Shown in pieces: positions 1 to 64,000 of a stretch of 64,000 nucleotides of DNA (position 1 is the first letter of the stretch; every line of letters starts with the position of its first letter). The notes beneath the pieces are model-generated. The model was given only the letters and a program-made list of their open reading frames with translations, ran no database searches and was not told where the DNA came from. A program made the position numbers and the translations under genes. Origin of the DNA: Flavobacterium tagetis (GTDB taxonomy: Bacteria; Bacteroidota; Bacteroidia; Flavobacteriales; Flavobacteriaceae); contig NZ_JAERSF010000003.1 of the NCBI RefSeq assembly GCF_016735615.1, positions 744,001 to 808,000 on the forward strand, read 5' to 3'.

Positions 1-867
1 GACGGACTTCCAAAAACGGGTGAAGTTAGTTTTGAGCAAATGCTTTTAGCAAGAAGTTTAGAAGCTATGGCGGTGAGTGCTGAAATCGCAGGTAAAAGTG
101 AAGATCAAAAACAATATCAGAAATTAGGCGATGACTTAAAAACGAAATTATTTGATGTCTTTTGGGATAAAAAAGAAAACGTAATGAAACACCAACGTAT
201 CGATGGTAAAATGCAAAATATTGTAACCAGATACGCTAATATGTTCGGCATTTTCTTCAATTATTTTACTGAAGAACAAAAACAAAGTGTAAAAAATAAA
301 GTGTTACTTAATAAAGATGTTCTTCAAATCACAACACCATACATGCGTTTTTACGAATTGGAGGCATTGTGTGCAATAGGCGAACAAGATTACGTTTTAA
401 AAGAAATGAAAGATTATTGGGGCGGAATGCTAAATGAAGGCGCAACTTCTTTCTGGGAAGAATACAATCCGAACAAAAAAGGAACGGAACATTTAACGAT
501 GTATGGGCGTCCTTATGGAAAAAGTCTTTGCCACGCTTGGGGCGCAAGTCCGATTTACTTGTTGGGGAAATATTATTTAGGTGTAAAACCAACTGCGCCG
601 GGTTATTCTCAATATGAAATCAAACCAAATCTTGGCGTTTTAAAATGGATGGAAGGAAAAGTGCCAACACCAAACGGAGAAGTTGCTGTGTATTTCAGTA
701 CCAAAGAAATCAAAGTAAAAGCAGGCGAAGGAGAAGGAAAATTGATTTTTGAAAGTGCCAACAAACCCAAAACAAACTCTGGAACCATTACAGAATTAGC
801 AAAAAATAAATATCAATTGATTGTAAAACCGAATGTGGAGTATAAAGTGAGCTATAAGGCTTTATAA
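1..867 (+). CDS. GH78 alpha-L-rhamnosidase, C-terminal part (5' end outside window)
   Basis: The frame is open from base 1 (reads DGLPKTGEV...), so the first in-frame ATG at 40 is not the start; only the last 288 residues are present. They contain the end of the (alpha/alpha)6 catalytic barrel and the C-terminal beta-sandwich of GH78. The stretch GATSFWEEY around residues 150-158 corresponds to the family segment that carries the general base Glu, and the following CHAWGASPIYLL and the IKPNLG beta-sandwich entry are typical of bacterial rhamnosidases. The expected role is release of terminal alpha-L-rhamnose from pectin side chains. This is one of three GH78 genes in the window. The family call is firm; exact linkage is unknown because the substrate-binding N-terminal part is missing. 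Confidence 0.85.
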   Translation, partial: DGLPKTGEVSFEQMLLARSLEAMAVSAEIAGKSEDQKQYQKLGDDLKTKLFDVFWDKKENVMKHQRIDGKMQNIVTRYANMFGIFFNYFTEEQKQSVKNKVLLNKDVLQITTPYMRFYELEALCAIGEQDYVLKEMKDYWGGMLNEGATSFWEEYNPNKKGTEHLTMYGRPYGKSLCHAWGASPIYLLGKYYLGVKPTAPGYSQYEIKPNLGVLKWMEGKVPTPNGEVAVYFSTKEIKVKAGEGEGKLIFESANKPKTNSGTITELAKNKYQLIVKPNVEYKVSYKAL

Positions 868-872
868 GTTAT

Positions 873-909
873 GAGTGATTAGTAATTAGTAATTAGTGAT
901 TAGTGATTA
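873..909. repeat. short tandem repeat, AGTGATTAGTAATT units
   Basis: Degenerate direct repeats of TTAGTGA/TTAGTAA just behind the stop codon of the truncated rhamnosidase. A similar TTAGTGA run follows the stop of the GH140 gene near 36530-36560. No function is evident. Confidence 0.6.
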
Positions 910-930
910 ACCGATAGTTTATAACGCCCA

Positions 931-1041
931 GTTTGTCATTCCGACTGAAAGGAGGAATCACACTCGTAACCATAAAGATTGTCACGTTTAGTTTGTCATT
1001 TCGACGAAGGAGAAATCTTCGCAAGAAACTCTACAAAGATT
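931..1041. repeat. intergenic repeat family A (GTCATTTCGA), two half units in direct orientation
   Basis: Two copies of the left arm of the family A palindrome (GTTTGTCATTCCGACTGAAA at 931 and GTTTGTCATTTCGACGAAGG at 991) follow each other in the same direction. Elsewhere in the window this arm is paired with its reverse complement, so this copy looks like a rearranged or incomplete element. Confidence 0.8.
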
Positions 1042-1088
1042 TGGGAAATGCATAAGAAAGAATAAAAGCCAATAAAAATAAAAAAACA

Positions 1089-2768
1089 ATGTTTTCAAAA
1101 AATAAAAAATACAATATCAAATTAAAAACCGCTTTTTTAATGCTGTTAACTGTCTGCATCCAAGCCACAGCACAAACCACCGCATGGAAACCAGCGTCAT
1201 TTGAAATTGTAAAATCCAATTACAAAACGTTCAAAACCACACTATACGCTCATGTATTTTCAGGAAGCAAACACAATATCGTTCGTCTAGCTCCAGAATT
1301 GCAAGGGTTAACAGGAATTGAACTTCCTTTAGATCAATATAAAAACGGAACACATGCTCCATTACAATTAAAATTTAAAGAACCAGTAACTGTTTTGATT
1401 GGAGTTTTTCAAGATAAAAATCCTGAATATCTTCAAGCAAATCAAATTGGAAATAACAACGAAATTCTTTCAAATGGAGTTACTATTACGGGTTTAGCGC
1501 CTGTAAGTGTTTATGCAATTCCTTACGGAAAAGGAACTCACACTATTTTGCCAAATCAAAAAGGATTATTTGCTGTTTTGGGAGTTTTGAAAAGCGACCA
1601 GCAGTTGAATGCGAGAAATGCCAATTTCCCAGACGGAAAACTTTGGAATCCAACTTTTATCGTTGAAGGATTTTCAGATGAAAAACCGCTTTTTGAAATT
1701 ATCGGCGGAGAAAACAAACCTGTTATTGATGAAGGAATGTCTGGAACAGAAGGAATTCAGGGAGGTTTTGAAGGCGGACGTGTGGTAAAAGTCGGCGATA
1801 CGTATCATATGTTTCCAACTGAAAGAGCAGGAGAAAAAGGAGTTGATTACTACTATGATCGTGTAAAAACCAAAATTGGACACTGGACAAGTAAAGATGC
1901 TATTCATTGGAAAAGAGAATCTACAATCTACCAAGCAAGCGGTGTCTATGCTGTTACTGAAGATGATAACCCGATGAATGATCGTCGCGCCGCAATTTGG
2001 TCTTATATGCCAGTTTTTAATGAAAAAGTAAACAAATGGTACGGTTATTATTTGGCTTATACAGTTAGTAAAGAGATAGAACCAAATCACTCATTCGGAA
2101 GAATTTGGCGTTGTGAATCGACTGTAGATGGAATCAACGGAATCGGCGGACCTTATAAAGATATGGGAATTATTATGGAACCGGGATTAGATTCTCAACC
2201 TTGGGAAGGTCGTCAGGGTGTAGCTTCATTTTTTCCATATCAGGTTGGCGATAAATACTTCGGATTTTACAGCGGTGCGTATCCGTTCAATTCATGGGCA
2301 GATTATCCGAAAAAATCAGGAAAAGGCTGGTTTGTAGCTTTAGCCGAATCTAGAAGTTTAGAAGGTCCTTGGTTGAGGATGAATAAAGGTTTGGAACCAA
2401 TTAAAACGATGCATCCACAGTTTGTAGAAAACCCAATCGTTAGTCAATTACCAAACGGTCTGTACATCGCGATTTTCGACGGAGGCCCAGACGGCTGGGG
2501 GCATCATTTACCAAACATGATTGCTTATTCGTTATCAGTAGACGGCGTTAATTGGGCAGAAGCTCATTATTTACCAATCGAAACTAAAGTCGATAAATGG
2601 TGGGATATTATGAGAACGCCTTTGTGCCTAATCCCAGAAGGAAATGATGTTTACACAATAGTGTATAATGCAATTGACCTGAAAAGAAGATTTCATCCAA
2701 CAGGAATGGTAAAAGTAAAACTGAATAAAGATGTGATGGAATCACGTTTAAAGGAATTGAAGAAATAG
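1089..2768 (+). CDS. secreted beta-propeller glycosidase-like protein with N-terminal accessory module
   Basis: A 559-residue protein with a signal peptide ending near ATAQ (about residue 29). Residues about 40-165 form a predicted beta-sandwich containing LAPELQGLTG and GTH motifs; a homologous module sits at the C-terminus of the GH138 protein at 57091. Residues about 200-550 show the repeating aromatic/Asp strands of a five-bladed propeller (for example SKDAIHWKR, a blade-closing motif) as in GH43/GH32-like enzymes. I cannot assign a CAZy family or name catalytic residues with certainty. It lies between a GH78 and another propeller protein, so an exo-acting role on pectin side-chain sugars is inferred. 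Start chosen because the signal peptide begins directly after it. Confidence 0.6.
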   Translation: MFSKNKKYNIKLKTAFLMLLTVCIQATAQTTAWKPASFEIVKSNYKTFKTTLYAHVFSGSKHNIVRLAPELQGLTGIELPLDQYKNGTHAPLQLKFKEPVTVLIGVFQDKNPEYLQANQIGNNNEILSNGVTITGLAPVSVYAIPYGKGTHTILPNQKGLFAVLGVLKSDQQLNARNANFPDGKLWNPTFIVEGFSDEKPLFEIIGGENKPVIDEGMSGTEGIQGGFEGGRVVKVGDTYHMFPTERAGEKGVDYYYDRVKTKIGHWTSKDAIHWKRESTIYQASGVYAVTEDDNPMNDRRAAIWSYMPVFNEKVNKWYGYYLAYTVSKEIEPNHSFGRIWRCESTVDGINGIGGPYKDMGIIMEPGLDSQPWEGRQGVASFFPYQVGDKYFGFYSGAYPFNSWADYPKKSGKGWFVALAESRSLEGPWLRMNKGLEPIKTMHPQFVENPIVSQLPNGLYIAIFDGGPDGWGHHLPNMIAYSLSVDGVNWAEAHYLPIETKVDKWWDIMRTPLCLIPEGNDVYTIVYNAIDLKRRFHPTGMVKVKLNKDVMESRLKELKK

Positions 2769-2828
2769 AAGATAGTGCGGAAGAAGAAAGATGCAAGAAG
2801 CAAGATTTTAGAGTATAGAAAATAGAAA

Positions 2829-2904
2829 CTTTGCGACTTTGCGAGATTAAATTGTTCGCAAACTAAACAAAAAAACTTAGAGCCTTAGCGCCTTCGTGGC
2901 AAAC
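2829..2904. repeat. degenerate family D repeat (TTTGCGACTTTGCGAG) with a CGTGGCAAAC tail
   Basis: CTTTGCGACTTTGCGAG at 2829-2845 matches the right arm of the perfect palindrome at 28851-28924, and TCGTGGCAAAC at 2894-2904 matches the right arm of the family C element at 17585-17735. The partners are missing, so this looks like a decayed composite. Confidence 0.5.
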
Positions 2905-2918
2905 AAAACATAACCAAA

Positions 2919-4046
2919 ATGAAAATTAAATACCTAATCCTAACCATTTCAGCACTTGCCATAACCAGCTGTGCAACCAAATACAAGAAAAGAGAAATTA
3001 CCGATAGCGTAATGCAGGAGATTTATGAAGAAATCAAAACGCCTTATAAATACGGTTTGGTAATGGTTCCTACCGACAACTCATACAAAATGGATTGTCC
3101 AAGTGTTTTTAGAAAAGACGGCAAATGGTATATGACGTATTTAATTTACGACGGAAGAGGTTACGAAACCTGGTTGGCAGAAAGTGACAATCTTTTAGAT
3201 TGGAAACATCTAGGAAAAGTAATGTCATTTTCAGAAAATGAAAAACATTGGGATGTAAACCAAAAAGCAGGATATATTTCGTTACAAGACATGACATGGG
3301 GCGGAAGCTATGAATGGGAAAAATACGATGATAAATATTGGATGAGCTATTTCGGAGGAGACAGTAAAGGTTATGAAGCAGGTATTTTATCAATCGGAAT
3401 GGCATATACCAAAGAAGCGCCTACAAAACCACACGAATTTCAAAGATTAGAAAATCCGGTTTTAACCCCAAAAGACAAAGACGCTAAGTGGTGGGATAAT
3501 AGTACAATGTACAAAAACAGCGTGATCCGTGATAAAGACAAAGTTACAGGACATAATTTTATCATGTATTACAATGCCCGTGGCGATAGTATCAATCCTG
3601 CAAAAGGCGCTGAGCGTATTGCTATGGCAGTATCAAACGATATGAAAACATGGAAACGTTATGGCGATAAACCATTAATCAACCATCATAAAGGAATTTC
3701 GGGAGATGCTTATATTCAGCGTATTAATGATACTTGGGTAATGTTTTATTTTGGAGCTTTCTGGACAGGTTGGAATCAAGGTGCATTTAACCGTTTTGCC
3801 GTTTCGAATGATTTAGTAAACTGGAACGACTGGAAAGGAGATGATTTAGTTAAATCTTCTGAACCTTACGATGATATGTTCGCCCATAAATCATTTGTTG
3901 TAAAACATGATGGCGTTGTCTATCATTTTTATTGTGCCGTTAACAAAGCAGAACAAAGAGGAATTGCCATTGCAACTTCTAAAGATTTAGGAAAAAGCAA
4001 ATTGAATTTTGTGGCAGCGCCGGAGAAAAAGGCGAAGAAGAATTAA
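2919..4046 (+). CDS. beta-propeller glycosidase-like lipoprotein (GH43-like fold)
   Basis: A 375-residue protein with a lipoprotein signal peptide; the lipobox ITSC puts the acylated cysteine at residue 18, so it should be anchored to a membrane and in Bacteroidota may be surface exposed. The mature part has repeated propeller-blade motifs such as FRKDGKWYMTY, SDNLLDWKHL, SNDMKTWKRY and SNDLVNWNDW, consistent with a five-bladed GH43/GH117-like beta-propeller. Catalytic acids cannot be assigned without alignment. It is separated from the preceding propeller gene by 150 bp and the two could act on neighbouring linkages. Alternatives are a GH32/GH43/GH130-type enzyme; the specific activity is unknown. 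Confidence 0.6.
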   Translation: MKIKYLILTISALAITSCATKYKKREITDSVMQEIYEEIKTPYKYGLVMVPTDNSYKMDCPSVFRKDGKWYMTYLIYDGRGYETWLAESDNLLDWKHLGKVMSFSENEKHWDVNQKAGYISLQDMTWGGSYEWEKYDDKYWMSYFGGDSKGYEAGILSIGMAYTKEAPTKPHEFQRLENPVLTPKDKDAKWWDNSTMYKNSVIRDKDKVTGHNFIMYYNARGDSINPAKGAERIAMAVSNDMKTWKRYGDKPLINHHKGISGDAYIQRINDTWVMFYFGAFWTGWNQGAFNRFAVSNDLVNWNDWKGDDLVKSSEPYDDMFAHKSFVVKHDGVVYHFYCAVNKAEQRGIAIATSKDLGKSKLNFVAAPEKKAKKN

Positions 4047-4073
4047 GTATATAGAATTAAGTATTAAGATCCA

Positions 4074-7524
<3,451 letters not shown>

Positions 7525-7528
7525 TGAG

Positions 7529-7599
7529 GTCATTGCGAGGAACGAAGCAATCACACGTAGTTGATTTCGTTATGAGATTGCTTCGTTCCTCGCAATGAC
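7529..7599. repeat. perfect 24-bp inverted repeat (GTCATTGCGAGGAACGAAGC arms)
   Basis: Arms at 7529-7552 and 7576-7599 are exact reverse complements of each other with a 23-base loop. The arm is related to family A but carries CATTGCGAGG in place of CATTTCGACG. It begins only 5 bases after the stop of the GH2 gene and ends 14 bases before the GH106 start, so it fills the gap. Confidence 0.95.
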
Positions 7600-7613
7600 A
7601 AAACAACGATAAA

Positions 7614-10600
7614 ATGTTTCAAAAAAAACACCTCTTTTTTATCCTCCTTTTAGCAAGCCTCGTCTCTGCACAGGAAGTCCCTAAAAAAGAAACCAATTTT
7701 CAGCCAACATTAGAATCCTCAAGACCTTGGGTGTATTGGTATTGGATGAAATCGGCGTATTCCAAACCCGGAATTACGGCCGATTTAGAAGCTATGAAAC
7801 AAGCCGGAATTGCAGGCGCTTATTTAATGACCATTAAAGGGCCAGCAAATCCGCCATTGATAGATCCACCGGTTTTGCAGTTGACGCCTGAATTTTGGGA
7901 CATGATTCATTGGGCTTTTAAAGAAGCTGATCGTTTAGGTTTGAAATTGGCTTTTCACGGAGCAGACGGATTTGCCGTTGCTGGAGGACCGTGGATTACA
8001 CCAGAAATGTCAATGCAGAAAGTTGTCTGGTCAACAATTGAAATTTTAGGTGGAAAAAAAGTGGCGCTAAAATTGCCAGTTCCGGTACATTACAAAGATT
8101 ATTATAAAGATATTGCCACTTTTGCTATTCCGATTAAAGAATACCAAATTACGTCGCAGATGGAAATACCAAAAGTAACGACATCAAACAACACCGATGC
8201 ATCGTTTTTGGCTGATCCTAAAAAAGATGAAAATTTCAAGTTTGCTGATGCAGGATGGATTCAGTATGAATTTGCCCAACCTTTTACCTGCAAATCTATT
8301 GTAATAGAAACCAAAGGAAGAGATTTTCAGGCACAGCGTCTGATTGTAGAAGTGAGCGACGACGGAATCAATTTTAGATTCCACGAAAGAATGATCGCAC
8401 CGCGTCACGGCTGGCAGGATATGGATTTCCCGAATACACATACGATTACGCCTGTTACGGCAAAATATTTCAGATTTGTTTATGATCCAAAAGGAACAGA
8501 ACCTGGAGCTGAAGATTTGGATTTTGCGAAATGGAAACAGAATCTGAAAGTGAGTAAAATTACACTTTCGAATCAATCGCTGATTAATAATTACGAAGGA
8601 AAATCGGGCGCAATTTGGCGTTTGACTCCGCAGACTACTGAAAAAGAAATTCCAAACTCTGATGCATTCAAAAAGTCAGAAATCATTAATATCTCCAATT
8701 TTGTTGATGCCGATGGAAACCTAAATTGGAAAGCACCAAAAGGGAAATGGAAAATTCTCCGAATGGGACATACTTCGACAGGACATGAAAATGCCACTGG
8801 CGGAGCAGGAAAAGGATTGGAAGTAGATAAATTTAATCCAGAATTAATTCGTTTTCAGTTAGATCATTGGTTTGGAGAAGCCGTTCGTTCAGCAGGTCCG
8901 GAATTGGCTTCAAAAGTTTTAGAAATCCTCCATTTTGACAGCTGGGAATGTGGAAGCCAAAACTGGTCTTCGGTTTTTCAGGCTGAATTTAAAAAGAGAC
9001 GTGGCTACGATCTTGTAGATTATCTTCCAGTTATGGCAGGAATCCCGATAGAAAGTGCCAATTTTTCAGAAAAAGTTTTATACGATATTAGAAAAACAAT
9101 TGCCGATTTAGTAGCCGATAATTTCTACGGTACTGTCGCTCAAATTGCAAAAGAATACAACGTTAAGTTAAGTTCAGAAAACGTCGCGCCAACAATGATG
9201 AGTGACGCTTTGCTGCATTATAAATATGTTGATTATCCGGGTGGTGAATTTTGGCTGAAAAGCCCAACGCACGACAAACCTTTAGATATGGTTGATGCCA
9301 TTTCGGGTGGACATATTTACGGAAAAGATATTATTCAGGCGGAATCTTTTACGGCTCTTCGAATGGATTGGGACGAACATCCCGGAAATTTAAAAACAAT
9401 GGCAGACCGCAATTACGCTTTAGGAATTAACCGATTATTTTATCATGTTTTTGTACATAATCCGTGGACGGACAGAAAACCCGGAATGACTTTAGATGAT
9501 ATTGGAACTTTTTTTCAAAGAGACCAAACATGGTGGAAACCCGGAAAAGCGTGGTTTGATTATTGTCAAAGAGTTCAGTTTCAATTGCAAAAAGGAAAAC
9601 CGGTAATTGATCTGGCGGTTTTTATTGGAGAAGATTTTCCTTCCCGTTCTTTTGTCCCAGATCGATTAGTGCCTTTTATTCCGAATGTGTTTGGTGCAGC
9701 AAGATTGGAAAGCGAGAAAATCCGTTTAGAAAATGAAGGTCAGCCAACGGCAAAAATGCCAAAAGAAGTCACCTATTCTAAAAACATAACTGATTTATCA
9801 CAATGGATTAATCCGCTAAATGGTTATCAATATGATTCTTTCAATGCCGATGTTTTAATAAATCGTGCGAAAGTGGTAAACGGAAAAATTTCGTTTGATG
9901 GTGGAATAGAATATGGTGCTTTATTTTTCCCAGGAAGTCATAAAATGGCACCGAATAAAATTTTGTCTTTGGCTTCCGCCGAAAAAATATTGCAATTGCT
10001 AAAAGATGGAGCTACCATTTTTGCGGATGAAAAACCGAACCTTCAGCCAGGAATTCAATCAGAAGCCGATCAAAAGAAATGGCAGAATGTAATTGATGAA
10101 ATTTGGAATAATGCCACTTCATCAACATGGAAAATTGGAAAAGGAACAGTTATCAAATTACCTTATTTAGGAAATGATTTTGCTTCCATCGGAATTACTC
10201 AGGATATTTATTTTCCAAATTTAAACAGAGCTGATTCAGAAACATTGGCGTGGGCGCATCGTAAATCGGATACTGAAGATATTTATTTTATATCTAATCA
10301 AAAAGCAGAAAAAAGAACATTTGTAGCTTCGTTTAGAATTTCAGGAAAAGTTCCGCATTGGTATACTGCTGTAACGGATAAAACTTCGGCTTTAGCTAAT
10401 TGGAAAATAGAAAACGGCAGAACAATTGCTTTGATAAGTTTAGATGCGAACGAATCTGGTTTTGTGATTTTTAAAGGAGAAACGAAAGAAGTTTTAGCTC
10501 AAGGAAAATCCTCTGAATTTGAGAAAGTTCAGACTTTAGATGAAAACTGGGAATTGCAATTTGATCCTGAATTTAAAGGCCCAAATGAAGTGGTAAAAAC

Positions 10601-11009
10601 AAACAAACTTTTTGACTGGAGTACTTCAGATAATGATCAGATTAAGTATTATTCAGGAACGGTAGTTTATAAAAAAGAGTTTATCTGGAAAGGAAAAGAT
10701 ACTAATAAAATCTGGCTGGATTTAGGTGAAATTGCCAATATTGCTGAAATCAAGATTAATGGAAAAGATTGCGGAACGCTTTGGACTTTTCCTTTCAAAA
10801 CAGACATTTCAAAAGCTTTACAAAAAGGAAAAAATAGGATAGAAGTAAAAGTTACAAATACGTGGGCAAATAGATTAATCGGTGATCAAAAATTGCCAAA
10901 AGAAGAAAGATTAACGTGGACAACAGCGCCGTTTAGATTAGAAGGAGAACCGTTGTTGAAAGCAGGATTATTTGGACCGGTTGTGCTTGTGAAAGAGAAA
11001 AATAAATAA
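7614..11009 (+). CDS. GH106 alpha-L-rhamnosidase
   Basis: An 1131-residue secreted protein; signal peptide ends at about residue 19 (LVSAQ). The N-terminal part RPWVYWYWMK plus DLEAMKQAGIAGAYL is the GH106 hallmark opening of the TIM barrel. Glu445 in FDSWECGSQ and Glu577 in IIQAESFTA are separated by 132 residues, exactly the spacing of the catalytic pair I recall for BT0986 of Bacteroides thetaiotaomicron (Glu461, Glu593). A C-terminal galactose-binding-like sandwich (about 950-1110, NGKDCGTLWTFPF) follows. The enzyme should remove alpha-L-rhamnose by an inverting mechanism; BT0986 acts on rhamnogalacturonan II. Which rhamnosyl linkage this copy cuts is not visible. Confidence 0.93.
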   Translation: MFQKKHLFFILLLASLVSAQEVPKKETNFQPTLESSRPWVYWYWMKSAYSKPGITADLEAMKQAGIAGAYLMTIKGPANPPLIDPPVLQLTPEFWDMIHWAFKEADRLGLKLAFHGADGFAVAGGPWITPEMSMQKVVWSTIEILGGKKVALKLPVPVHYKDYYKDIATFAIPIKEYQITSQMEIPKVTTSNNTDASFLADPKKDENFKFADAGWIQYEFAQPFTCKSIVIETKGRDFQAQRLIVEVSDDGINFRFHERMIAPRHGWQDMDFPNTHTITPVTAKYFRFVYDPKGTEPGAEDLDFAKWKQNLKVSKITLSNQSLINNYEGKSGAIWRLTPQTTEKEIPNSDAFKKSEIINISNFVDADGNLNWKAPKGKWKILRMGHTSTGHENATGGAGKGLEVDKFNPELIRFQLDHWFGEAVRSAGPELASKVLEILHFDSWECGSQNWSSVFQAEFKKRRGYDLVDYLPVMAGIPIESANFSEKVLYDIRKTIADLVADNFYGTVAQIAKEYNVKLSSENVAPTMMSDALLHYKYVDYPGGEFWLKSPTHDKPLDMVDAISGGHIYGKDIIQAESFTALRMDWDEHPGNLKTMADRNYALGINRLFYHVFVHNPWTDRKPGMTLDDIGTFFQRDQTWWKPGKAWFDYCQRVQFQLQKGKPVIDLAVFIGEDFPSRSFVPDRLVPFIPNVFGAARLESEKIRLENEGQPTAKMPKEVTYSKNITDLSQWINPLNGYQYDSFNADVLINRAKVVNGKISFDGGIEYGALFFPGSHKMAPNKILSLASAEKILQLLKDGATIFADEKPNLQPGIQSEADQKKWQNVIDEIWNNATSSTWKIGKGTVIKLPYLGNDFASIGITQDIYFPNLNRADSETLAWAHRKSDTEDIYFISNQKAEKRTFVASFRISGKVPHWYTAVTDKTSALANWKIENGRTIALISLDANESGFVIFKGETKEVLAQGKSSEFEKVQTLDENWELQFDPEFKGPNEVVKTNKLFDWSTSDNDQIKYYSGTVVYKKEFIWKGKDTNKIWLDLGEIANIAEIKINGKDCGTLWTFPFKTDISKALQKGKNRIEVKVTNTWANRLIGDQKLPKEERLTWTTAPFRLEGEPLLKAGLFGPVVLVKEKNK

Positions 11010-11042
11010 AAATTTAGCACAGATTAAAATGATTATTTGGAT

Positions 11043-11110
11043 TGTCACCCTGAGCGAAGTCGAAGGGCGCTTCAATTGGAATCGGGCTTCGACTTCGCTC
11101 AGCCTGACAG
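11043..11110. repeat. intergenic palindrome (CTGAGCGAAGTCGAAG arms) nested in an ATTAATCTGTGGC-type pair
   Basis: GTCACCCTGAGCGAAGTCGAAG and its near-exact reverse complement CTTCGACTTCGCTCAGCCTGAC form a hairpin. Around it, AGCACAGATTAAAATGATTATT (from 11021) and AATCTGTGGC (up to about 11153) form an outer imperfect pair, so one element seems to sit inside another. Confidence 0.85.
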
Positions 11111-11170
11111 AACTAAAACTAATAATCCTTTTTAATTCTCTAATCTGTGGCAATAAAAAATAAATATAAA

Positions 11171-12595
11171 ATGAAAAAATTAATTATTGCATTATTAATG
11201 GTTTTAGCAAGCCTTCAAATCAATGCTAAAATAAAACTGCCAGCATTGTTTACCGACAATATGATACTACAGCAAAAATCTAACGCACCAATTTGGGGCT
11301 GGGCAGAAAAGAACGCCAACATCGTAATCAAAACTTCATGGGATTCTAAAACTTATAAGGTAAAAGCAGACAATTCTGGTAAATGGAAAACAGAATTAAA
11401 AACGGTTTCTTTTGGCGGACCTTACACAATCGAAGTTTCAGAAGGAAACGAAAAAGTAACTATCAAAAATGTTTTGTTGGGAGAAGTCTGGCTTTGTTCA
11501 GGACAATCGAATATGGAAATGCCATTGAAAGGATTTCAGGGACAGCCTGTTAAAAACGGAAACGAAATTATTGTAAGATCAACCAATAAAAACATTCGTT
11601 TAATTACGATTCCAAGAGCAACAGTTTTAGAACCTTTGCAAGATTTTGAAGGAAAATGGGAAGAAGCTTCTCCAAAATCAACCTCTCGTTTTAGCGCAAC
11701 AGCTTGGTATTTTGGTTCGCTTTTGCAGGAAGTTTTAAATGTTCCTGTGGGATTGATTCATGTTTCATACGGCGGTTCGAGTATGGAAGCCTGGATGAAT
11801 CAGGAAATGCTGAAGGATTTCACCAGTGCTAAAATTCCGACCACAAAAGAAGAATTGGCAAAAGACCCAAATCGTGTTGCAACTACTTTGTTTAATGGAA
11901 TGCTTTCGCCTGTAATTGGTTACGGAATAAAAGGCTGTATTTGGTATCAGGGCGAATCGAATTACGAAAGAGCAAATGAATATACCGCTTTAATGAAAAA
12001 AATGGTCAGCAGTTGGAGAACGCTTTGGAATCAAGGAGATTTTCCTTTTTATTTCGCTCAGATTGCGCCGTTTAATTATGCTTCATTTCATCCAAAAGAT
12101 TATCAGGAAAAATACAATTCAGCTTATTTGAGAGAGGCGCAATTAAAAGCTTCAAAGGAAATTCCGAATTCAGCAATGGCAGTTTTGATGGATGTTGGGG
12201 AAGAAAACAACATTCACCCAATGGACAAGGAAAAAGGTGGAAACCGATTGGCTTTTCAGGCTTTAGCAAGAACGTACGGTATTGAAGGTTTCGAATTCGA
12301 AAGTCCGAAATATAAATCAATGGAAATAAAAGATGGTGCTGTAACAATTTCTTTTGATGATGTTGCTAACGGAATTACGTCTTATGATAAAGAAGTTTTA
12401 GGTTTTGAAATTGCAGGAGCAGACAAAGTTTTTTATCCAGCGAAAACTGTGGTAAGAAGAAAATCTGTGGTTCTGACTTCTGATAAAGTAAAGAATCCTG
12501 TTGCAGTAAGATATTTATGGAAGGATTTCGTTAAAGCGGAATTGTTTAGCGCAGGTGGTTTGCCGGTTTCTTCGTTTAGAACTGATGAGTGGTAG
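11171..12595 (+). CDS. SGNH-type carbohydrate acetylesterase (sialate O-acetylesterase-like)
   Basis: A 474-residue secreted esterase. Start at 11171 gives a clean signal peptide MKKLIIALLMVLASLQINA; the upstream in-frame ATG at 11147 lies in repeat sequence. The SASA/SGNH fold is shown by block I VWLCSGQSNMEM with nucleophile Ser113, the WYQGESNYE block (residues about 259-267), and His349 in NNIHPMDK. A beta-sandwich precedes the catalytic part (residues 20-105). It should remove O-acetyl groups from sugars; in this pectin context acetylated galacturonate, rhamnogalacturonan or the acetylated fucose/aceric acid of RG-II are candidate substrates. True sialic acid substrate is unlikely here, despite the common family name. 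Confidence 0.85.
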   Translation: MKKLIIALLMVLASLQINAKIKLPALFTDNMILQQKSNAPIWGWAEKNANIVIKTSWDSKTYKVKADNSGKWKTELKTVSFGGPYTIEVSEGNEKVTIKNVLLGEVWLCSGQSNMEMPLKGFQGQPVKNGNEIIVRSTNKNIRLITIPRATVLEPLQDFEGKWEEASPKSTSRFSATAWYFGSLLQEVLNVPVGLIHVSYGGSSMEAWMNQEMLKDFTSAKIPTTKEELAKDPNRVATTLFNGMLSPVIGYGIKGCIWYQGESNYERANEYTALMKKMVSSWRTLWNQGDFPFYFAQIAPFNYASFHPKDYQEKYNSAYLREAQLKASKEIPNSAMAVLMDVGEENNIHPMDKEKGGNRLAFQALARTYGIEGFEFESPKYKSMEIKDGAVTISFDDVANGITSYDKEVLGFEIAGADKVFYPAKTVVRRKSVVLTSDKVKNPVAVRYLWKDFVKAELFSAGGLPVSSFRTDEW

Positions 12596-12644
12596 TTTAT
12601 AATGGTGAATTGTAAATTGTGAATTATGAGTTTAACGTCTAGTA

Positions 12645-12748
12645 TGTCATTTCGAGGAAGGAGAAATCACACTTGTTAATCGACAAAGATTGAGGACATT
12701 CTGTGTGAAGTTTCTATTGTGATTTCTCCTTTCAGTCGAAATGACAAA
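12645..12748. repeat. intergenic palindrome family A
   Basis: TGTCATTTCGAGGAAGGAGA at 12645 pairs with TCTCCTTTCAGTCGAAATGACA ending at 12748; the interior again holds CGACAAAGATTG. It fills the gap between the esterase and the TTG-started gene. Confidence 0.9.
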
Positions 12749-12773
12749 AAGAACTATAAAAAAATAGATAAAA

Positions 12774-15101
12774 TTGAAATACATAAAATACATCCTTCTC
12801 TTCACAACGCTTTGCCTTAAAGCGCAAATCCCTGTGCTTGATAATTACAATCAGGTTTGGACAACGCAGAGCAATAATTCATCAGAATCTATGCCTTTGG
12901 GAGGCAGAGATATTGGTATGAATGTTTGGGTAGAGAAAGGTGATTTGTATTTCTATTTTTCGCGAAGCGGAACTTTTGATGAGCATAATACTTTATTGAA
13001 ATTAGGAAGAGTAAAAGTGACTTTAAGTCCGAATCCTTTTGAAGGAAAAGAAGGGTTTCATCAGGAATTGAAACTGAAAGATGGTTATGTTTTAGTTGGG
13101 CAAAACAACACAAAAATAAAACTTTGGGTTGATGTTTTTAAACCGATTATTCATGTTGATTTAGAAAGTAAAAATCCGTTGAAAATGAAGGCTTCTTATG
13201 AAAGCTGGCGTTATCAGAACCGTTATCCGAAAGGAAAAGAAAACAATGCCAATTCTTATAAATGGGCACCTCAGGGAGAACTTATAACCTATAAAGATTC
13301 TATTTCTTTTGAAAATAATGGAGTTAAATTTTACCACAGAAATCGAGACAATACGGTTTTTGACGTTGCGGTAAAACAGCAGAAAATGGAATCGGTTAAA
13401 GACCAAATGCTGAACCCGATTGCGAATCTGACTTTTGGTGGATTCATGAAAGGCGATAACTTAAAACCAGACGGAACGTATCTTGGAAAATATCAGGATA
13501 TGGATTTTAAAGGCTTTACTTTATCAAGCATAAAACCATCCAAAAAACAGGCATTAGAAATTTATTTAAACACCAGTCAATCTGATTTTGTTGCTTGGAA
13601 TAATGGATTGAAAAGTTTGATTGCTGCAAACAAAAACACAGCGAAACAAGCTGAGAAAAACACTCAAAAATGGTGGAATAATTTCTGGAATCGCAGCTTT
13701 ATTTTCACTCAAAAAAATCATTCAAGTGTTAAAGATTCGGTGTATCAAATTGGGCAGAATTATCAATTGTTCCGATACATGCTTGGATGCAATGCATACG
13801 GAAAATATCCAACCAAATTCAATGGCGGACTTTTTACGGTTGATCCCGTTTACACGAACAAAGACCTGAATTTTACACCTGATTTCAGAAATTGGGGTGG
13901 AGGAACGATGACGGCTCAAAACCAGCGATTGGTTTATTTTCCGATGGTGAAAAGTGGTGATTTTGATATGATGAAATCGCAATTGGATTATTACGTAAGT
14001 CTTCAAAAAAATGCTGAATTAAGAAGTAAAGTTTATTGGAAACATAATGGTGCATCATTCACAGAACAATTAGAAAACTTTGGACTTCCAAATCCAGCGG
14101 AATACGAATGGAAACGTCCCGCAGATTACGATCCAGGAATGGAATATAACGCATGGCTCGAATACGAATGGGATACGGTTTTAGAATTCTGCCAAATGAT
14201 GTTGCAACAAAAGGAATATGCAGGAGAAGATATTCAAAAATACAATCAATTCATCATCAGCTGTCTTCGATTTTTTGATGAACATTATCAATATTTAGCC
14301 AAACAGCGAGGAAGAAAAGCTCTGGATGGGAACGGGAAATTAATTCTCTTTCCGGGTTCAGGAGCAGAAACTTATAAAATGGCAAATAATGCTAATAGTA
14401 CGATTTCGGCTTTACAAGTAATTACAACCAATCTTTTACAGTTTTCTTCGGAACAATTATCAAAGGAAGAATTAGAATATGTAAAAGCGTTTCAAACTAG
14501 AATTCCGCCTTTAAATTTCGGGCAGATTGAAAATCATAAAGTTTTGCTTCCTGCCAAAACATGGGAACGGGTTAATAATTCTGAAGTTCCGCAACTGTAT
14601 CCTGTTTATCCTTGGGGAATTTATGGAGTTGGGAAACCTGATTTAGAAACGGCTTTAAATACTTGGAAATATGATTCTGATGCTATAAAATTCAGAAGTC
14701 ACATTGGATGGAAACAGGATAATATTTTTTCGGCTCGTTTGGGATTAACCGAAGAAGCGATGAAATATAATACAATGAAAATGGCTAATTCAGAAAGACG
14801 TTTTCCAGCTTTCTGGGGACCAGGTTTTGATTGGGTTCCCGATCATAATTGGGGCGGATCAGGAATGATTGGCATGCAGGAAATGATTTTGCAGGAAGCT
14901 GATGGGAAGATTTATCTTTTTCCTGCCTGGCCAAAAGATTGGAACGTTCATTTTAAATTACATGCCAAACAAAATACTACGATTGAAGCCGAACTCCTGA
15001 ATGGAGAATTGAAGGTTTTAAAAGTAATTCCAAAAGAAAGAGAAAAAGACATTATAAATCTGTTAGGAAAATCTGAAGCAGAGAAAACGAAATTAAACTA
15101 A
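12774..15101 (+). CDS. secreted DUF5703-like (alpha/alpha)6 glycosidase candidate, TTG start
   Basis: A 775-residue protein with signal peptide MKYIKYILLFTTLCLKAQ. TTG at 12774 is used as start because it immediately precedes the signal peptide and no in-frame ATG lies near; the preceding ATGs belong to the repeat. Residues about 25-270 look like an all-beta super-sandwich (SMPLGGRDIGMNVWV), residues 280-750 like an (alpha/alpha)6 toroid with many Trp-rich loops (TQKWWNNFWNRSF, GAETYKMANNANST, FPAFWGPGFDWVPDHNWGG). This domain order resembles GH95 and GH65-like enzymes, and it ends with a short C-terminal sandwich. I recall such proteins being labelled DUF5703; no activity is known to me. Context suggests an exo-acting enzyme on a pectic sugar. 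Confidence 0.6.
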   Translation: MKYIKYILLFTTLCLKAQIPVLDNYNQVWTTQSNNSSESMPLGGRDIGMNVWVEKGDLYFYFSRSGTFDEHNTLLKLGRVKVTLSPNPFEGKEGFHQELKLKDGYVLVGQNNTKIKLWVDVFKPIIHVDLESKNPLKMKASYESWRYQNRYPKGKENNANSYKWAPQGELITYKDSISFENNGVKFYHRNRDNTVFDVAVKQQKMESVKDQMLNPIANLTFGGFMKGDNLKPDGTYLGKYQDMDFKGFTLSSIKPSKKQALEIYLNTSQSDFVAWNNGLKSLIAANKNTAKQAEKNTQKWWNNFWNRSFIFTQKNHSSVKDSVYQIGQNYQLFRYMLGCNAYGKYPTKFNGGLFTVDPVYTNKDLNFTPDFRNWGGGTMTAQNQRLVYFPMVKSGDFDMMKSQLDYYVSLQKNAELRSKVYWKHNGASFTEQLENFGLPNPAEYEWKRPADYDPGMEYNAWLEYEWDTVLEFCQMMLQQKEYAGEDIQKYNQFIISCLRFFDEHYQYLAKQRGRKALDGNGKLILFPGSGAETYKMANNANSTISALQVITTNLLQFSSEQLSKEELEYVKAFQTRIPPLNFGQIENHKVLLPAKTWERVNNSEVPQLYPVYPWGIYGVGKPDLETALNTWKYDSDAIKFRSHIGWKQDNIFSARLGLTEEAMKYNTMKMANSERRFPAFWGPGFDWVPDHNWGGSGMIGMQEMILQEADGKIYLFPAWPKDWNVHFKLHAKQNTTIEAELLNGELKVLKVIPKEREKDIINLLGKSEAEKTKLN

Positions 15102-15116
15102 CTATTACCAATCAAA

Positions 15117-17576
15117 ATGATAAAGAAATTAATAAGTGGCGCTGTTTTGTCCATGCTTTTGACCACAAATGGGCAGGCACAATCAGTTGCAAATACTGAT
15201 AAACAAATTGTAAAAGTTGACTTTGATTTTTTTCAAAGAAGACTGGAAGAAGTTCATGATCCGAGTTATGATTCGTGGGTGATTAATGAAGGGAAAGAAG
15301 CTGAAAAATCATTTAATAATGTGTCATTTAAATTAAAAGGAAACTTTACATCAAAGTGGTATAAAGTTGGAATGAACGCTCCATTTTACAACAAATTAGG
15401 AAGTGATGGTTTGGTTACGAATGAAAATTTAGAATTGAAAATCAGCGGATTGAAATCGGGAAAACATACACTTTTGACTTTTCATAATGCTTTTGATGTG
15501 ATTACAGGAAAAACTTTTTCTCCGATAAAAATCTACGTAAACGGAAAACTTCAGCAAACCGTAAATGCAAGTCAGAGAGCCAATGCTAAAATTGATGCTT
15601 CGATGGCGTATATTACTTTTAATGCTGAAAAAGGCAAAGATGTAATAGTTCGTTTTGAGATAGATCAAACTTCCAATCCTGATATCGTTAAACAAATTGT
15701 GATTAATGGTTTTGAAATTGATACGCCAAACCTTATGTATCAGGCTCGTACTCCTGAACCAAAAAACAGAGACGAACACGTTGAAGTGGGTAAAACTTTA
15801 ACTCTAAAATGGGATGCTGTAAAAAATGTGGCATTTCATAAATTATATTTTGGAGAAGATAAAAATGCGGTAGAAAATGCAACAGAAGCTTCAAAAGAGT
15901 TTAAAGGAAAACTAACGGAGAAATCTTTTACAGTTTCTGATTTATACAGCGGCACAACTTACTATTGGAGAGTCGATGAAGTGGATAATAATGGCGAAGT
16001 AACTTTAGGAAATGTATGGTCGTTTAAACCAGCACAATTGGCGTTTCCAGGTGCTGAAGGTTACGGACGTTACGCCGTAGGAGGTCGTGGCGGAAAAGTA
16101 ATTGAAGTAACGAACTTAAATGACGATGGTCCGGGAAGTTTACGCGATGCCATTAATCAGGAAATTGGACCAAGAACAATCGTTTTTAATGTTTCGGGAA
16201 ATATAAAATTGGCTTCGAGATTAGTGGCAAATCAGCCTTATATCACTATTGCGGGACAAACAGCTCCGGGAGAAGGAATCACGATCAGCAGAGCGCCAAT
16301 TGGATTGACAGGAAATGATGGAGTGATTCGATTTTTGAAAGTGAGAATTGGAGGCGGAACTACTTTTGACGGAATGGGATTAACAGGCGCTGATTATAGT
16401 ATTATTGATCATTGTTCGATTAGCTGGACAATTGATGAATCATTTAGTTCGCGTGGTGCGCATCATATTTCATTGCAAAGAACTTTAATTTCTGAAGCTT
16501 TAAATGTGGCTGGACATGATAAATATCCAGCAGGAAAAATGCACGGATTTGCAGCAACTATCGGTGGTGATATTGGTAGTTTTCACCATAATTTATTGGC
16601 ACATAATCAGGGGCGCAACTGGAGTATCGGTGGAGGTTTAAACGGAGACGGTTATTACACAGGAAGATTGGATATCACAAATAATGTGGTTTACAACTGG
16701 GGAGGGCGTACAACTGACGGAGGCGCAAACGAAGTAAATTTTGTAAACAATTATTATAAACCGGGTGCTTCAACTAAGATTTTTGTTGCATTGAATGCAC
16801 AGCATGAAGGTGTTGGAAAAGGAATGCAGCGCTACTATTTTGACGGAAACATAATGCCGGGTTATTTTGATGAGAAATCTCAGGATAAAGGAAGAAAATC
16901 TACGATAAGCAATAATGAAAAAGTCGAATATGAAACTTTCGTTGATAAACCATTTTTTCCTTCTTATGTAAACACGCAATCAGCAAAAGGAGCATACAAA
17001 AATGTACTTTCGGATGTTGGGGCAAATCAGCCGTTTTTTGATAAACACGATAATAGAATTGTTGATGAAACTTTAAAAGGAACTTTCACTTACAAAGGAA
17101 GTAAAAGCGGTTTAGGCGGTATGATTGATAATGAACAAGATGCGGGAGGATGGCCAAATTTTGCTTCAGAAACTCGTCCAACGGATTGGGATACAGATCA
17201 TGATGGTTTACCAAATTGGTGGGAAAAAGCTTTTGGTTTGAATGAAAATTCAACTGCTGGAGATTTCTCAGATACCAATCAAGATAAAGATAAAGACGGA
17301 TTTACTCAATTGGATAATTACTTAGACTGGCTGGCTCAACCTCATTATTTTATCAATTTAAAGGATAAAAAAGTTTTAAACGTAGCAGATTATTTTAAAG
17401 GTTTTGAAAATAAACCAGTTTATACTTTCTCTGAAGTAAAAAATGGAAAAGCCAATTTTAAAGGAAAAGAAATTCAGTTCACGGCTTCAGATAAAGGTTT
17501 CGCTTCTTTGGTAGTAACGGTAAAAGATGCCGATGGAGATTCTATGAGCAGAACTATTAATTTCTTTGTTAAGTAA
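15117..17576 (+). CDS. multidomain pectate lyase, PL1-type right-handed beta-helix
   Basis: An 819-residue secreted protein starting only 15 bases behind the previous stop. Signal peptide ends near NGQAQ (residue 22). Residues about 30-205 form a predicted carbohydrate-binding beta-sandwich, about 210-310 a fibronectin-III-like domain (TYYWRVDEVDNNG), about 313-640 the beta-helix lyase domain that opens with AFPGAEGYGRYAVGGRGGKV and contains ITIAGQTAPGEG and the RNWSIGGG turn. A DTDHDGLPNWWE calcium-binding repeat (about residue 698) and a cadherin-like tail follow. It should cleave polygalacturonate by calcium-dependent beta-elimination outside the cell or in the periplasm. The same opening motif occurs in the PL1 genes at 27111 and 29754. 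The PL1 subfamily is not certain. Confidence 0.85.
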   Translation: MIKKLISGAVLSMLLTTNGQAQSVANTDKQIVKVDFDFFQRRLEEVHDPSYDSWVINEGKEAEKSFNNVSFKLKGNFTSKWYKVGMNAPFYNKLGSDGLVTNENLELKISGLKSGKHTLLTFHNAFDVITGKTFSPIKIYVNGKLQQTVNASQRANAKIDASMAYITFNAEKGKDVIVRFEIDQTSNPDIVKQIVINGFEIDTPNLMYQARTPEPKNRDEHVEVGKTLTLKWDAVKNVAFHKLYFGEDKNAVENATEASKEFKGKLTEKSFTVSDLYSGTTYYWRVDEVDNNGEVTLGNVWSFKPAQLAFPGAEGYGRYAVGGRGGKVIEVTNLNDDGPGSLRDAINQEIGPRTIVFNVSGNIKLASRLVANQPYITIAGQTAPGEGITISRAPIGLTGNDGVIRFLKVRIGGGTTFDGMGLTGADYSIIDHCSISWTIDESFSSRGAHHISLQRTLISEALNVAGHDKYPAGKMHGFAATIGGDIGSFHHNLLAHNQGRNWSIGGGLNGDGYYTGRLDITNNVVYNWGGRTTDGGANEVNFVNNYYKPGASTKIFVALNAQHEGVGKGMQRYYFDGNIMPGYFDEKSQDKGRKSTISNNEKVEYETFVDKPFFPSYVNTQSAKGAYKNVLSDVGANQPFFDKHDNRIVDETLKGTFTYKGSKSGLGGMIDNEQDAGGWPNFASETRPTDWDTDHDGLPNWWEKAFGLNENSTAGDFSDTNQDKDKDGFTQLDNYLDWLAQPHYFINLKDKKVLNVADYFKGFENKPVYTFSEVKNGKANFKGKEIQFTASDKGFASLVVTVKDADGDSMSRTINFFVK

Positions 17577-17584
17577 AAAAATGG

Positions 17585-17735
17585 GTTTGCCACGAATTAC
17601 ACGAATTTCCACGAATTAGTTTTTAGCTACAGATTAAAGGATTTGCACAGATTATAAAAAAAATCATTTTAATCTTTTTAATCTGTGGCTAAAAAAAAGA
17701 AAAAATTAGTGCAATTAGTGTAATTCGTGGCAAAC
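17585..17735. repeat. nested palindrome, family C (GCCACGAATTACAC)
   Basis: Perfect 18-bp arms GTTTGCCACGAATTACAC (17585-17602) and its reverse complement (17718-17735). Inside lies a second pair, TTAGCTACAGATTAAAGG and CTTTTTAATCTGTGGCTAA, and a third ACGAATT/AATTAGTG layer. An in-frame ATG at 17727 (reading start GTG) lies in the right arm and was rejected as start of the next gene. Confidence 0.92.
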
Positions 17736-17750
17736 AAAAAATATTCAAAA

Positions 17751-19769
17751 ATGAAAAAGAACATCATCATATCATCCTTATTTCTTTCAACTGTAATCTT
17801 TGCGCAAAATAAAGGCTTGGTTGCGAATTCAGAAAGTCCGTATTCTAAATTACAGAGTATAGGCTTGCAAGATGTAAAATGGACAAACGGTTTTTGGAAA
17901 GAACAATTTGATGTAGAAACCAAAAATACTTTGCCATATATGTGGGATTTGTATCACAACGATGAAGTTTCGCATGCTTACAAAAACTTCGAAATTGCAG
18001 CAGGTTTAAGCAAAGGAACTTTTAAAGGACCTTCGTTTCATGATGGTGATTTCTACAAGATTTTTGAAGGAATGGCAGCAACGTATGCCGTTACAAAAGA
18101 TAAAAAACTCGATGCGGAAATGGATAAAGCCATTGCGCTTTTCGCGAAAGTACAGCGTAAAGATGGTTACATTCATACACCCGTTTTAATTGATGAACGC
18201 TGGGGAACTTTAGGGCCAGAAGAAGTTAAGAAACAGCTAGGTTTCGAAAAATACAATATGGGACATTTAATGACTGCTGCTTGTATTCATTATCGTGCCA
18301 CAGGAAAAACAAATTTCCTGAATATTGCCAAAGGAGTTGCCGATTTCTTGTATGATTTCTATAAAAAAGCGTCGCCAGAATTGGCTAGAAATGCGATTTG
18401 TCCGTCGCATTATATGGGAATTGTCGAGATGTATAGAACGACCAAAAATCCGAAATACTTAGAATTGGCTAATAATCTAATTGATATTAGAGGAACTACA
18501 AATGACGGAACCGATGATAATCAGGACAGAGTTCCATTTAGACAGCAGACAACTGCAATGGGGCACGCTGTAAGAGCAAATTATCTTTATGCCGGAGTAG
18601 CCGATTTGTATGCCGAAACGGGAGAAAAGAAATTATTAGATAATCTAGAATCTATTTGGGATGATGTAACGTATCGCAAAATGTACATTACAGGAGGTTG
18701 CGGTTCTTTATATGATGGTGTTTCGCCAGACGGAACTTCGTATGATCCAACAGTGGTGCAGAAAATTCATCAGGCTTACGGAAGACCTTTTCAATTGCCA
18801 AATGCAACGGCTCATACCGAAACTTGCGCCAATATTGGAAATGTTTTATGGAATTGGAGAATGCTTCAAATTACGGGAGATGCCAAATATGCTGATATTG
18901 TGGAGCTGGCACTTTACAACAGCGTGCTTTCGGGAATGGATTTGGAAGGAGAAAAATTCTTGTATAATAATCCATTGAATGTTTCAAACGATTTGCCTTT
19001 TCACCAAAGATGGGGCAATGAGCGTGAAGGTTATATTGCCTTATCAAACTGCTGTGCGCCAAACGTAACCAGAACAATTGCCGAAGTTGGAAATTATGCT
19101 TACAGTCTTTCAAAAGAAGGTTTGTTTGTGAATTTATACGGAAGTAATTCTTTGAATACCAAAACAATTAACGGAGAAACATTAGAAATTGAACAACAAA
19201 CCAATTATCCTTGGGACGGAAAAATAACCTTGAAAATTGTAAAAGCTCCAAAAGATTTGCAAGCTTTCTTTTTAAGAATTCCGGGTTGGAGCCAAAATGC
19301 TGAAGTTTTGATTAATAATTCGAAAATTACAGATAAAATCGTTTCTGGAACTTATCTGAAATTAAATCAGAAATGGAAAAAAGGAGATGTAATCGAATTG
19401 AAGCTTCCAATGCCGGTTGAATTAATGGAAGCGAATCCATTGGTAGAAGAAGTTAAAAATCAGGTTGCCATAAAAAGAGGACCTTTGGTATATTGTTTAG
19501 AATCAGATCAGCTTCCTTCGAAAGTAAGTGTTAATGATGTGGCTTTGAATTTGAAATCGAATTTTGCAACAAACAATTTTACCTTGAATAATAGAAACTT
19601 AGTAAGCATTGATGCAGAAGCCGTTATAAATTCGAATAATTCATGGAATAAAGCGTTGTACAAACCGCTTTCTTCTAAAAATGCTGATGCTATACAAGTA
19701 AAATTGATTCCGTATTTTGCTTGGGGAAATAAAGGAAAAGGTGAAATGACGGTTTGGCTGTCCCATTGA
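17751..19769 (+). CDS. GH127-type beta-L-arabinofuranosidase (DUF1680)
   Basis: A 672-residue secreted protein with signal peptide MKKNIIISSLFLSTVIFAQ. The (alpha/alpha)6 barrel of DUF1680 is shown by the N-terminal WTNGFWKEQFD and the zinc-site motifs: Glu357 and Cys359 in HTETCAN, and Cys434-Cys435 in SNCCAPN. In HypBA1, the family model, Glu338, Cys340, Cys417 and Cys418 bind zinc and one Cys is the nucleophile; the spacing here is nearly the same. A C-terminal beta-sandwich follows (about 470-670). The reaction is removal of beta-L-arabinofuranose or, as for the RG-II enzyme BT1003, of a related branched sugar such as aceric acid. GH146 is an alternative family with similar motifs. Confidence 0.88.
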   Translation: MKKNIIISSLFLSTVIFAQNKGLVANSESPYSKLQSIGLQDVKWTNGFWKEQFDVETKNTLPYMWDLYHNDEVSHAYKNFEIAAGLSKGTFKGPSFHDGDFYKIFEGMAATYAVTKDKKLDAEMDKAIALFAKVQRKDGYIHTPVLIDERWGTLGPEEVKKQLGFEKYNMGHLMTAACIHYRATGKTNFLNIAKGVADFLYDFYKKASPELARNAICPSHYMGIVEMYRTTKNPKYLELANNLIDIRGTTNDGTDDNQDRVPFRQQTTAMGHAVRANYLYAGVADLYAETGEKKLLDNLESIWDDVTYRKMYITGGCGSLYDGVSPDGTSYDPTVVQKIHQAYGRPFQLPNATAHTETCANIGNVLWNWRMLQITGDAKYADIVELALYNSVLSGMDLEGEKFLYNNPLNVSNDLPFHQRWGNEREGYIALSNCCAPNVTRTIAEVGNYAYSLSKEGLFVNLYGSNSLNTKTINGETLEIEQQTNYPWDGKITLKIVKAPKDLQAFFLRIPGWSQNAEVLINNSKITDKIVSGTYLKLNQKWKKGDVIELKLPMPVELMEANPLVEEVKNQVAIKRGPLVYCLESDQLPSKVSVNDVALNLKSNFATNNFTLNNRNLVSIDAEAVINSNNSWNKALYKPLSSKNADAIQVKLIPYFAWGNKGKGEMTVWLSH

Positions 19770-19855
19770 TTTGGGACGCGGATTTAACGGATTGCCCTTG
19801 GCAAAACGCGGATTAAAACGGATTTTTAATTTTTGTTAAAGGTATAAATCGTTCA

Positions 19856-19961
19856 GTTTGTCATTCTGAGGAACGAAGAATCATACACGTAACTCGACAA
19901 AGATTGGCGATTTAGATTGCGGAGTTTCTAGTGTGATCTTTCCTTCGTCAAGATGACAAAA
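19856..19961. repeat. intergenic palindrome family A (GTCATTCTGAGGAACGAAG)
   Basis: GTTTGTCATTCTGAGGAACG at 19856 pairs imperfectly with TTCGTCAAGATGACAAA ending at 19961, with the internal CGACAAAGATTGGCGA. Just upstream, 19775-19831 holds two direct ACGCGGATT(T)AAAACGG units, remnants of the element type also seen around 44374-44645. Confidence 0.85.
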
Positions 19962-19987
19962 CAAAATGAATAAGTAAATTGAAAAAC

Positions 19988-20974
19988 ATGAAATACATTC
20001 TAGCCTTATTTTTACTCACAACACTTTCTTTATCAGCCCAAAAGCTCGATAATAAACTCGCATTAACCGTTGCCCAAGACGGTTCAGGAGATTTCAAAAC
20101 CATTCAGGAAGCGGTAAATAATGTCAAGGACAATTCAGAGAAACGCGTTGTAATTACTATAAAGCCAGGAAAGTATGTAGAAAAATTAGAAATTCCAGCT
20201 TCCAAGCCATTTATTACTTTAAAAGGAGCAGACCGAAATAAAACAATTATTTCCTTTGACGATTATTCAGGGAAACCGCTTCGTGAACCAGATCCATCAG
20301 GAAAAAAGGAATTTGGAACATCCACTTCGTATTCTTTTTTAATAAAAGGAAATGATTGTACTTTAGAAAATCTAACAGTCGAAAATACCGCAGGTAGAGT
20401 AGGGCAAGCAGTTGCACTTCATATTAAAGGCGACAGAGTAATTGTAAAGAATTGCAATCTTTTGGCTAACCAAGATACGCTTTATTTATCAGAAGGAAAC
20501 ACGCGAAGCTATTTTGAGAACTGTTTTATCAACGGAACAACCGATTTTATTTTCGGTGCAGCAACGGCTTTTTTTTACAAATGTACAATTGAGAGTTTAG
20601 TAAATTCTTATATCACAGCGGCTTCAACTCCGCAAGGGCAGGCTTATGGTTTTGTTTTTGTAGATTGTAAATTAACCGCAAAAGATAAATCTGTAGATAA
20701 AGTATTTCTAGGAAGACCTTGGAGACCTTATGCACAAACCGTTTTTATCAATACAGATTTAGGTTCGCACATTATTCCCGAAGGCTGGAATGCATGGATT
20801 GATACTAGATTTCCAGATAAAGATAAAACAGCTTATTATGCTGAATATGGAAGTAAAGGGATGAGTTCAAAAAGTATTTCGCAACGAGTTTCATGGTCGA
20901 ATCAATTAACGAAAGATGATATTAAAAAATATAACAGAGATTTAGTTTTGAATGGATGGAATCCCATTCAATAG
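19988..20974 (+). CDS. CE8 pectin methylesterase
   Basis: A 328-residue secreted right-handed beta-helix enzyme; signal peptide MKYILALFLLTTLSLSAQ. All CE8 signature blocks are present: GSGDFKTIQEAV near the N-terminus, GQAVALHIKGD, acid/base Asp163 in NQDTLY, nucleophile Asp186 in GTTDFIFG, and Arg243 in LGRPWRPY. It removes methyl esters from homogalacturonan, giving pectate for the PL1 and GH28 enzymes and releasing methanol. An in-frame TTG 9 bases upstream (19979) is possible, but the ATG at 19988 gives the usual signal peptide. A strong terminator-like hairpin follows, so this is probably the last gene of the left transcription unit. Confidence 0.96.
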   Translation: MKYILALFLLTTLSLSAQKLDNKLALTVAQDGSGDFKTIQEAVNNVKDNSEKRVVITIKPGKYVEKLEIPASKPFITLKGADRNKTIISFDDYSGKPLREPDPSGKKEFGTSTSYSFLIKGNDCTLENLTVENTAGRVGQAVALHIKGDRVIVKNCNLLANQDTLYLSEGNTRSYFENCFINGTTDFIFGAATAFFYKCTIESLVNSYITAASTPQGQAYGFVFVDCKLTAKDKSVDKVFLGRPWRPYAQTVFINTDLGSHIIPEGWNAWIDTRFPDKDKTAYYAEYGSKGMSSKSISQRVSWSNQLTKDDIKKYNRDLVLNGWNPIQ

Positions 20975-21002
20975 TTAAAGCTGAATTAAAAATGCATCTA
21001 AC

Positions 21003-21036
21003 AAAAGCTCACTAATAACTGATATTGGTGGCTTTT
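21003..21036 (+). terminator. intrinsic terminator candidate behind the CE8 gene
   Basis: AAAAGC (21003-21008) pairs with GCTTTT (21031-21036) and, after one bulged base, CACTAATA pairs with TATTGGTG; the loop is about five bases and a T-run with TTTTTGCTTGATTTTTT follows. It would separate the left gene block from the susCD promoter region. Confidence 0.7.
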
Positions 21037-21287
21037 TGCTTGATTTTTTCTGTAACCATAAATAGAAAAAGAGCGTTTAAATTTTGTTGGTCAGAATTTA
21101 CTTTTAAAAATTATTTTTTTTACTAAAATTTATTTAATGTTTTTTTAAACAATCCAGCTACTGTCCTGTGTTAAAATTTGTAGGTTTTTTAGCTTAAAAT
21201 AAATGTAATTGCAACAATTATCTCTATCGTTTTCGTAAAAATTGACATTTTGTAAATATTTAAATATCAGGTAGGATATTCTTAAGT

Positions 21288-21319
21288 TTTGAAGAATATA
21301 TACGATATGTTTATTTTTG
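21288..21319 (+). promoter_or_regulatory. Bacteroidota sigma-ABfr promoter candidate for susCD
   Basis: TTTG (21288-21291), a 20-base spacer, then TATTTTTG (21312-21319) matches the Bacteroidota consensus TTTG-N19/20-TAnnTTTG. A second TATTTTTG at 21512-21519 has no TTTG at the right distance. In such A/T-rich DNA chance matches are possible. Confidence 0.45.
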
Positions 21320-21653
21320 ATAATAATCTTATCATTTTTTAGTCAAAATGGGTTTTTAAATTTTGTTTTAATCAAACATTTGTCTTAAATATTCTGGTTC
21401 ATCTATTTTTTCCATTCGTTTTTTATTAATATTGTTTTTTTTGAGTGTTTTTTTTTGAAATAACATGATTAAAACAGGATAGAGCAGGACGGTTCTAATG
21501 TGTCATCGTCATATTTTTGGAATATTAAAATAAATGTGTTTTAAACATTTAATAAAATTAATTTAAGATTCCATTAAGAAAAATTTTGTTAATAGACCGA
21601 AGCACATTAAACATGACTAACTAACAATTAATAACCTAACCAAAAAAACATTT

Positions 21654-24600
21654 ATGAAACAAGCACTTATAAAAAGATGTAGTTTTCTTTTGTTTACACT
21701 GATCAGTGTTCTGAGTTACGCTCAAAACTCAAGTAATCAAGTTACTGTAACAGGAGCTGTTACTGATAATACATCAGGTCTTCTTCCTGGCGTAAACGTA
21801 ACTGAGAAATCTACAAAGAATACAGTTACAACAGATTTTAATGGTAAGTATCAAATTAAAGTAAAACCAGGTGCTACTTTAGTGTTTTCATTTATTGGAA
21901 TGAAAAAATTAGAAATTCCAGTTAACGGACGCGCAATAGTAGATGCAAAACTATCTGAAGATTCTAATGTACTAGATGATATTGTAGTTGTTGCATACGG
22001 TACACAGAAAAAGAATAATGTTACAGGGGCTATTGCTACTTTAAAACCAGATGATTTTCAGGATTTACCTGTATCAAATTTATCTGAAGCATTAAGAGGT
22101 TTGACTCCAGGTGTGAGTGTTACAGGAGGTTCTACGCGTCCTGGAGATGCTGCAAGCCTTCAAATTCGTCAAACTTTTGGATTTTCAAAAGATGGTAACT
22201 CAAATATTCCTTTAGTAGTTATTGATGATATGGTTCAGGTTGACCCTCAAAATGGAAAACCTACATTGGATACCTTTAATCAATTGGACCCTTCTGAAAT
22301 TGAAAGCATGACAATTTTAAAAGACGGTTCTGCGGCAATTTATGGATCAAGAGCTTCACAAGGGGCCATTATCGTAAAGACAAAAAGAGGAAAATCTGGT
22401 AAAACTAAGTTTACTTACTATAGCCAATATGCAATAAATGATGCGGTAGGTCATAGTAAAACAATGAATGCTTATGAGCATGGAATTTGGAAAAACAGAT
22501 TTTTGAATTCTAGCTTAGAAGCAGATAAATCTAAATATTTTTCTGCTGCAGAACTTGAGCAGATGAAAGGTCTAGATTACGATTGGCTTAAAAAAGCATG
22601 GAAACCTGCACTTCAGCAAAGACAGTCACTTTCTGCAAGTGGAGGTACTGAAAAAGCTACTTATTTTGCGGGTGTTACCTACTTTGATCAAGGAGCTAAC
22701 TTAGGTGAGCAAGATTATAAAAAATGGAATTTCAGAACAGGAACGAATATTAAAATCTCTAAGGATTTAGAATTTTCTGCTTCGGTTTCGGCTATTACAA
22801 CAGACGTAAATAAATCATTTACTAAAGCTTCTGCAAACTTAAACGACAGCAGTTTTGGTGCAGCAGCAGGAGGGGAGCAAGCAGATTATGCTTATTTGTT
22901 ACACATGCCTAAATATATTCCTTGGGATACTACAGTAGATGGCAAAACATATTGGATGTCTCCATTTCCGCGTACAGATCGCAATTTAGGTAGTGCAAAT
23001 GCCAATACGACTATTGCAGGATGGAATTATTTTGCAGGTTTGGATGCTGGAAAGCAAATAGAAGAGCAGTTTTCATATAATGTGAATTTGTCTTTAGAAT
23101 ATAAATTACCATTTGTAAAAGGTTTAAGCGTAAAAGGAAGTTTTGCAAGAAGCCAATCTAGTAATTACACAGAGCAATATCAATTGCCTTATGATTTAGC
23201 TAGAATAACAAATTATCAATTAGCAGATAATCACTTAGAAAATCCTAATTCTATCTATGCTATTGAAACAAATAACCGTGGTGCTAGAGTTTATTATACT
23301 ACAGACATGGATAAATTGGTTCAGGCTAACTTCTTTGCAACATATGCTAGAACGTTTGGTAATCATAATGTGTCAGCAATGTTTGGTTATGAGCAATCAG
23401 AAGCTTGGAACAAAAGAGTTCGTTTGGCTTACGAAGGAACTTCAAAAGATTATTTAGGAAATAGTACTACTGCAGGACCAATTAGTACAAACTCATTGGC
23501 TGAAAAAGTAGAGTCAGGAACACAATCTTATTTAGGACGTGTAAACTATAATTTTAAAGACAAGTATCTTGTTGAGTTTATCTTTAGAAGTGATGCTTCT
23601 ACTAAATTTGCTCCGCAAAATTACTGGGGCTTCTTCCCAGGCGCACAGTTAGGATGGGTAGTATCTAGAGAAGATTGGTTTACAGAAAATGTTTCTTGGA
23701 TCAATAACTTGAAATTACGTTATTCAATCGGAAAAACTGGTAAAGATAATATTGATTACTGGAGATGGTTACAATACTATGAACCAGTACCAGATAAAGG
23801 AGCTCAGTTTGGTGGAAATGGAGGTATTTTAGGTGGTGGAATTACACCACGTCCTACTCCAAATGAAAATGTGCATTGGGATACTACTATCAAAAATAAC
23901 TTTGGTTTAGACATATCTTTCTTAAAAAATAGATTGGCAGTTTCAGCTGATTTCTATTATGATAAATCTACAGAAATGTTGATTGGATTGGCTGGTGAGG
24001 CAGGTACTCCAATTACAGTAGGAGGTGGTTTTGCAGAGGTGAACTATGCAGCAGTTGATGCTTGGGGATCTGAGTTTAGTGTAAATTGGAATGATAAAAT
24101 AAAAGATAATTTCAGTTATAATGTAGGGGTGAACTTTGGGTTTTCAAACAATGAAGTTAAAAAATACCCTGAACTTGCAAGAACAGATGCAAATACTAAT
24201 ATTACAGAAGTTGGTTCTTCTACATATTTCCCAACTTATGGATTCAAAACATGGAAAGGAACTTCAACAGGAGATGGTATCTTAAGAACAGATGAGGATG
24301 TAACTAATTATTGGAATTATTTGACAGAAAGAGCTACGGCTGCAGGAGGTGTTCCAACTTATATGGGGATCAATAACGTAACTTCTATGCGTAAAGGTAT
24401 GTTGGCTTACGAAGATACAGGAGGGGTTTATAATGCTTCAACAGGTACTCAAGCAGGTGCTGATGGTAGAATTATGAAAAACGAAGATTATGTTAAGTTG
24501 GCAAACAACAGTAGAGTTTACGGTTTTACAACTAACTTAGGATTCAAATACAAAACAGTTTATTTCAAAACGCAGATTCAGACTTCTTGGGGAGGTTACA

Positions 24601-24989
24601 GAGCTATAGATTTAGTAAAACAAGGTGCGGCATCTGCTCACAATGACTGGGCTCACGAATCTTTCTGGACAGATATGTATGACGCTACTGATAATCCTAA
24701 TGGTAAGTATCCTAATATGGGACAGCAAGAGTACGCTTTTCTTCCATCTGATTTCTGGCAATTGGAAACATTTAGATGTGTAGTTAGAAATTTAACTGTA
24801 GGATTTGAACTTCCAAGAGAAGCAATGAAACAATTAAATATTCAAAAAGCTACTTTAGGAGTTACAGGTAATAACCTTTGGGACTTATATAATCCTTATC
24901 CAGATCATTACAGAAATATGTATGATGATTCAGCTGCTAGATATCCAACTCTTAGAACTTGGTCAATTAATTTGAATGTATCATTCTAA
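21654..24989 (+). CDS. susC: SusC/RagA-type TonB-dependent outer-membrane transporter
   Basis: An 1111-residue outer-membrane protein. Signal peptide ends near SYAQ (residue 24), followed by a carboxypeptidase-D-like regulatory domain (about 30-105, TGAVTDNTSGLLPGVNV), the SusC-type TonB box DDIVVVAYG (residues about 108-116), the plug domain (LSEALRGLTPGVSV; LKDGSAAIYGSRASQGAIIVKTK) and a 22-strand barrel ending in an aromatic residue (NLNVSF). It imports oligosaccharides across the outer membrane using TonB energy. SusD follows after 20 bases, so the two are co-transcribed and form the import complex. It is the only TonB receptor in the window, so it probably serves all surrounding enzymes; the ligand is inferred to be a pectin oligosaccharide. 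Confidence 0.97.
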   Translation: MKQALIKRCSFLLFTLISVLSYAQNSSNQVTVTGAVTDNTSGLLPGVNVTEKSTKNTVTTDFNGKYQIKVKPGATLVFSFIGMKKLEIPVNGRAIVDAKLSEDSNVLDDIVVVAYGTQKKNNVTGAIATLKPDDFQDLPVSNLSEALRGLTPGVSVTGGSTRPGDAASLQIRQTFGFSKDGNSNIPLVVIDDMVQVDPQNGKPTLDTFNQLDPSEIESMTILKDGSAAIYGSRASQGAIIVKTKRGKSGKTKFTYYSQYAINDAVGHSKTMNAYEHGIWKNRFLNSSLEADKSKYFSAAELEQMKGLDYDWLKKAWKPALQQRQSLSASGGTEKATYFAGVTYFDQGANLGEQDYKKWNFRTGTNIKISKDLEFSASVSAITTDVNKSFTKASANLNDSSFGAAAGGEQADYAYLLHMPKYIPWDTTVDGKTYWMSPFPRTDRNLGSANANTTIAGWNYFAGLDAGKQIEEQFSYNVNLSLEYKLPFVKGLSVKGSFARSQSSNYTEQYQLPYDLARITNYQLADNHLENPNSIYAIETNNRGARVYYTTDMDKLVQANFFATYARTFGNHNVSAMFGYEQSEAWNKRVRLAYEGTSKDYLGNSTTAGPISTNSLAEKVESGTQSYLGRVNYNFKDKYLVEFIFRSDASTKFAPQNYWGFFPGAQLGWVVSREDWFTENVSWINNLKLRYSIGKTGKDNIDYWRWLQYYEPVPDKGAQFGGNGGILGGGITPRPTPNENVHWDTTIKNNFGLDISFLKNRLAVSADFYYDKSTEMLIGLAGEAGTPITVGGGFAEVNYAAVDAWGSEFSVNWNDKIKDNFSYNVGVNFGFSNNEVKKYPELARTDANTNITEVGSSTYFPTYGFKTWKGTSTGDGILRTDEDVTNYWNYLTERATAAGGVPTYMGINNVTSMRKGMLAYEDTGGVYNASTGTQAGADGRIMKNEDYVKLANNSRVYGFTTNLGFKYKTVYFKTQIQTSWGGYRAIDLVKQGAASAHNDWAHESFWTDMYDATDNPNGKYPNMGQQEYAFLPSDFWQLETFRCVVRNLTVGFELPREAMKQLNIQKATLGVTGNNLWDLYNPYPDHYRNMYDDSAARYPTLRTWSINLNVSF

Positions 24990-25009
24990 TATTTAATTAA
25001 AAAACAATT

Positions 25010-27007
25010 ATGAAAGCAAAATTTTGTAGATATATAGCAATGATACTTTTAATGGTGTTAGGAGTTTCATGCAGTGATGACTTTTTGGAAGATAAAAAAC
25101 AATATAAGTATTATGATGCAGAGTTCTTTAAAAGTGAAGAGCGTGTTAATTGGTACGTGAACAATTTGTACTTCGATTTTTTTGATGCCTATAAAACACC
25201 AACTGCGATGGTTGTTGGATCTTATACAACAACGCAGACTTCTTATACAGAAGAAATAGGAGGTATTTCTGCGATGATTAATCCGAATATTACTTTAGAA
25301 AATGCAGCTGACGGATCTGGATATTTCGGAAAAACATTGGTTGAAAACCCTTCAAACGACCCTTATAACAGAATTAGAGATATTAATGTTATGTTGGAAA
25401 GAATTGATGTAGACGGAGCTACTTTGAACCAAACATTTCGTGATCAGATTAAAGGGCAAATGTATTATTTACGTGCAATCCAATATTTTGATTTAATGCG
25501 TACTTATGGAGGTGTTCCAATTGTATTAACTGTTCAGACTCCTGATAAAGATGATCCTTCTATAAAAATACCGAGAGCTACAGTAAGTGAATTGGTTAAT
25601 CAAATTGTTGCCGATCTTGACTTAGCAGCAGGTTTATTGCCTCCTAAATGGCCAGCAAGTGATTATGGACGTTTTACTAAAGGTGCAGCGATGGCTCAAA
25701 AATCACGCGTATTGTTAACGTATGCGAGCCCATTATTCAATAAAAATTGGGATTCATCAACAGAGCGTTGGGATGCAGCTTTAGCAGCCGGATTAGCAGC
25801 AGAAGCAGAATTAACTTCACAAGGACATGGTTTATATGGATCTAGTGCAAAGGATTGGGAAAGAATGTTTTATGTAAACGATAATGCATTTATTTCAGAA
25901 GCGATTACTGTTAAATTGTTAGCAAGCAGTACTACAGTTGCTCCTTCTTTACAGTCTAATAACTCTTGGGAAAGATCAATGCGTTTGGCAAGCCAAGGAG
26001 GACAAGGAAGCGGCGGAGTTAAAGCTCCAAAAAGCATGATTGATTTATTTCCTATGGCAAGCGGAAAAAGACCAACCGCAGCTAATAGCTATGATCCTTT
26101 CTTGTTTTTTAAAGATCGTGACCCACGTTTTTACAGAACATTTGCTTTCTCAGGAAGTTACTGGCCTTATAATAATAGTTTGCCTTCAACTGCAGCGCCA
26201 ACTGTTTGGGCATACCGTTGGTCAACAAATGCAACTACGGGCGTAGCTTTCAGTATGGGTAATGATGTCTCAAGTCCAGCTTTTATTCGTAAAATGTCTA
26301 GTCCAACAGTAAGTAATTCATCAAACTTCCAAGTTTCAGGAACAGATATTATAGATTATCGTTTTGCTGAGTTAATATTAAACATTGCAGAATGCTATGC
26401 TGCTAAAGGCGATGTTGGAAATGCGACTACTTATTTAGGAAGAATCCGTAAACGTGTTGGAATTCCTGCAACAGATAATTATGGAATTGGAACATTAGGA
26501 GACAAATATGCAGCTCTAGAAGCTTGTTTATATGAGCGTAGAGTGGAGTTAGCTTATGAAGGAAAACGTTTTTGGGATACTCAAAGATGGATGCTTTATA
26601 GCGATGACGCTTCAATTAATGACCAGACAAATGCTAAACTTGGTATTCCGGTAATAAATGGTACGCAACGTGTTGGAAATTATTTGCACTATAAAAACGG
26701 AACTAGTGCCGCAGGTACAGATCCTTTAGCAAATGCACGCGCATCTATTTCTGTTGATCCAGATGCTTCAAACTTTCAAACTCAAATTACTGCTTTGGCA
26801 ACCTTCTATACTAATAATTTTGAATTGCGTTCTCCTCCAACACCTATGGATAACGTTGGTGGTGTAGCCACTCCTATTTTATGGAGACCGAATTATTATA
26901 TAATGGGACTTAATCAAAGTGCTTTGGTTAATAACCCTTGGCTGACACAAACTGTTGGATGGAAAGATGGTAACGGAGCAGCCGGAACATACATTTATCA
27001 AGAATAA
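25010..27007 (+). CDS. susD: SusD/RagB-type glycan-binding lipoprotein
   Basis: A 665-residue lipoprotein; lipobox GVSC puts the acylated Cys at residue 21, followed by SDDFLEDKK, a tail typical of surface-exposed SusD proteins. The TPR-rich SusD fold is seen in YYLRAIQYFDLMRTYGGVPIV (split here as the classic SusD helix, residues about 150-170), KGAAMAQKSRVLLTYASPLF and the C-terminal AECYAAKGD...RIRKRVG and YERRVELAYEGKRFWDTQRW blocks. It acts as the lid of the SusC channel and binds the oligosaccharide. Its substantial size compared with the common 500-600 residues comes from inserted loops. A hairpin follows 39 bases behind the stop. Confidence 0.97.
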   Translation: MKAKFCRYIAMILLMVLGVSCSDDFLEDKKQYKYYDAEFFKSEERVNWYVNNLYFDFFDAYKTPTAMVVGSYTTTQTSYTEEIGGISAMINPNITLENAADGSGYFGKTLVENPSNDPYNRIRDINVMLERIDVDGATLNQTFRDQIKGQMYYLRAIQYFDLMRTYGGVPIVLTVQTPDKDDPSIKIPRATVSELVNQIVADLDLAAGLLPPKWPASDYGRFTKGAAMAQKSRVLLTYASPLFNKNWDSSTERWDAALAAGLAAEAELTSQGHGLYGSSAKDWERMFYVNDNAFISEAITVKLLASSTTVAPSLQSNNSWERSMRLASQGGQGSGGVKAPKSMIDLFPMASGKRPTAANSYDPFLFFKDRDPRFYRTFAFSGSYWPYNNSLPSTAAPTVWAYRWSTNATTGVAFSMGNDVSSPAFIRKMSSPTVSNSSNFQVSGTDIIDYRFAELILNIAECYAAKGDVGNATTYLGRIRKRVGIPATDNYGIGTLGDKYAALEACLYERRVELAYEGKRFWDTQRWMLYSDDASINDQTNAKLGIPVINGTQRVGNYLHYKNGTSAAGTDPLANARASISVDPDASNFQTQITALATFYTNNFELRSPPTPMDNVGGVATPILWRPNYYIMGLNQSALVNNPWLTQTVGWKDGNGAAGTYIYQE

Positions 27008-27045
27008 ATTTTAATATAAGAAACAGATTAATATACAAAGCTTTT

Positions 27046-27073
27046 CACCTGTATTTGTCAAAAGATACAGGTG
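27046..27073 (+). terminator. hairpin behind susD (attenuator or terminator)
   Basis: CACCTGTAT (27046-27054) and ATACAGGTG (27065-27073) are perfect 9-bp arms with a 10-base loop, followed by ATTTGTTT. The weak T-run suggests partial termination or 3'-end protection of the susCD message rather than a full stop, since the next gene starts 38 bases later. Confidence 0.7.
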
Positions 27074-27110
27074 ATTTGTTTAAAAAGAATTACCAAAAGT
27101 TGAAATTAAC

Positions 27111-28823
27111 ATGAAAAATTCCGCATTATTTATCGCATCATCTCTGCTTTTTTTAGGAAGTGCAAAATGTTTTGCTCAGTATCCAAAAATAAGTCCAGAA
27201 GTTCAAGCGCAGGAAAAAGCAATTAAGGAAGAAGCTCAAAGACTTTCTGATGAGGCTTGGACAAAAGCTTTAGTTGTTATTGAAGAAGAAGCAAAACATG
27301 GAAAACCATATATTCCGTGGGCATCAAGGCCAACAGATTTACCTCAGGCAGAAATTCCAGCTTTCCCAGGTGCTGAAGGTGGTGGAATGTACACTTTTGG
27401 TGGCCGTGGCGGAAAAGTTTATACAGTAACAAGTTTAGAAGATCGCGGACCAGGAACTTTGCGTGAAGCTTGCGAACAAGGAGGAGCGAGAATTGTGGTA
27501 TTTAATGTTGCCGGAATTATCAGATTAAAAAGTCCGTTAATTATTCGTGCGCCATACATTACAATTGCTGGACAAACAGCTCCAGGCGATGGAATTTGTA
27601 TTGCAGGAGAATCAACTTGGATTGATACACACGATGTAATTATCAGACATGTACGTTTCCGTCGTGGAGAAACTTTCGTAGGACGTCGTGATGATGCTAT
27701 TGGAGGAAATCCTGTTGGAAATATCATGATCGACCACGTTTCTGCAACTTGGGGATTAGACGAAAATATGTCAATTTACAGACACATGTACAATCCAGGA
27801 CCAGGTTATCCAGACATTAAAGTGGGAACAGTAAACATTACAATCCAAAACAGTTTGTTCGGAGAAGCGTTAGATACTTATAATCACGCTTTTGGAAGTA
27901 CTTTAGGTGGAGAAAACTGTTCTTTCATGAGAAACATGTGGGCTAATAATGCTGGTAGAAACCCTTCTATTGGGTGGAACGGAATTTTCAATTTTGTGAA
28001 TAACGTAGTTTTCAACTGGTACAACAGATCTACAGATGGTGGAGATTATACTGCAAATTACAATATCATTAATAACTTCTACAAACCAGGTCCTGTAACC
28101 GATTTAACACAGCCAATAAGCTATAGAATCTTGAAACCAGAATCTGGAAGAAGTAAATTGCCTTATATGGTTTTTGGTAGAGCTTATGTAAACGGAAATG
28201 TTGTTAATGGAAACGAAAAAGTAACTAAAGACAACTGGGATGGCGGAATTCAGCTAGAAAATAAAAAAGGTGAATTAATGACATATGATGAGGCAAAAGA
28301 ATACTTCGCTAAAATGAAAGCAGCTAAACCTTTCCCAATGCCTTGGTTTAATAAATTCATGACTGCAGAAGAGTCTTATGAGTTTGTACTTAAAAATGTT
28401 GGAGCAACTCTTCCAATTAGAGATAAAGTGGATGAAAGAATCGTGAGAACTGTAAAAACAGGAGTTCCTGAATATGCTAAAGGACTAGAGAAAAAAGAAT
28501 TCTACCAATTCGAACACAGACGTTTACCGATGGATTCTTATAAAAAAGGAATCATTACTGACATTTCACAAGTTGGCGGATATCCAGAATACAAAGGAAA
28601 ACCTTATGTAGATACTGATAAAGATGGTATGCCGGATGCATGGGAGAAAAAATACGGTTTAAACCCAAATGATCCATCTGATGCAAAAGGAGATTTAAAC
28701 GGAGACGGATACTCAAATATTGAAGATTACATTAACGGTGTAAATCCTGCAATAAAAGTAGACTGGAAAGACTTGGCTAATAACAAAGAAACATTAGTTA
28801 GACCTTTATTAGATTTAAAATAA
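27111..28823 (+). CDS. PL1-type pectate lyase (paralogue 1)
   Basis: A 570-residue secreted protein; signal peptide ends at KCFAQ (residue 23). Residues about 25-75 are a helical, charged leader ending in KPYIPWASRPTD; the beta-helix starts with AFPGAEGGGMYTFGGRGGKV and contains ITIAGQTAPGDG, VIIRHVRFRRGE, RRDDAIGG, and the DHVSATWGLDEN block with acidic calcium ligands. A DTDKDGMPDAWEKKYGLNP calcium-binding repeat lies near residue 505. It should depolymerise polygalacturonate by beta-elimination. The gene at 29754 is a full-length paralogue with the same architecture; both flank a DUF3826-like gene. It is first behind susCD, where surface or periplasmic endo-enzymes are usual. Confidence 0.9.
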   Translation: MKNSALFIASSLLFLGSAKCFAQYPKISPEVQAQEKAIKEEAQRLSDEAWTKALVVIEEEAKHGKPYIPWASRPTDLPQAEIPAFPGAEGGGMYTFGGRGGKVYTVTSLEDRGPGTLREACEQGGARIVVFNVAGIIRLKSPLIIRAPYITIAGQTAPGDGICIAGESTWIDTHDVIIRHVRFRRGETFVGRRDDAIGGNPVGNIMIDHVSATWGLDENMSIYRHMYNPGPGYPDIKVGTVNITIQNSLFGEALDTYNHAFGSTLGGENCSFMRNMWANNAGRNPSIGWNGIFNFVNNVVFNWYNRSTDGGDYTANYNIINNFYKPGPVTDLTQPISYRILKPESGRSKLPYMVFGRAYVNGNVVNGNEKVTKDNWDGGIQLENKKGELMTYDEAKEYFAKMKAAKPFPMPWFNKFMTAEESYEFVLKNVGATLPIRDKVDERIVRTVKTGVPEYAKGLEKKEFYQFEHRRLPMDSYKKGIITDISQVGGYPEYKGKPYVDTDKDGMPDAWEKKYGLNPNDPSDAKGDLNGDGYSNIEDYINGVNPAIKVDWKDLANNKETLVRPLLDLK

Positions 28824-28850
28824 GGAACAATTTTTGAAAACATAAAATTG

Positions 28851-28924
28851 CTCGCAAAGTCGCTAAGGCGCAAAGATTATCAAAATAAAGCATAAAAAAC
28901 TTTGCGCCTTAGCGACTTTGCGAG
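28851..28924. repeat. perfect 25-bp palindrome, family D (CTCGCAAAGTCGC)
   Basis: Arms CTCGCAAAGTCGCTAAGGCG... at 28851-28875 and the exact reverse complement at 28900-28924, loop 24 bases. Related copies occur at 2829-2845 and 63463-63597. Confidence 0.95.
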
Positions 28925-29008
28925 ATTAAAAAGTTAAGCAGATAAAAATTTATTTAGCTTTTTAACCAAAGCAAACTATGTTTTAAATCAAATTAAAAAA
29001 TAAAACTC

Positions 29009-29698
29009 ATGGCACTAAATAAAATAAATGCTGGTTTATTATCGCTGCTTTTTGCATTTTCAAGTTTAAATGCACAACAGCATTTAGATCCTGAATATGT
29101 AAAAGTCACTAATGAAAGAGCTGCAAAAATCGTTACCAAATTAGACTTGAAAAACGAAGCAAAAGAAAAAGCAGTTTCAAATATAATAGCTCAACAATTC
29201 AGAGATTTAACTGAAATCCAAGACGGGAGAGATGCTGAAATCAAAAAAGTAAAAGAAGACATTTCTTTAGCTAAAGAAAAGCAAAACGAAAAGATTGATA
29301 AACTGAAAGCAAAAGCAGACGAATCAATTGCCAAATTGCACAAATCTTATATCAAAAAATTAGGTAAAGAATTATCTGAAGACAAAATCACTGAAGTTAA
29401 AGACGGAATGACGTATGGAGTTCTTCCTATCACAGTGGCAGGTTACAACGACATGCTTCCAAACTTAACGGCAGAACAAAAAGATTATATCTACAAAGCT
29501 TTAGTTGAAGCAAGAGAACATGCAATGGATGCTGGTTCTTCTAAAGAAAAACACGGATGGTTTGGTAAATACAAAGGAAGAATCAATAACTATTTATCAA
29601 AACAAGGTTACGATTTAAACAAAGAAAGTAAAGACTGGCACGAACGTGTTGAGCAGAGAGAAAAGAATAAAGTAAAAGATTCGACTGCAAAAGAATAA
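29009..29698 (+). CDS. DUF3826-like secreted helical protein
   Basis: A 229-residue protein with signal peptide ending at SLNAQ (about residue 22). The mature part is almost entirely charged helix: AKIVTKLDLKNEAKEKAVSN, a central coiled-coil-like Lys/Glu region (residues about 75-115), then a GMTYGVLPITVAGYNDMLPNLT segment and a C-terminal KEKHGWFGKYKGRINNYL motif. The pattern fits DUF3826, which I recall as recurring next to pectate lyases in Bacteroidota. No enzyme motif is visible. It sits between two PL1 paralogues with only 54 bases to the second, so a helper or binding role for lyase products is inferred, not shown. Confidence 0.75.
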   Translation: MALNKINAGLLSLLFAFSSLNAQQHLDPEYVKVTNERAAKIVTKLDLKNEAKEKAVSNIIAQQFRDLTEIQDGRDAEIKKVKEDISLAKEKQNEKIDKLKAKADESIAKLHKSYIKKLGKELSEDKITEVKDGMTYGVLPITVAGYNDMLPNLTAEQKDYIYKALVEAREHAMDAGSSKEKHGWFGKYKGRINNYLSKQGYDLNKESKDWHERVEQREKNKVKDSTAKE

Positions 29699-29753
29699 TT
29701 TTCTCCTTTAAAACTTTCTATTACAACTATTAACTACAACCACACATAATTCA

Positions 29754-31460
29754 ATGCAAAATATTTTCCCAAACCATACTTTAAAAAGAACATTTATGGC
29801 GTTGTCATTTTGTTCTCTTGTATCATCGGCGTATGCCCAATATCCCGTAATTCCAAAACCTGTTCAGGAAAAAGCAGATGCTATTTTAGCTGATGAAGAA
29901 AAAAGGCTGAACGAAATCTGGAATGCTAATCTTCATATAATCAAAGAAGAAGCAAAACAAGGAAAACCTTATTTACCTTGGGCTTCGTATCCAAAAGATT
30001 TTGTTTTTGCTGATATTCCTGCTTTTCCGGGAGCTGAAGGCGGTGGAGCATATACACAAGGCGGACGCGGCGGAAAAATATTTGTGGTTACTAGTTTGGA
30101 AGACAGCGGAAAAGGAACTTTTCGTGAAGCCTGCGAAGCCGTTGGAGCGAGAACAATCGTTTTCAATGTTTCGGGAATCATTCAATTGAAAAAAAGAATC
30201 AGCATGCGTGCGCCATATGTTACTATTGCTGGACAAACCGCTCCAGGTGACGGAATCTGCATTGCCGGAGAAACTTTAGAAATTGATACACACGACGTTA
30301 TTATTCGCCATATGCGTTTCCGTCGTGGAGCAACTGAAGTAACAAGAAGAGACGATGCATTGGGTGGAAATCCAATGGGAAATATCATTGTTGATCACTG
30401 CTCTGTAAGCTGGGGATTAGACGAAAATATTTCTTTGTACAGACATCAGTTTGCAGCTAATGCAAAATCAAAACTGGAGAAATTACCGGCTTGTAATATC
30501 ACAATTCAAAACACTATTTCATCAGAAGGTTTAGACACTTATAATCATGCTTTCGGAAGTACGATTGGCGGATTAAATAGTACTTTTATGCGCAATTTAT
30601 GGGCAGATAACATCTCTAGAAACGCTTCTATTGGGATGTATGGTGACTTTAATTTTGTAAATAACGTAGTATTCAATTGGTGGAATCGTACGCTGGACGG
30701 CGGTGATTATCGTTCAATGTTGAACATCATCAACAATTATTTTAAACCAGGGCCAATAACGCCACAAAACGAACCTATTTCACATAGAATTGTGAAACCA
30801 GAATCAGGTTATATAGAACCGAAACAATACGGAAGAGCCTATGTTTCAGGAAACTTTATTGTTGGCTCTCCAGAAGTTACAGCAGATAACTGGAATGGTG
30901 GCGTACAATTGGAAAACCTTCCAGAAGCGGAAACAAAAGAATTTTTAGCTGCTATTAAACAGCCAAAACCATTCTCAATGCCAAAATTTAATATCATGTC
31001 GGCAGAAGAAGCTTATGATTTTGTTTTGACGAATGTTGGAGCAACAATTCCAAAAAGAGATGCGGTTGATGAAAGAATTATCAAACAAGTTAAAACTGGA
31101 AAAATCGAAGTAAAAGACGGTTTAGAAAATTCAATCGGAAAAGAATTTATCAAAAGAAGATTGCCTGCAGATTCTTATAAAAAAGGAATAATCACGCATC
31201 CTGACCAAGTTGGAGGATATCCAACTTACAAAGGAAAAGCGTATAAAGATTCAGATAATGACGGAATTCCAGATGCGTGGGAGAAAAAATATGGCTTAAA
31301 TCCAAATGATGCTTCAGACGCCAATAAAGATGCAAACGGAGACGGTTATACCAATATCGAAAAATATTTTAACGGAATCGATCCAAACACTAAAATTGAT
31401 TGGACGAAAATCGAAAATAATACGGATACTTTGGCTAAGTTGAAATCATTATTGCAATAG
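29754..31460 (+). CDS. PL1-type pectate lyase (paralogue 2)
   Basis: A 568-residue protein closely related over its full length to the lyase at 27111: helical leader ending KPYLPWASYPKDF, AFPGAEGGGAYTQGGRGGKI, VTIAGQTAPGDG, VIIRHMRFRRGA, RRDDALGGNP, DHCSVSWGLDENISLYRHQ, and a C-terminal DSDNDGIPDAWEKKYGLNP calcium site. Signal peptide ends at SAYAQ. The ATG at 29754 is used; an in-frame ATG at 29796 would give a shorter signal peptide and is also possible. The pair may differ in chain-length or methyl-ester preference. Expected reaction is beta-elimination of homogalacturonan. Confidence 0.9.
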   Translation: MQNIFPNHTLKRTFMALSFCSLVSSAYAQYPVIPKPVQEKADAILADEEKRLNEIWNANLHIIKEEAKQGKPYLPWASYPKDFVFADIPAFPGAEGGGAYTQGGRGGKIFVVTSLEDSGKGTFREACEAVGARTIVFNVSGIIQLKKRISMRAPYVTIAGQTAPGDGICIAGETLEIDTHDVIIRHMRFRRGATEVTRRDDALGGNPMGNIIVDHCSVSWGLDENISLYRHQFAANAKSKLEKLPACNITIQNTISSEGLDTYNHAFGSTIGGLNSTFMRNLWADNISRNASIGMYGDFNFVNNVVFNWWNRTLDGGDYRSMLNIINNYFKPGPITPQNEPISHRIVKPESGYIEPKQYGRAYVSGNFIVGSPEVTADNWNGGVQLENLPEAETKEFLAAIKQPKPFSMPKFNIMSAEEAYDFVLTNVGATIPKRDAVDERIIKQVKTGKIEVKDGLENSIGKEFIKRRLPADSYKKGIITHPDQVGGYPTYKGKAYKDSDNDGIPDAWEKKYGLNPNDASDANKDANGDGYTNIEKYFNGIDPNTKIDWTKIENNTDTLAKLKSLLQ

Positions 31461-31477
31461 TTAAGTATTCTCAACGT

Positions 31478-31510
31478 AAACCTGAGAGGTTTTTAAAACC
31501 TGCCAGGTTT
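31478..31510. repeat. short palindrome, family B (AACCTGxxAGGTTTT)
   Basis: AAACCTG-AGGTTTT and AAAACCT-CAGGTTT form one 33-base near-perfect palindrome directly behind the PL1 gene; a degenerate copy is near 50410-50440 and a large double copy is at 59828-59912. Confidence 0.8.
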
Positions 31511-31535
31511 AAGCACACAAAGAATATACCCAAAA

Positions 31536-31637
31536 TTTGTCATTCCGAGGAACGAGGAATCTCCATAAGGAACTCCGCAAAGTATATCAATCTTTGTCGA
31601 TTTAGCAACGAAGATTTCTCCTTCGTCGAAATGACAA
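31536..31637. repeat. intergenic palindrome family A (GTCATTCCGAGGAACGAGG)
   Basis: TTTGTCATTCCGAGGAACGA at 31536 and TCCTTCGTCGAAATGACAA ending at 31637; the interior has CGCAAAG and CAATCTTTGTCGA. Two repeat families lie side by side in this gap. Confidence 0.88.
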
Positions 31638-31721
31638 GATTGTGGAAAAAGACAAACCTAAAAATTATATGAGCTTATATTACTTATATGGTTTAATTTT
31701 AAAGTCTAAAAAATTAATAAG

Positions 31722-34700
31722 GTGAATTTTATCCAGTTAAAAAATACGATCTCCCTTCAAAAAGATAAAATAGTTTTGTCTGGTTTGGCGATGCTTTTTA
31801 GTATAAACATCACAGCCCAAAACAATTTTCCAGACATTATCAAAACCAAAGAAGGAAAACTTTCTTTCACTACAGACAGTAAAGGAAATCAAATCCCTGA
31901 TTTTTCTTTTGCAGGATACAGAAATTCTGAAGTCGCACTTCCGAATCTGGAGAATAAAATTTTTGTTTCTCAACAAGAAGAAGATGCAACACAAAAAATC
32001 CAAAATGCAATTGATTATGTAAGTGCATTAAAACCAGATAAATCAGGATTTCGTGGAGCAGTTTTGTTAGACAAAGGAACTTTCAGAATCAGCGGAACAT
32101 TATATATCAGAAAATCTGGAGTAGTTTTAAGAGGAAGTGGCAATTCGGAAAACGGAACAATACTTTTAGGAACCGGATTAGAAAGAGAAGCTTTAATTAG
32201 AATTTTAGGCTTAAACGATAAAATTTATAAAGATTCATTTGAATTTGCAAACGCTTACACACCACTTGGAACGCAGAAAATCCAGTTAAAAAATACTTCA
32301 AAATTAAAAGTTGGCGACGAAATCGAAATCAGCAAACCTTTAACGGATAATTTCATTAAAGAAGTAAACATGCAGGATTTCGGTGGAGAAACTTCTTGGA
32401 TTGGCTGGAAAAAAGGAGACTGGACGACAACTTGGAATAGAATTGTTACCAAAATCAACGGAAACGAAGTAACCGTAAATGCTCCAATTACAATGTCTTT
32501 AGATGAGGAGTTTGGAACTTCAAAAGTAACCGTTTATTCTTGGGCAGGAAGAATCGAACATATCGGAATTGAAAATATCTTAATAAAATCAACTTATAAT
32601 CTTTCAAACTTAAAAGACGAAGAACACAGATGGCAGGCTATCAGCATTGAAAACACTAGAAATGCTTGGGTAAAACAAGTTAATTTCAAACACTTTGCAG
32701 GCGGAGCTGTTACGATTTTAAAAACAAGTCAGCAAATTACGGTTGAAGATTGTATTGCCACAGAACCAATTTCTGAAATCGCTTCATTTAGAAGACACAC
32801 TTTTTATACCGAAGGTCAGCAGACTTTATTTCAGCGTTGTTACTCCGAATTTGGATATCATGATTTCGCTGTAGGCGGATTCGGAACAACTGGACCAAAT
32901 GCTTTCGTGCAATGCGAATCACATTTGCCATTCGAAAACAGCGGAGCAATTGGAAGCTGGGCAACTGGAGTTTTATTTGACATTGCCAATATCGACGGAA
33001 AAGCATTAAGTTACAACAACAGAGAACAAGGAGGAAGAGGAGCGGGATGGACAGCAGCCAATTCAGTAATCTGGGAATCATCAGCATCAAAAGTAGAATG
33101 TTATAGTCCGCCAACAGCACAAAACTGGGCTTTTGGAGTTTGGGGACAATTTGGAGGAAACGGACACTGGAAAAACGTAAACGAACATATCAGCCCAAGA
33201 AGTTTATTTTATACACAACTAGAAGCCAGATTAGGAAAACTTTCAATTCAGCCTTTTATCTATGATTTAGGCTCAGAAGCTTCTTCAAGTCCGAGTGTAG
33301 AAGTTGCTGCAGAATTGACTAAAAACGCTGCTACAACGGCAAAAAGTTTACAAGAATTAATTGTAGAAGCTTCAAAAGCAAATCCGATTAATACAGACAG
33401 TAAAGCTTTAAAAAATGCAAACGATTTAAAAGTTGCTTCAAATAAAACAGAAAAATCAACTTCTAAAGTAACAGTAGAAAACGGCTGGTTAACCTTTGAA
33501 GGAAAAGTAATTGCAGGAAAACAAACCAATGTAGCATGGTGGAGAGGGGATTTAAGTGATGATTTCGTTAACAAATCAACACCACATATTACTCGTTTTG
33601 TACCTGGAAGAACAGGAAACGGATTGACTGATAAAGTGCAAGAAACTGTAGATTATCTAACTAAAAATAATATCGTTGCCTTAGAACACAATTACGGTTT
33701 ATGGTACGACAGACGAATGGATGATCACGAACGTGTTCGCCGAATTGATGATGATGTTTGGCCTCCGTTTTACGAACAGCCTTTCGCCAGAAGTGGAAAA
33801 GATTTTGCCTGGGATCATTTAAGCAAATACGATTTAACAAAATTCAACGATTGGTACTGGAGCCGTTTAGCGCAGTTTGCAACATTAGCAGAACCAAACG
33901 GACAATTGTTAATAAATCAGCAATATTTTCAGCATAATATATTAGAAGCGGGAGCGCACTGGGCAAGTTCGCCTTGGCGTTCAGCAAACAATATTAATAG
34001 CACAGGATTTCCTGAACCACCGCCTTATGCAGGAGACAAACGTATTTTCATGGCAGAGCAGTTTTACGATATTACCAATGCTCAAAGAAGAAAATTGCAC
34101 GAAGGTTTCATCAGAAAATCATTTGAGAACTTTCAGGAAAACAGCAACGTAATTCAGCTGACAAGTGCCGAATTTACAGGTCCGTTGCATTTCATGGAAT
34201 TCTGGTTAGACCAAGCTCAAAAATGGAAAGATGAAACTGGTAAAAAAGGCTTAATTGGTTTAAGTGCTACAAAAGACGTTCAGGATGCTATTTTAAATGA
34301 TGCTAAAAGAAATAAAACTGTTGATGTAATCGACATTCGATATTGGTATTACAAAGAAGATGGTTCAGCTTATGCACCGCAAGGAGGCGTAAATCTTGCA
34401 CCAAGACAGCACGCCAGAAAACTAAAAACCGGAAAAGAAACCGACAATCAGGTATATCGTGCCGTTCGTGAATACAGAGAAAAATATCCGGATAAAGTCA
34501 TTTTATATTCAACAGACGGTTCTTCAAGATTTGGATGGCCGGCTTTAATGGCTGGAGCTTCATTGCCAAACATTCCGAAAATTGAACTTGTGCAGTTTTA
34601 TTCCGTTTTAAGCGAAATGAAATTAGTTGACGGAAATACGTTTTCCGACAATCTTTGGAAGTTAGAAAATAAAGGAAAAAGCTATCTTTTCTATTTAAAA

Positions 34701-34874
34701 AACGACCAAGATATCACAATCGATTTATCAAATGAAAAAGGAACATTTGAAGTATTTGCAATCAATGCTTCAACAGGAAATATAACCAAAAAAGCAAACA
34801 TCGGCGGAGGAAAACAAATAACCATTCCACAAGCCGAAATAAAAGAAAAAGTGCTTTTTATAGTGAAAAAGTAA
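31722..34874 (+). CDS. beta-helix plus TIM-barrel-like fusion protein (DUF6298-like), GTG start
   Basis: A 1050-residue secreted protein. The start is GTG at 31722; the only near upstream ATG in any useful frame meets a stop. Signal segment IVLSGLAMLFSINITAQ. Residues about 60-520 read as a pectate-lyase-superfamily beta-helix (IQNAIDYV, GAVLLDKGTFRISGTLYIRKSGVVLRGSG). A Ser/Ala/Lys-rich linker spans about 530-583. Residues about 585-1000 start with VENGWLTFEGK and contain ITRFVPGRTGNGL, LWYDRRMDDHERVRR and DVIDIRYWYYKEDGS, consistent with a barrel-type glycosidase; a small beta tail ends the protein. I recall the label DUF6298 for such proteins but no activity. The pairing of a helix and a barrel suggests two active sites or a binding helix plus catalytic barrel. 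Confidence 0.6.
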   Translation: MNFIQLKNTISLQKDKIVLSGLAMLFSINITAQNNFPDIIKTKEGKLSFTTDSKGNQIPDFSFAGYRNSEVALPNLENKIFVSQQEEDATQKIQNAIDYVSALKPDKSGFRGAVLLDKGTFRISGTLYIRKSGVVLRGSGNSENGTILLGTGLEREALIRILGLNDKIYKDSFEFANAYTPLGTQKIQLKNTSKLKVGDEIEISKPLTDNFIKEVNMQDFGGETSWIGWKKGDWTTTWNRIVTKINGNEVTVNAPITMSLDEEFGTSKVTVYSWAGRIEHIGIENILIKSTYNLSNLKDEEHRWQAISIENTRNAWVKQVNFKHFAGGAVTILKTSQQITVEDCIATEPISEIASFRRHTFYTEGQQTLFQRCYSEFGYHDFAVGGFGTTGPNAFVQCESHLPFENSGAIGSWATGVLFDIANIDGKALSYNNREQGGRGAGWTAANSVIWESSASKVECYSPPTAQNWAFGVWGQFGGNGHWKNVNEHISPRSLFYTQLEARLGKLSIQPFIYDLGSEASSSPSVEVAAELTKNAATTAKSLQELIVEASKANPINTDSKALKNANDLKVASNKTEKSTSKVTVENGWLTFEGKVIAGKQTNVAWWRGDLSDDFVNKSTPHITRFVPGRTGNGLTDKVQETVDYLTKNNIVALEHNYGLWYDRRMDDHERVRRIDDDVWPPFYEQPFARSGKDFAWDHLSKYDLTKFNDWYWSRLAQFATLAEPNGQLLINQQYFQHNILEAGAHWASSPWRSANNINSTGFPEPPPYAGDKRIFMAEQFYDITNAQRRKLHEGFIRKSFENFQENSNVIQLTSAEFTGPLHFMEFWLDQAQKWKDETGKKGLIGLSATKDVQDAILNDAKRNKTVDVIDIRYWYYKEDGSAYAPQGGVNLAPRQHARKLKTGKETDNQVYRAVREYREKYPDKVILYSTDGSSRFGWPALMAGASLPNIPKIELVQFYSVLSEMKLVDGNTFSDNLWKLENKGKSYLFYLKNDQDITIDLSNEKGTFEVFAINASTGNITKKANIGGGKQITIPQAEIKEKVLFIVKK

Positions 34875-34886
34875 AAAGTTTTGATA

Positions 34887-35085
34887 GCCACGAATTCACG
34901 AATTAATCGGAAAGAATTAAATCTGCTTAATTTCTCAAATCTGCGAGAGAAAAATTTCACGCAGATTTAAGCAGATTCAGCAGATTTTATAAAATTTAGA
35001 TCTGCGTAAATCTGCCAAAATCAGTAAAATCTGCGTGAAATAAATACACAAAGATTATAAAAAAAATAATTCGTGAATTCGTGGC
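34887..35085. repeat. nested palindrome, family C (GCCACGAATTCACGAATT) around a CACGCAGATTT repeat
   Basis: Perfect 18-bp arms at 34887-34904 and 35068-35085 are identical to the arms at 46086-46218. Between them lies a second set of units, TTTCACGCAGATTT at about 34955 and AAATCTGCGTGAA near 35025-35040, plus several CAGATTT direct repeats. It spans nearly the full gap. Confidence 0.92.
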
Positions 35086-35124
35086 AAACAAACCTAAAAA
35101 ACATAAATTCAAAAACAAACCAAA

Positions 35125-36531
35125 ATGAATCTGAAAATTAAATCTTTATACGCTCTTAGTATAAGCTTTATGTTGACAGCACAAAGCGGATTTTCGCAAT
35201 CTGCCAAAACAAAAGCCTCTCTGCCTGAAATCAAAGTATCTAAAAATCAGCATTATTTTGTTACCGAAAACGAAAAACCATTTTTCTGGCTAGGCGACAC
35301 AGGCTGGCTGGCATTCGGAAAACTGGATAGAGCAGGAATTGAGAAATATTTCAAAGACAGAAAAGACAAAGGATTTAATGTCGTTCAGGTGATGGTTTTG
35401 CATAACATCAATGCTGTTAACGTTTATGGCGATGCGGCTTTGATAAACGAAGACGTTTCAAAACCGTTGATTACGGCAGGAAATGATTTTAAAGATGCAA
35501 AACAATACGATTATTGGGATCACGTAGATTACACCTTAGATGTGGCTCAGAAAAACGGAATTTATCTTGCAATGGTTCCGGTTTGGGGAACAAATGTTTC
35601 AAAAGGAAATAAAGTAAGTAAAGAACAAGCAATTGAATATGCTAAGTTCTTAGCTAACCGATATAAAAATAGAACCAATGTAATCTGGTTAAATGGTGGA
35701 GACACTCACGGAAACGAATTTCAGGATATCTGGAATGCCATCGGAAATACTTTAAAAACTAACAATCCAAACCAGTTGGTAACTTTCCATCCGTTTGGAA
35801 GAACCGATTCTTCAGAGAACTTTCACAACGAAAAATGGCTGGATTTCAATATGTTTCAATCAGGACACAGAAGATACGATCAGGATTCATCAAAAACGAA
35901 TTTCAAAGAAGACAATTACAAATTTGTCCTAAGAGATTTCGAATTAAAACCAACAAAACCAACACTTGACGGAGAACCATCTTACGAAGGAATTCCACAC
36001 GGCTTACACGATACTCTACAGCCAAAATGGACAGCAAGTGATGTTCGCCGTTATGGATATTGGTCGGTTTTATCAGGCGGTGCAGGTTATACGTACGGGC
36101 ACAATGCTGTAATGCAAATGTTTAGAAAAGGCGATAAACCCGCATATGGAAACAAAGAATTATGGACATCGGCAATCAATGCGCCTGGAGCAAAACAAAT
36201 GATTTACATTAAGAAATTAATGGAAGAAGTGCCATTTTTAGAAGGAGTTCCAGATGCTTCATTAGTGGTGAATCAAGGAGGAAAATACGATTATATTTCA
36301 GCGATAAGAGGTGAAAAGTATGCTCTACTATACACTTACAACGGAAGAATAATAGAAGTAAAACTAGGAAAAATTGCTGGAGATAAATTCGAAGCAACTT
36401 GGTACAATCCAAGAAATGGTAAGAAAACTAAAATCGGAATATTTGATAACAAAGGAACTCAAAACTTTCAACCTGCAGGAAAAAAAGAAGATGGTAATGA
36501 CTGGGTTTTGATTTTGAAATCTACTAAGTGA
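35125..36531 (+). CDS. GH140-type apiosidase (DUF4038 family)
   Basis: A 468-residue secreted protein; signal peptide ends at SGFSQ (about residue 25). The TIM barrel opens with PFFWLGDTGWLAFGKL and carries Asp193 in LNGGDTHGN and Glu284 in LDGEPSYEG as the probable acid/base and nucleophile; the family prototype BT1012 has, as I recall, Asp187 and Glu284. A C-terminal beta domain (about 375-465, typical DUF4038 companion) includes YNPRNGKKTKIG. The prototype is an endo-apiosidase cutting the apiose-galacturonate link that joins RG-II side chains to the backbone. The sequence supports the family strongly; the apiose specificity is inferred and is supported by the GH138 gene in the same locus. 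Confidence 0.85.
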   Translation: MNLKIKSLYALSISFMLTAQSGFSQSAKTKASLPEIKVSKNQHYFVTENEKPFFWLGDTGWLAFGKLDRAGIEKYFKDRKDKGFNVVQVMVLHNINAVNVYGDAALINEDVSKPLITAGNDFKDAKQYDYWDHVDYTLDVAQKNGIYLAMVPVWGTNVSKGNKVSKEQAIEYAKFLANRYKNRTNVIWLNGGDTHGNEFQDIWNAIGNTLKTNNPNQLVTFHPFGRTDSSENFHNEKWLDFNMFQSGHRRYDQDSSKTNFKEDNYKFVLRDFELKPTKPTLDGEPSYEGIPHGLHDTLQPKWTASDVRRYGYWSVLSGGAGYTYGHNAVMQMFRKGDKPAYGNKELWTSAINAPGAKQMIYIKKLMEEVPFLEGVPDASLVVNQGGKYDYISAIRGEKYALLYTYNGRIIEVKLGKIAGDKFEATWYNPRNGKKTKIGIFDNKGTQNFQPAGKKEDGNDWVLILKSTK

Positions 36532-36564
36532 TTAGTGAAAAGTAAAAAGTAATTAGTGAAATGC

Positions 36565-36590
36565 AATTCGTGAGTAAATAATCACGAATT
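36565..36590. repeat. small palindrome AATTCGTGA/TCACGAATT
   Basis: Nine-bp perfect arms with an 8-base loop, sharing the CACGAATT core of family C; located directly left of a family A palindrome. Confidence 0.7.
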
Positions 36591-36600
36591 ATCCACAATC

Positions 36601-36689
36601 TTGTCATTTCGACGTAAGGAGAAACTCTACAAAGTTGCTCAACCATGCGGAGCTACTAATGAGGATTTCTCCTTACGTCGAAATGACAA
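36601..36689. repeat. perfect 24-bp palindrome family A (TTGTCATTTCGACGTAAGGA)
   Basis: Arms at 36601-36624 and 36666-36689 are exact reverse complements, loop of 41 bases. It is followed by AATCTGTGGCAAAATAAAAC, a half unit of the family C interior type. Confidence 0.95.
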
Positions 36690-36750
36690 AAATGAGAGTA
36701 AAAATCTGTGCTAATCATTTTAATCTGTGGCAAAATAAAACAACACAACA

Positions 36751-38319
36751 ATGAAAAACATACTAATAATACTCTGCTTCATAACAGGATTAAATACAAC
36801 TTTCGCACAAGACGGCTGGTTAAACATCCTAAACGAAGGCGGAAACAATAAAGGAATAAAATGCACCCAAGCCATTCAGAATGCCATTGAAAAAGCATCC
36901 AAAAACGGCGGAGGAACCATCTTTTTTCCAGCAGGAGAATATTTAACGGGAGCCTTGACACTAAGAAGCAACATCACGATTCACTTAGATTCTGGAGCAC
37001 TTTTAAAGTTCTCAGAGAACTTTGATGATTTTCTACCTTATGTAGAGATGCGTTACGAAGGAATTGTAATGAAGAGTTTCCAACCTTTATTTTATGCAAA
37101 AGACGTTGAAAATATTACCATCACAGGAAGAGGCGTAATCGACGGACAAGGAAAAGCGTGGTGGAATGAAGTGTATCGAATCGAAACAGCTAAAGAACCG
37201 CTTCCTCCAACCAAATATCAAACCATGTGGGAAGAGCAAAATAAAGGCCTTTACACAGAACCGTATTACAAAAGAACAGTTGATAAAAAATTTTTCAGAC
37301 CATCTTTTTTTCAAGCTTACAACTGCAAAAACATTTTGATTGAAGGTGTAACTTTTAAAAATTCGCCTTTCTGGACCATCAACCCGGAATTTTGTGATAA
37401 TGTGACGGTTACTGGAATTTCGATTTTTAATCCGCATTCGCCAAACACAGACGGAATTAATCCTTCATCTTGTACCAATGTTCACATTTCAAACTGCCAT
37501 ATCAGCGTTGGAGACGATTGTATCACGATCAAATCGGGAAGAGACGGCGACGGACGTAAATACGGAAAAGCAACAGAAAATGTAACCATCACAAACTGCA
37601 CCATGTTAAGCGGTCACGGTGGAGTGGTAATCGGTAGCGAAATGTCAGGAGGAATTAAAAAAATCACAATATCCAACTGTGTTTTTGATGGAACAGATCG
37701 CGGAATCCGTATTAAATCAGCTCGTGGAAGAGGTGGAGTTGTAGAAGATATTCGTGTTGATAATATTGTCATGAAAAACATCAAAGAAGAAGCCATCGTT
37801 TTGAGTCTTTTCTATGATAAAGGGACTACAGTTGAACCTGTAACGGAGAAAACACCGATTTTCAGAAACATTCACATGAGTAATATTACAGCTTCAAACG
37901 TAAACAAAGCTGGGCAAATTCTTGGAATTACTGAAATGCCAATCCAAAACATCACTTTCTCTAACATCAATATGGATGGAAAAGAAGGTTTTACTGTAAG
38001 TACCGCAACAGATGTTGAATTTCACGATGTAAAAGTAAACGCAACTGTAGGTTCGTCTTTCAAAATCTCAGATTCAAAAAATGTGATTTTGGATAATATT
38101 GGATCTTCAACAGCGATAAAAGGAGTTCCGGTTATCAAATTAGATAACGTTTCGAATGCATTGATCAACAATAATTTTCCATTCAATCCAACCGATATTT
38201 TTATCGAGGCCGATGGAAAAGACACCAAAAATATTTTCCTAAAAAACAATGTGTTCAACAATGTAACAACGAAAATTAAAAAAGGAGCTTCTTTAGATAA
38301 AAAAGCGATTACAGAATAA
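36751..38319 (+). CDS. GH28 polygalacturonase
   Basis: A 522-residue secreted beta-helix enzyme; signal peptide MKNILIILCFITGLNTTFAQ. All four GH28 motifs are present: Asn232-Thr-Asp234-Gly, Gly-Asp255-Asp256, Gly-His289-Gly and Arg320-Ile-Lys322, so the three catalytic Asp residues and the substrate-binding Arg/Lys are intact. The N-terminal DGWLNILNEGG and GGGTIFFPAGEYLTGAL blocks are those of the exo-acting, Bacteroidota-type group. It hydrolyses alpha-1,4 galacturonate links of homogalacturonan or the RG-II backbone, probably in the periplasm. An insert around residues 145-180 (KEPLPPTKY) could close the cleft and favour exo action; that is inference. Confidence 0.95.
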   Translation: MKNILIILCFITGLNTTFAQDGWLNILNEGGNNKGIKCTQAIQNAIEKASKNGGGTIFFPAGEYLTGALTLRSNITIHLDSGALLKFSENFDDFLPYVEMRYEGIVMKSFQPLFYAKDVENITITGRGVIDGQGKAWWNEVYRIETAKEPLPPTKYQTMWEEQNKGLYTEPYYKRTVDKKFFRPSFFQAYNCKNILIEGVTFKNSPFWTINPEFCDNVTVTGISIFNPHSPNTDGINPSSCTNVHISNCHISVGDDCITIKSGRDGDGRKYGKATENVTITNCTMLSGHGGVVIGSEMSGGIKKITISNCVFDGTDRGIRIKSARGRGGVVEDIRVDNIVMKNIKEEAIVLSLFYDKGTTVEPVTEKTPIFRNIHMSNITASNVNKAGQILGITEMPIQNITFSNINMDGKEGFTVSTATDVEFHDVKVNATVGSSFKISDSKNVILDNIGSSTAIKGVPVIKLDNVSNALINNNFPFNPTDIFIEADGKDTKNIFLKNNVFNNVTTKIKKGASLDKKAITE

Positions 38320-38344
38320 TAAAATTTAGTAGCAGAAACAATAG

Positions 38345-38445
38345 GCATTTTTGGAAACACCGTCCCGCTTTCCGTTGCAATCTTGTAAACCGAACCCCGG
38401 TTTACAAGGATTTTCACTGCAATCGGGGCTAAAGAGAAAGATTAG
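38345..38445. repeat. palindromic element with CTTGTAAACCG/CGGTTTACAAG core
   Basis: Perfect 11-bp stem 38382-38392 with 38398-38408 and loop AACCC, flanked by GCAATC on both sides (TTGCAATC and CTGCAATCG). A separate family from the others; only this copy is in the window. Confidence 0.8.
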
Positions 38446-38474
38446 GCTTTTTTGCCATTATAAGTAAACAAGAC

Positions 38475-39392
38475 ATGAAAAAAATATTCATCCTATTAAC
38501 CTTTTCGATTTTTGCGATATCTTACGCACAAAAAAAGAAAGAACTCTATCTTTTTACGTCATTTAGAGAACCCGCAACAGAAGGTTTATATTTGGCGTAC
38601 AGTGAAGACGGTTACAACTGGAAAGGATTAGAAGGATCATTTTTAAAACCAGAAATCGGAGCCAGTAAAATTATGCGCGATCCGTCAATCACAAAAGGAG
38701 CAGACGGAACGTATCACATAGTTTGGACAACCGACTGGAAAGGCGGAAACGGTTTTGGTTACGCCAGTTCAAAAGACCTGATTCATTGGTCAGAACAACA
38801 ATATATTCCTGTCATGAAAAATGAGCCAGAAGTGGTAAATGTTTGGGCTCCGGAAATTTTTTATGATGATGTAAAAAAAGAATACATAATTATTTGGGCA
38901 TCAACAATTCCGTTTCGATTTCCAAAAGGTGTTGAAGAGGAAAAAAACAACCACAGAATGTATTATGTAACGACGAAAGATTTCAAAACGTTTTCAGATA
39001 CAAAATTATATTACGATCCAGGTTTCAGCGTAATTGATTGTGTGATTGTCAAAAAAGGAAAGAAAGATTATGTTTTGGTTTTGAAAGACAATACAAGACC
39101 AATGCGAAATATAAAAGTAGCTTTCGGAAAATCGCCTTTAGGGCCGTTTGAAAAAAGTTCTGAGCCTTTAACCGAATATTTATCTGAAGGTCCAACAGTA
39201 GTGAAAGTCGGTAAAAACTGGCTGTTGTATTATGACAATTATGGTTCGAAAAATTATAAAGCGTTAAGTACAACAGATTTTGTTCATTTTGAAGATGTTT
39301 CCTCCAAAATAAGTCTTCCAGAAGGACACAAACACGGAACGATTACAACAATCTCTGAAGACGTTTTAAAGGGATTAATTGAAAAGAAATAG
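38475..39392 (+). CDS. GH43-like glycosidase (five-bladed beta-propeller)
   Basis: A 305-residue secreted protein; signal peptide MKKIFILLTFSIFAISYAQ. It consists of a single propeller domain with blade motifs SEDGYNWKGL, SSKDLIHWSEQ and TTDFVHFEDV. The three acids usual for GH43 are plausible as Asp69 (MRDPSI), Asp188 (VIDCVI) and Glu238 (SEGPTV), the last in the typical position of the general acid. It probably releases alpha-L-arabinofuranose or a similar sugar from pectic side chains. No accessory module is attached, making it shorter than most GH43 members. Family membership is likely; the subfamily and sugar are unknown. Confidence 0.75.
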   Translation: MKKIFILLTFSIFAISYAQKKKELYLFTSFREPATEGLYLAYSEDGYNWKGLEGSFLKPEIGASKIMRDPSITKGADGTYHIVWTTDWKGGNGFGYASSKDLIHWSEQQYIPVMKNEPEVVNVWAPEIFYDDVKKEYIIIWASTIPFRFPKGVEEEKNNHRMYYVTTKDFKTFSDTKLYYDPGFSVIDCVIVKKGKKDYVLVLKDNTRPMRNIKVAFGKSPLGPFEKSSEPLTEYLSEGPTVVKVGKNWLLYYDNYGSKNYKALSTTDFVHFEDVSSKISLPEGHKHGTITTISEDVLKGLIEKK

Positions 39393-39401
39393 TTAGAAAA
39401 A

Positions 39402-39520
39402 TTTCACGCAGATCTAAAAATGATTTAAGCAGATCAAGCAGATTTTTTAATTTTTTTAAATCAAAAAGATTAAAATTAAATCTGCGCAAATCAGTCAAAA
39501 TCTGCAAAATCTGCGTGAAA
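39402..39520. repeat. palindrome TTTCACGCAGAT/ATCTGCGTGAAA
   Basis: Perfect 12-bp arms at 39402-39413 and 39509-39520 with several AAATCTGC / GCAGATT units between. This is the same element that is found nested inside the family C copy at 34887-35085 and as a small hairpin at 56882-56910. A GTG in its right arm (39515) would extend the next gene and is rejected. Confidence 0.88.
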
Positions 39521-39535
39521 CAAAAAAATAATAAA

Positions 39536-41401
39536 ATGATTGCTTTCCAAAACATAAAAACCAACATCATCACAACAGCTACAATTCTTCTAGCTTGTAC
39601 CGCTGTAAATGCACAAAACGACACGGTGCGTTATGTTGGCAAAACACTTTCAAACATCGATTATCATCACGGACAGTTGAGTCCAGCGGTTGGAGTTCAC
39701 GCCACACAAATCATGCGTGCCAGCCGTGAACATCCTGAAAAAGCAGATGGTTTTGGCTGGACATACAACCACCAGCCGATGATGGCGTATTGGAACAATA
39801 CCTTTTATCTGCATTATTTAAGCGATCCTTCGGGCGAACATATTCCGCCAAGCCAAACTTTATTAATGACTTCTAAAGACGGCGTAACGTGGACTAAACC
39901 AGAAGTGATTTTTCCAATTTATAGAATTCCTGACGGATGGAAGAAAGAAGGAGTTGAAGGCGTTGCCAAAAATCTGGATGCAATTATGCATCAGAGAATG
40001 GGTTTTTACACATCAAAGGACAACCGACTTTTTGCTTTAGCGTATTACGGAATTGCAATGGATGAAAAAGATGATCCGAATGATGGAAAAGGAATTGGAC
40101 GTGTGATTCGTGAAATAAAAAAAGACGGAAGTTTCGGCGAAATCTATTTCATCAGATACAATAGAACTTGGGATAAATCGAAATCGAAATTTCCATTTTA
40201 TACAGCATCAAAAGACAAAGGTTTAAAGAAAGCCTGCGAAGAAATTTTATCAGAGCCATTAATTTTACAGCAATGGGTAGAAGAAGCTGATCGTGATGAT
40301 GAGTTGATTCCGTTACAGAAACCATACAAAGCGTTTAGTTATTACCATTTACCAAACGGAAATGTAGTGGGTTTATGGAAACATGCTTTAACATCTATCA
40401 GTAGAGACGGAGGAAAATCTTGGGATTATATGCCGTTAAGAGCGCCGGGATTTGTAAACAGCAATGCTAAAATCTGGGGACAAAAAACGTCAGACAATCG
40501 TTATGCAACACTTTATAATCCGTCAGAATATCGCTGGCCTTTGGCTATTTCAACAAGTGACGACGGTTTAAATTATAAAGATTTATTGTTGGTTCACGGA
40601 GAAGTAAGTCCGATGCGTTATGGTGGGAACTACAAATCAGCAGGTCCGCAATATGTGCGTGGAATCACAGAGAAAAATGGAACTCCGTCAGACGGAAAAA
40701 TCTGGGTAGGTTACAGTATGAACAAAGAAGATATTTGGGTAGCATCGATTCCAGTTCCCGTTACTTCGGTAGTAACAGAAAATGTAAATGATGTTTTCAA
40801 TAATCTTCCAGACGGACAAGAATTAAAGCTATGGAATACTTACGATCTTTCTTGGGCATCAACAAAAATCGAAAAGAAAGCTGATGGCAAAAAATGGCTG
40901 ACTTTAAGAGATCAGGATTATTTTGACTATTCACGTGCTGAAAGAGTTATTCCTTTTGCTTCAAAAATGGAAGCTGTTTTCACAGTAAAACCAGAGCAAA
41001 ATAATCACGGATTATTGCAGATTGAATTTCAAAATAAACAAGGTTTACCATCGGTAAGATTGATTTTTGATTCGGATGGAGAATTAAAGGTAAAAAATGG
41101 TGCGCGTTTGAGTTCGGTTACAAAATACGAAGCAAACAAAGCATATACAATCACTGTTAAATTAGATGCTAAAAACCGTCAATACACTATAAAAGTAAAC
41201 GATGGAAAAGAATCAACAAAGATATTTTATGCGCCAACAGACGGTTTCGAGCGAATTATGTTCCGCACAGGAGAGCAAAGACATTCGCCAGATCCAGATA
41301 CAGCGCCAGACACAGATGATTACGACGACCTGCCTCAAACGGGAAAATTAATCCCAGAAGCAGTATTCAATATCGAATCTTTGGTAACTAAAAAATTATA
41401 A
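39536..41401 (+). CDS. secreted sialidase-like beta-propeller with C-terminal lectin-like domain
   Basis: A 621-residue protein; signal peptide ends near TAVNAQ (about residue 27). Residues about 30-410 form a propeller of six or seven blades with BNR-like turns (TSKDGVTWTKP, ISRDGGKSWDYM, STSDDGLNYKDL). Residues about 425-615 look like a concanavalin/laminin-G-like jelly roll (WLTLRDQDYFDYSRAERVI, ITVKLDAKNRQYTIKVNDG). The conserved His/Tyr-rich start (YHHGQLSPAVGVHATQIMR) is unusual for sialidases and may build the active site. No family can be named; propeller enzymes on pectin include GH145, GH143 and several lyases. An exo-enzyme or lyase is inferred from context. Confidence 0.55.
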   Translation: MIAFQNIKTNIITTATILLACTAVNAQNDTVRYVGKTLSNIDYHHGQLSPAVGVHATQIMRASREHPEKADGFGWTYNHQPMMAYWNNTFYLHYLSDPSGEHIPPSQTLLMTSKDGVTWTKPEVIFPIYRIPDGWKKEGVEGVAKNLDAIMHQRMGFYTSKDNRLFALAYYGIAMDEKDDPNDGKGIGRVIREIKKDGSFGEIYFIRYNRTWDKSKSKFPFYTASKDKGLKKACEEILSEPLILQQWVEEADRDDELIPLQKPYKAFSYYHLPNGNVVGLWKHALTSISRDGGKSWDYMPLRAPGFVNSNAKIWGQKTSDNRYATLYNPSEYRWPLAISTSDDGLNYKDLLLVHGEVSPMRYGGNYKSAGPQYVRGITEKNGTPSDGKIWVGYSMNKEDIWVASIPVPVTSVVTENVNDVFNNLPDGQELKLWNTYDLSWASTKIEKKADGKKWLTLRDQDYFDYSRAERVIPFASKMEAVFTVKPEQNNHGLLQIEFQNKQGLPSVRLIFDSDGELKVKNGARLSSVTKYEANKAYTITVKLDAKNRQYTIKVNDGKESTKIFYAPTDGFERIMFRTGEQRHSPDPDTAPDTDDYDDLPQTGKLIPEAVFNIESLVTKKL

Positions 41402-41409
41402 TGATTTTT

Positions 41410-41567
41410 ACCATTAAGAGATTAAGAAAATTAAGCAGGATGTTTAATTAGACTTATCTTGAGAGCATAAAGTTTTGAGAACGAAAAATGAACGTAACTG
41501 AATGCTTAATGAACTTAAGACAAAGGTTCCATCTAGTGAGCTTAATTGACTTAATATCTTAATGGTT
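41410..41567. repeat. palindrome family E (ACCATTAAGAGATTAAG)
   Basis: ACCATTAAGAGATTAAG at 41410 and CTTAATATCTTAATGGT ending near 41567; same family as 55796-55931. The ATG assigned to the next gene lies in the right arm (CTTAATGGTTC). Confidence 0.85.
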
Positions 41568-44366
41568 CAATTAAAAATTTACAAAGTGAATATTTCAAAA
41601 TCAATATTATCCTTTATTTTTCTTTTTTTCTTTTTCATTTTAAATGGACAAATTTTGCCTGTACGCTTAACGACGGAAATGGCTGAAAATCCATTAGCAG
41701 TAGTTCAGAATCAACCAAAATTGAGCTGGCAATTGATTTCAAAAGAATCCGATGCCTCACAAGTCGCTTATTTGATTTTAGTAGCTTCTTCGGAAGAAAA
41801 ACTAAAAATGGATGATGGGGATGTTTGGAACAGTGGAAGAGCTAATACAGATAAAAACCTGCATATCGTTTATAATGGAAAACCATTAAAAAGCGAAACC
41901 AAATATTTTTGGAAAGTTAAAGTTTGGAATCAGGTTGGAAAAGTTTCAAAATGGAGTAAAACAGCTACTTTTAGAACAGCTTCATTAGAATCAGATTTAA
42001 ATCCAATTTGGATTGGAGCAATCACAAAGGCTGATAGTCATTTGCCAGAAGGAAGAAATTATCATACAGCGACTTTTAACAGAGAAAAAAAGAATTCGTT
42101 TATCAATGCTTCCGATTCATTGTCACGCAGAAGTATAATGTTGCGTAAACCTTTCGAAGTTGAAAAAGCAGTCAAAGAAGCCGTCGTTTACATTTCAGGT
42201 TTAGGCCATTACGAATTGACTATCAACGGAAAAAAAGTGGGTAACAGCCAATTTGCACCTCTGTGGACAGATTATGATAAAACAGTCAATTATAATGTTT
42301 ACGAGTTAAGTGCAAAAGATTTTCAAAAAGGTGATAACGTAATTGGCGTTCTTTTAGGAAACGGAATGTACAACACGCTTGCCGAAAGATATACCAAATT
42401 CTTCGTAAGTTTTGGTCCGCCGACTTTATTCTTCAAAATGAAAATCAAGTATAATGACGGTTCAGAAGAAATTATAAAATCAGATAGAACTTGGAAATAC
42501 AGCAAAAGTCCGATTACGTATAACAGTATTTTTGGAGGAGAAGATTACAATGCCAATTTAGAGCAAAAAGGTTGGGATCGTAAAGGTTTCAAAGATAGAG
42601 ATTGGAAAAAAGTAGTGATTCAGGAAGCGCCAAAAGGAGTTTTGAGACCGCAGACCGCATCGCCAGTTACCATTCAGAAACAATACGAAGTTAAAACCGT
42701 AAAAGAACTGAAACCAAATTTCTATGTTTTTGATATGGGACAGAATCTTTCAGGATTTCCAACCATCAAAGTAAAAGGAAAAAGAGGACAAACGATTCGT
42801 GTTTGGGTGGCTGAAGGTTTAAATGAAGAGGGCACAATAGCGCAGGGAAGATCAGGAAAACCATATTATTACGATTATACTTTAAAAGGCGATGGAGTGG
42901 AAGAATGGACGCCAAAATTCAGTTTCTACGGTTATCAGTATGTTCAGATTGAAAACATTAATTACAAAGAAGATAAAAATAAAGAGCTTCCAACTTTAGT
43001 TGATTTAAAATCGAATTTTATTTACAATTCGGCTGGAGAAGCAGGAAGTTTTGCTTGCTCGAATGAGATTTTCAATAAAACACACGAATTGATAAATAAT
43101 TCGATTAAAAGTAATTTCCAAAGTGTTTTTACCGATTGTCCGCAACGTGAAAAATTAGGTTGGTTAGAAGAAATTCAGTTAAATGGCCCAGGTTTAATGT
43201 TCAATTATAATCTTCAGAATTTCCTTCCCGCAACCATGCAGAATATTTCTGATTCACAACGTGATAACGGTTTAATTCCGACAATTGTTCCTGAATATGT
43301 AATCTTTGGTGGCGATTTTACCGATTCTCCAGAATGGGGAGTTACAGGCGTAATTCTGCCTTGGATGTATTATGAATATTACGGAGACGCTTCATTGTTA
43401 GAGAAATATTTTCCTGTAATGAAGAATTATGTAGATTATTTAGGAACAAAAGCAACAAACCATATCGTTTCACACGGATTAGGCGATTGGTACGATTACG
43501 GAACGCATCCAGCAGGATATTCTAAAAATAGTCCGATTGCACTTTCTGCGACTTCTCATTACTATTATGGCGCTTATTTAGTGGCAAAAGCATCAAAATT
43601 ATTAGGAAAAACGGAAGATTTCGAGAAATATAATACGTTGGCTTCTGAGATTAAAACGGCTTTCAATAAGGAGTTTTTCAACGAAGAAACCAAACAATAC
43701 GGAACAAACAGCCAGTTTAGCAATGCCGTTCCGATTTTTATGGATATTGTGGAGCCTCAGTATAAAGAAGTTGTAATGCAGAATTTATTAGCAGATATCA
43801 AAGAAAAAGGAGATCGTTTGACAACGGGAGATGTCGGAAATCGTTACTTATTTCAGACTTTGGCAAGAAATGGCGAAAACGAAACCATGTACAGAATGCA
43901 CAATCATTACGATGCGCCGGGTTATGGTTTTCAGATTAAATTTGGTTTGACCACTTTAACAGAGCAATGGGATCCGAGAAAAGGAAATTCGTGGAATCAC
44001 TTTATGTTAGGGCAAATCGAAGAATGGTTTTACCAAAGTTTAGCTGGAATTATGTCCGATCCTGAGAAACCAGGATTCAAACATTTCTTTATTCAGCCAG
44101 AAGTAGTTGGCGATATGACTTTCGCGAAAGCGGACTATCAATCGGTTTACGGAAAAATTGCTTCTTCTTGGGAAAAGAAAGACGGCAAATTTATTTTGAC
44201 AGTTCAGATTCCGGTAAATACAACTGCGACAGTAAAATTACCCGTTGCTAAAAATTCAGAAATAAAAATGGATGGCAAGAGATTTAAGACAGGTTTTGAT
44301 GAAAAGGCACAAAAGCCTGTTTTGGAATTAGGATCAGGAATTTATACAATTGAATGCACAATATAA
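41562..44366 (+). CDS. GH78 alpha-L-rhamnosidase
   Basis: A 934-residue secreted protein with complete GH78 architecture: fibronectin-III-like domain (about 30-140, TKYFWKVKVWNQVGKVSKWS), galactose-binding-like domains N and D (about 190-470, including GMYNTLAERYTKF), (alpha/alpha)6 catalytic barrel (about 480-840) and C-terminal beta-sandwich. Catalytic signatures are Asp525 to Glu530 in TDCPQREKLGW and Glu801 in LTEQWDP. The ATG at 41562 sits in the arm of a palindromic repeat; a GTG at 41586 (NISKSILSF) would give an equally good signal peptide, so the true start is uncertain. It removes alpha-L-rhamnose from RG-I or RG-II fragments. Confidence 0.93.
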   Translation: MVQLKIYKVNISKSILSFIFLFFFFILNGQILPVRLTTEMAENPLAVVQNQPKLSWQLISKESDASQVAYLILVASSEEKLKMDDGDVWNSGRANTDKNLHIVYNGKPLKSETKYFWKVKVWNQVGKVSKWSKTATFRTASLESDLNPIWIGAITKADSHLPEGRNYHTATFNREKKNSFINASDSLSRRSIMLRKPFEVEKAVKEAVVYISGLGHYELTINGKKVGNSQFAPLWTDYDKTVNYNVYELSAKDFQKGDNVIGVLLGNGMYNTLAERYTKFFVSFGPPTLFFKMKIKYNDGSEEIIKSDRTWKYSKSPITYNSIFGGEDYNANLEQKGWDRKGFKDRDWKKVVIQEAPKGVLRPQTASPVTIQKQYEVKTVKELKPNFYVFDMGQNLSGFPTIKVKGKRGQTIRVWVAEGLNEEGTIAQGRSGKPYYYDYTLKGDGVEEWTPKFSFYGYQYVQIENINYKEDKNKELPTLVDLKSNFIYNSAGEAGSFACSNEIFNKTHELINNSIKSNFQSVFTDCPQREKLGWLEEIQLNGPGLMFNYNLQNFLPATMQNISDSQRDNGLIPTIVPEYVIFGGDFTDSPEWGVTGVILPWMYYEYYGDASLLEKYFPVMKNYVDYLGTKATNHIVSHGLGDWYDYGTHPAGYSKNSPIALSATSHYYYGAYLVAKASKLLGKTEDFEKYNTLASEIKTAFNKEFFNEETKQYGTNSQFSNAVPIFMDIVEPQYKEVVMQNLLADIKEKGDRLTTGDVGNRYLFQTLARNGENETMYRMHNHYDAPGYGFQIKFGLTTLTEQWDPRKGNSWNHFMLGQIEEWFYQSLAGIMSDPEKPGFKHFFIQPEVVGDMTFAKADYQSVYGKIASSWEKKDGKFILTVQIPVNTTATVKLPVAKNSEIKMDGKRFKTGFDEKAQKPVLELGSGIYTIECTI

Positions 44367-44373
44367 TGGAACG

Positions 44374-44645
44374 CGGATGACACGGGTTTACTTCGTAAAG
44401 ACGCGGATTTAAATGGATTTTTTCTTTTATTTTAAAATGTAAAAATTGAATTGCCTCCAGTTTTAACTGGAGGTTTAAGAAAACAGGAGAAGTTACAGGG
44501 CTTTAGCCAAACGGATGAGTTAGGCTAAAGCCAATTTACGAATCAAAAATATTTTCCTCCAGCTAAAGCAGGAGGCAATTAAAAAGAATAAAAAAAATCC
44601 GTTTAAATCAGCGTTTTCGCGATAGCGAATCCGTTTCATCAGCGT
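44374..44645. repeat. 300-base gap filled by three nested palindromes
   Basis: Outer layer: ACGCGGAT...GCGGATTTAAATGGATTTTT on the left and AAAAATCCGTTTAAATCAGCG...AATCCG on the right. Middle layer: AATTGCCTCCAG (44449-44460) and AGGAGGCAATT (44570-44580). Inner layer: CTTTAGCC (44501-44508) and GGCTAAAG (44523-44530). No coding potential is seen. This reads like successive insertion of elements into one another. Confidence 0.88.
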
Positions 44646-44667
44646 ACCAACACACAACAATATTAAA

Positions 44668-46086
44668 ATGAAAAATTTAAAATACATCTTCTTAGTTTCC
44701 ATTTTTGCTTTGACATTTGCTAATGCGCAAAGCACTTCTGACACTAATTTTAGAAAGCCTGTATCAGAAACGCTTAAAAAAATCGAAACGATTTTTAACG
44801 TCACAATCAACGATGACAGAGGTTTATTAAAAGGAAAAGAACTGGATTATGCCGATTGGAGAATTGAACCTGGAAATTTAGCGCTTTCGCTGACTAATAT
44901 TTTAGCGCCGTTTGAATTGATGTATTTTAAACAACCCGATGGAACCTACATCATACGCAAGTATGAAAACCATAAAGTTTCGGTAGATAAAGGAAAAGAA
45001 CGTTTGTTTTACTTAGAAAGCCTTTACTCGACGAAAGAACAATGGGAGAAACGCAAAACGGAGTTAAAAGCTTGTATGATTGAATCATTTGGTTTGGATA
45101 AGGCGCCCCCTACGCCAAAATCTAAACCACTTTTAACTCCAAAAAGAATTTATAAAGATTACAGTGTCGAAAATATTGCTTTAGAAATTTTGCCTGGTGT
45201 TTATGTAACAGGATCGATTTACAAACCATATCCGTTAAATAAAAAAGCAGCAGTTATTTTAACTCCTGACGGACATTTTGGCGACGGAAGATATAGAAAA
45301 GACGAGCAGTACCGTTGTGCCATGATGGCAAAAATGGGAGCAATTGTGGTAGGTTACGATTTATTTGCTTGGGGAGAATCGTTACTACAATTTCCAGAAG
45401 AAACGCATAGAAACAGCATTGCATCGACGGTTCAGGTTTTAACTGGAATTCGTTTCTTGGATTATTTGGCAACGGTTAAAAATGCTGATATGACAAGAGT
45501 TGGTGTTACTGGAGGTTCTGGCGGAGGATCACATACGATGTTTTTAGCCGCAATTGATGACAGAGTAAAAGTTTCTGCCCCGGTTGTGATGGTTTCTTCT
45601 CATTTCTCAGGCGGTTGTCCATGCGAAAGTGGTCGCGGAATTCACTTATGTGGAAACGGAACAAACAATGCCGAAATCTCGGCTATGATGGCACCAAAAC
45701 CGCAATTGATTGTTTCTGACGGAAAAGACTGGACATTGGCAGTTCCGGAATTGGAATTTCCTTTTATCCAAAGAACATATGAATTGTACGGAAAGAAAGA
45801 TTTAGTCGAAAATGCACATTTTGCAAAAGAAGGACACGATTTCGGAATCTCGAAACGTATGGCTTTGTATCCGTTTATGGCGAAATATTTAAATTTAGAT
45901 TTGAATAAAGTGAAGAACGATAAAGGCGAAATCGACGAATCGACTTGTGTAATTGAACCAAAAGAAAAGTTGTTGGTTTTTGGAGATAAAGGAGAAAAAT
46001 TGCCTGTAAATGCTTTGAAAGACATCAACAAATTATATGAAATGTTCGGAGAAAAAAATATGAAAGTTTACGAGGTTAAGAAATAG
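44668..46086 (+). CDS. STN-domain/alpha-beta-hydrolase fusion, carbohydrate esterase candidate (CE19-like)
   Basis: A 472-residue secreted protein; signal peptide ends at FANAQ (residue 21). Residues about 28-98 (LKKIETIFNVTIN, LALSLTNILAPFELMYFKQPDGTYIIRK) look like an STN domain, otherwise found at the N-terminus of secretins and TonB receptors. Residues about 115-470 are an alpha/beta-hydrolase with nucleophile Ser284 in TGGSGGGS and His390 in EGHDFG; an acidic partner is likely near LIVSDGKDW. Related hydrolases in Bacteroides RG-II loci (BT1017, CE19) remove methyl esters from galacturonate in side chains, which is the best guess here. Acetylesterase activity is the main alternative. The stop codon TAG overlaps the first base of the following repeat arm. 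Confidence 0.75.
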   Translation: MKNLKYIFLVSIFALTFANAQSTSDTNFRKPVSETLKKIETIFNVTINDDRGLLKGKELDYADWRIEPGNLALSLTNILAPFELMYFKQPDGTYIIRKYENHKVSVDKGKERLFYLESLYSTKEQWEKRKTELKACMIESFGLDKAPPTPKSKPLLTPKRIYKDYSVENIALEILPGVYVTGSIYKPYPLNKKAAVILTPDGHFGDGRYRKDEQYRCAMMAKMGAIVVGYDLFAWGESLLQFPEETHRNSIASTVQVLTGIRFLDYLATVKNADMTRVGVTGGSGGGSHTMFLAAIDDRVKVSAPVVMVSSHFSGGCPCESGRGIHLCGNGTNNAEISAMMAPKPQLIVSDGKDWTLAVPELEFPFIQRTYELYGKKDLVENAHFAKEGHDFGISKRMALYPFMAKYLNLDLNKVKNDKGEIDESTCVIEPKEKLLVFGDKGEKLPVNALKDINKLYEMFGEKNMKVYEVKK

Positions 46087-46218
46087 CCACGAATTCACGA
46101 ATTATTTTTTATAAACGATACGTATTTTTTGTGTCAAATTGCTCGAATTAAGATTTTCGGTAAAAATTAGAGAAATAAAGCGCAAAGAACAATTAAGGAA
46201 AATTCGTGAATTCGTGGC
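46086..46218. repeat. palindrome family C, perfect 18-bp arms (GCCACGAATTCACGAATT)
   Basis: Arms 46086-46103 and 46201-46218, identical in sequence to those at 34887 and 35068. The left arm begins with the G of the preceding stop codon. An in-frame ATG at 46139 inside the element would add 32 codons to the next gene and was rejected. Confidence 0.95.
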
Positions 46219-46234
46219 GAAAAAAAAATATACT

Positions 46235-48685
46235 ATGAAGTTAAAAATTAAAATAACGGCAATCTGTTTTGGAATTTTTTCCTTGATTGCAAAAGCACAA
46301 AGTGACCTAAAACTTTGGTACGATAAACCCGCATCCATCTGGAACGAAGCTCTGCCTTTAGGCAACGGACGTTTGGGTGCAATGGTTTTTGGAGATCCGG
46401 CTGTAGAACGCTTACAATTGAACGAAGAAACGATTTGGGCAGGTTCTCCAAACAGCAATGCACATAATAAATCTATTAAAGCACTTCCAATTGTTCGTCA
46501 GTTAATTTTTGACGGAAAATTTGATGAAGCGCAGGATTTGGCAACGCAGGATATTATGTCGCAAACCAATGACGGTATGCCGTATCAGACTTTTGGAAGC
46601 GTTTATATTTCATTCAACGGACATCAAAAATATACCGATTATTACAGAGATTTAGACATTAGCAACGCTACAGCGAAAGTAAAATACAAAGTAAATGGTG
46701 TTGAATTTACAAGAGAGATTTTAACCGCGTTTTCAGATCAGGTAATTGTGGTGAAACTTAGTGCTAGTCAGCCGGGACAGATTACCTGTAATGTTTTCAT
46801 GAACAGTCCGATTGATAAAACGGTTGCTTCGACAGAAGGAAACCAGATTATCCTTTCGGGAGTTGGAACTAACTTTGAAGGTGTAAAAGGAAAAGTAAAG
46901 TTTCAAGGCCGATTAACCGCTAAAAACAAAGGTGGCGAAATCGATGCCAGCAACGGCGTTTTAAGTATCAACAAAGCCGATGAAGTGACTTTATACATTT
47001 CGATTGCAACGAATTTCAAAAACTATCAGGATATTTCGGGAGATGAAATTGGGAAAAGCAAAGACTATTTAGCGAAAGCGGAAACAAAAGATTTTGAAAC
47101 AATTAAGAAAGCCCACGTTGATTATTATCAAAAATTTTTCAACAGAGTTGCTTTAGATTTAGGTTCGAATGATTTGGTGAAGAAACCCACAAACGAAAGA
47201 ATTAGAGATTTTTCAAAACAATTCGATCCACAATTGGCTTCGTTGTATTTCCAATTCGGAAGATATCTTTTAATTTCAAGTTCACAGCCAGGCGGACAGC
47301 CAGCAAATCTGCAAGGAATTTGGAACGATATGGTTACTCCGCCTTGGGACAGTAAATACACCACAAACATCAATGCCGAAATGAATTACTGGCCGGCACA
47401 AGTAACCAATTTGCAGGAAATGCACGAACCTTTTGTACAAATGGCAAAAGAATTAAGCGTTACTGGAGCAGAAACGGCTAAAACGATGTACAATGCCAGC
47501 GGATGGGTTTTACATCACAACACTGATATCTGGCGCGTAACCGCTCCGGTAGATGCAGCAGCTTCGGGAATGTGGCCGACTGGCGGTGCATGGGTTTGTC
47601 AGGATTTATGGGAAAGATATTTATATACCGGCGATAAAAAGTATTTAGCAGAAATTTATCCAATTATGAAAGGCGCAGCCGATTTCTTTTTAGATTTTAT
47701 GGTTATAGATCCAAACACAAAATATTTAGTGGTTGTGCCGTCAAGTTCACCTGAAAATACACATGCAGGCGGAACTGGAAAAGCTACAATTGCATCGGGA
47801 ACAACAATGGATAATCAGTTGGTTTTTGATTTGTTTAGGCATGTTATCGAAGCTTCGGCATTGGTTTCTCCAGATGCATCTTATGTAAAAAAAGTAAGTG
47901 ATGCTTTGGCAAAAATGCCACCAATGAAAATTGGAAAACACAATCAGTTGCAGGAATGGCAGGACGATTGGGATAACCCAAAGGACAATCACAGACACGT
48001 TTCGCATTTGTACGGATTGTATCCGAGTAATCAGATTTCGGCAATTAAAACACCTGAATTATTTGAAGCGGCTAAACAATCTTTAATTTACAGAACAGAC
48101 GAATCTACTGGTTGGTCAATGGGTTGGAAAGTAAATTTATGGGCGAGATTATTAGACGGAAATCATGCTTATAAATTGATTCAGGATCAATTGCATTTGG
48201 TAACAGCGGATCAAAGAAAAGGAGGAGGAACGTACCCAAATATGTTAGATGCGCATCAGCCGTTTCAAATTGATGGAAATTTTGGATGCACAGCCGGTTT
48301 TGCCGAAATGCTGATGCAAAGTCAGGAAGATGCGATTCAGTTATTGCCTGCTTTACCAGCTGTCTGGAAAGACGGAAGCATAAAAGGTTTAGTGGCAAGA
48401 GGCGGTTTTGTAATCGATATGACTTGGAAAAACAATAAAGTTTCGACTTTAAAAATCTATTCGAAAATTGGTGGAAACTGTCGCTTAAAAGTTGAAAATA
48501 GTTTGAGTGGTTCTTCAATCAAAAAAGCAAAAGGGAAAAATACAAATCCTCTGTTTTATGATGTAGAAGTGAAGAAACCTATTATTTCTAAAGAAGCAAA
48601 ATTGCCTAAAGTACAATTGCCAAATTACAATATTTACGATGTGAATATGAAAGCGGGGCAGACTTATACTTTTACTGGGAATTAA
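46235..48685 (+). CDS. GH95 exo-alpha-L-fucosidase/L-galactosidase
   Basis: An 816-residue secreted protein; signal peptide MKLKIKITAICFGIFSLIAKAQ. The N-terminal beta-sandwich has the GH95 hallmark LGNGRLGAMVFG followed by LNEETIWAGSP; the barrel has Asn378 and Asn380 in TTNINAEMNYWP (counterparts of the Asn pair that activates water in BbAfcA), Glu507 in SSPENTHAG as probable acid, and Asp680 in FQIDGNFG. It hydrolyses terminal alpha-L-fucose or, as for BT1010 in RG-II chain A, alpha-L-galactose. Since the locus carries other RG-II family enzymes, L-galactose is a real option. The family call is firm; the sugar is not. Confidence 0.93.
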   Translation: MKLKIKITAICFGIFSLIAKAQSDLKLWYDKPASIWNEALPLGNGRLGAMVFGDPAVERLQLNEETIWAGSPNSNAHNKSIKALPIVRQLIFDGKFDEAQDLATQDIMSQTNDGMPYQTFGSVYISFNGHQKYTDYYRDLDISNATAKVKYKVNGVEFTREILTAFSDQVIVVKLSASQPGQITCNVFMNSPIDKTVASTEGNQIILSGVGTNFEGVKGKVKFQGRLTAKNKGGEIDASNGVLSINKADEVTLYISIATNFKNYQDISGDEIGKSKDYLAKAETKDFETIKKAHVDYYQKFFNRVALDLGSNDLVKKPTNERIRDFSKQFDPQLASLYFQFGRYLLISSSQPGGQPANLQGIWNDMVTPPWDSKYTTNINAEMNYWPAQVTNLQEMHEPFVQMAKELSVTGAETAKTMYNASGWVLHHNTDIWRVTAPVDAAASGMWPTGGAWVCQDLWERYLYTGDKKYLAEIYPIMKGAADFFLDFMVIDPNTKYLVVVPSSSPENTHAGGTGKATIASGTTMDNQLVFDLFRHVIEASALVSPDASYVKKVSDALAKMPPMKIGKHNQLQEWQDDWDNPKDNHRHVSHLYGLYPSNQISAIKTPELFEAAKQSLIYRTDESTGWSMGWKVNLWARLLDGNHAYKLIQDQLHLVTADQRKGGGTYPNMLDAHQPFQIDGNFGCTAGFAEMLMQSQEDAIQLLPALPAVWKDGSIKGLVARGGFVIDMTWKNNKVSTLKIYSKIGGNCRLKVENSLSGSSIKKAKGKNTNPLFYDVEVKKPIISKEAKLPKVQLPNYNIYDVNMKAGQTYTFTGN

Positions 48686-48700
48686 TATATTATAAGTCTA

Positions 48701-48809
48701 GTTTGTCATTTCGACGTAAGGAGAAATCACACAAGAAATTCCGCACAGAATGTCGCCAATCTTTGTCGAATCCCGCGTGTGATTTCTCCTTAGGTCGAAA
48801 TGACAAAAC
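48701..48809. repeat. intergenic palindrome family A with 32-33 base arms, near perfect
   Basis: GTTTGTCATTTCGACGTAAG... at 48701-48732 and its almost exact reverse complement at 48777-48809 (one or two mismatches, CCTTAGGTCG for CCTTACGTCG). The interior has CGCCAATCTTTGTCGA, as in other copies. Confidence 0.94.
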
Positions 48810-48833
48810 GAAAAGAATTAAAAAGAAAAACTA

Positions 48834-50402
48834 ATGTTGACAAATTTCAAACATAAAATAATAACACTTTCAATTGTAATCGCTTGTATAAACAGCGGTT
48901 GTAAATCTGGTGCAGTAGAATCCCAAAAAGGAAAATCGGTTATTTTAAAAGAAAAAAACTTCAAACATTATGTTGATTATTTCAATACAATGGAAGATGA
49001 AAATTTAAAATTCGCGATTCCGAATGACAGCGCGTGGGCCTGGATGGAAAAGAATATTCCGTTGTTTGAATGTCCACAGCAGAATTTTGAGGAAATCTAT
49101 TATTTCCGTTGGTGGAGCGTTCGCAAACATATTAAGAATACACCACAAGGGTTTGCGATTACAGAGTTTTTAGTTGATCGTTCGTATGCCGATAAATACA
49201 ATATGATCAGTTGTGCTTTGGGACATCATATCAACGAATTCAGATGGGTTCATGATCCGAAATACATTGAACAGGATGTCAAACTTTGGTATAGAGGAAA
49301 TGATGGAAAACCAATGAACAAATTATATAAATTCAGCAGTTGGACAGCCGATGCTTTATATAATCGTTATTTGGTGAATAAAGATGAAAAATTCTTATTG
49401 GATTTGTATCCAGACATGGTTACAGATTATGCCGTTTGGGAAAAAGATCGTCAGAGAAAAGATGGTTTGTTTTGGCAGCATGATGTAAAAGACGGAATGG
49501 AAGAATCCTTAAGTGGCGGGCGTAAAGTACAAAATGCTAGGCCAACGATAAACAGTTATATGTATGGAAATGCTGTAGCAATTTCTAAAATGGCTGCAAT
49601 GAAAGGCGATAAAGAAGCGGAAACAAAATTTAAAGCTAAAGCTGACATTTTACAACAATTAGTCGAAACCAAATTATGGAATTCTAAAAGTGAGTTCTTT
49701 GAAACTTTAACTCAAAAAGATACTCTGGCGCAGGTTCGCGAGGCGATCGGATTTATTCCGTGGTATTTTAATCTTCCTGAAAAAGGAAAAGGATTTGAAA
49801 AAGCTTGGGAACAAGTGAAAGATGAAAAAGGATTTTCGGCTCCGTTTGGTTTGACAACAGCAGAAAGAAGAAGTCCACGTTTTAGAACTCATGGAACAGG
49901 AACTTGTGAGTGGGACGGCGCGATTTGGCCTTTTGCAAGTTCTCAGACTTTGACTGCTATGGCGAATGTCCTAAATGATTACAATCAGAATTTTGTTGGA
50001 AAACCAGATTATTTCAAACAAATGGAATTGTATGTTCAATCACAATATTATAGAGGAAAACCTTATCTTGGCGAGTATTTGGACGAAACAACAGGCTATT
50101 GGTTAATGGGAGACAGGGAAAGAAGCCGTTATTACAATCATTCGACTTTCAATGATTTAGTGATTACTGGTTTGGTTGGTTTACGCCCGAGAGCTGATGA
50201 AAAGATTGAAGTGAATCCGTTGATTCCGCAAGAAAAATGGGATTGGTTTTGTTTGGATAATGTTCTATATCATGGCAATATTATTACCATTCTTTGGGAC
50301 AAAACAGGAGAAAAATATAATAAAGGAAAAGGTTTTAGAATCTTTAAAAACGGAAAGGAAATTGCGGTTTCTGATAAATTAGAGAAGTTAGTTTCTGAAT
50401 AA
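48834..50402 (+). CDS. MGH1-like (alpha/alpha)6 glycosidase, probable lipoprotein
   Basis: A 522-residue protein with a short hydrophobic leader and two candidate lipobox cysteines, Cys18 (VIAC) and Cys23 (NSGC). The mature part is an (alpha/alpha)6 toroid of the MGH1/GH63-like type: FSSWTADALYNRYLVN, ARPTINSYMYGNAVAI, REAIGFIPWYFNLP and GTCEWDGAIWPFASSQT, in which Glu359 and Asp361 are plausible catalytic acids by analogy with GH63/GH37 (WDGxIWP-type loops). A small C-terminal beta tail (about 455-520) completes the fold. GH142, known from RG-II breakdown, has a comparable fold and is one possibility; I cannot confirm it. It lies between GH95 and a non-CAZyme membrane protein. Confidence 0.65.
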   Translation: MLTNFKHKIITLSIVIACINSGCKSGAVESQKGKSVILKEKNFKHYVDYFNTMEDENLKFAIPNDSAWAWMEKNIPLFECPQQNFEEIYYFRWWSVRKHIKNTPQGFAITEFLVDRSYADKYNMISCALGHHINEFRWVHDPKYIEQDVKLWYRGNDGKPMNKLYKFSSWTADALYNRYLVNKDEKFLLDLYPDMVTDYAVWEKDRQRKDGLFWQHDVKDGMEESLSGGRKVQNARPTINSYMYGNAVAISKMAAMKGDKEAETKFKAKADILQQLVETKLWNSKSEFFETLTQKDTLAQVREAIGFIPWYFNLPEKGKGFEKAWEQVKDEKGFSAPFGLTTAERRSPRFRTHGTGTCEWDGAIWPFASSQTLTAMANVLNDYNQNFVGKPDYFKQMELYVQSQYYRGKPYLGEYLDETTGYWLMGDRERSRYYNHSTFNDLVITGLVGLRPRADEKIEVNPLIPQEKWDWFCLDNVLYHGNIITILWDKTGEKYNKGKGFRIFKNGKEIAVSDKLEKLVSE

Positions 50403-50470
50403 TTTTAAACCCAACAGTTTTTAAAGCTTGTCAGGTTTAGCAGATAAAATTTATTTAGTTAAGAATAAAT

Positions 50471-51559
50471 TTGGAGAAAACAGTATTAAATTATTCAATC
50501 AAAGATGGTGTATTTCATATTATATGGAATATGGTATTTGTGGTTTTAGGCATTTACTTTTTATCACTTATAAATGTTGAAAAATTTACATTTAAATTTA
50601 GCAATTTAGTATTACCAATTGTTGCTGTTTTGTTTATCGTCGTTTATGGGAAAAAAGCAGTGATGACTCTTTTTAATTTTCATAAAAAAATAATATTCTC
50701 ACAAGAAGGATTAGAACTTAATGAGATTTTTTATGAATGGAAAGATATTGTATTTCCAAGAGTTATCGTCAAAACAGAACACACGGCAAAATACAATTTG
50801 TCATATAAGGAGTTTTACCTCACTTTTGTTTATAAGCAGAAAACGATCGAAATAAAAATAGATGATTACGATGTATCTGAAAATGAAATTAAGGAACTTC
50901 TAAAAAAATATACTCCAAAGTTTACACCAAACACTATGAGCGAAAATAAAACAGTTTACCAACCTATACATGATTTTGACCAGATCATCACTTTAGAGCA
51001 ATATTATGATCTTGAATATGAGGATTCAGAAGAAGCGATTAAAGACATTCAGAAATTAGCGGTAAAAGATCTAGAGTCAGTAAAGCGTTTTTGTGAAAAC
51101 AATCTTTATACACAACCTGATAAAGTTAGGTTTGTCTATTATGCATTGAGTGAGGATGAAGATCTTGATAAATGGGCAGATTTTCTTTCAGATGAATTCA
51201 GAAGGGTGTATCAAATAGGATTAGATCAAAATAATGTTAAAGAACTTTCTTCTGTTATTAATGAGATTATAGTCGAGACAATAGATTCCTATCGTGCAGA
51301 AGGGGTTAGAGAGGTATTATTAAAAGCTTTGGATCATAAGAATTTTGAAATTCGTTTAAACGCTTTGGAATTTCTTCCAGATTGGATTGATGAACAGGTT
51401 TTGAAGAGTAATTCAGCAATAGTATCCAAGCTGAGACAAAAGCTGAAAGATCCAGAGTGGAAAATACGCTGGGAAACAAGTAAGTTATTAGAACGAAATA
51501 AAATTGCTTTTGAGAGTTTAAGCACATTGGACAAATTAAGACGATTTATAAATCCTTAA
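50471..51559 (+). CDS. membrane protein with cytosolic PH-like and HEAT-like region, TTG start, unknown function
   Basis: A 362-residue protein with no signal peptide or CAZyme motif, unlike every neighbour. Two transmembrane segments (about 14-33 and 44-60) are followed by a small beta-rich domain with a PH-like look (about 70-140, FSQEGLELNEIFYEWKDIVFP), an acidic region, and a helical C-terminal part (about 160-350) whose repeats such as ALDHKNFEIRLNALEFLPDW and KLKDPEWKIRWETSKLLE resemble HEAT repeats. The start is TTG at 50471 because it gives a complete first helix; no upstream in-frame ATG exists nearby. No function is recognised. It might be a passenger gene or part of an unrelated cargo; co-direction and a 68-base gap allow co-transcription. 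Confidence 0.65.
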   Translation: MEKTVLNYSIKDGVFHIIWNMVFVVLGIYFLSLINVEKFTFKFSNLVLPIVAVLFIVVYGKKAVMTLFNFHKKIIFSQEGLELNEIFYEWKDIVFPRVIVKTEHTAKYNLSYKEFYLTFVYKQKTIEIKIDDYDVSENEIKELLKKYTPKFTPNTMSENKTVYQPIHDFDQIITLEQYYDLEYEDSEEAIKDIQKLAVKDLESVKRFCENNLYTQPDKVRFVYYALSEDEDLDKWADFLSDEFRRVYQIGLDQNNVKELSSVINEIIVETIDSYRAEGVREVLLKALDHKNFEIRLNALEFLPDWIDEQVLKSNSAIVSKLRQKLKDPEWKIRWETSKLLERNKIAFESLSTLDKLRRFINP

Positions 51560-51582
51560 CAATCTAATTTTGAGCTTCGGAG

Positions 51583-51735
51583 AAGCTTAATATTTATAGC
51601 AAAATAAAGATCCAATTGATAAAAAGCTCCAGCGGAGCGATACCTATAGAAAATTATGTCGCCCCGCTGGAGCTTATTGAACTTGTTATTATAAAATCTA
51701 TAAATATATCGTCCCTCTGGGACTTGACTTTATTT
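51583..51735. repeat. palindromic element with AAGCTCCAGCGG/CCGCTGGAGCTT core
   Basis: The core arms 51624-51635 and 51664-51675 are exact reverse complements; outer parts include GAGCTTCGGAGAAGCTTAA on the left and ATCGTCCCTCTGGGAC on the right. A separate family, single copy in this window; it borders the unusual membrane-protein gene. Confidence 0.85.
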
Positions 51736-51745
51736 AAACAATACC

Positions 51746-54496
51746 ATGAAAAAGTTTTTTTTACATCTTATCTTAATCATTTCACTTTTCACAATTTCGG
51801 CGAAAGCCCAAACCAAAATAATTGTGAGTGATTTAAAATGCGAAATGTTAACGAATCCAGAAGGGATTGATGTTTTACAGCCAAGATTGAGCTGGAAAAT
51901 TAAAGCAGAGATAAACGATGTAAAACAAACTCATTATCAAATTTTAGCTTCTTCATCTTTAGAAAAACTAAATGCGGGAAACGGAGATTTATGGGATAGC
52001 GGAAAAGTACAAAGCGACGAATCTGTAAATGTAATTTATACTGGAAAAAAGCTAATAGACAGACAAGAAGTTTATTGGAAAGTAACGGTTTTTACCAATA
52101 AAGGAGAAATTCAATCAAAAGAAACGGCACATTTCAGTATCGGAATTTTAACTTATGCTGATTGGAAATCAACACGATGGATTGGTTATGAAAAAACTTC
52201 TCAAGGAGATAGTATTTCGCAGTATTCTCGATTATCAGCCAGATATTTAAGAAAAGAAATTGACTTGAAAAAGAAAGTCAAAAGTGCCAAAGTTTATATC
52301 ATGGGAATGGGCTTGTACGAGCTATACATTAACGGAAATAAAATTGGAGATCAGGTTTTAGCGCCCGTTCCTACAGATTATACGAAGAATGTAAAATACA
52401 ATGTCTTTGATGTGACTTCACAATTACAGGAAGGTAAAAATGCATTAGGAACGATTTTAGGGAACGGACGTTTTTTTACGATGCGTCAAGATTATAAACC
52501 TTATAAAATCAAAACTTTTGGTTATCCGAAAATGGCTTTGCAGTTGTTTGTAGAATATACAGATGGAAGTAAAGATGTGATTAGAACCGATGATACTTGG
52601 AAAATTACAACCGATGGACCAATCTTATCCAACAACGAATACGACGGCGAAGAATATGATGCCCGTAAAGAAATGAAAGGCTGGAATACCATTAATTTTA
52701 ATGATAAAAAATGGTTTTCGGCAGAATATGTTCAAGAGCCAGGCGGATTCTACGAAGGACAGATGTCGGCGAATATGAAGATAAAACGCGAAGTAAAACC
52801 TATTTCGATCAAACAAACATCAAAAGGAACTTATATCTTAGATATGGGACAAAATATGGTGGGCTGGCTACAATTGAAAGTAAAAGGAAATGCGGGCGAC
52901 AAAATCACAATGAAATTTGCTGAATCTTTACAGCCAGATGGTTCGTTATACGTTGCGAACCTTCGTGATGCGAAAACGACCGATATTTATACGTTAAAAG
53001 GTGAAGGCGAAGAAGTTTGGGAACCGCGTTTTATTTTTCACGGATTTCGATTTGTGGAAATTTCGGGTTTCAAAACCAAACCGACATTAGACAATTTCGT
53101 TGGAAAAGTCGTTTATGATGACATTGCCACAACAGGAACTTTCGATTCTTCAAACCCAATTATGAATCAGATTTTTAAAAATACTTGGTGGGGAATTAGT
53201 GGAAATTATAAAGGAATGCCAATCGATTGTCCGCAGAGAAACGAACGTCAGCCTTGGTTGGGAGACAGAACAACGGGAGCTTATGGAGAAAGTTTCTTGT
53301 TTGATAATCAAACGTTATACGCAAAATGGTTAGATGATATTAAAAATGCCCAGACTATCGATGGCGGAATTCCAGATGTGGCACCAGCTTTCTGGCGTTA
53401 TTATGGTGATAATGTGACTTGGCCGGGAACTTATATTACAGTTGCCGATATGTTGTATCAGCAGTTTGGAGATAAAAAAGTGGTTGAAAAACAATATCCG
53501 TCTATGAAAAAATGGATGGATTACATGGAAGAAAACTATTTGGTTGATGATATCATGATCAAAGACAAATATGGCGATTGGTGCGTTCCACCAGAATCGC
53601 TGGAATTAATTCGTTCCAAAGATCCTTCTCGTTTAACCGATGGTGAATTGATTTCGAGCGCGTTTTATTATCAGCTTCTAAATATCATGAAAAAGTTTGC
53701 TGTGATTGCCAATTCGCAAAATGATATTAAACATTATGATGAATTAGCTTCAAGAATAAAAAAAGCATTCAACGCTAAATATTTTAATGCATCCAAAAAC
53801 AATTACGCCAATAATACCGTAACTGCCAATTTACTGCCTTTGACTTTCGGAATGGTTCCAGAAGAATTACAGCAAAAAGTTTTCGAAAATCTAGTGCATG
53901 AAGTTGAAGTGACAAAAAACGGTCATGTAAGTACGGGCGTTATTGGAACTCAGTTTTTGATGCGAACGTTAACCAATTTTGGTCGTGGCGATTTGGCTTT
54001 CAAATTGGCCTCAAACAAAACCTATCCAAGCTGGGGTTATATGGTCGAAAATGGCGCAACAACCATTTGGGAACTTTGGAATGGAAATACTGCCGATCCA
54101 GCAATGAATTCGCAAAATCACGTCATGCTTTTAGGCGATTTATTGATTTGGTATTACGAAAATATGGCGGGAATCAAAAGCAATCCTGAAACTCCAGGTT
54201 TCAAACAAATTATTATGAAACCAGATTTTAATGCTGGATTGACTTATGTAAATGCCTCATACGAATCGATTTACGGGACAATAAAAAGCAACTGGAAAAA
54301 AGATAAAAAAGGTTTGGTTTGGAATATTACCGTTCCCGCAAATGCATCTGCGGTAGTTTATCTTCCAACAAACAATATTGAAGCTATTTCAATTAATAAA
54401 CAGAAGCTGGATAAGACTTCTTATACTTATTCGGTAGAAAAAAATCAAATAATTGTCACTCTTTCGTCAGGAAATTTTGCTATTAGCGTTAAATAA
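51746..54496 (+). CDS. GH78 alpha-L-rhamnosidase
   Basis: A 916-residue secreted protein; signal peptide ends at SAKAQ (residue 22). Domains as in the family: fibronectin-like N-terminal domain (NPEGIDVLQPRLSWKI), galactose-binding-like domain (GMGLYELYINGNKIGDQVLAP), second beta domain, (alpha/alpha)6 barrel and C-terminal sandwich. Asp494 to Glu500 lie in IDCPQRNERQPW and Glu776 in TTIWELWNG, the usual acid and base positions. It differs from the GH78 at 41562 in both motifs (RNERQPW against REKLGW; IWELWNG against TEQWDP), so they belong to separate subgroups and probably cut different rhamnosyl links. Confidence 0.95.
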   Translation: MKKFFLHLILIISLFTISAKAQTKIIVSDLKCEMLTNPEGIDVLQPRLSWKIKAEINDVKQTHYQILASSSLEKLNAGNGDLWDSGKVQSDESVNVIYTGKKLIDRQEVYWKVTVFTNKGEIQSKETAHFSIGILTYADWKSTRWIGYEKTSQGDSISQYSRLSARYLRKEIDLKKKVKSAKVYIMGMGLYELYINGNKIGDQVLAPVPTDYTKNVKYNVFDVTSQLQEGKNALGTILGNGRFFTMRQDYKPYKIKTFGYPKMALQLFVEYTDGSKDVIRTDDTWKITTDGPILSNNEYDGEEYDARKEMKGWNTINFNDKKWFSAEYVQEPGGFYEGQMSANMKIKREVKPISIKQTSKGTYILDMGQNMVGWLQLKVKGNAGDKITMKFAESLQPDGSLYVANLRDAKTTDIYTLKGEGEEVWEPRFIFHGFRFVEISGFKTKPTLDNFVGKVVYDDIATTGTFDSSNPIMNQIFKNTWWGISGNYKGMPIDCPQRNERQPWLGDRTTGAYGESFLFDNQTLYAKWLDDIKNAQTIDGGIPDVAPAFWRYYGDNVTWPGTYITVADMLYQQFGDKKVVEKQYPSMKKWMDYMEENYLVDDIMIKDKYGDWCVPPESLELIRSKDPSRLTDGELISSAFYYQLLNIMKKFAVIANSQNDIKHYDELASRIKKAFNAKYFNASKNNYANNTVTANLLPLTFGMVPEELQQKVFENLVHEVEVTKNGHVSTGVIGTQFLMRTLTNFGRGDLAFKLASNKTYPSWGYMVENGATTIWELWNGNTADPAMNSQNHVMLLGDLLIWYYENMAGIKSNPETPGFKQIIMKPDFNAGLTYVNASYESIYGTIKSNWKKDKKGLVWNITVPANASAVVYLPTNNIEAISINKQKLDKTSYTYSVEKNQIIVTLSSGNFAISVK

Positions 54497-54639
54497 TCTG
54501 CATTTTTAATAATTCGGGACAGTACAGGATACATTGTTAATTTTTTGGTGTTATTTTTACACTTATTAAATATTTTTACCTAAAAAAATGTTAGGCGTGT
54601 ATTTATAGTCAAAAAAAATAATTCATAATTTAATTAAGA

Positions 54640-55785
54640 ATGAAGTTAGCAAAATTAGCATTTGTCTTGTTTGGACTTTTCCTTTTAGGAAGCTGTAAAT
54701 CGGCTTTGGAGAAAAAGACTTGGAAAGAAGGAATTTTAGTAGATGAATTTATTTATGATAAAGCACCTTATCCGTCTTGCCATGCCGTTACAATTGTCGA
54801 AGCTACAAATGGTGATTTAGTTGCCTCATGGTTTGGTGGAACTCACGAAAGACACCCAGATGTTTGCATATATGTAGCTATCAAACCAAAAGGAAGTGAT
54901 AAATGGGGAGAAGGTGTAAAAGTTGCCGATGGTGTGATGAAAGAAGGGCCAAGATTACCAACTTGGAATCCGGTTTTATATCAAATTCCAAGAGGCGATT
55001 TAATGTTATTCTACAAAATAGGACCAAAACCATCAGAATGGTGGGGCGTAATCAGAACTTCATCTGATGGCGGAAAAACTTGGTCTGAAGCACAAAAAAT
55101 GCCAGATGGTTTTTTAGGGCCAATCAAAAACAAACCTGTTTTATTAAGCAATGGAACTTTATTATGTCCGTCAAGTATTGAAGGCGACGGCTGGAGACTT
55201 CGTATGGAATCTACTCCAGATTTCGGGAAAACTTGGGTAATGGGAGATACACTTCCAAGAGGAAAACAAAAAATAAATGCCATTCAGCCAAGTATTTTAT
55301 TTCATAAAGACGGAAGTATTCAAGCGATCGGAAGAACTCGAAATAGAGCAATTTTTAGCACATTCTCAAAAGATAACGGAAAAACTTGGTCGGATGTAGA
55401 ATTAATCGGACTTCCAAATAACAACTCAGGAACTGATGCGGTTACACTTAAAGACGGCAGACATTTATTAGTTTATAATCATGTTTTGCCTCCTGGAAAA
55501 GAAGCAAAAGGGCCAAGAACGCCTTTGAATGTTTCGGTTTCTAAAGACGGAATTCATTGGAACGCTGCTTTAGTTTTAGAAGATTCAAAAATCAGTCAAT
55601 ATTCTTATCCTTCAATTATTCAAAGTTCAGACGGAATGGTGCATATCGTGTACACTTGGAGAAGGGAAAAACTGAAATATGTAAAAGTAGATCCAAGTAA
55701 ATTAGTGGCGCTTCCAATTAAAAACGGAATTTGGCCAGGCGACGAAGGAAAAGTAGTTACAGCAGTAAAAGCCGAAGAAGAGTAA
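54640..55785 (+). CDS. sialidase-like (BNR) lipoprotein
   Basis: A 381-residue lipoprotein (LGSC lipobox, Cys19). Three Asp-box type turns are visible: SSDGGKTW (141-148), TPDFGKTW (about 195-202) and SKDNGKTW (243-250), plus SKDGIHW, giving a six-bladed sialidase propeller. The conserved CHAVTIVEATNGDLVASWFGGTHER start and GPRLPTWNP block are shared by a plant-polysaccharide-linked group labelled exo-alpha-sialidase. Sialic acid is absent from plant cell walls, so a related acidic ketosugar of RG-II (Kdo or Dha) or another pectic sugar is a more sensible target; this is inference. It follows a 143-base gap without any of the palindromic repeats. Confidence 0.7.
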   Translation: MKLAKLAFVLFGLFLLGSCKSALEKKTWKEGILVDEFIYDKAPYPSCHAVTIVEATNGDLVASWFGGTHERHPDVCIYVAIKPKGSDKWGEGVKVADGVMKEGPRLPTWNPVLYQIPRGDLMLFYKIGPKPSEWWGVIRTSSDGGKTWSEAQKMPDGFLGPIKNKPVLLSNGTLLCPSSIEGDGWRLRMESTPDFGKTWVMGDTLPRGKQKINAIQPSILFHKDGSIQAIGRTRNRAIFSTFSKDNGKTWSDVELIGLPNNNSGTDAVTLKDGRHLLVYNHVLPPGKEAKGPRTPLNVSVSKDGIHWNAALVLEDSKISQYSYPSIIQSSDGMVHIVYTWRREKLKYVKVDPSKLVALPIKNGIWPGDEGKVVTAVKAEEE

Positions 55786-55795
55786 AATAAATTGA

Positions 55796-55931
55796 ACCAT
55801 TAAGAGATTAAGAAAGTTAAGTTGTTGTATCTATTTATTCTTTTAAAAAGAACATTAAGCTTAATTTTCTTCATCTTCTAATGATAATAATAAAAAGTAT
55901 TGAAGCTTAATTTCCTTAATGCCTTAATGGT
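55796..55931. repeat. palindrome family E (ACCATTAAGAGATTAAG)
   Basis: ACCATTAAGAGATTAAGAAA at 55796 and CTTAATTTCCTTAATGCCTTAATGGT ending 55931. Same family as 41410-41567. The ATG at 55900, inside the repeat, was rejected as start of the next gene. Confidence 0.85.
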
Positions 55932-55944
55932 AAAACCAATTAAC

Positions 55945-56829
55945 ATGAAGCTAAATAAAAATTTAATTGTTGTATTGTTTGTTGCTTTATCAACGACATT
56001 TAATAGCTGTGCAACGGCTCAGTCTTCTAATAAAAAGCAAAAATATAAGGTTGCAGTTTGTGACTGGATGATTTTAAAAAGACAAAAACTAGGTGCTTTT
56101 GGTTTGGCCGCTGAAATAAAAGCAGACGGAATCGAACTCGATATGGGAGGTTTAGGAAACAGACCAACATTTGACAGTAAATTAGGCGATCCAGTTGAAA
56201 GACAAAAGTTTTTAGATAAATCGAAAGAAACTGGAGTTGGAATCAGCTCAATTGCCATGTCTGGATTTTATGCGCAGTCTTTCGCGACAAGAGAAATCAC
56301 ACCAATGATTGCCGATTGTATTCAGGCTATGAAAAACATGAAAGTAAAAGTGGCCTATCTTCCGTTAGGAACACAAACCGATTTGGTTAAGAATCCTGAA
56401 TTACGTCCAGAAGTGATCAAAAGACTGCAATGGGCAGGAAAAGAAGTAGGGAAAATAGGCGGTGTAATTGCGATTGAAACCTCTTTAGACGCGACAGAGG
56501 AGAAAAAACTTTTAGACGAAGTCGGTTCAAAATATATTAAAAGCTCTTTCAATTTTGCGAATGCTTTAGATAATAAAAGAGATATTTCATCAGAATTGAA
56601 AATCTTAGGAAAGAAATATGTATCTCAAATTCACGCTTCAAACACCGATCATTTTTGGTTAGAAAATGACAAAGCGATCGACATGCCAAAAATCAAAGAA
56701 ACTTTGGATGAAATGAAATGGCGCGGATGGCTAATAGTAGAGCGTTCTCGTGACGTAACGCAAGTACATAATGTTAAAGCCAATTACGGAGCAAACGTAG
56801 CTTATTTGAAGAAGATTTTTCAGAATTAA
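55945..56829 (+). CDS. sugar isomerase/epimerase-like TIM-barrel lipoprotein
   Basis: A 294-residue protein with a lipoprotein leader (TFNSC, Cys22), so it is exported, which is unusual for an isomerase. The xylose-isomerase-like fold shows the four metal-ligand positions: Glu178 in AIETS, Asn203 in SFNFAN, His230 in IHASN and Glu266 in IVERS. Most relatives have Asp at the second position; the Asn here would weaken or alter the metal site. Catalysis on an oligosaccharide or a released rare pectic sugar in the periplasm is possible, as is a non-catalytic binding role. The start at 55945 avoids the repeat and gives the lipoprotein leader. Confidence 0.75.
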   Translation: MKLNKNLIVVLFVALSTTFNSCATAQSSNKKQKYKVAVCDWMILKRQKLGAFGLAAEIKADGIELDMGGLGNRPTFDSKLGDPVERQKFLDKSKETGVGISSIAMSGFYAQSFATREITPMIADCIQAMKNMKVKVAYLPLGTQTDLVKNPELRPEVIKRLQWAGKEVGKIGGVIAIETSLDATEEKKLLDEVGSKYIKSSFNFANALDNKRDISSELKILGKKYVSQIHASNTDHFWLENDKAIDMPKIKETLDEMKWRGWLIVERSRDVTQVHNVKANYGANVAYLKKIFQN

Positions 56830-56881
56830 ACAATAAACAGTGATCAATATGTAATCGTTAAACAACACAATTTTTCACTAT

Positions 56882-56910
56882 AAATCTGCGTGATTTTTTT
56901 ACGCAGATTT
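56882..56910 (+). terminator. hairpin AAATCTGCGT/ACGCAGATTT with T-rich loop and tail
   Basis: Perfect 10-bp arms with loop GATTTTTTT and a downstream TTATTCTCATTTTTT tract. The arms match the core of the element at 39402-39520, so this is a minimal copy that may act as terminator behind the isomerase-like gene. Confidence 0.65.
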
Positions 56911-56921
56911 TATTCTCATTT

Positions 56922-57053
56922 TTTGTCATCCCGAGGAACGAGGGATCTCCACAAGTAACTCTACAAAGATTGATAATTACTGTACGGAGCTACTTGTGGA
57001 GATTTGCTTCGCCTGTTCGCTATCGCTCGGGTCTCCTTCGTCGAAATGACAAA
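56922..57053. repeat. intergenic palindrome family A with internal insertion
   Basis: TTTGTCATCCCGAGGAACGA at 56922 and CTCCTTCGTCGAAATGACAAA ending 57053. The right half contains an extra GCTTCGCCTGTTCGCTATCG segment not found in other copies, with a small CGCTATCG match to the GCGATAGCG at about 44619. Confidence 0.85.
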
Positions 57054-57090
57054 CTAGATGGGAATTTTTAATGTATAAAATTAAAATACT

Positions 57091-59820
57091 ATGAAATATT
57101 TACAATTACTTTTTTTATGTCTTTACGTCTCTTTCGCGACAGCGCAGAACATCACAGTAGTTAGTGATCCGAGTTCGCCGAGAGCAAAATTTGGAGCAGA
57201 GAAATTATCTGAAACACTTTCAGCAAAAGGGTTCAGTGTAACTTCTTCTGATAAATTCAAAAAATCAAAAGATAAAATAATTGTAATTGGAGAAAAAGGA
57301 ACCGATTTTTGGAAGAAAAACGCGAAAAGCGCTAAAATCGATGATAGCAAATTAACCAAGAAAGAAGGTTTCCAGATTCGCACACAAAATAATGTAATTT
57401 ATGTTGAAGGAACAGATGCTTCAGGAGCTTTGTATGGAGCTTTAGAATTAACAGATAAAATTAAAGCTTCAGGAAAACTTCCTTCAGAAATTAATATCGA
57501 AGACAGTCCAGAAATGGTTTTGCGTGGAGCCTGCATCGGAATGCAAAAACCAGTTTATCTTCCAGGACGTGATGTTTACGAATATCCATATACACCAGAA
57601 ACTTTTCCGTGGTTTTATGATAAAGCTTTATGGATAAAATACTTGGATATGCTGGTAGAAAACCGCATGAATTCTTTGTATTTATGGAACGGACATCCGT
57701 TTGCTTCTTTAGTGAAACTAAAAGAATATCCATTTGCAGTTGAAGTCAGCGACGAAGATTTCAAAAAGAATGAAGAAATCTATAAATTTCTGACTGTTGA
57801 AGCTAACAAAAGAGGAATCTGGGTAATTCAGATGTTCTACAATATTATTGTTTCTAAGCCTTTTGCAGAGCATTATAATATTAAAACGCAAGATCGTTCA
57901 AGACCTATTACGCCTTTATTGTCAGATTACACGAGAAAATCTATTGCTGCTTTCATCGAAAAATATCCAAACGTTGGATTGATGGTTTGTTTGGGAGAAG
58001 CCATCAATACCGTTGATGATGATGTAGAATGGTTTACCAAAACTATTATTCCGGGTGTTCGTGACGGTTTACAAGCATTAGGAAAAACAGAAGAACCGCC
58101 AATTATCCTTCGTTCTCACGATACAGACGGACCTTTGGTAATGGAAAAATCACTTCCGTTATACAAAAACCTTTACACAGAAAGTAAATATACAGGAGAA
58201 TCTTTAACGACTTATACGCCGGGCGGACCTTGGGGAGAAACGCACAAACAGTTGAGTTCTCTTAAATCAATTCATATCGAAAATGTTCATATTCTGGCAA
58301 ATCTAGAACCTTTTAGATACGGTTCGCCAGATTTTATCCAAAAAACAGTAAAAGCGATGCACAGCATTCACGGAGCAAATGCGCTACATTTATATCCGCA
58401 AGCGTCGTATTGGGATTGGCCGTATTCGGCAGATAAAACGAAATCAGGAGAGCGTTTATTAGAAATGGATCGCGATTGGATTTGGTACAAAGCTTGGGCA
58501 AGATATGCTTGGGACAGCAAAAGAGATCGTAACGAAGAAGTTAAATTTTGGGATAATGATTTAGCAGCGAAATTCGGAACGACTCAAGAAGCAGCAAATA
58601 ATATTTTAAAAGCTTACGAAGAAACAGGAGAAATCGCTCCAAAGACCTTAAGACGTTTCGGAATCACAGAAGGAAACCGTCAAACCTTATTGTTAGGAAT
58701 GTTCGAAAGTCAGTTGGTAAATCCTTCAAAATGGAGAGTTTATCCGGGATTCCATGAATCTTGCGGACCAGCAGGAGAATTGCTTTTAGAATATGCTAAA
58801 AAAGAATGGAATAAAGAACCGCATTCGGGCGAATTGCCAACGCAAATTATTGCTGAAATTACAGAACACGGAAGATTGGCCGTTGAAGCAATAGATAAAG
58901 CAGAAGCCAGCGTAACCAAAGACAAAGAAGAATTTGCACGTCTTAAAAATGATATGCATGCGTATAAGGCTTTTGCCGATTTCTTCTCAGAAAAAGTAAA
59001 AGCAGCTTTATTGGTTTTAAGATACAGTTATTCAAATGATATTACAGATTTAGACAAAGCTTTGCCTCATTTAGAAAAAAGTATCGAGTACTATGAGTTA
59101 TTGGTAAAACTAACAAAAGATACGTACTATTATGCCAACAGTATGCAGACTGCTCAACGCCGAATCCCGATTGGAGGAGACGACGGGAACAACAAAACAT
59201 GGGCAGAATTATTGCCTCATTATGAGCGTGAATTGGCTAATTTTAAAAGAAATCTAGAGAAGCTAAAATCTTCTAAAGATGGTAAAATCGAAACCAAAGA
59301 AGGTAAACCTTGGAAAACAGCCGAAGTAACTTTTATCGACGAAAAACCAGGAACGTATTTAGTAAAACCAGGAACAAAAGTCTATGGAACAGATATTTCT
59401 GAGTTAACTAAAATTGCTCCTGAACTTCAAAACCTTAAAGGATTTTCATTCGTAGAAAACGATCAAAACGAAAAAGGAACACATTTGAAGTTTAGAAATA
59501 CAAAAGCGGTTAAATTAGTTGTCGGGTATTTCAATTCAGATCAGAAGAGATTCTTATTGCCACCAAGTTTAGAAACTGACGCCGCAGGAAATGCGCACGG
59601 TCAAGCCGAAGTGATTCTGGCAAGTGCAATGAATTTAAAAGAGTTACCACGTGTAAACATTCACACCTATACTTTCCAGCCGGGCGAGAATAAATTAGAT
59701 TTAGGAAAAGGAAAAGTATTGATTTTAGGTTTTATCGATGCAGATCAAACCATATCACCACGCGATGTTGGATATATCGATGCAGGAGAAAAAGCAGCTA
59801 TTGACTGGTTGTTTTATTAG
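57091..59820 (+). CDS. GH138 alpha-galacturonidase (RG-II chain A)
   Basis: A 909-residue secreted protein; signal peptide ends at FATAQ (residue 19). Domains: GH20/GH67-like N-terminal alpha/beta domain (20-150, ASGALYGALELTDKI), TIM barrel (about 160-530), helical bundle (about 540-740) and a C-terminal beta-sandwich (about 750-900) shared with the protein at 1089. For the prototype BT0997 I recall acid/base Glu294, nucleophile Glu361 and specificity residues Arg332 and Arg521. Here Glu303 (CLGEAIN), Glu370 (YTGESL), Arg341 (ILRSHD) and Arg530 (EGNRQT) all fit at a constant offset of +9. The enzyme removes D-galacturonate alpha-1,2-linked to L-rhamnose in RG-II chain A. This is the best family marker of the locus. 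Confidence 0.92.
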   Translation: MKYLQLLFLCLYVSFATAQNITVVSDPSSPRAKFGAEKLSETLSAKGFSVTSSDKFKKSKDKIIVIGEKGTDFWKKNAKSAKIDDSKLTKKEGFQIRTQNNVIYVEGTDASGALYGALELTDKIKASGKLPSEINIEDSPEMVLRGACIGMQKPVYLPGRDVYEYPYTPETFPWFYDKALWIKYLDMLVENRMNSLYLWNGHPFASLVKLKEYPFAVEVSDEDFKKNEEIYKFLTVEANKRGIWVIQMFYNIIVSKPFAEHYNIKTQDRSRPITPLLSDYTRKSIAAFIEKYPNVGLMVCLGEAINTVDDDVEWFTKTIIPGVRDGLQALGKTEEPPIILRSHDTDGPLVMEKSLPLYKNLYTESKYTGESLTTYTPGGPWGETHKQLSSLKSIHIENVHILANLEPFRYGSPDFIQKTVKAMHSIHGANALHLYPQASYWDWPYSADKTKSGERLLEMDRDWIWYKAWARYAWDSKRDRNEEVKFWDNDLAAKFGTTQEAANNILKAYEETGEIAPKTLRRFGITEGNRQTLLLGMFESQLVNPSKWRVYPGFHESCGPAGELLLEYAKKEWNKEPHSGELPTQIIAEITEHGRLAVEAIDKAEASVTKDKEEFARLKNDMHAYKAFADFFSEKVKAALLVLRYSYSNDITDLDKALPHLEKSIEYYELLVKLTKDTYYYANSMQTAQRRIPIGGDDGNNKTWAELLPHYERELANFKRNLEKLKSSKDGKIETKEGKPWKTAEVTFIDEKPGTYLVKPGTKVYGTDISELTKIAPELQNLKGFSFVENDQNEKGTHLKFRNTKAVKLVVGYFNSDQKRFLLPPSLETDAAGNAHGQAEVILASAMNLKELPRVNIHTYTFQPGENKLDLGKGKVLILGFIDADQTISPRDVGYIDAGEKAAIDWLFY

Positions 59821-59827
59821 TTTGCGT

Positions 59828-59912
59828 TTCCTGCAAGGTTTTCAAAACCTTGTAGGTATTCTAAATGAACGTTAAAAAGTAAACCTACAAGGTTTTGAAA
59901 ACCTTGCAGGAA
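59828..59912. repeat. perfect 30-bp inverted repeat, family B (CCTGCAAGGTTTTCAAAACC)
   Basis: Arms 59828-59857 and 59883-59912 are exact reverse complements with a 25-base spacer; each arm also contains an inner palindrome (AAGGTTTT-C-AAAACCTT). It starts 7 bases behind the GH138 stop and ends 9 bases before the GH2 start. A TTG in its right arm (59895) was rejected as start. Confidence 0.96.
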
Positions 59913-59921
59913 ATAGAAAAT

Positions 59922-62900
59922 ATGAATAGAATAGTTTTTTTTATTTTTTGTTTTTTTTCAAGCCTTTGCTTTGTTTGGAGTCAGAGCAAAGATTCAGGGA
60001 AGTTTCGTAAAGAAATTTCGCTGAATTCGTCTTGGGAAACCGTAATACTGGATAATCTTCCGCTGAAAGAAGAAGATTTTGTAGAAAATCCAAAAACTGA
60101 TTCCAATTGGCAAAAGGTTAGTGTGCCTCACAATTGGGATCAGTATTATGGTTTCAGAAGAACAAAACATGGAAATTTACATGGTACCGCCTGGTACAAA
60201 AAAATACTAAAACTCGATAAGAAAGACAGTTCAAAACAACATTTTCTCTATTTTGAAGGCGTAAGTTCGTATGCAACTGTTTGGGTAAATGGTAAAAAAG
60301 TAGGAGAGCACAAAGGTGGAAGAACTACTTTCACTTTAGATATTTCCAAAGCAGTTTCTTTCGATAAAGAAAATGTTATTTTAGTAAAAGCAGCGCATCC
60401 CTCTTTTATTGCAGATTTACCTTGGGTTTGCGGTGGCTGTTCTGGAGAATGGGGATTTTCAGAAGGTTCTCAGCCAATGGGAATTTTTAGGCCAGTTTCA
60501 TTGGTAATTACAAACGATGTTAGAATTCAGCCTTTTGGTGTTCATATTTGGAATGACAAATCGGTTTCAAAACAAAAAGCGATTCTTCATACTACAACCG
60601 AAATCAAGAATTACAGTACTTTACAGCGAAATTTAACTATCGAAAATATTCTTTTGGATGCTTCGGGAAAGAAAGTTGTTATTACAAAAAGCTACAACAA
60701 AATCAATTCGGGAGAAACAAAAGAAATAGCTCAGACACTTCCTGAGATTCAGAATCCGAAATTATGGTCGCCATCCAATCCGTATTTGTACAAATTGGTG
60801 ACTTCAGTTTACGAAAACGGAAAAGTAATCGATCAGTTAGCAACGCCTTACGGAATTCGGTGGGTGAGCTGGCCGGTAAGTCGTGACGGAAAAGACAATC
60901 GTTTTTTCATTAATGACGAACCTGTTTTTATAAACGGAGTTTGCGAGTACGAACATTTAATTGGAAAAAGCCATTCGTTTTTGGACGAAATGATTCATTC
61001 CAGAATCGAACAGATAAAAGCAGGCGGATTTAACGCTTTTAGAGAAGCGCATCAGCCTCATAATTTATTGTATCAAAAAGAATTAGACGAAAACGGAATC
61101 TTATTTTGGAGTCAGTTTTCAGCACATATTTGGTACGATACGCCTGAATTTAAAGAAAACTTTAAAACCCTTTTGAGAGAATGGATTAAGGAACGCAGAA
61201 ACAGTCCGTCGGTGGTTATGTGGGGATTGCAGAATGAAAGCACGATCCCGAAAGAATTTGCTGAAGAATGCACTCAGATTATTCGAGAAATGGATCCGTT
61301 ATCAGCTTCACAAAGGATTGTAACAACTTGTAATGGTGGAGAAGGAACAGATTGGAATGTTGTTCAAAACTGGTCAGGAACTTATGGCGGAGATCCTTTA
61401 AAATACCATCTAGAAATGACAACTCAGCTTTTAAATGGAGAATATGGCGCTTGGCGTTCAGCCGATTTACATACAGAAGGTGAGTTTGACCAAAAAGGAA
61501 CTTTGAGCGAAAACCGTTTTTCTCAATTAATGGAAATTAAAGTTAGAGAAGCCGAATCGGTAAAAGATAAAATTGCGGGACAATTCAACTGGCTTTTTGC
61601 TTCGCATGAAAATCCGGGACGAGTGCAGAACGGAGAAGGTTTTAGAGACATTGACAAAGTCGGGCCAGTAAATTACAAAGGACTTTTTACGATTTGGGGC
61701 GAACCTCTGGATGCGTTTTATATGTATCGTGCGAATTATGTTTCCAACAAAACCAATCCGATGGTGTATATTGTTTCGCATACTTGGCCAAGCCGTTGGG
61801 AAAAACCGGGAATCAAAAACGGAATCGATATTTATTCGAATTGTGATGAAGCAGAATTGTTTAATGATGTCAATAAAGCTTCACTTGGAAAACTAAAAAA
61901 TCCGGGAATCGGACAGCATTTTCAGTTTAATAATGTCAATATTCAATACAATGTTTTATATGCCGTTGGTTATGTAAATGGGAAAGCGGTTGCTAAAGAT
62001 TATATCGTTTTAAATAATTTTCCAAAAGCACCAAGTTTTGATGCTTTAACCACTAATAAAGCAGATATTACAAAAGCCAAAAGCGGTTATAATTACATTT
62101 ATAGAGTAAATTGTGGTGGTTCTGAATTGACAGATTCTGCTGGAAATACTTGGTTAACGGATACACACAAAAACGGTCAAAATACTTGGGGTTCGTTATC
62201 ATGGACAGATAATTTTGAAAAACTTCCAGACTTTTTTGCCAGTCAAAGAACAACTTTCGATCCAATAAACGGGACAAAAGACCCTGAATTATTTCAAAGT
62301 TTTAGATACGGAGTTGATAAATTGCGCTACGAATTTCCTGCACCAGACGGAGAATATTTGGTTGAATTATATTTTGCGGAACCGTGGTACGGAACAGGTG
62401 GCGGATTGGATTGCAAAGGCTGGCGTTTGTTTGACGTAGCAATTAATGATAATGTTGTTTTAAAAGATTTCGATATTTGGGCAGAAGCTGGACATGATAA
62501 CGCTTTGAAGAAAACATTTAAAGTAAAAAGTACAAACGGAAAAATTGTGATTTCATTTCCAAATGTAAAAGCTTCACAAGCGATTATTTCTGCGATTGCG
62601 ATTGCAACAAAAGATATTCATGCAAGACCAGCAGCCGAATCTTCGAAAAATATTCAGAATTTGGTTTTAGATTCTTATGATAAAACTAACAAAGTAGCTT
62701 CATGGCTGGATATTAATTCAAAACAATATTCAGATTCTGATGTTATTTTTACCGAATTGCCTTCTGAGGTTTTTGGAGCAGATTATTTACAGTTTTCAGT
62801 TAATCCAAAAAACAAAGGATCATTTATAGCTAAAGAAGAATCGACAATTTATGTTTTAGTTGATAGTAAAATCAAAGCGTTAAGCTGGCTTTCAGATTAT

Positions 62901-63449
62901 AAAAAAATAGAAGAAAAAGCGAAAAACAGCAGTGGAATTTTATTTGATGTTTTCACTAAAAAAGTAAAGAAAGGCGAGAAAGTTCTTTTTGATAATTCTG
63001 AAACAATATCTTCGATTGCAGTCGTTCCAACGTACGATATGGGCGAAAAAGACGATTCAAGGCCAGTTGTAGTCATAGAAGCCGAAAAAACAAAAACAAC
63101 AGGAACAGGAATCGAAAAAGGAAATTTCAAAAAAGCCGATTATATTGAGTTCACAAAAAAGACAAACAATAGTATTGAGTTTGAAGTAAAACCAGGAGTT
63201 GCCGGAATTTATTTAATGCGTTTCCGTTTTATGAATAGAAATGAAACGCCATTAAAAGTCAAATTCAAAATGGAAGATGCGTATGGAATTTTAATGCGAA
63301 ACGACACAATTGAGTTTTTCCCTTCGCCAGAAAAATGGAAGATTTTAAACACAACATCAGGTGGTTATATCAATGCAGGGACGTATAAAATTACGTTGGA
63401 AGGTGATGATTTGAAGGGGTTAATGTTGGACAATTTCGAATTTCAGTAA
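59922..63449 (+). CDS. GH2 exo-beta-glycosidase with malectin-like and CBM6/35-like C-terminal modules
   Basis: A 1175-residue secreted protein; signal peptide ends near FVWSQ. GH2 core: jelly roll (VSVPHNWDQYYGF, GTAWYKK), Ig-like domain, TIM barrel with acid/base Glu439 in WGLQNEST and nucleophile Glu507 in NGEYGAW. A malectin-like domain follows (about 722-870, YRVNCGGSELTDSAGNTW) and a C-terminal beta-sandwich of CBM6/35 type (about 1050-1175, VIEAEKTKTTG). LacZ-type super-sandwich is absent, so this is a different GH2 subgroup from the gene at 4195; beta-galactosidase, beta-glucuronidase or arabinopyranosidase activities all occur in the family. RG-II loci of Bacteroides hold several such GH2 enzymes. 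Confidence 0.9.
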   Translation: MNRIVFFIFCFFSSLCFVWSQSKDSGKFRKEISLNSSWETVILDNLPLKEEDFVENPKTDSNWQKVSVPHNWDQYYGFRRTKHGNLHGTAWYKKILKLDKKDSSKQHFLYFEGVSSYATVWVNGKKVGEHKGGRTTFTLDISKAVSFDKENVILVKAAHPSFIADLPWVCGGCSGEWGFSEGSQPMGIFRPVSLVITNDVRIQPFGVHIWNDKSVSKQKAILHTTTEIKNYSTLQRNLTIENILLDASGKKVVITKSYNKINSGETKEIAQTLPEIQNPKLWSPSNPYLYKLVTSVYENGKVIDQLATPYGIRWVSWPVSRDGKDNRFFINDEPVFINGVCEYEHLIGKSHSFLDEMIHSRIEQIKAGGFNAFREAHQPHNLLYQKELDENGILFWSQFSAHIWYDTPEFKENFKTLLREWIKERRNSPSVVMWGLQNESTIPKEFAEECTQIIREMDPLSASQRIVTTCNGGEGTDWNVVQNWSGTYGGDPLKYHLEMTTQLLNGEYGAWRSADLHTEGEFDQKGTLSENRFSQLMEIKVREAESVKDKIAGQFNWLFASHENPGRVQNGEGFRDIDKVGPVNYKGLFTIWGEPLDAFYMYRANYVSNKTNPMVYIVSHTWPSRWEKPGIKNGIDIYSNCDEAELFNDVNKASLGKLKNPGIGQHFQFNNVNIQYNVLYAVGYVNGKAVAKDYIVLNNFPKAPSFDALTTNKADITKAKSGYNYIYRVNCGGSELTDSAGNTWLTDTHKNGQNTWGSLSWTDNFEKLPDFFASQRTTFDPINGTKDPELFQSFRYGVDKLRYEFPAPDGEYLVELYFAEPWYGTGGGLDCKGWRLFDVAINDNVVLKDFDIWAEAGHDNALKKTFKVKSTNGKIVISFPNVKASQAIISAIAIATKDIHARPAAESSKNIQNLVLDSYDKTNKVASWLDINSKQYSDSDVIFTELPSEVFGADYLQFSVNPKNKGSFIAKEESTIYVLVDSKIKALSWLSDYKKIEEKAKNSSGILFDVFTKKVKKGEKVLFDNSETISSIAVVPTYDMGEKDDSRPVVVIEAEKTKTTGTGIEKGNFKKADYIEFTKKTNNSIEFEVKPGVAGIYLMRFRFMNRNETPLKVKFKMEDAYGILMRNDTIEFFPSPEKWKILNTTSGGYINAGTYKITLEGDDLKGLMLDNFEFQ

Positions 63450-63462
63450 ATAAAAAATTAAT

Positions 63463-63597
63463 CTCGCAAAGTCGCAAAAGCGCAAAGAAAATTAAACCAT
63501 ATAAGTAATATAAGACAATTTAAGTTTTGTCTTAATTGAACTTACATAACTTATATGGTTAAGGAAAAAAACTTTGCGTCTCTGGGCCTTTGCGAGA
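63463..63597. repeat. nested palindrome, family D around an ACCATATAAGT pair
   Basis: Outer CTCGCAAAGTCGCAAAAGCG (63463) and CTTTGCGTCTCTGGGCCTTT with GCGAGAG up to 63597; inner ACCATATAAGT (about 63497) and ACTTATATGGT (about 63550-63560); innermost AAGACAATTTAAG/CTTAATTG. Same outer family as 28851-28924. Confidence 0.88.
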
Positions 63598-63611
63598 GAA
63601 AACTAAAGAAT

Positions 63612-64000
63612 ATGATTTTAAAAAAAATTACAATTGCCTTATTGTTTTCAGTATCAGTTTTTGCACAAAAACAAGCCAGAATTGTGGAAGATTTCAACAA
63701 AAACTGGAACTTCAAATTAGGAGATCATCCAGAAGCGATAAATTCTAATTTCAATATATCAGATTGGAGAGCACTTCAATTGCCGCATGATTGGAGTATT
63801 GAAGGTGCTTTTGATAAAGATGCTAAAACCAAGCAAGCACAAGGATTTTTACCTGCTGGAAAAGGTTGGTATCGTAAAGTATTTACAGTTCCTGCAAATT
63901 GGAAAAACAAAACAGTTTCAATTGAGTTTGATGGTGTTTTTAAAAACAGTGAAGTTTTCATAAATGGGAAATCATTAGGAATTCGTCCAAATGGTTATAT
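63612..64000 (+). CDS. GH2 beta-galactosidase, N-terminal part (3' end outside window)
   Basis: An open frame of 129 codons runs off the window end. It starts MILKKITIALLFSVSVFAQ, a signal peptide, and continues with FNKNWNFKLGDH, ALQLPHDWSIEG, KGWYRKVFTVP and FDGVFKNSEVFINGK, the typical N-terminal jelly roll of GH2 beta-galactosidases of Bacteroidota. Catalytic residues lie beyond the window. It is the third GH2 enzyme of the locus and its LPHDWSIEG signature differs from the LacZ-type gene at 4195. Confidence 0.88.
   Translation, partial: MILKKITIALLFSVSVFAQKQARIVEDFNKNWNFKLGDHPEAINSNFNISDWRALQLPHDWSIEGAFDKDAKTKQAQGFLPAGKGWYRKVFTVPANWKNKTVSIEFDGVFKNSEVFINGKSLGIRPNGY

Follow-up and report, generated by a model that had tools for sequence, protein, structure and literature searches.

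A predicted GH138 exo-alpha-D-galacturonidase in a putative rhamnogalacturonan II utilisation locus of Flavobacterium tagetis

Rhamnogalacturonan II (RG-II) occurs widely in the primary walls of plants. According to the accessible text of PMC12282258, the RG-II degradome of Bacteroides thetaiotaomicron is divided among three PULs, and BT0997 targets the alpha-1,2-linked galacturonate of side chain A (accessible text of PMC7939467). The parts of PMC7922503 available to us report that GH137, GH138, GH139, GH142 and GH143 co-occur and co-evolve, with F. johnsoniae among the microbes of this group, and those of PMC3784431 report GH78 and GH106 among flavobacteria only for the terrestrial clade. 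The split architecture and the propeller-like protein presented below are not described for terrestrial Flavobacterium pectin genes in these parts of the two papers. We analysed a stretch of 64,000 nucleotides from F. tagetis (contig NZ_JAERSF010000003.1, positions 744,001 to 808,000 of the forward strand), termed the window. Judged by sequence, it very probably encodes a GH138 exo-alpha-D-galacturonidase for RG-II chain A within a Flavobacterium RG-II utilisation locus, and the homologies support a locus with nearly the whole enzyme set for RG-II, the most complex plant pectin.

The GH138 gene and its active-site residues

An ATG-initiated ORF of 909 codons spans exactly positions 57091-59820 on the + strand. 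It scores 1541.9 bits with the NCBIfam equivalog model for alpha-D-galacturonidase (NF049878), above the cut-off of 1300, in agreement with the initial annotation, which had assigned it to GH138. Residues 20-909 align with the GH138 protein BPa0997 (phmmer E-value 0, 1122.1 bits, 55% identity), and the likeness to this BT0997-type system extends to four active-site residues and to an adjoining BT0996-type GH2 gene. In the alignment, E303, R341, E370 and R530 of the F. tagetis protein are paired with E294, R332, E361 and R521 of BPa0997, respectively, which confirms the offset of +9 initially proposed for all four. We take Glu303 to be the nucleophile and Glu370 the acid/base, and Arg341 and Arg530 are presumably carboxylate ligands. 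The BPa0997 numbering is independently checked at E361 alone, since the PDB set of this protein (6hzf, 6hze, 6hzg) includes a chain deposited as the E361S mutant.

One ungapped block (query about 135-733, BPa0997 chain about 126-724) contains all four residues, and this accounts for the constant offset. The argument that four matches at one offset are hard to obtain by chance therefore holds only in part: the block is one observation, not four independent coincidences. The match nevertheless exceeds chance because of the whole alignment and because the four residues are invariant in 105/105 GH138 loci examined, which are not independent cases, being mostly from Flavobacterium and drawn from two locus sources that may share some species; this count left out L188-L191, whose GH138 matches are weak or C-terminal only. 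An AlphaFold model of the protein was poor (pTM 0.43): GH138 chains ranked at the top with an rmsd of 17-21 angstrom, and GH67/GH115 chains were tied with them in Z. We looked for a displacement of the residues from the BPa0997 active-site positions and for a better placement in another family, and the sequence comparisons gave neither. By these comparisons the ORF is an ordinary member of the known GH138 family, and the GH138 is in itself ordinary, since RG-II loci beyond the gut have already been published (accessible text of PMC12282258).

The protein would be a secreted or periplasmic exo-alpha-D-galacturonidase that acts on side chain A of RG-II, taking off the galacturonate joined to rhamnose by an alpha-1,2 linkage. 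L-galactose (by GH95) and glucuronate (by GH2) would leave the chain before GH138 acts.

Gene content and architecture of the locus

The genes of the window assigned to the locus are the following.

1..867, +: GH78-type rhamnosidase, 3' part (5' part in L083)
1089..2768, +: candidate new RG-II enzyme, GH138 C-terminal domain (NF049878 725-888 match) plus propeller-like half
2919..4046, +: stand-alone GH137, predicted beta-L-arabinofuranosidase (NF049877 profile 3-366; PDB 5mt2, E 7e-131)
4120..7524, +: GH2 (LacZ type), possibly a BT0992-like beta-galacturonidase
7614..11009, +: GH106 alpha-L-rhamnosidase
11147..12595, +: SASA carbohydrate esterase
12774..15101, +: GH139 2-O-methyl-L-fucosidase homolog (9hyq, E 8e-284)
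15117..17576, +: PelZ-like pectate lyase protein without a Pfam family
17727..19769, +: GH127 aceric acid hydrolase (NF049879, 1121.8 bits, cut-off 950)
19979..20974, +: CE8 pectin methylesterase
21654..27007, +: SusC/SusD pair
27111..28823, +: PelZ-like pectate lyase with MtsD/TSP3-like tail, first of a pair
29009..29698, +: stand-alone DUF3826 protein (3g6i, BT1022, E 1e-44; 6goc C-terminus, E 1e-11)
29754..31460, +: PelZ-like pectate lyase with MtsD/TSP3-like tail, second of the pair
31722..34874, +: DUF6298 protein
35125..36531, +: GH140 apiosidase (Pfam Apiosidase, E 1.5e-111)
36751..38319, +: GH28 backbone galacturonidase candidate
38475..39392, +: GH43-like alpha-L-arabinofuranosidase candidate
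39515..41401, +: GH143-type protein (5mqr N-terminal half, chain 24-609)
41562..44366, +: GH78 alpha-L-rhamnosidase
44668..46086, +: BT1017-type pectin methylesterase catalytic module without C-terminal DUF3826 (6goc 22-460, E 8e-124)
46139..48685, +: GH95, candidate for removal of terminal L-galactose from chain A
48834..50402, +: GH142-type protein (5mqr C-terminal half, chain 615-1104)
51746..54496, +: GH78 alpha-L-rhamnosidase
54640..55785, +: BNR_2 sialidase-like protein, possibly Kdo-releasing
55900..56829, +: xylose-isomerase-like TIM barrel, possibly a sugar epimerase
57091..59820, +: GH138 alpha-D-galacturonidase, 909 aa (NF049878 score, BPa0997 alignment, four active-site residues)
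59895..63449, +: GH2 plus malectin protein without GH137 domain, predicted RG-II chain A beta-D-glucuronidase (NF049877 profile 361-1400)

GH138 is accompanied in the window by homologs of GH137, GH139, GH142, GH143 and the aceric acid hydrolase, and a SusC/SusD pair, as sought for an RG-II utilisation locus, is present. Together these genes would make up a locus spanning 63 kb or more that may allow growth on RG-II; it combines the SusC/D pair and backbone lyases with esterases and with separate exo-enzymes predicted to act on the side chains. A GH141 gene lies 8 kb upstream of the window. ORF 50471-51559 was rejected as a pathway member, its homolog being detected in only 13 of 80 loci (the best 80 of 477 relatives).

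The window shares with the B. thetaiotaomicron degradome, as far as the accessible text describes it, GH137, GH138, GH139, GH140, GH142, GH143 and the aceric acid hydrolase, and also GH95, GH106, GH78, GH28, GH43 and the BT1017-type esterase. In contrast to that degradome, it is a single run of genes on one strand in which both bifunctional enzymes are split. GH137 (2919-4046) and GH2 (59895-63449) are separate ORFs scoring 543 and 1558 bits with NF049877, both below the cut-off of 1800, and no chain of the BT0996 type, with GH137 and GH2 together, was found. The GH2 gene adjoins GH138, whereas GH137 is about 56 kb away; in G413, G525, G394 and G238, the gene next to GH138 encodes a GH137-GH2 fusion. 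Likewise, GH143 and GH142 are encoded by two ORFs (39515-41401 and 48834-50402) instead of one chain of the 5mqr type. Both Bacteroides-type fusions are separate genes in most of the sampled genomes possessing them, and in this sample the fusions were confined to one order. The unfused arrangement is probably older than either fusion, as suggested by the distribution, by trees without outgroup (the GH137 tree without the two truncated rows L149 and L150) and by gene order.

Unlike BT1017 of B. thetaiotaomicron, the window esterase lacks DUF3826. A third split, in which a BT1017-type enzyme would have come apart into esterase and DUF3826, was rejected because the stand-alone DUF3826 protein is nearer to BT1022 (1e-44) than to the 6goc tail (1e-11). 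With only 2/30 esterase loci carrying it, the fused tail was apparently gained later. CE8 was not found in 100 kb of G238, a genome taken as B. thetaiotaomicron-like.

Distribution of GH138 and weighing of the alternatives

In the genus sample, full-length GH138 occurs in 10/10 genomes with GH137 and GH143 (this genome counted) and in 0/14 without them. The closest loci are from Flavobacterium and 98% identical (among the best 80 of 477 relatives), marking the bacterium as Flavobacterium-like. A Rufibacter tibetensis plasmid, typed as mobilizable, bears most of the RG-II gene set, and GH138 was not found on it. In the survey of 46 chosen genomes, full-length GH138 was also not found in G286, G190, G300, G031, G652 and G701, all of which have GH137 or GH143. 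Hence not every gene set of this kind depends on GH138. The initial annotation had read GH138 as the mark of an RG-II locus; GH137, GH139, GH140, GH142, GH143 and aceric acid hydrolase homologs do stand alongside it, but it is not an obligatory marker. The annotation's expectation of RG-II degradation is supported, at the level of homology, by these other signature families.

Might the substrates of this GH138 be alpha-galacturonides from other pectins or from plant glycans, in place of RG-II chain A or in addition to it? The enzyme studies of these families considered here concern gut Bacteroides, and a soil Verrucomicrobium GH139 orthologue was inactive on RG-II (accessible text of PMC12282258), so that orthology in a soil organism is no guarantee of activity. 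However, GH138 is surrounded here by RG-II signature families, its four active-site residues are constant across the 105 loci, and the window GH139, unlike the inactive soil protein, keeps 12/12 of the BT0984 residues named in that text (alignment read by hand). We consider such a different specificity very unlikely.

It is also unlikely, if less so, that the genes debranch RG-II without being able to complete its breakdown alone, the organism harvesting only accessible sugars or backbone. The 2-O-methyl-xylose linkage and Kdo have no confident enzyme assignment, and a Pfam search of 30 window ORFs gave no hybrid two-component regulator; an AraC-type regulator lies 1.8 kb upstream of the window. 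Against this, most RG-II signature families are present in the window, and the order GH142-GH78-BNR2-AP2-GH138-GH2 is kept in 78/80 loci (the best 80 of 477 relatives), a conservation that speaks against a relic. We favour an RG-II utilisation locus with a nearly whole enzyme set.

A candidate new RG-II enzyme and its meaning

ORF 1089-2768 is a candidate new RG-II enzyme by sequence and gene context. At residues 25-181 it matches the C-terminal domain of GH138 (NF049878 725-888), and residues about 190-559 appear propeller-like and belong to no Pfam family. With Pfam at a lax threshold the window ORF was unmatched, and one of six members matched DUF7261 (E 0.066). Profile matches were weak, to 9fj8 (E 0.0064) and 3r4y (E 0.012), followed by two antibody chains (E 0.48 and 0.79). 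The propeller comparison set comprised the five-bladed propeller glycosidases of GH43, GH117, GH130 and GH137 types; hhalign of the second half against GH137 gave 4%, and the structure model was poor (mean pLDDT 40.4). Alignment A2 holds 6 of the 11 sequences of alignment A1; alignment A3 was built from 10 of 34 GH137 loci, and alignment A4 from the window plus 19 of the 80 best loci.

Within the genus, homologs of the ORF track the RG-II genes (10/10 versus 0/14). Outside it, they are on the Rufibacter plasmid, immediately adjoining an alpha-L-fucosidase gene, and in G286, in neither of which GH138 was found. A profile of the second half detected 12/365 genomes, two of them (G150 and G333) by weak partial matches, and 1/13 genomes of G286's family, namely G286 itself; no relatives were found in the viral contigs searched or in 100 kb of G238. 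DUF6298 homologs also occur on the Rufibacter plasmid and in G286 and were not found in the 100 kb of G238 that was analysed. The ORF may found a new glycosidase family of the propeller type that is devoted to RG-II, although this is somewhat doubtful. That it cleaves the sole linkage left intact by B. thetaiotaomicron, probably 2-O-methyl-xylose-alpha-1,3-fucose, is a quite improbable extension.

The enzyme studies of RG-II breakdown considered here were made on gut Bacteroides. With its near-complete set of single-function enzymes, a soil genus would ease the assignment of each RG-II step, and the arrangement in the window shows both two-enzyme fusions to be dispensable. ORF 1089-2768 and the DUF6298 protein, not found in the 100 kb of the Bacteroides-like genome, are candidate places to seek the activity on the last uncleaved linkage. 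Finally, the presence of most of these genes on a plasmid typed as mobilizable points to a capacity for RG-II breakdown that can pass from one soil bacterium to another.

The GH138 protein and its RG-II locus

The GH138 gene (57091-59820, +, an ORF of 909 codons with an ATG start) of the 5.1 Mb Flavobacterium tagetis genome encodes a protein that scores 1541.9 bits against NF049878, the NCBIfam model for alpha-D-galacturonidase (cut-off 1300). In a PDB sequence search its residues 20-909 matched BPa0997 (6hzf, 6hze, 6hzg) with 1122.1 bits, and E294, R332, E361 and R521 of BPa0997 align with E303, R341, E370 and R530 of the window protein. These are the four active-site residues that the initial annotation had placed at an offset of +9. 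For one of the four sites, the numbering is confirmed by the deposited name BPa0997 E361S; apart from this entry, their catalytic roles are assumed. All four are retained in 105 of 105 GH138 loci (80 best relatives and 25 from a search of selected genomes, with possible overlap of species). The initial annotation had also judged four matches at one offset hard to obtain by chance. The alignment is ungapped between residues ~135 and 733, so that the offset stays constant, and a single block spanning all four residues is one observation, not four. At the level of sequence, the test of GH138 identity is clear. An AlphaFold model built from 20 sequences reached a pTM of only 0.43. With this model, BP0997 chains came top in Foldseek (full-length ones at 55% identity, rmsd near 20 angstrom), and 6hzg came top in VIA-align (Z 15.8, rmsd 17.4), in a tie with alpha-glucuronidases of families GH67 and GH115.

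Among the relatives listed, which may omit genomes nearly identical to that of the window, the closest loci are from Flavobacterium (98% protein identity). GH138 loci were also seen in Leeuwenhoekiella (L075), Neptunitalea (L076) and Arenibacter (L080), presumably all marine genera; the full neighbourhood is kept in L075 and L076, not in L080.

The window spans positions 744001-808000 of contig C3. Its distinct ORFs of 150 aa or more number 30, every one on the + strand (31 rows were listed, one nested inside another). The proposal that the locus serves the breakdown of rhamnogalacturonan II (RG-II) is supported by homologs of the families that mark this process.

Genes of the window and of the stretch upstream of it (L083)
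2919-4046, +, GH137 (5mt2, E 7e-131)
12774-15101, +, GH139 (9hyq, E 8e-284)
17727-19769, +, aceric acid hydrolase (above model cut-off)
31722-34874, +, DUF6298 protein (1050 aa)
35125-36531, +, GH140 apiosidase
39515-41401, +, GH143 (one half of 5mqr)
44668-46086, +, methylesterase module (6goc residues 22-460)
48834-50402, +, GH142 (other half of 5mqr)
L083 9533-12040, GH141-type protein ending in an L-rhamnose mutarotase domain, ~8 kb upstream of the window

GH95, GH106, GH78, GH28, GH43-like, CE8, SusC/D and three PelZ-like proteins are also encoded. Judged by how well their lengths, domains and residue numbering agree, we take 5mt2 to be BT0996, 5mqr BT1020, 6goc BT1017 and 9hyq BT0984, although the PDB entry names differ from these gene names. 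The window GH139 keeps W162, W403, Q411, N412, E472, W490, E561, N639, E641, W683, D723 and N729 of BT0984 (read by hand from the alignment; chain numbers are one lower than the paper's). According to excerpts of the respective papers, a soil Verrucomicrobium GH139 orthologue that is inactive on RG-II lacks several of these residues (PMC12282258), and 3g6i is BT1022 (PMC7939467). DUF6298 homologs occur on a Rufibacter plasmid and in the sampled genomes G286 and G166; none was found in the 100 kb of genome G238 examined. A Flavo-1 RNA (RF01705, 72.8 bits) lies at 38357-38434 on the - strand, opposite to and between the GH28 and GH43 genes. The HEAT-like protein encoded by 50471-51559, between GH142 and GH78, was detected in 13 of 80 related loci and is a passenger.

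BT1010 is presumably a GH95 enzyme. As described in the literature, BT0997 targets the alpha-1,2-linked GalA of chain A (PMC7939467), removal of L-galactose by BT1010 precedes that of glucuronate by the GH2 of BT0996, and the GH137 of BT0996 removes the arabinose of chain B (PMC9843283). Judged by families and neighbours, the window GH138 would act on chain A after GH95 and GH2. Earlier work also reports that B. theta cleaves every RG-II glycosidic linkage except one (PMC12282258) and that it accumulates 2-O-methyl-xylose-alpha-1,3-fucose (PMC7939467), whose linkage may be the single one left.

Separate and fused enzymes

GH137 and GH2 form one chain in BT0996 (PMC9843283, in part), whereas in the window they are separate genes ~56 kb apart. 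Likewise GH143 and GH142, one chain in 5mqr, are two genes. Among 395 sampled genomes of the phylum, GH137 was found in 19, 17 times in ORFs of 350-435 aa and twice in long ORFs (G238, G394); GH143 was found in 21 (22 matches), again with long ORFs in G238 and G394. Within the order of G238 (344 genomes), 17 genomes carry GH137, 5 of them in ORFs of >1300 aa, and 8 of the 10 GH137-bearing genomes searched have GH143, in 4 cases in ORFs of >1000 aa (G413, G525, G705, G503). A GH2 partner shares the ORF in 5 of 34 GH137 loci (a few of which are cut by contig ends) and a GH142 partner in 6 of 31 GH143 loci. Every fusion seen in the two samples falls in the order of G238, and others may exist elsewhere. 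Of 14 named control genomes, one scored above the cut-off set for the fused GH137-GH2 model, and because the matching controls include Bacteroides ihuae we read this order as Bacteroidales; the sampled genus g1 would be Flavobacterium.

The two fusions do not always coincide: G503 has a fused GH143, yet its GH137 lacks GH2. In midpoint-rooted trees, which do not fix the direction of change, a single branch (92/92; 96% of 200 bootstraps) separates the fused GH143 sequences from the rest, whereas fused GH137 sequences require two changes (one change in 6% of bootstraps) and form a 100/100 group together with three unfused ones. In 79 of the 80 best relatives' loci, the first window homolog detected following GH138 is the GH2 gene (59895-63449 in the window), and the same holds for G610, an unfused genome of G238's order; in G413, G525, G394 and G238, GH138 is followed by GH137-GH2. 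The simplest reading is that, within this order, a GH2 gene adjacent to GH138 gained GH137 at its front, once or twice. Several gene orders count against so simple a history. GH142, GH28 and GH95 sit between GH138 and GH2 in G033, G080, G138 and G166; in G269 and G150, GH137 is farther downstream of GH138 and no GH2 of the BT0996 type was found in the 20 kb fetched; no such gene was detected in 20 kb around GH138 in G457, G500, G599 and G503; and in G705 GH138 lies away from the fusion.

The propeller-like protein encoded by 1089-2768

This 559-aa protein matches the GH138 C-terminal domain with residues 25-181 (E 4.7e-19) and BPa0997 713-871 (E 5e-7). No Pfam family was found for its second half, for which a PDB profile search gave weak top matches, namely 9fj8 (E 0.0064), a beta-1,2-oligomannan phosphorylase, and 3r4y (E 0.012), trailed by two antibody chains (E 0.48 and 0.79). 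We take 9fj8 to be a GH130 and 3r4y a GH117 propeller, and repeated motifs, read by eye, appear to be of the kind known from five-bladed propeller glycosidases. The predicted model (mean pLDDT 40.4) is too poor to name a fold.

Homologs occur in 11 of 395 genomes, namely 10 of the same genus (that of the window included) and G286. All 10 have GH137, GH138 and GH143, and G286 has GH143. Within the genus, the homolog is present in 10 of 10 genomes with RG-II genes and in 0 of 14 without (one-sided p 5e-7, inflated by shared descent). A tight tie to GH138 is argued against by G033, G080, G138, G150, G166 and G269, which have GH138 with no homolog found at E 1e-15 (G150 shows a weak partial match to the second half in a profile search), and by G286, which has the homolog without GH138. 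The second half is 80% identical (300/374) to a Rufibacter tibetensis plasmid protein and 63% (234/374) to that of G286, and 25 acidic residues, E228 and E447 among them, do not vary across the alignment of 11 sequences plus Rufibacter. The protein probably takes part in RG-II breakdown, as an enzyme or in an accessory role; we propose only tentatively that it represents a new glycosidase family.

A plasmid-borne RG-II gene set

NZ_CP012644.1, a 235438 bp plasmid of Rufibacter tibetensis from soil (L243, L244, L245), is typed as mobilizable (MOBB) by PLSDB and carries most of the RG-II gene set, without GH138. By tblastn (E <= 1e-8), 28 of 30 window ORFs match it, the exceptions being GH138 and 50471-51559; for 23 of the 30, possibly including paralogs, the best piece covers 70% or more of the query at an identity of 40% or higher. 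These include GH137, GH139, GH140, GH142, GH143, GH127, the methylesterase module, DUF6298, the paired PelZ-like lyases and the propeller-like protein, and leave out SusC, SusD, CE8, the third PelZ-like protein and the LacZ-type GH2. The upstream GH141 matches through its mutarotase-like tail only. The order PelZ, PelZ, DUF6298, GH140, GH43, GH143 is common to the window, the plasmid and G286, with insertions of DUF3826 and GH28 in the window, SusC/D ahead of GH143 on the plasmid, and DUF3826 and a TIM-barrel gene in G286. A title-level literature search found no paper on the RG-II genes of this plasmid. As for other plasmids, NZ_CP119793.1, NZ_CP120471.1 and NZ_CP119784.1 of Haladaptatus encode proteins ~21% identical to GH138 residues 11-475, and NZ_CP045548.1 of a soil Streptomyces encodes a GH137 homolog (341215-342273, 43%) annotated as a discoidin-domain protein.

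Excerpts of earlier work report RG-II loci in broader environmental niches (PMC12282258), co-occurrence and co-evolution of GH137, 138, 139, 142 and 143, with F. johnsoniae named (PMC7922503), and, among flavobacteria, GH78 and GH106 in the terrestrial clade only (PMC3784431). Finding an RG-II locus in soil Flavobacterium is thus not new in kind, and the window GH138 is typical of its established family, as is the locus that holds it of known RG-II loci. Of further interest are the unfused architecture, the 1089-2768 companion protein and the plasmid copy.
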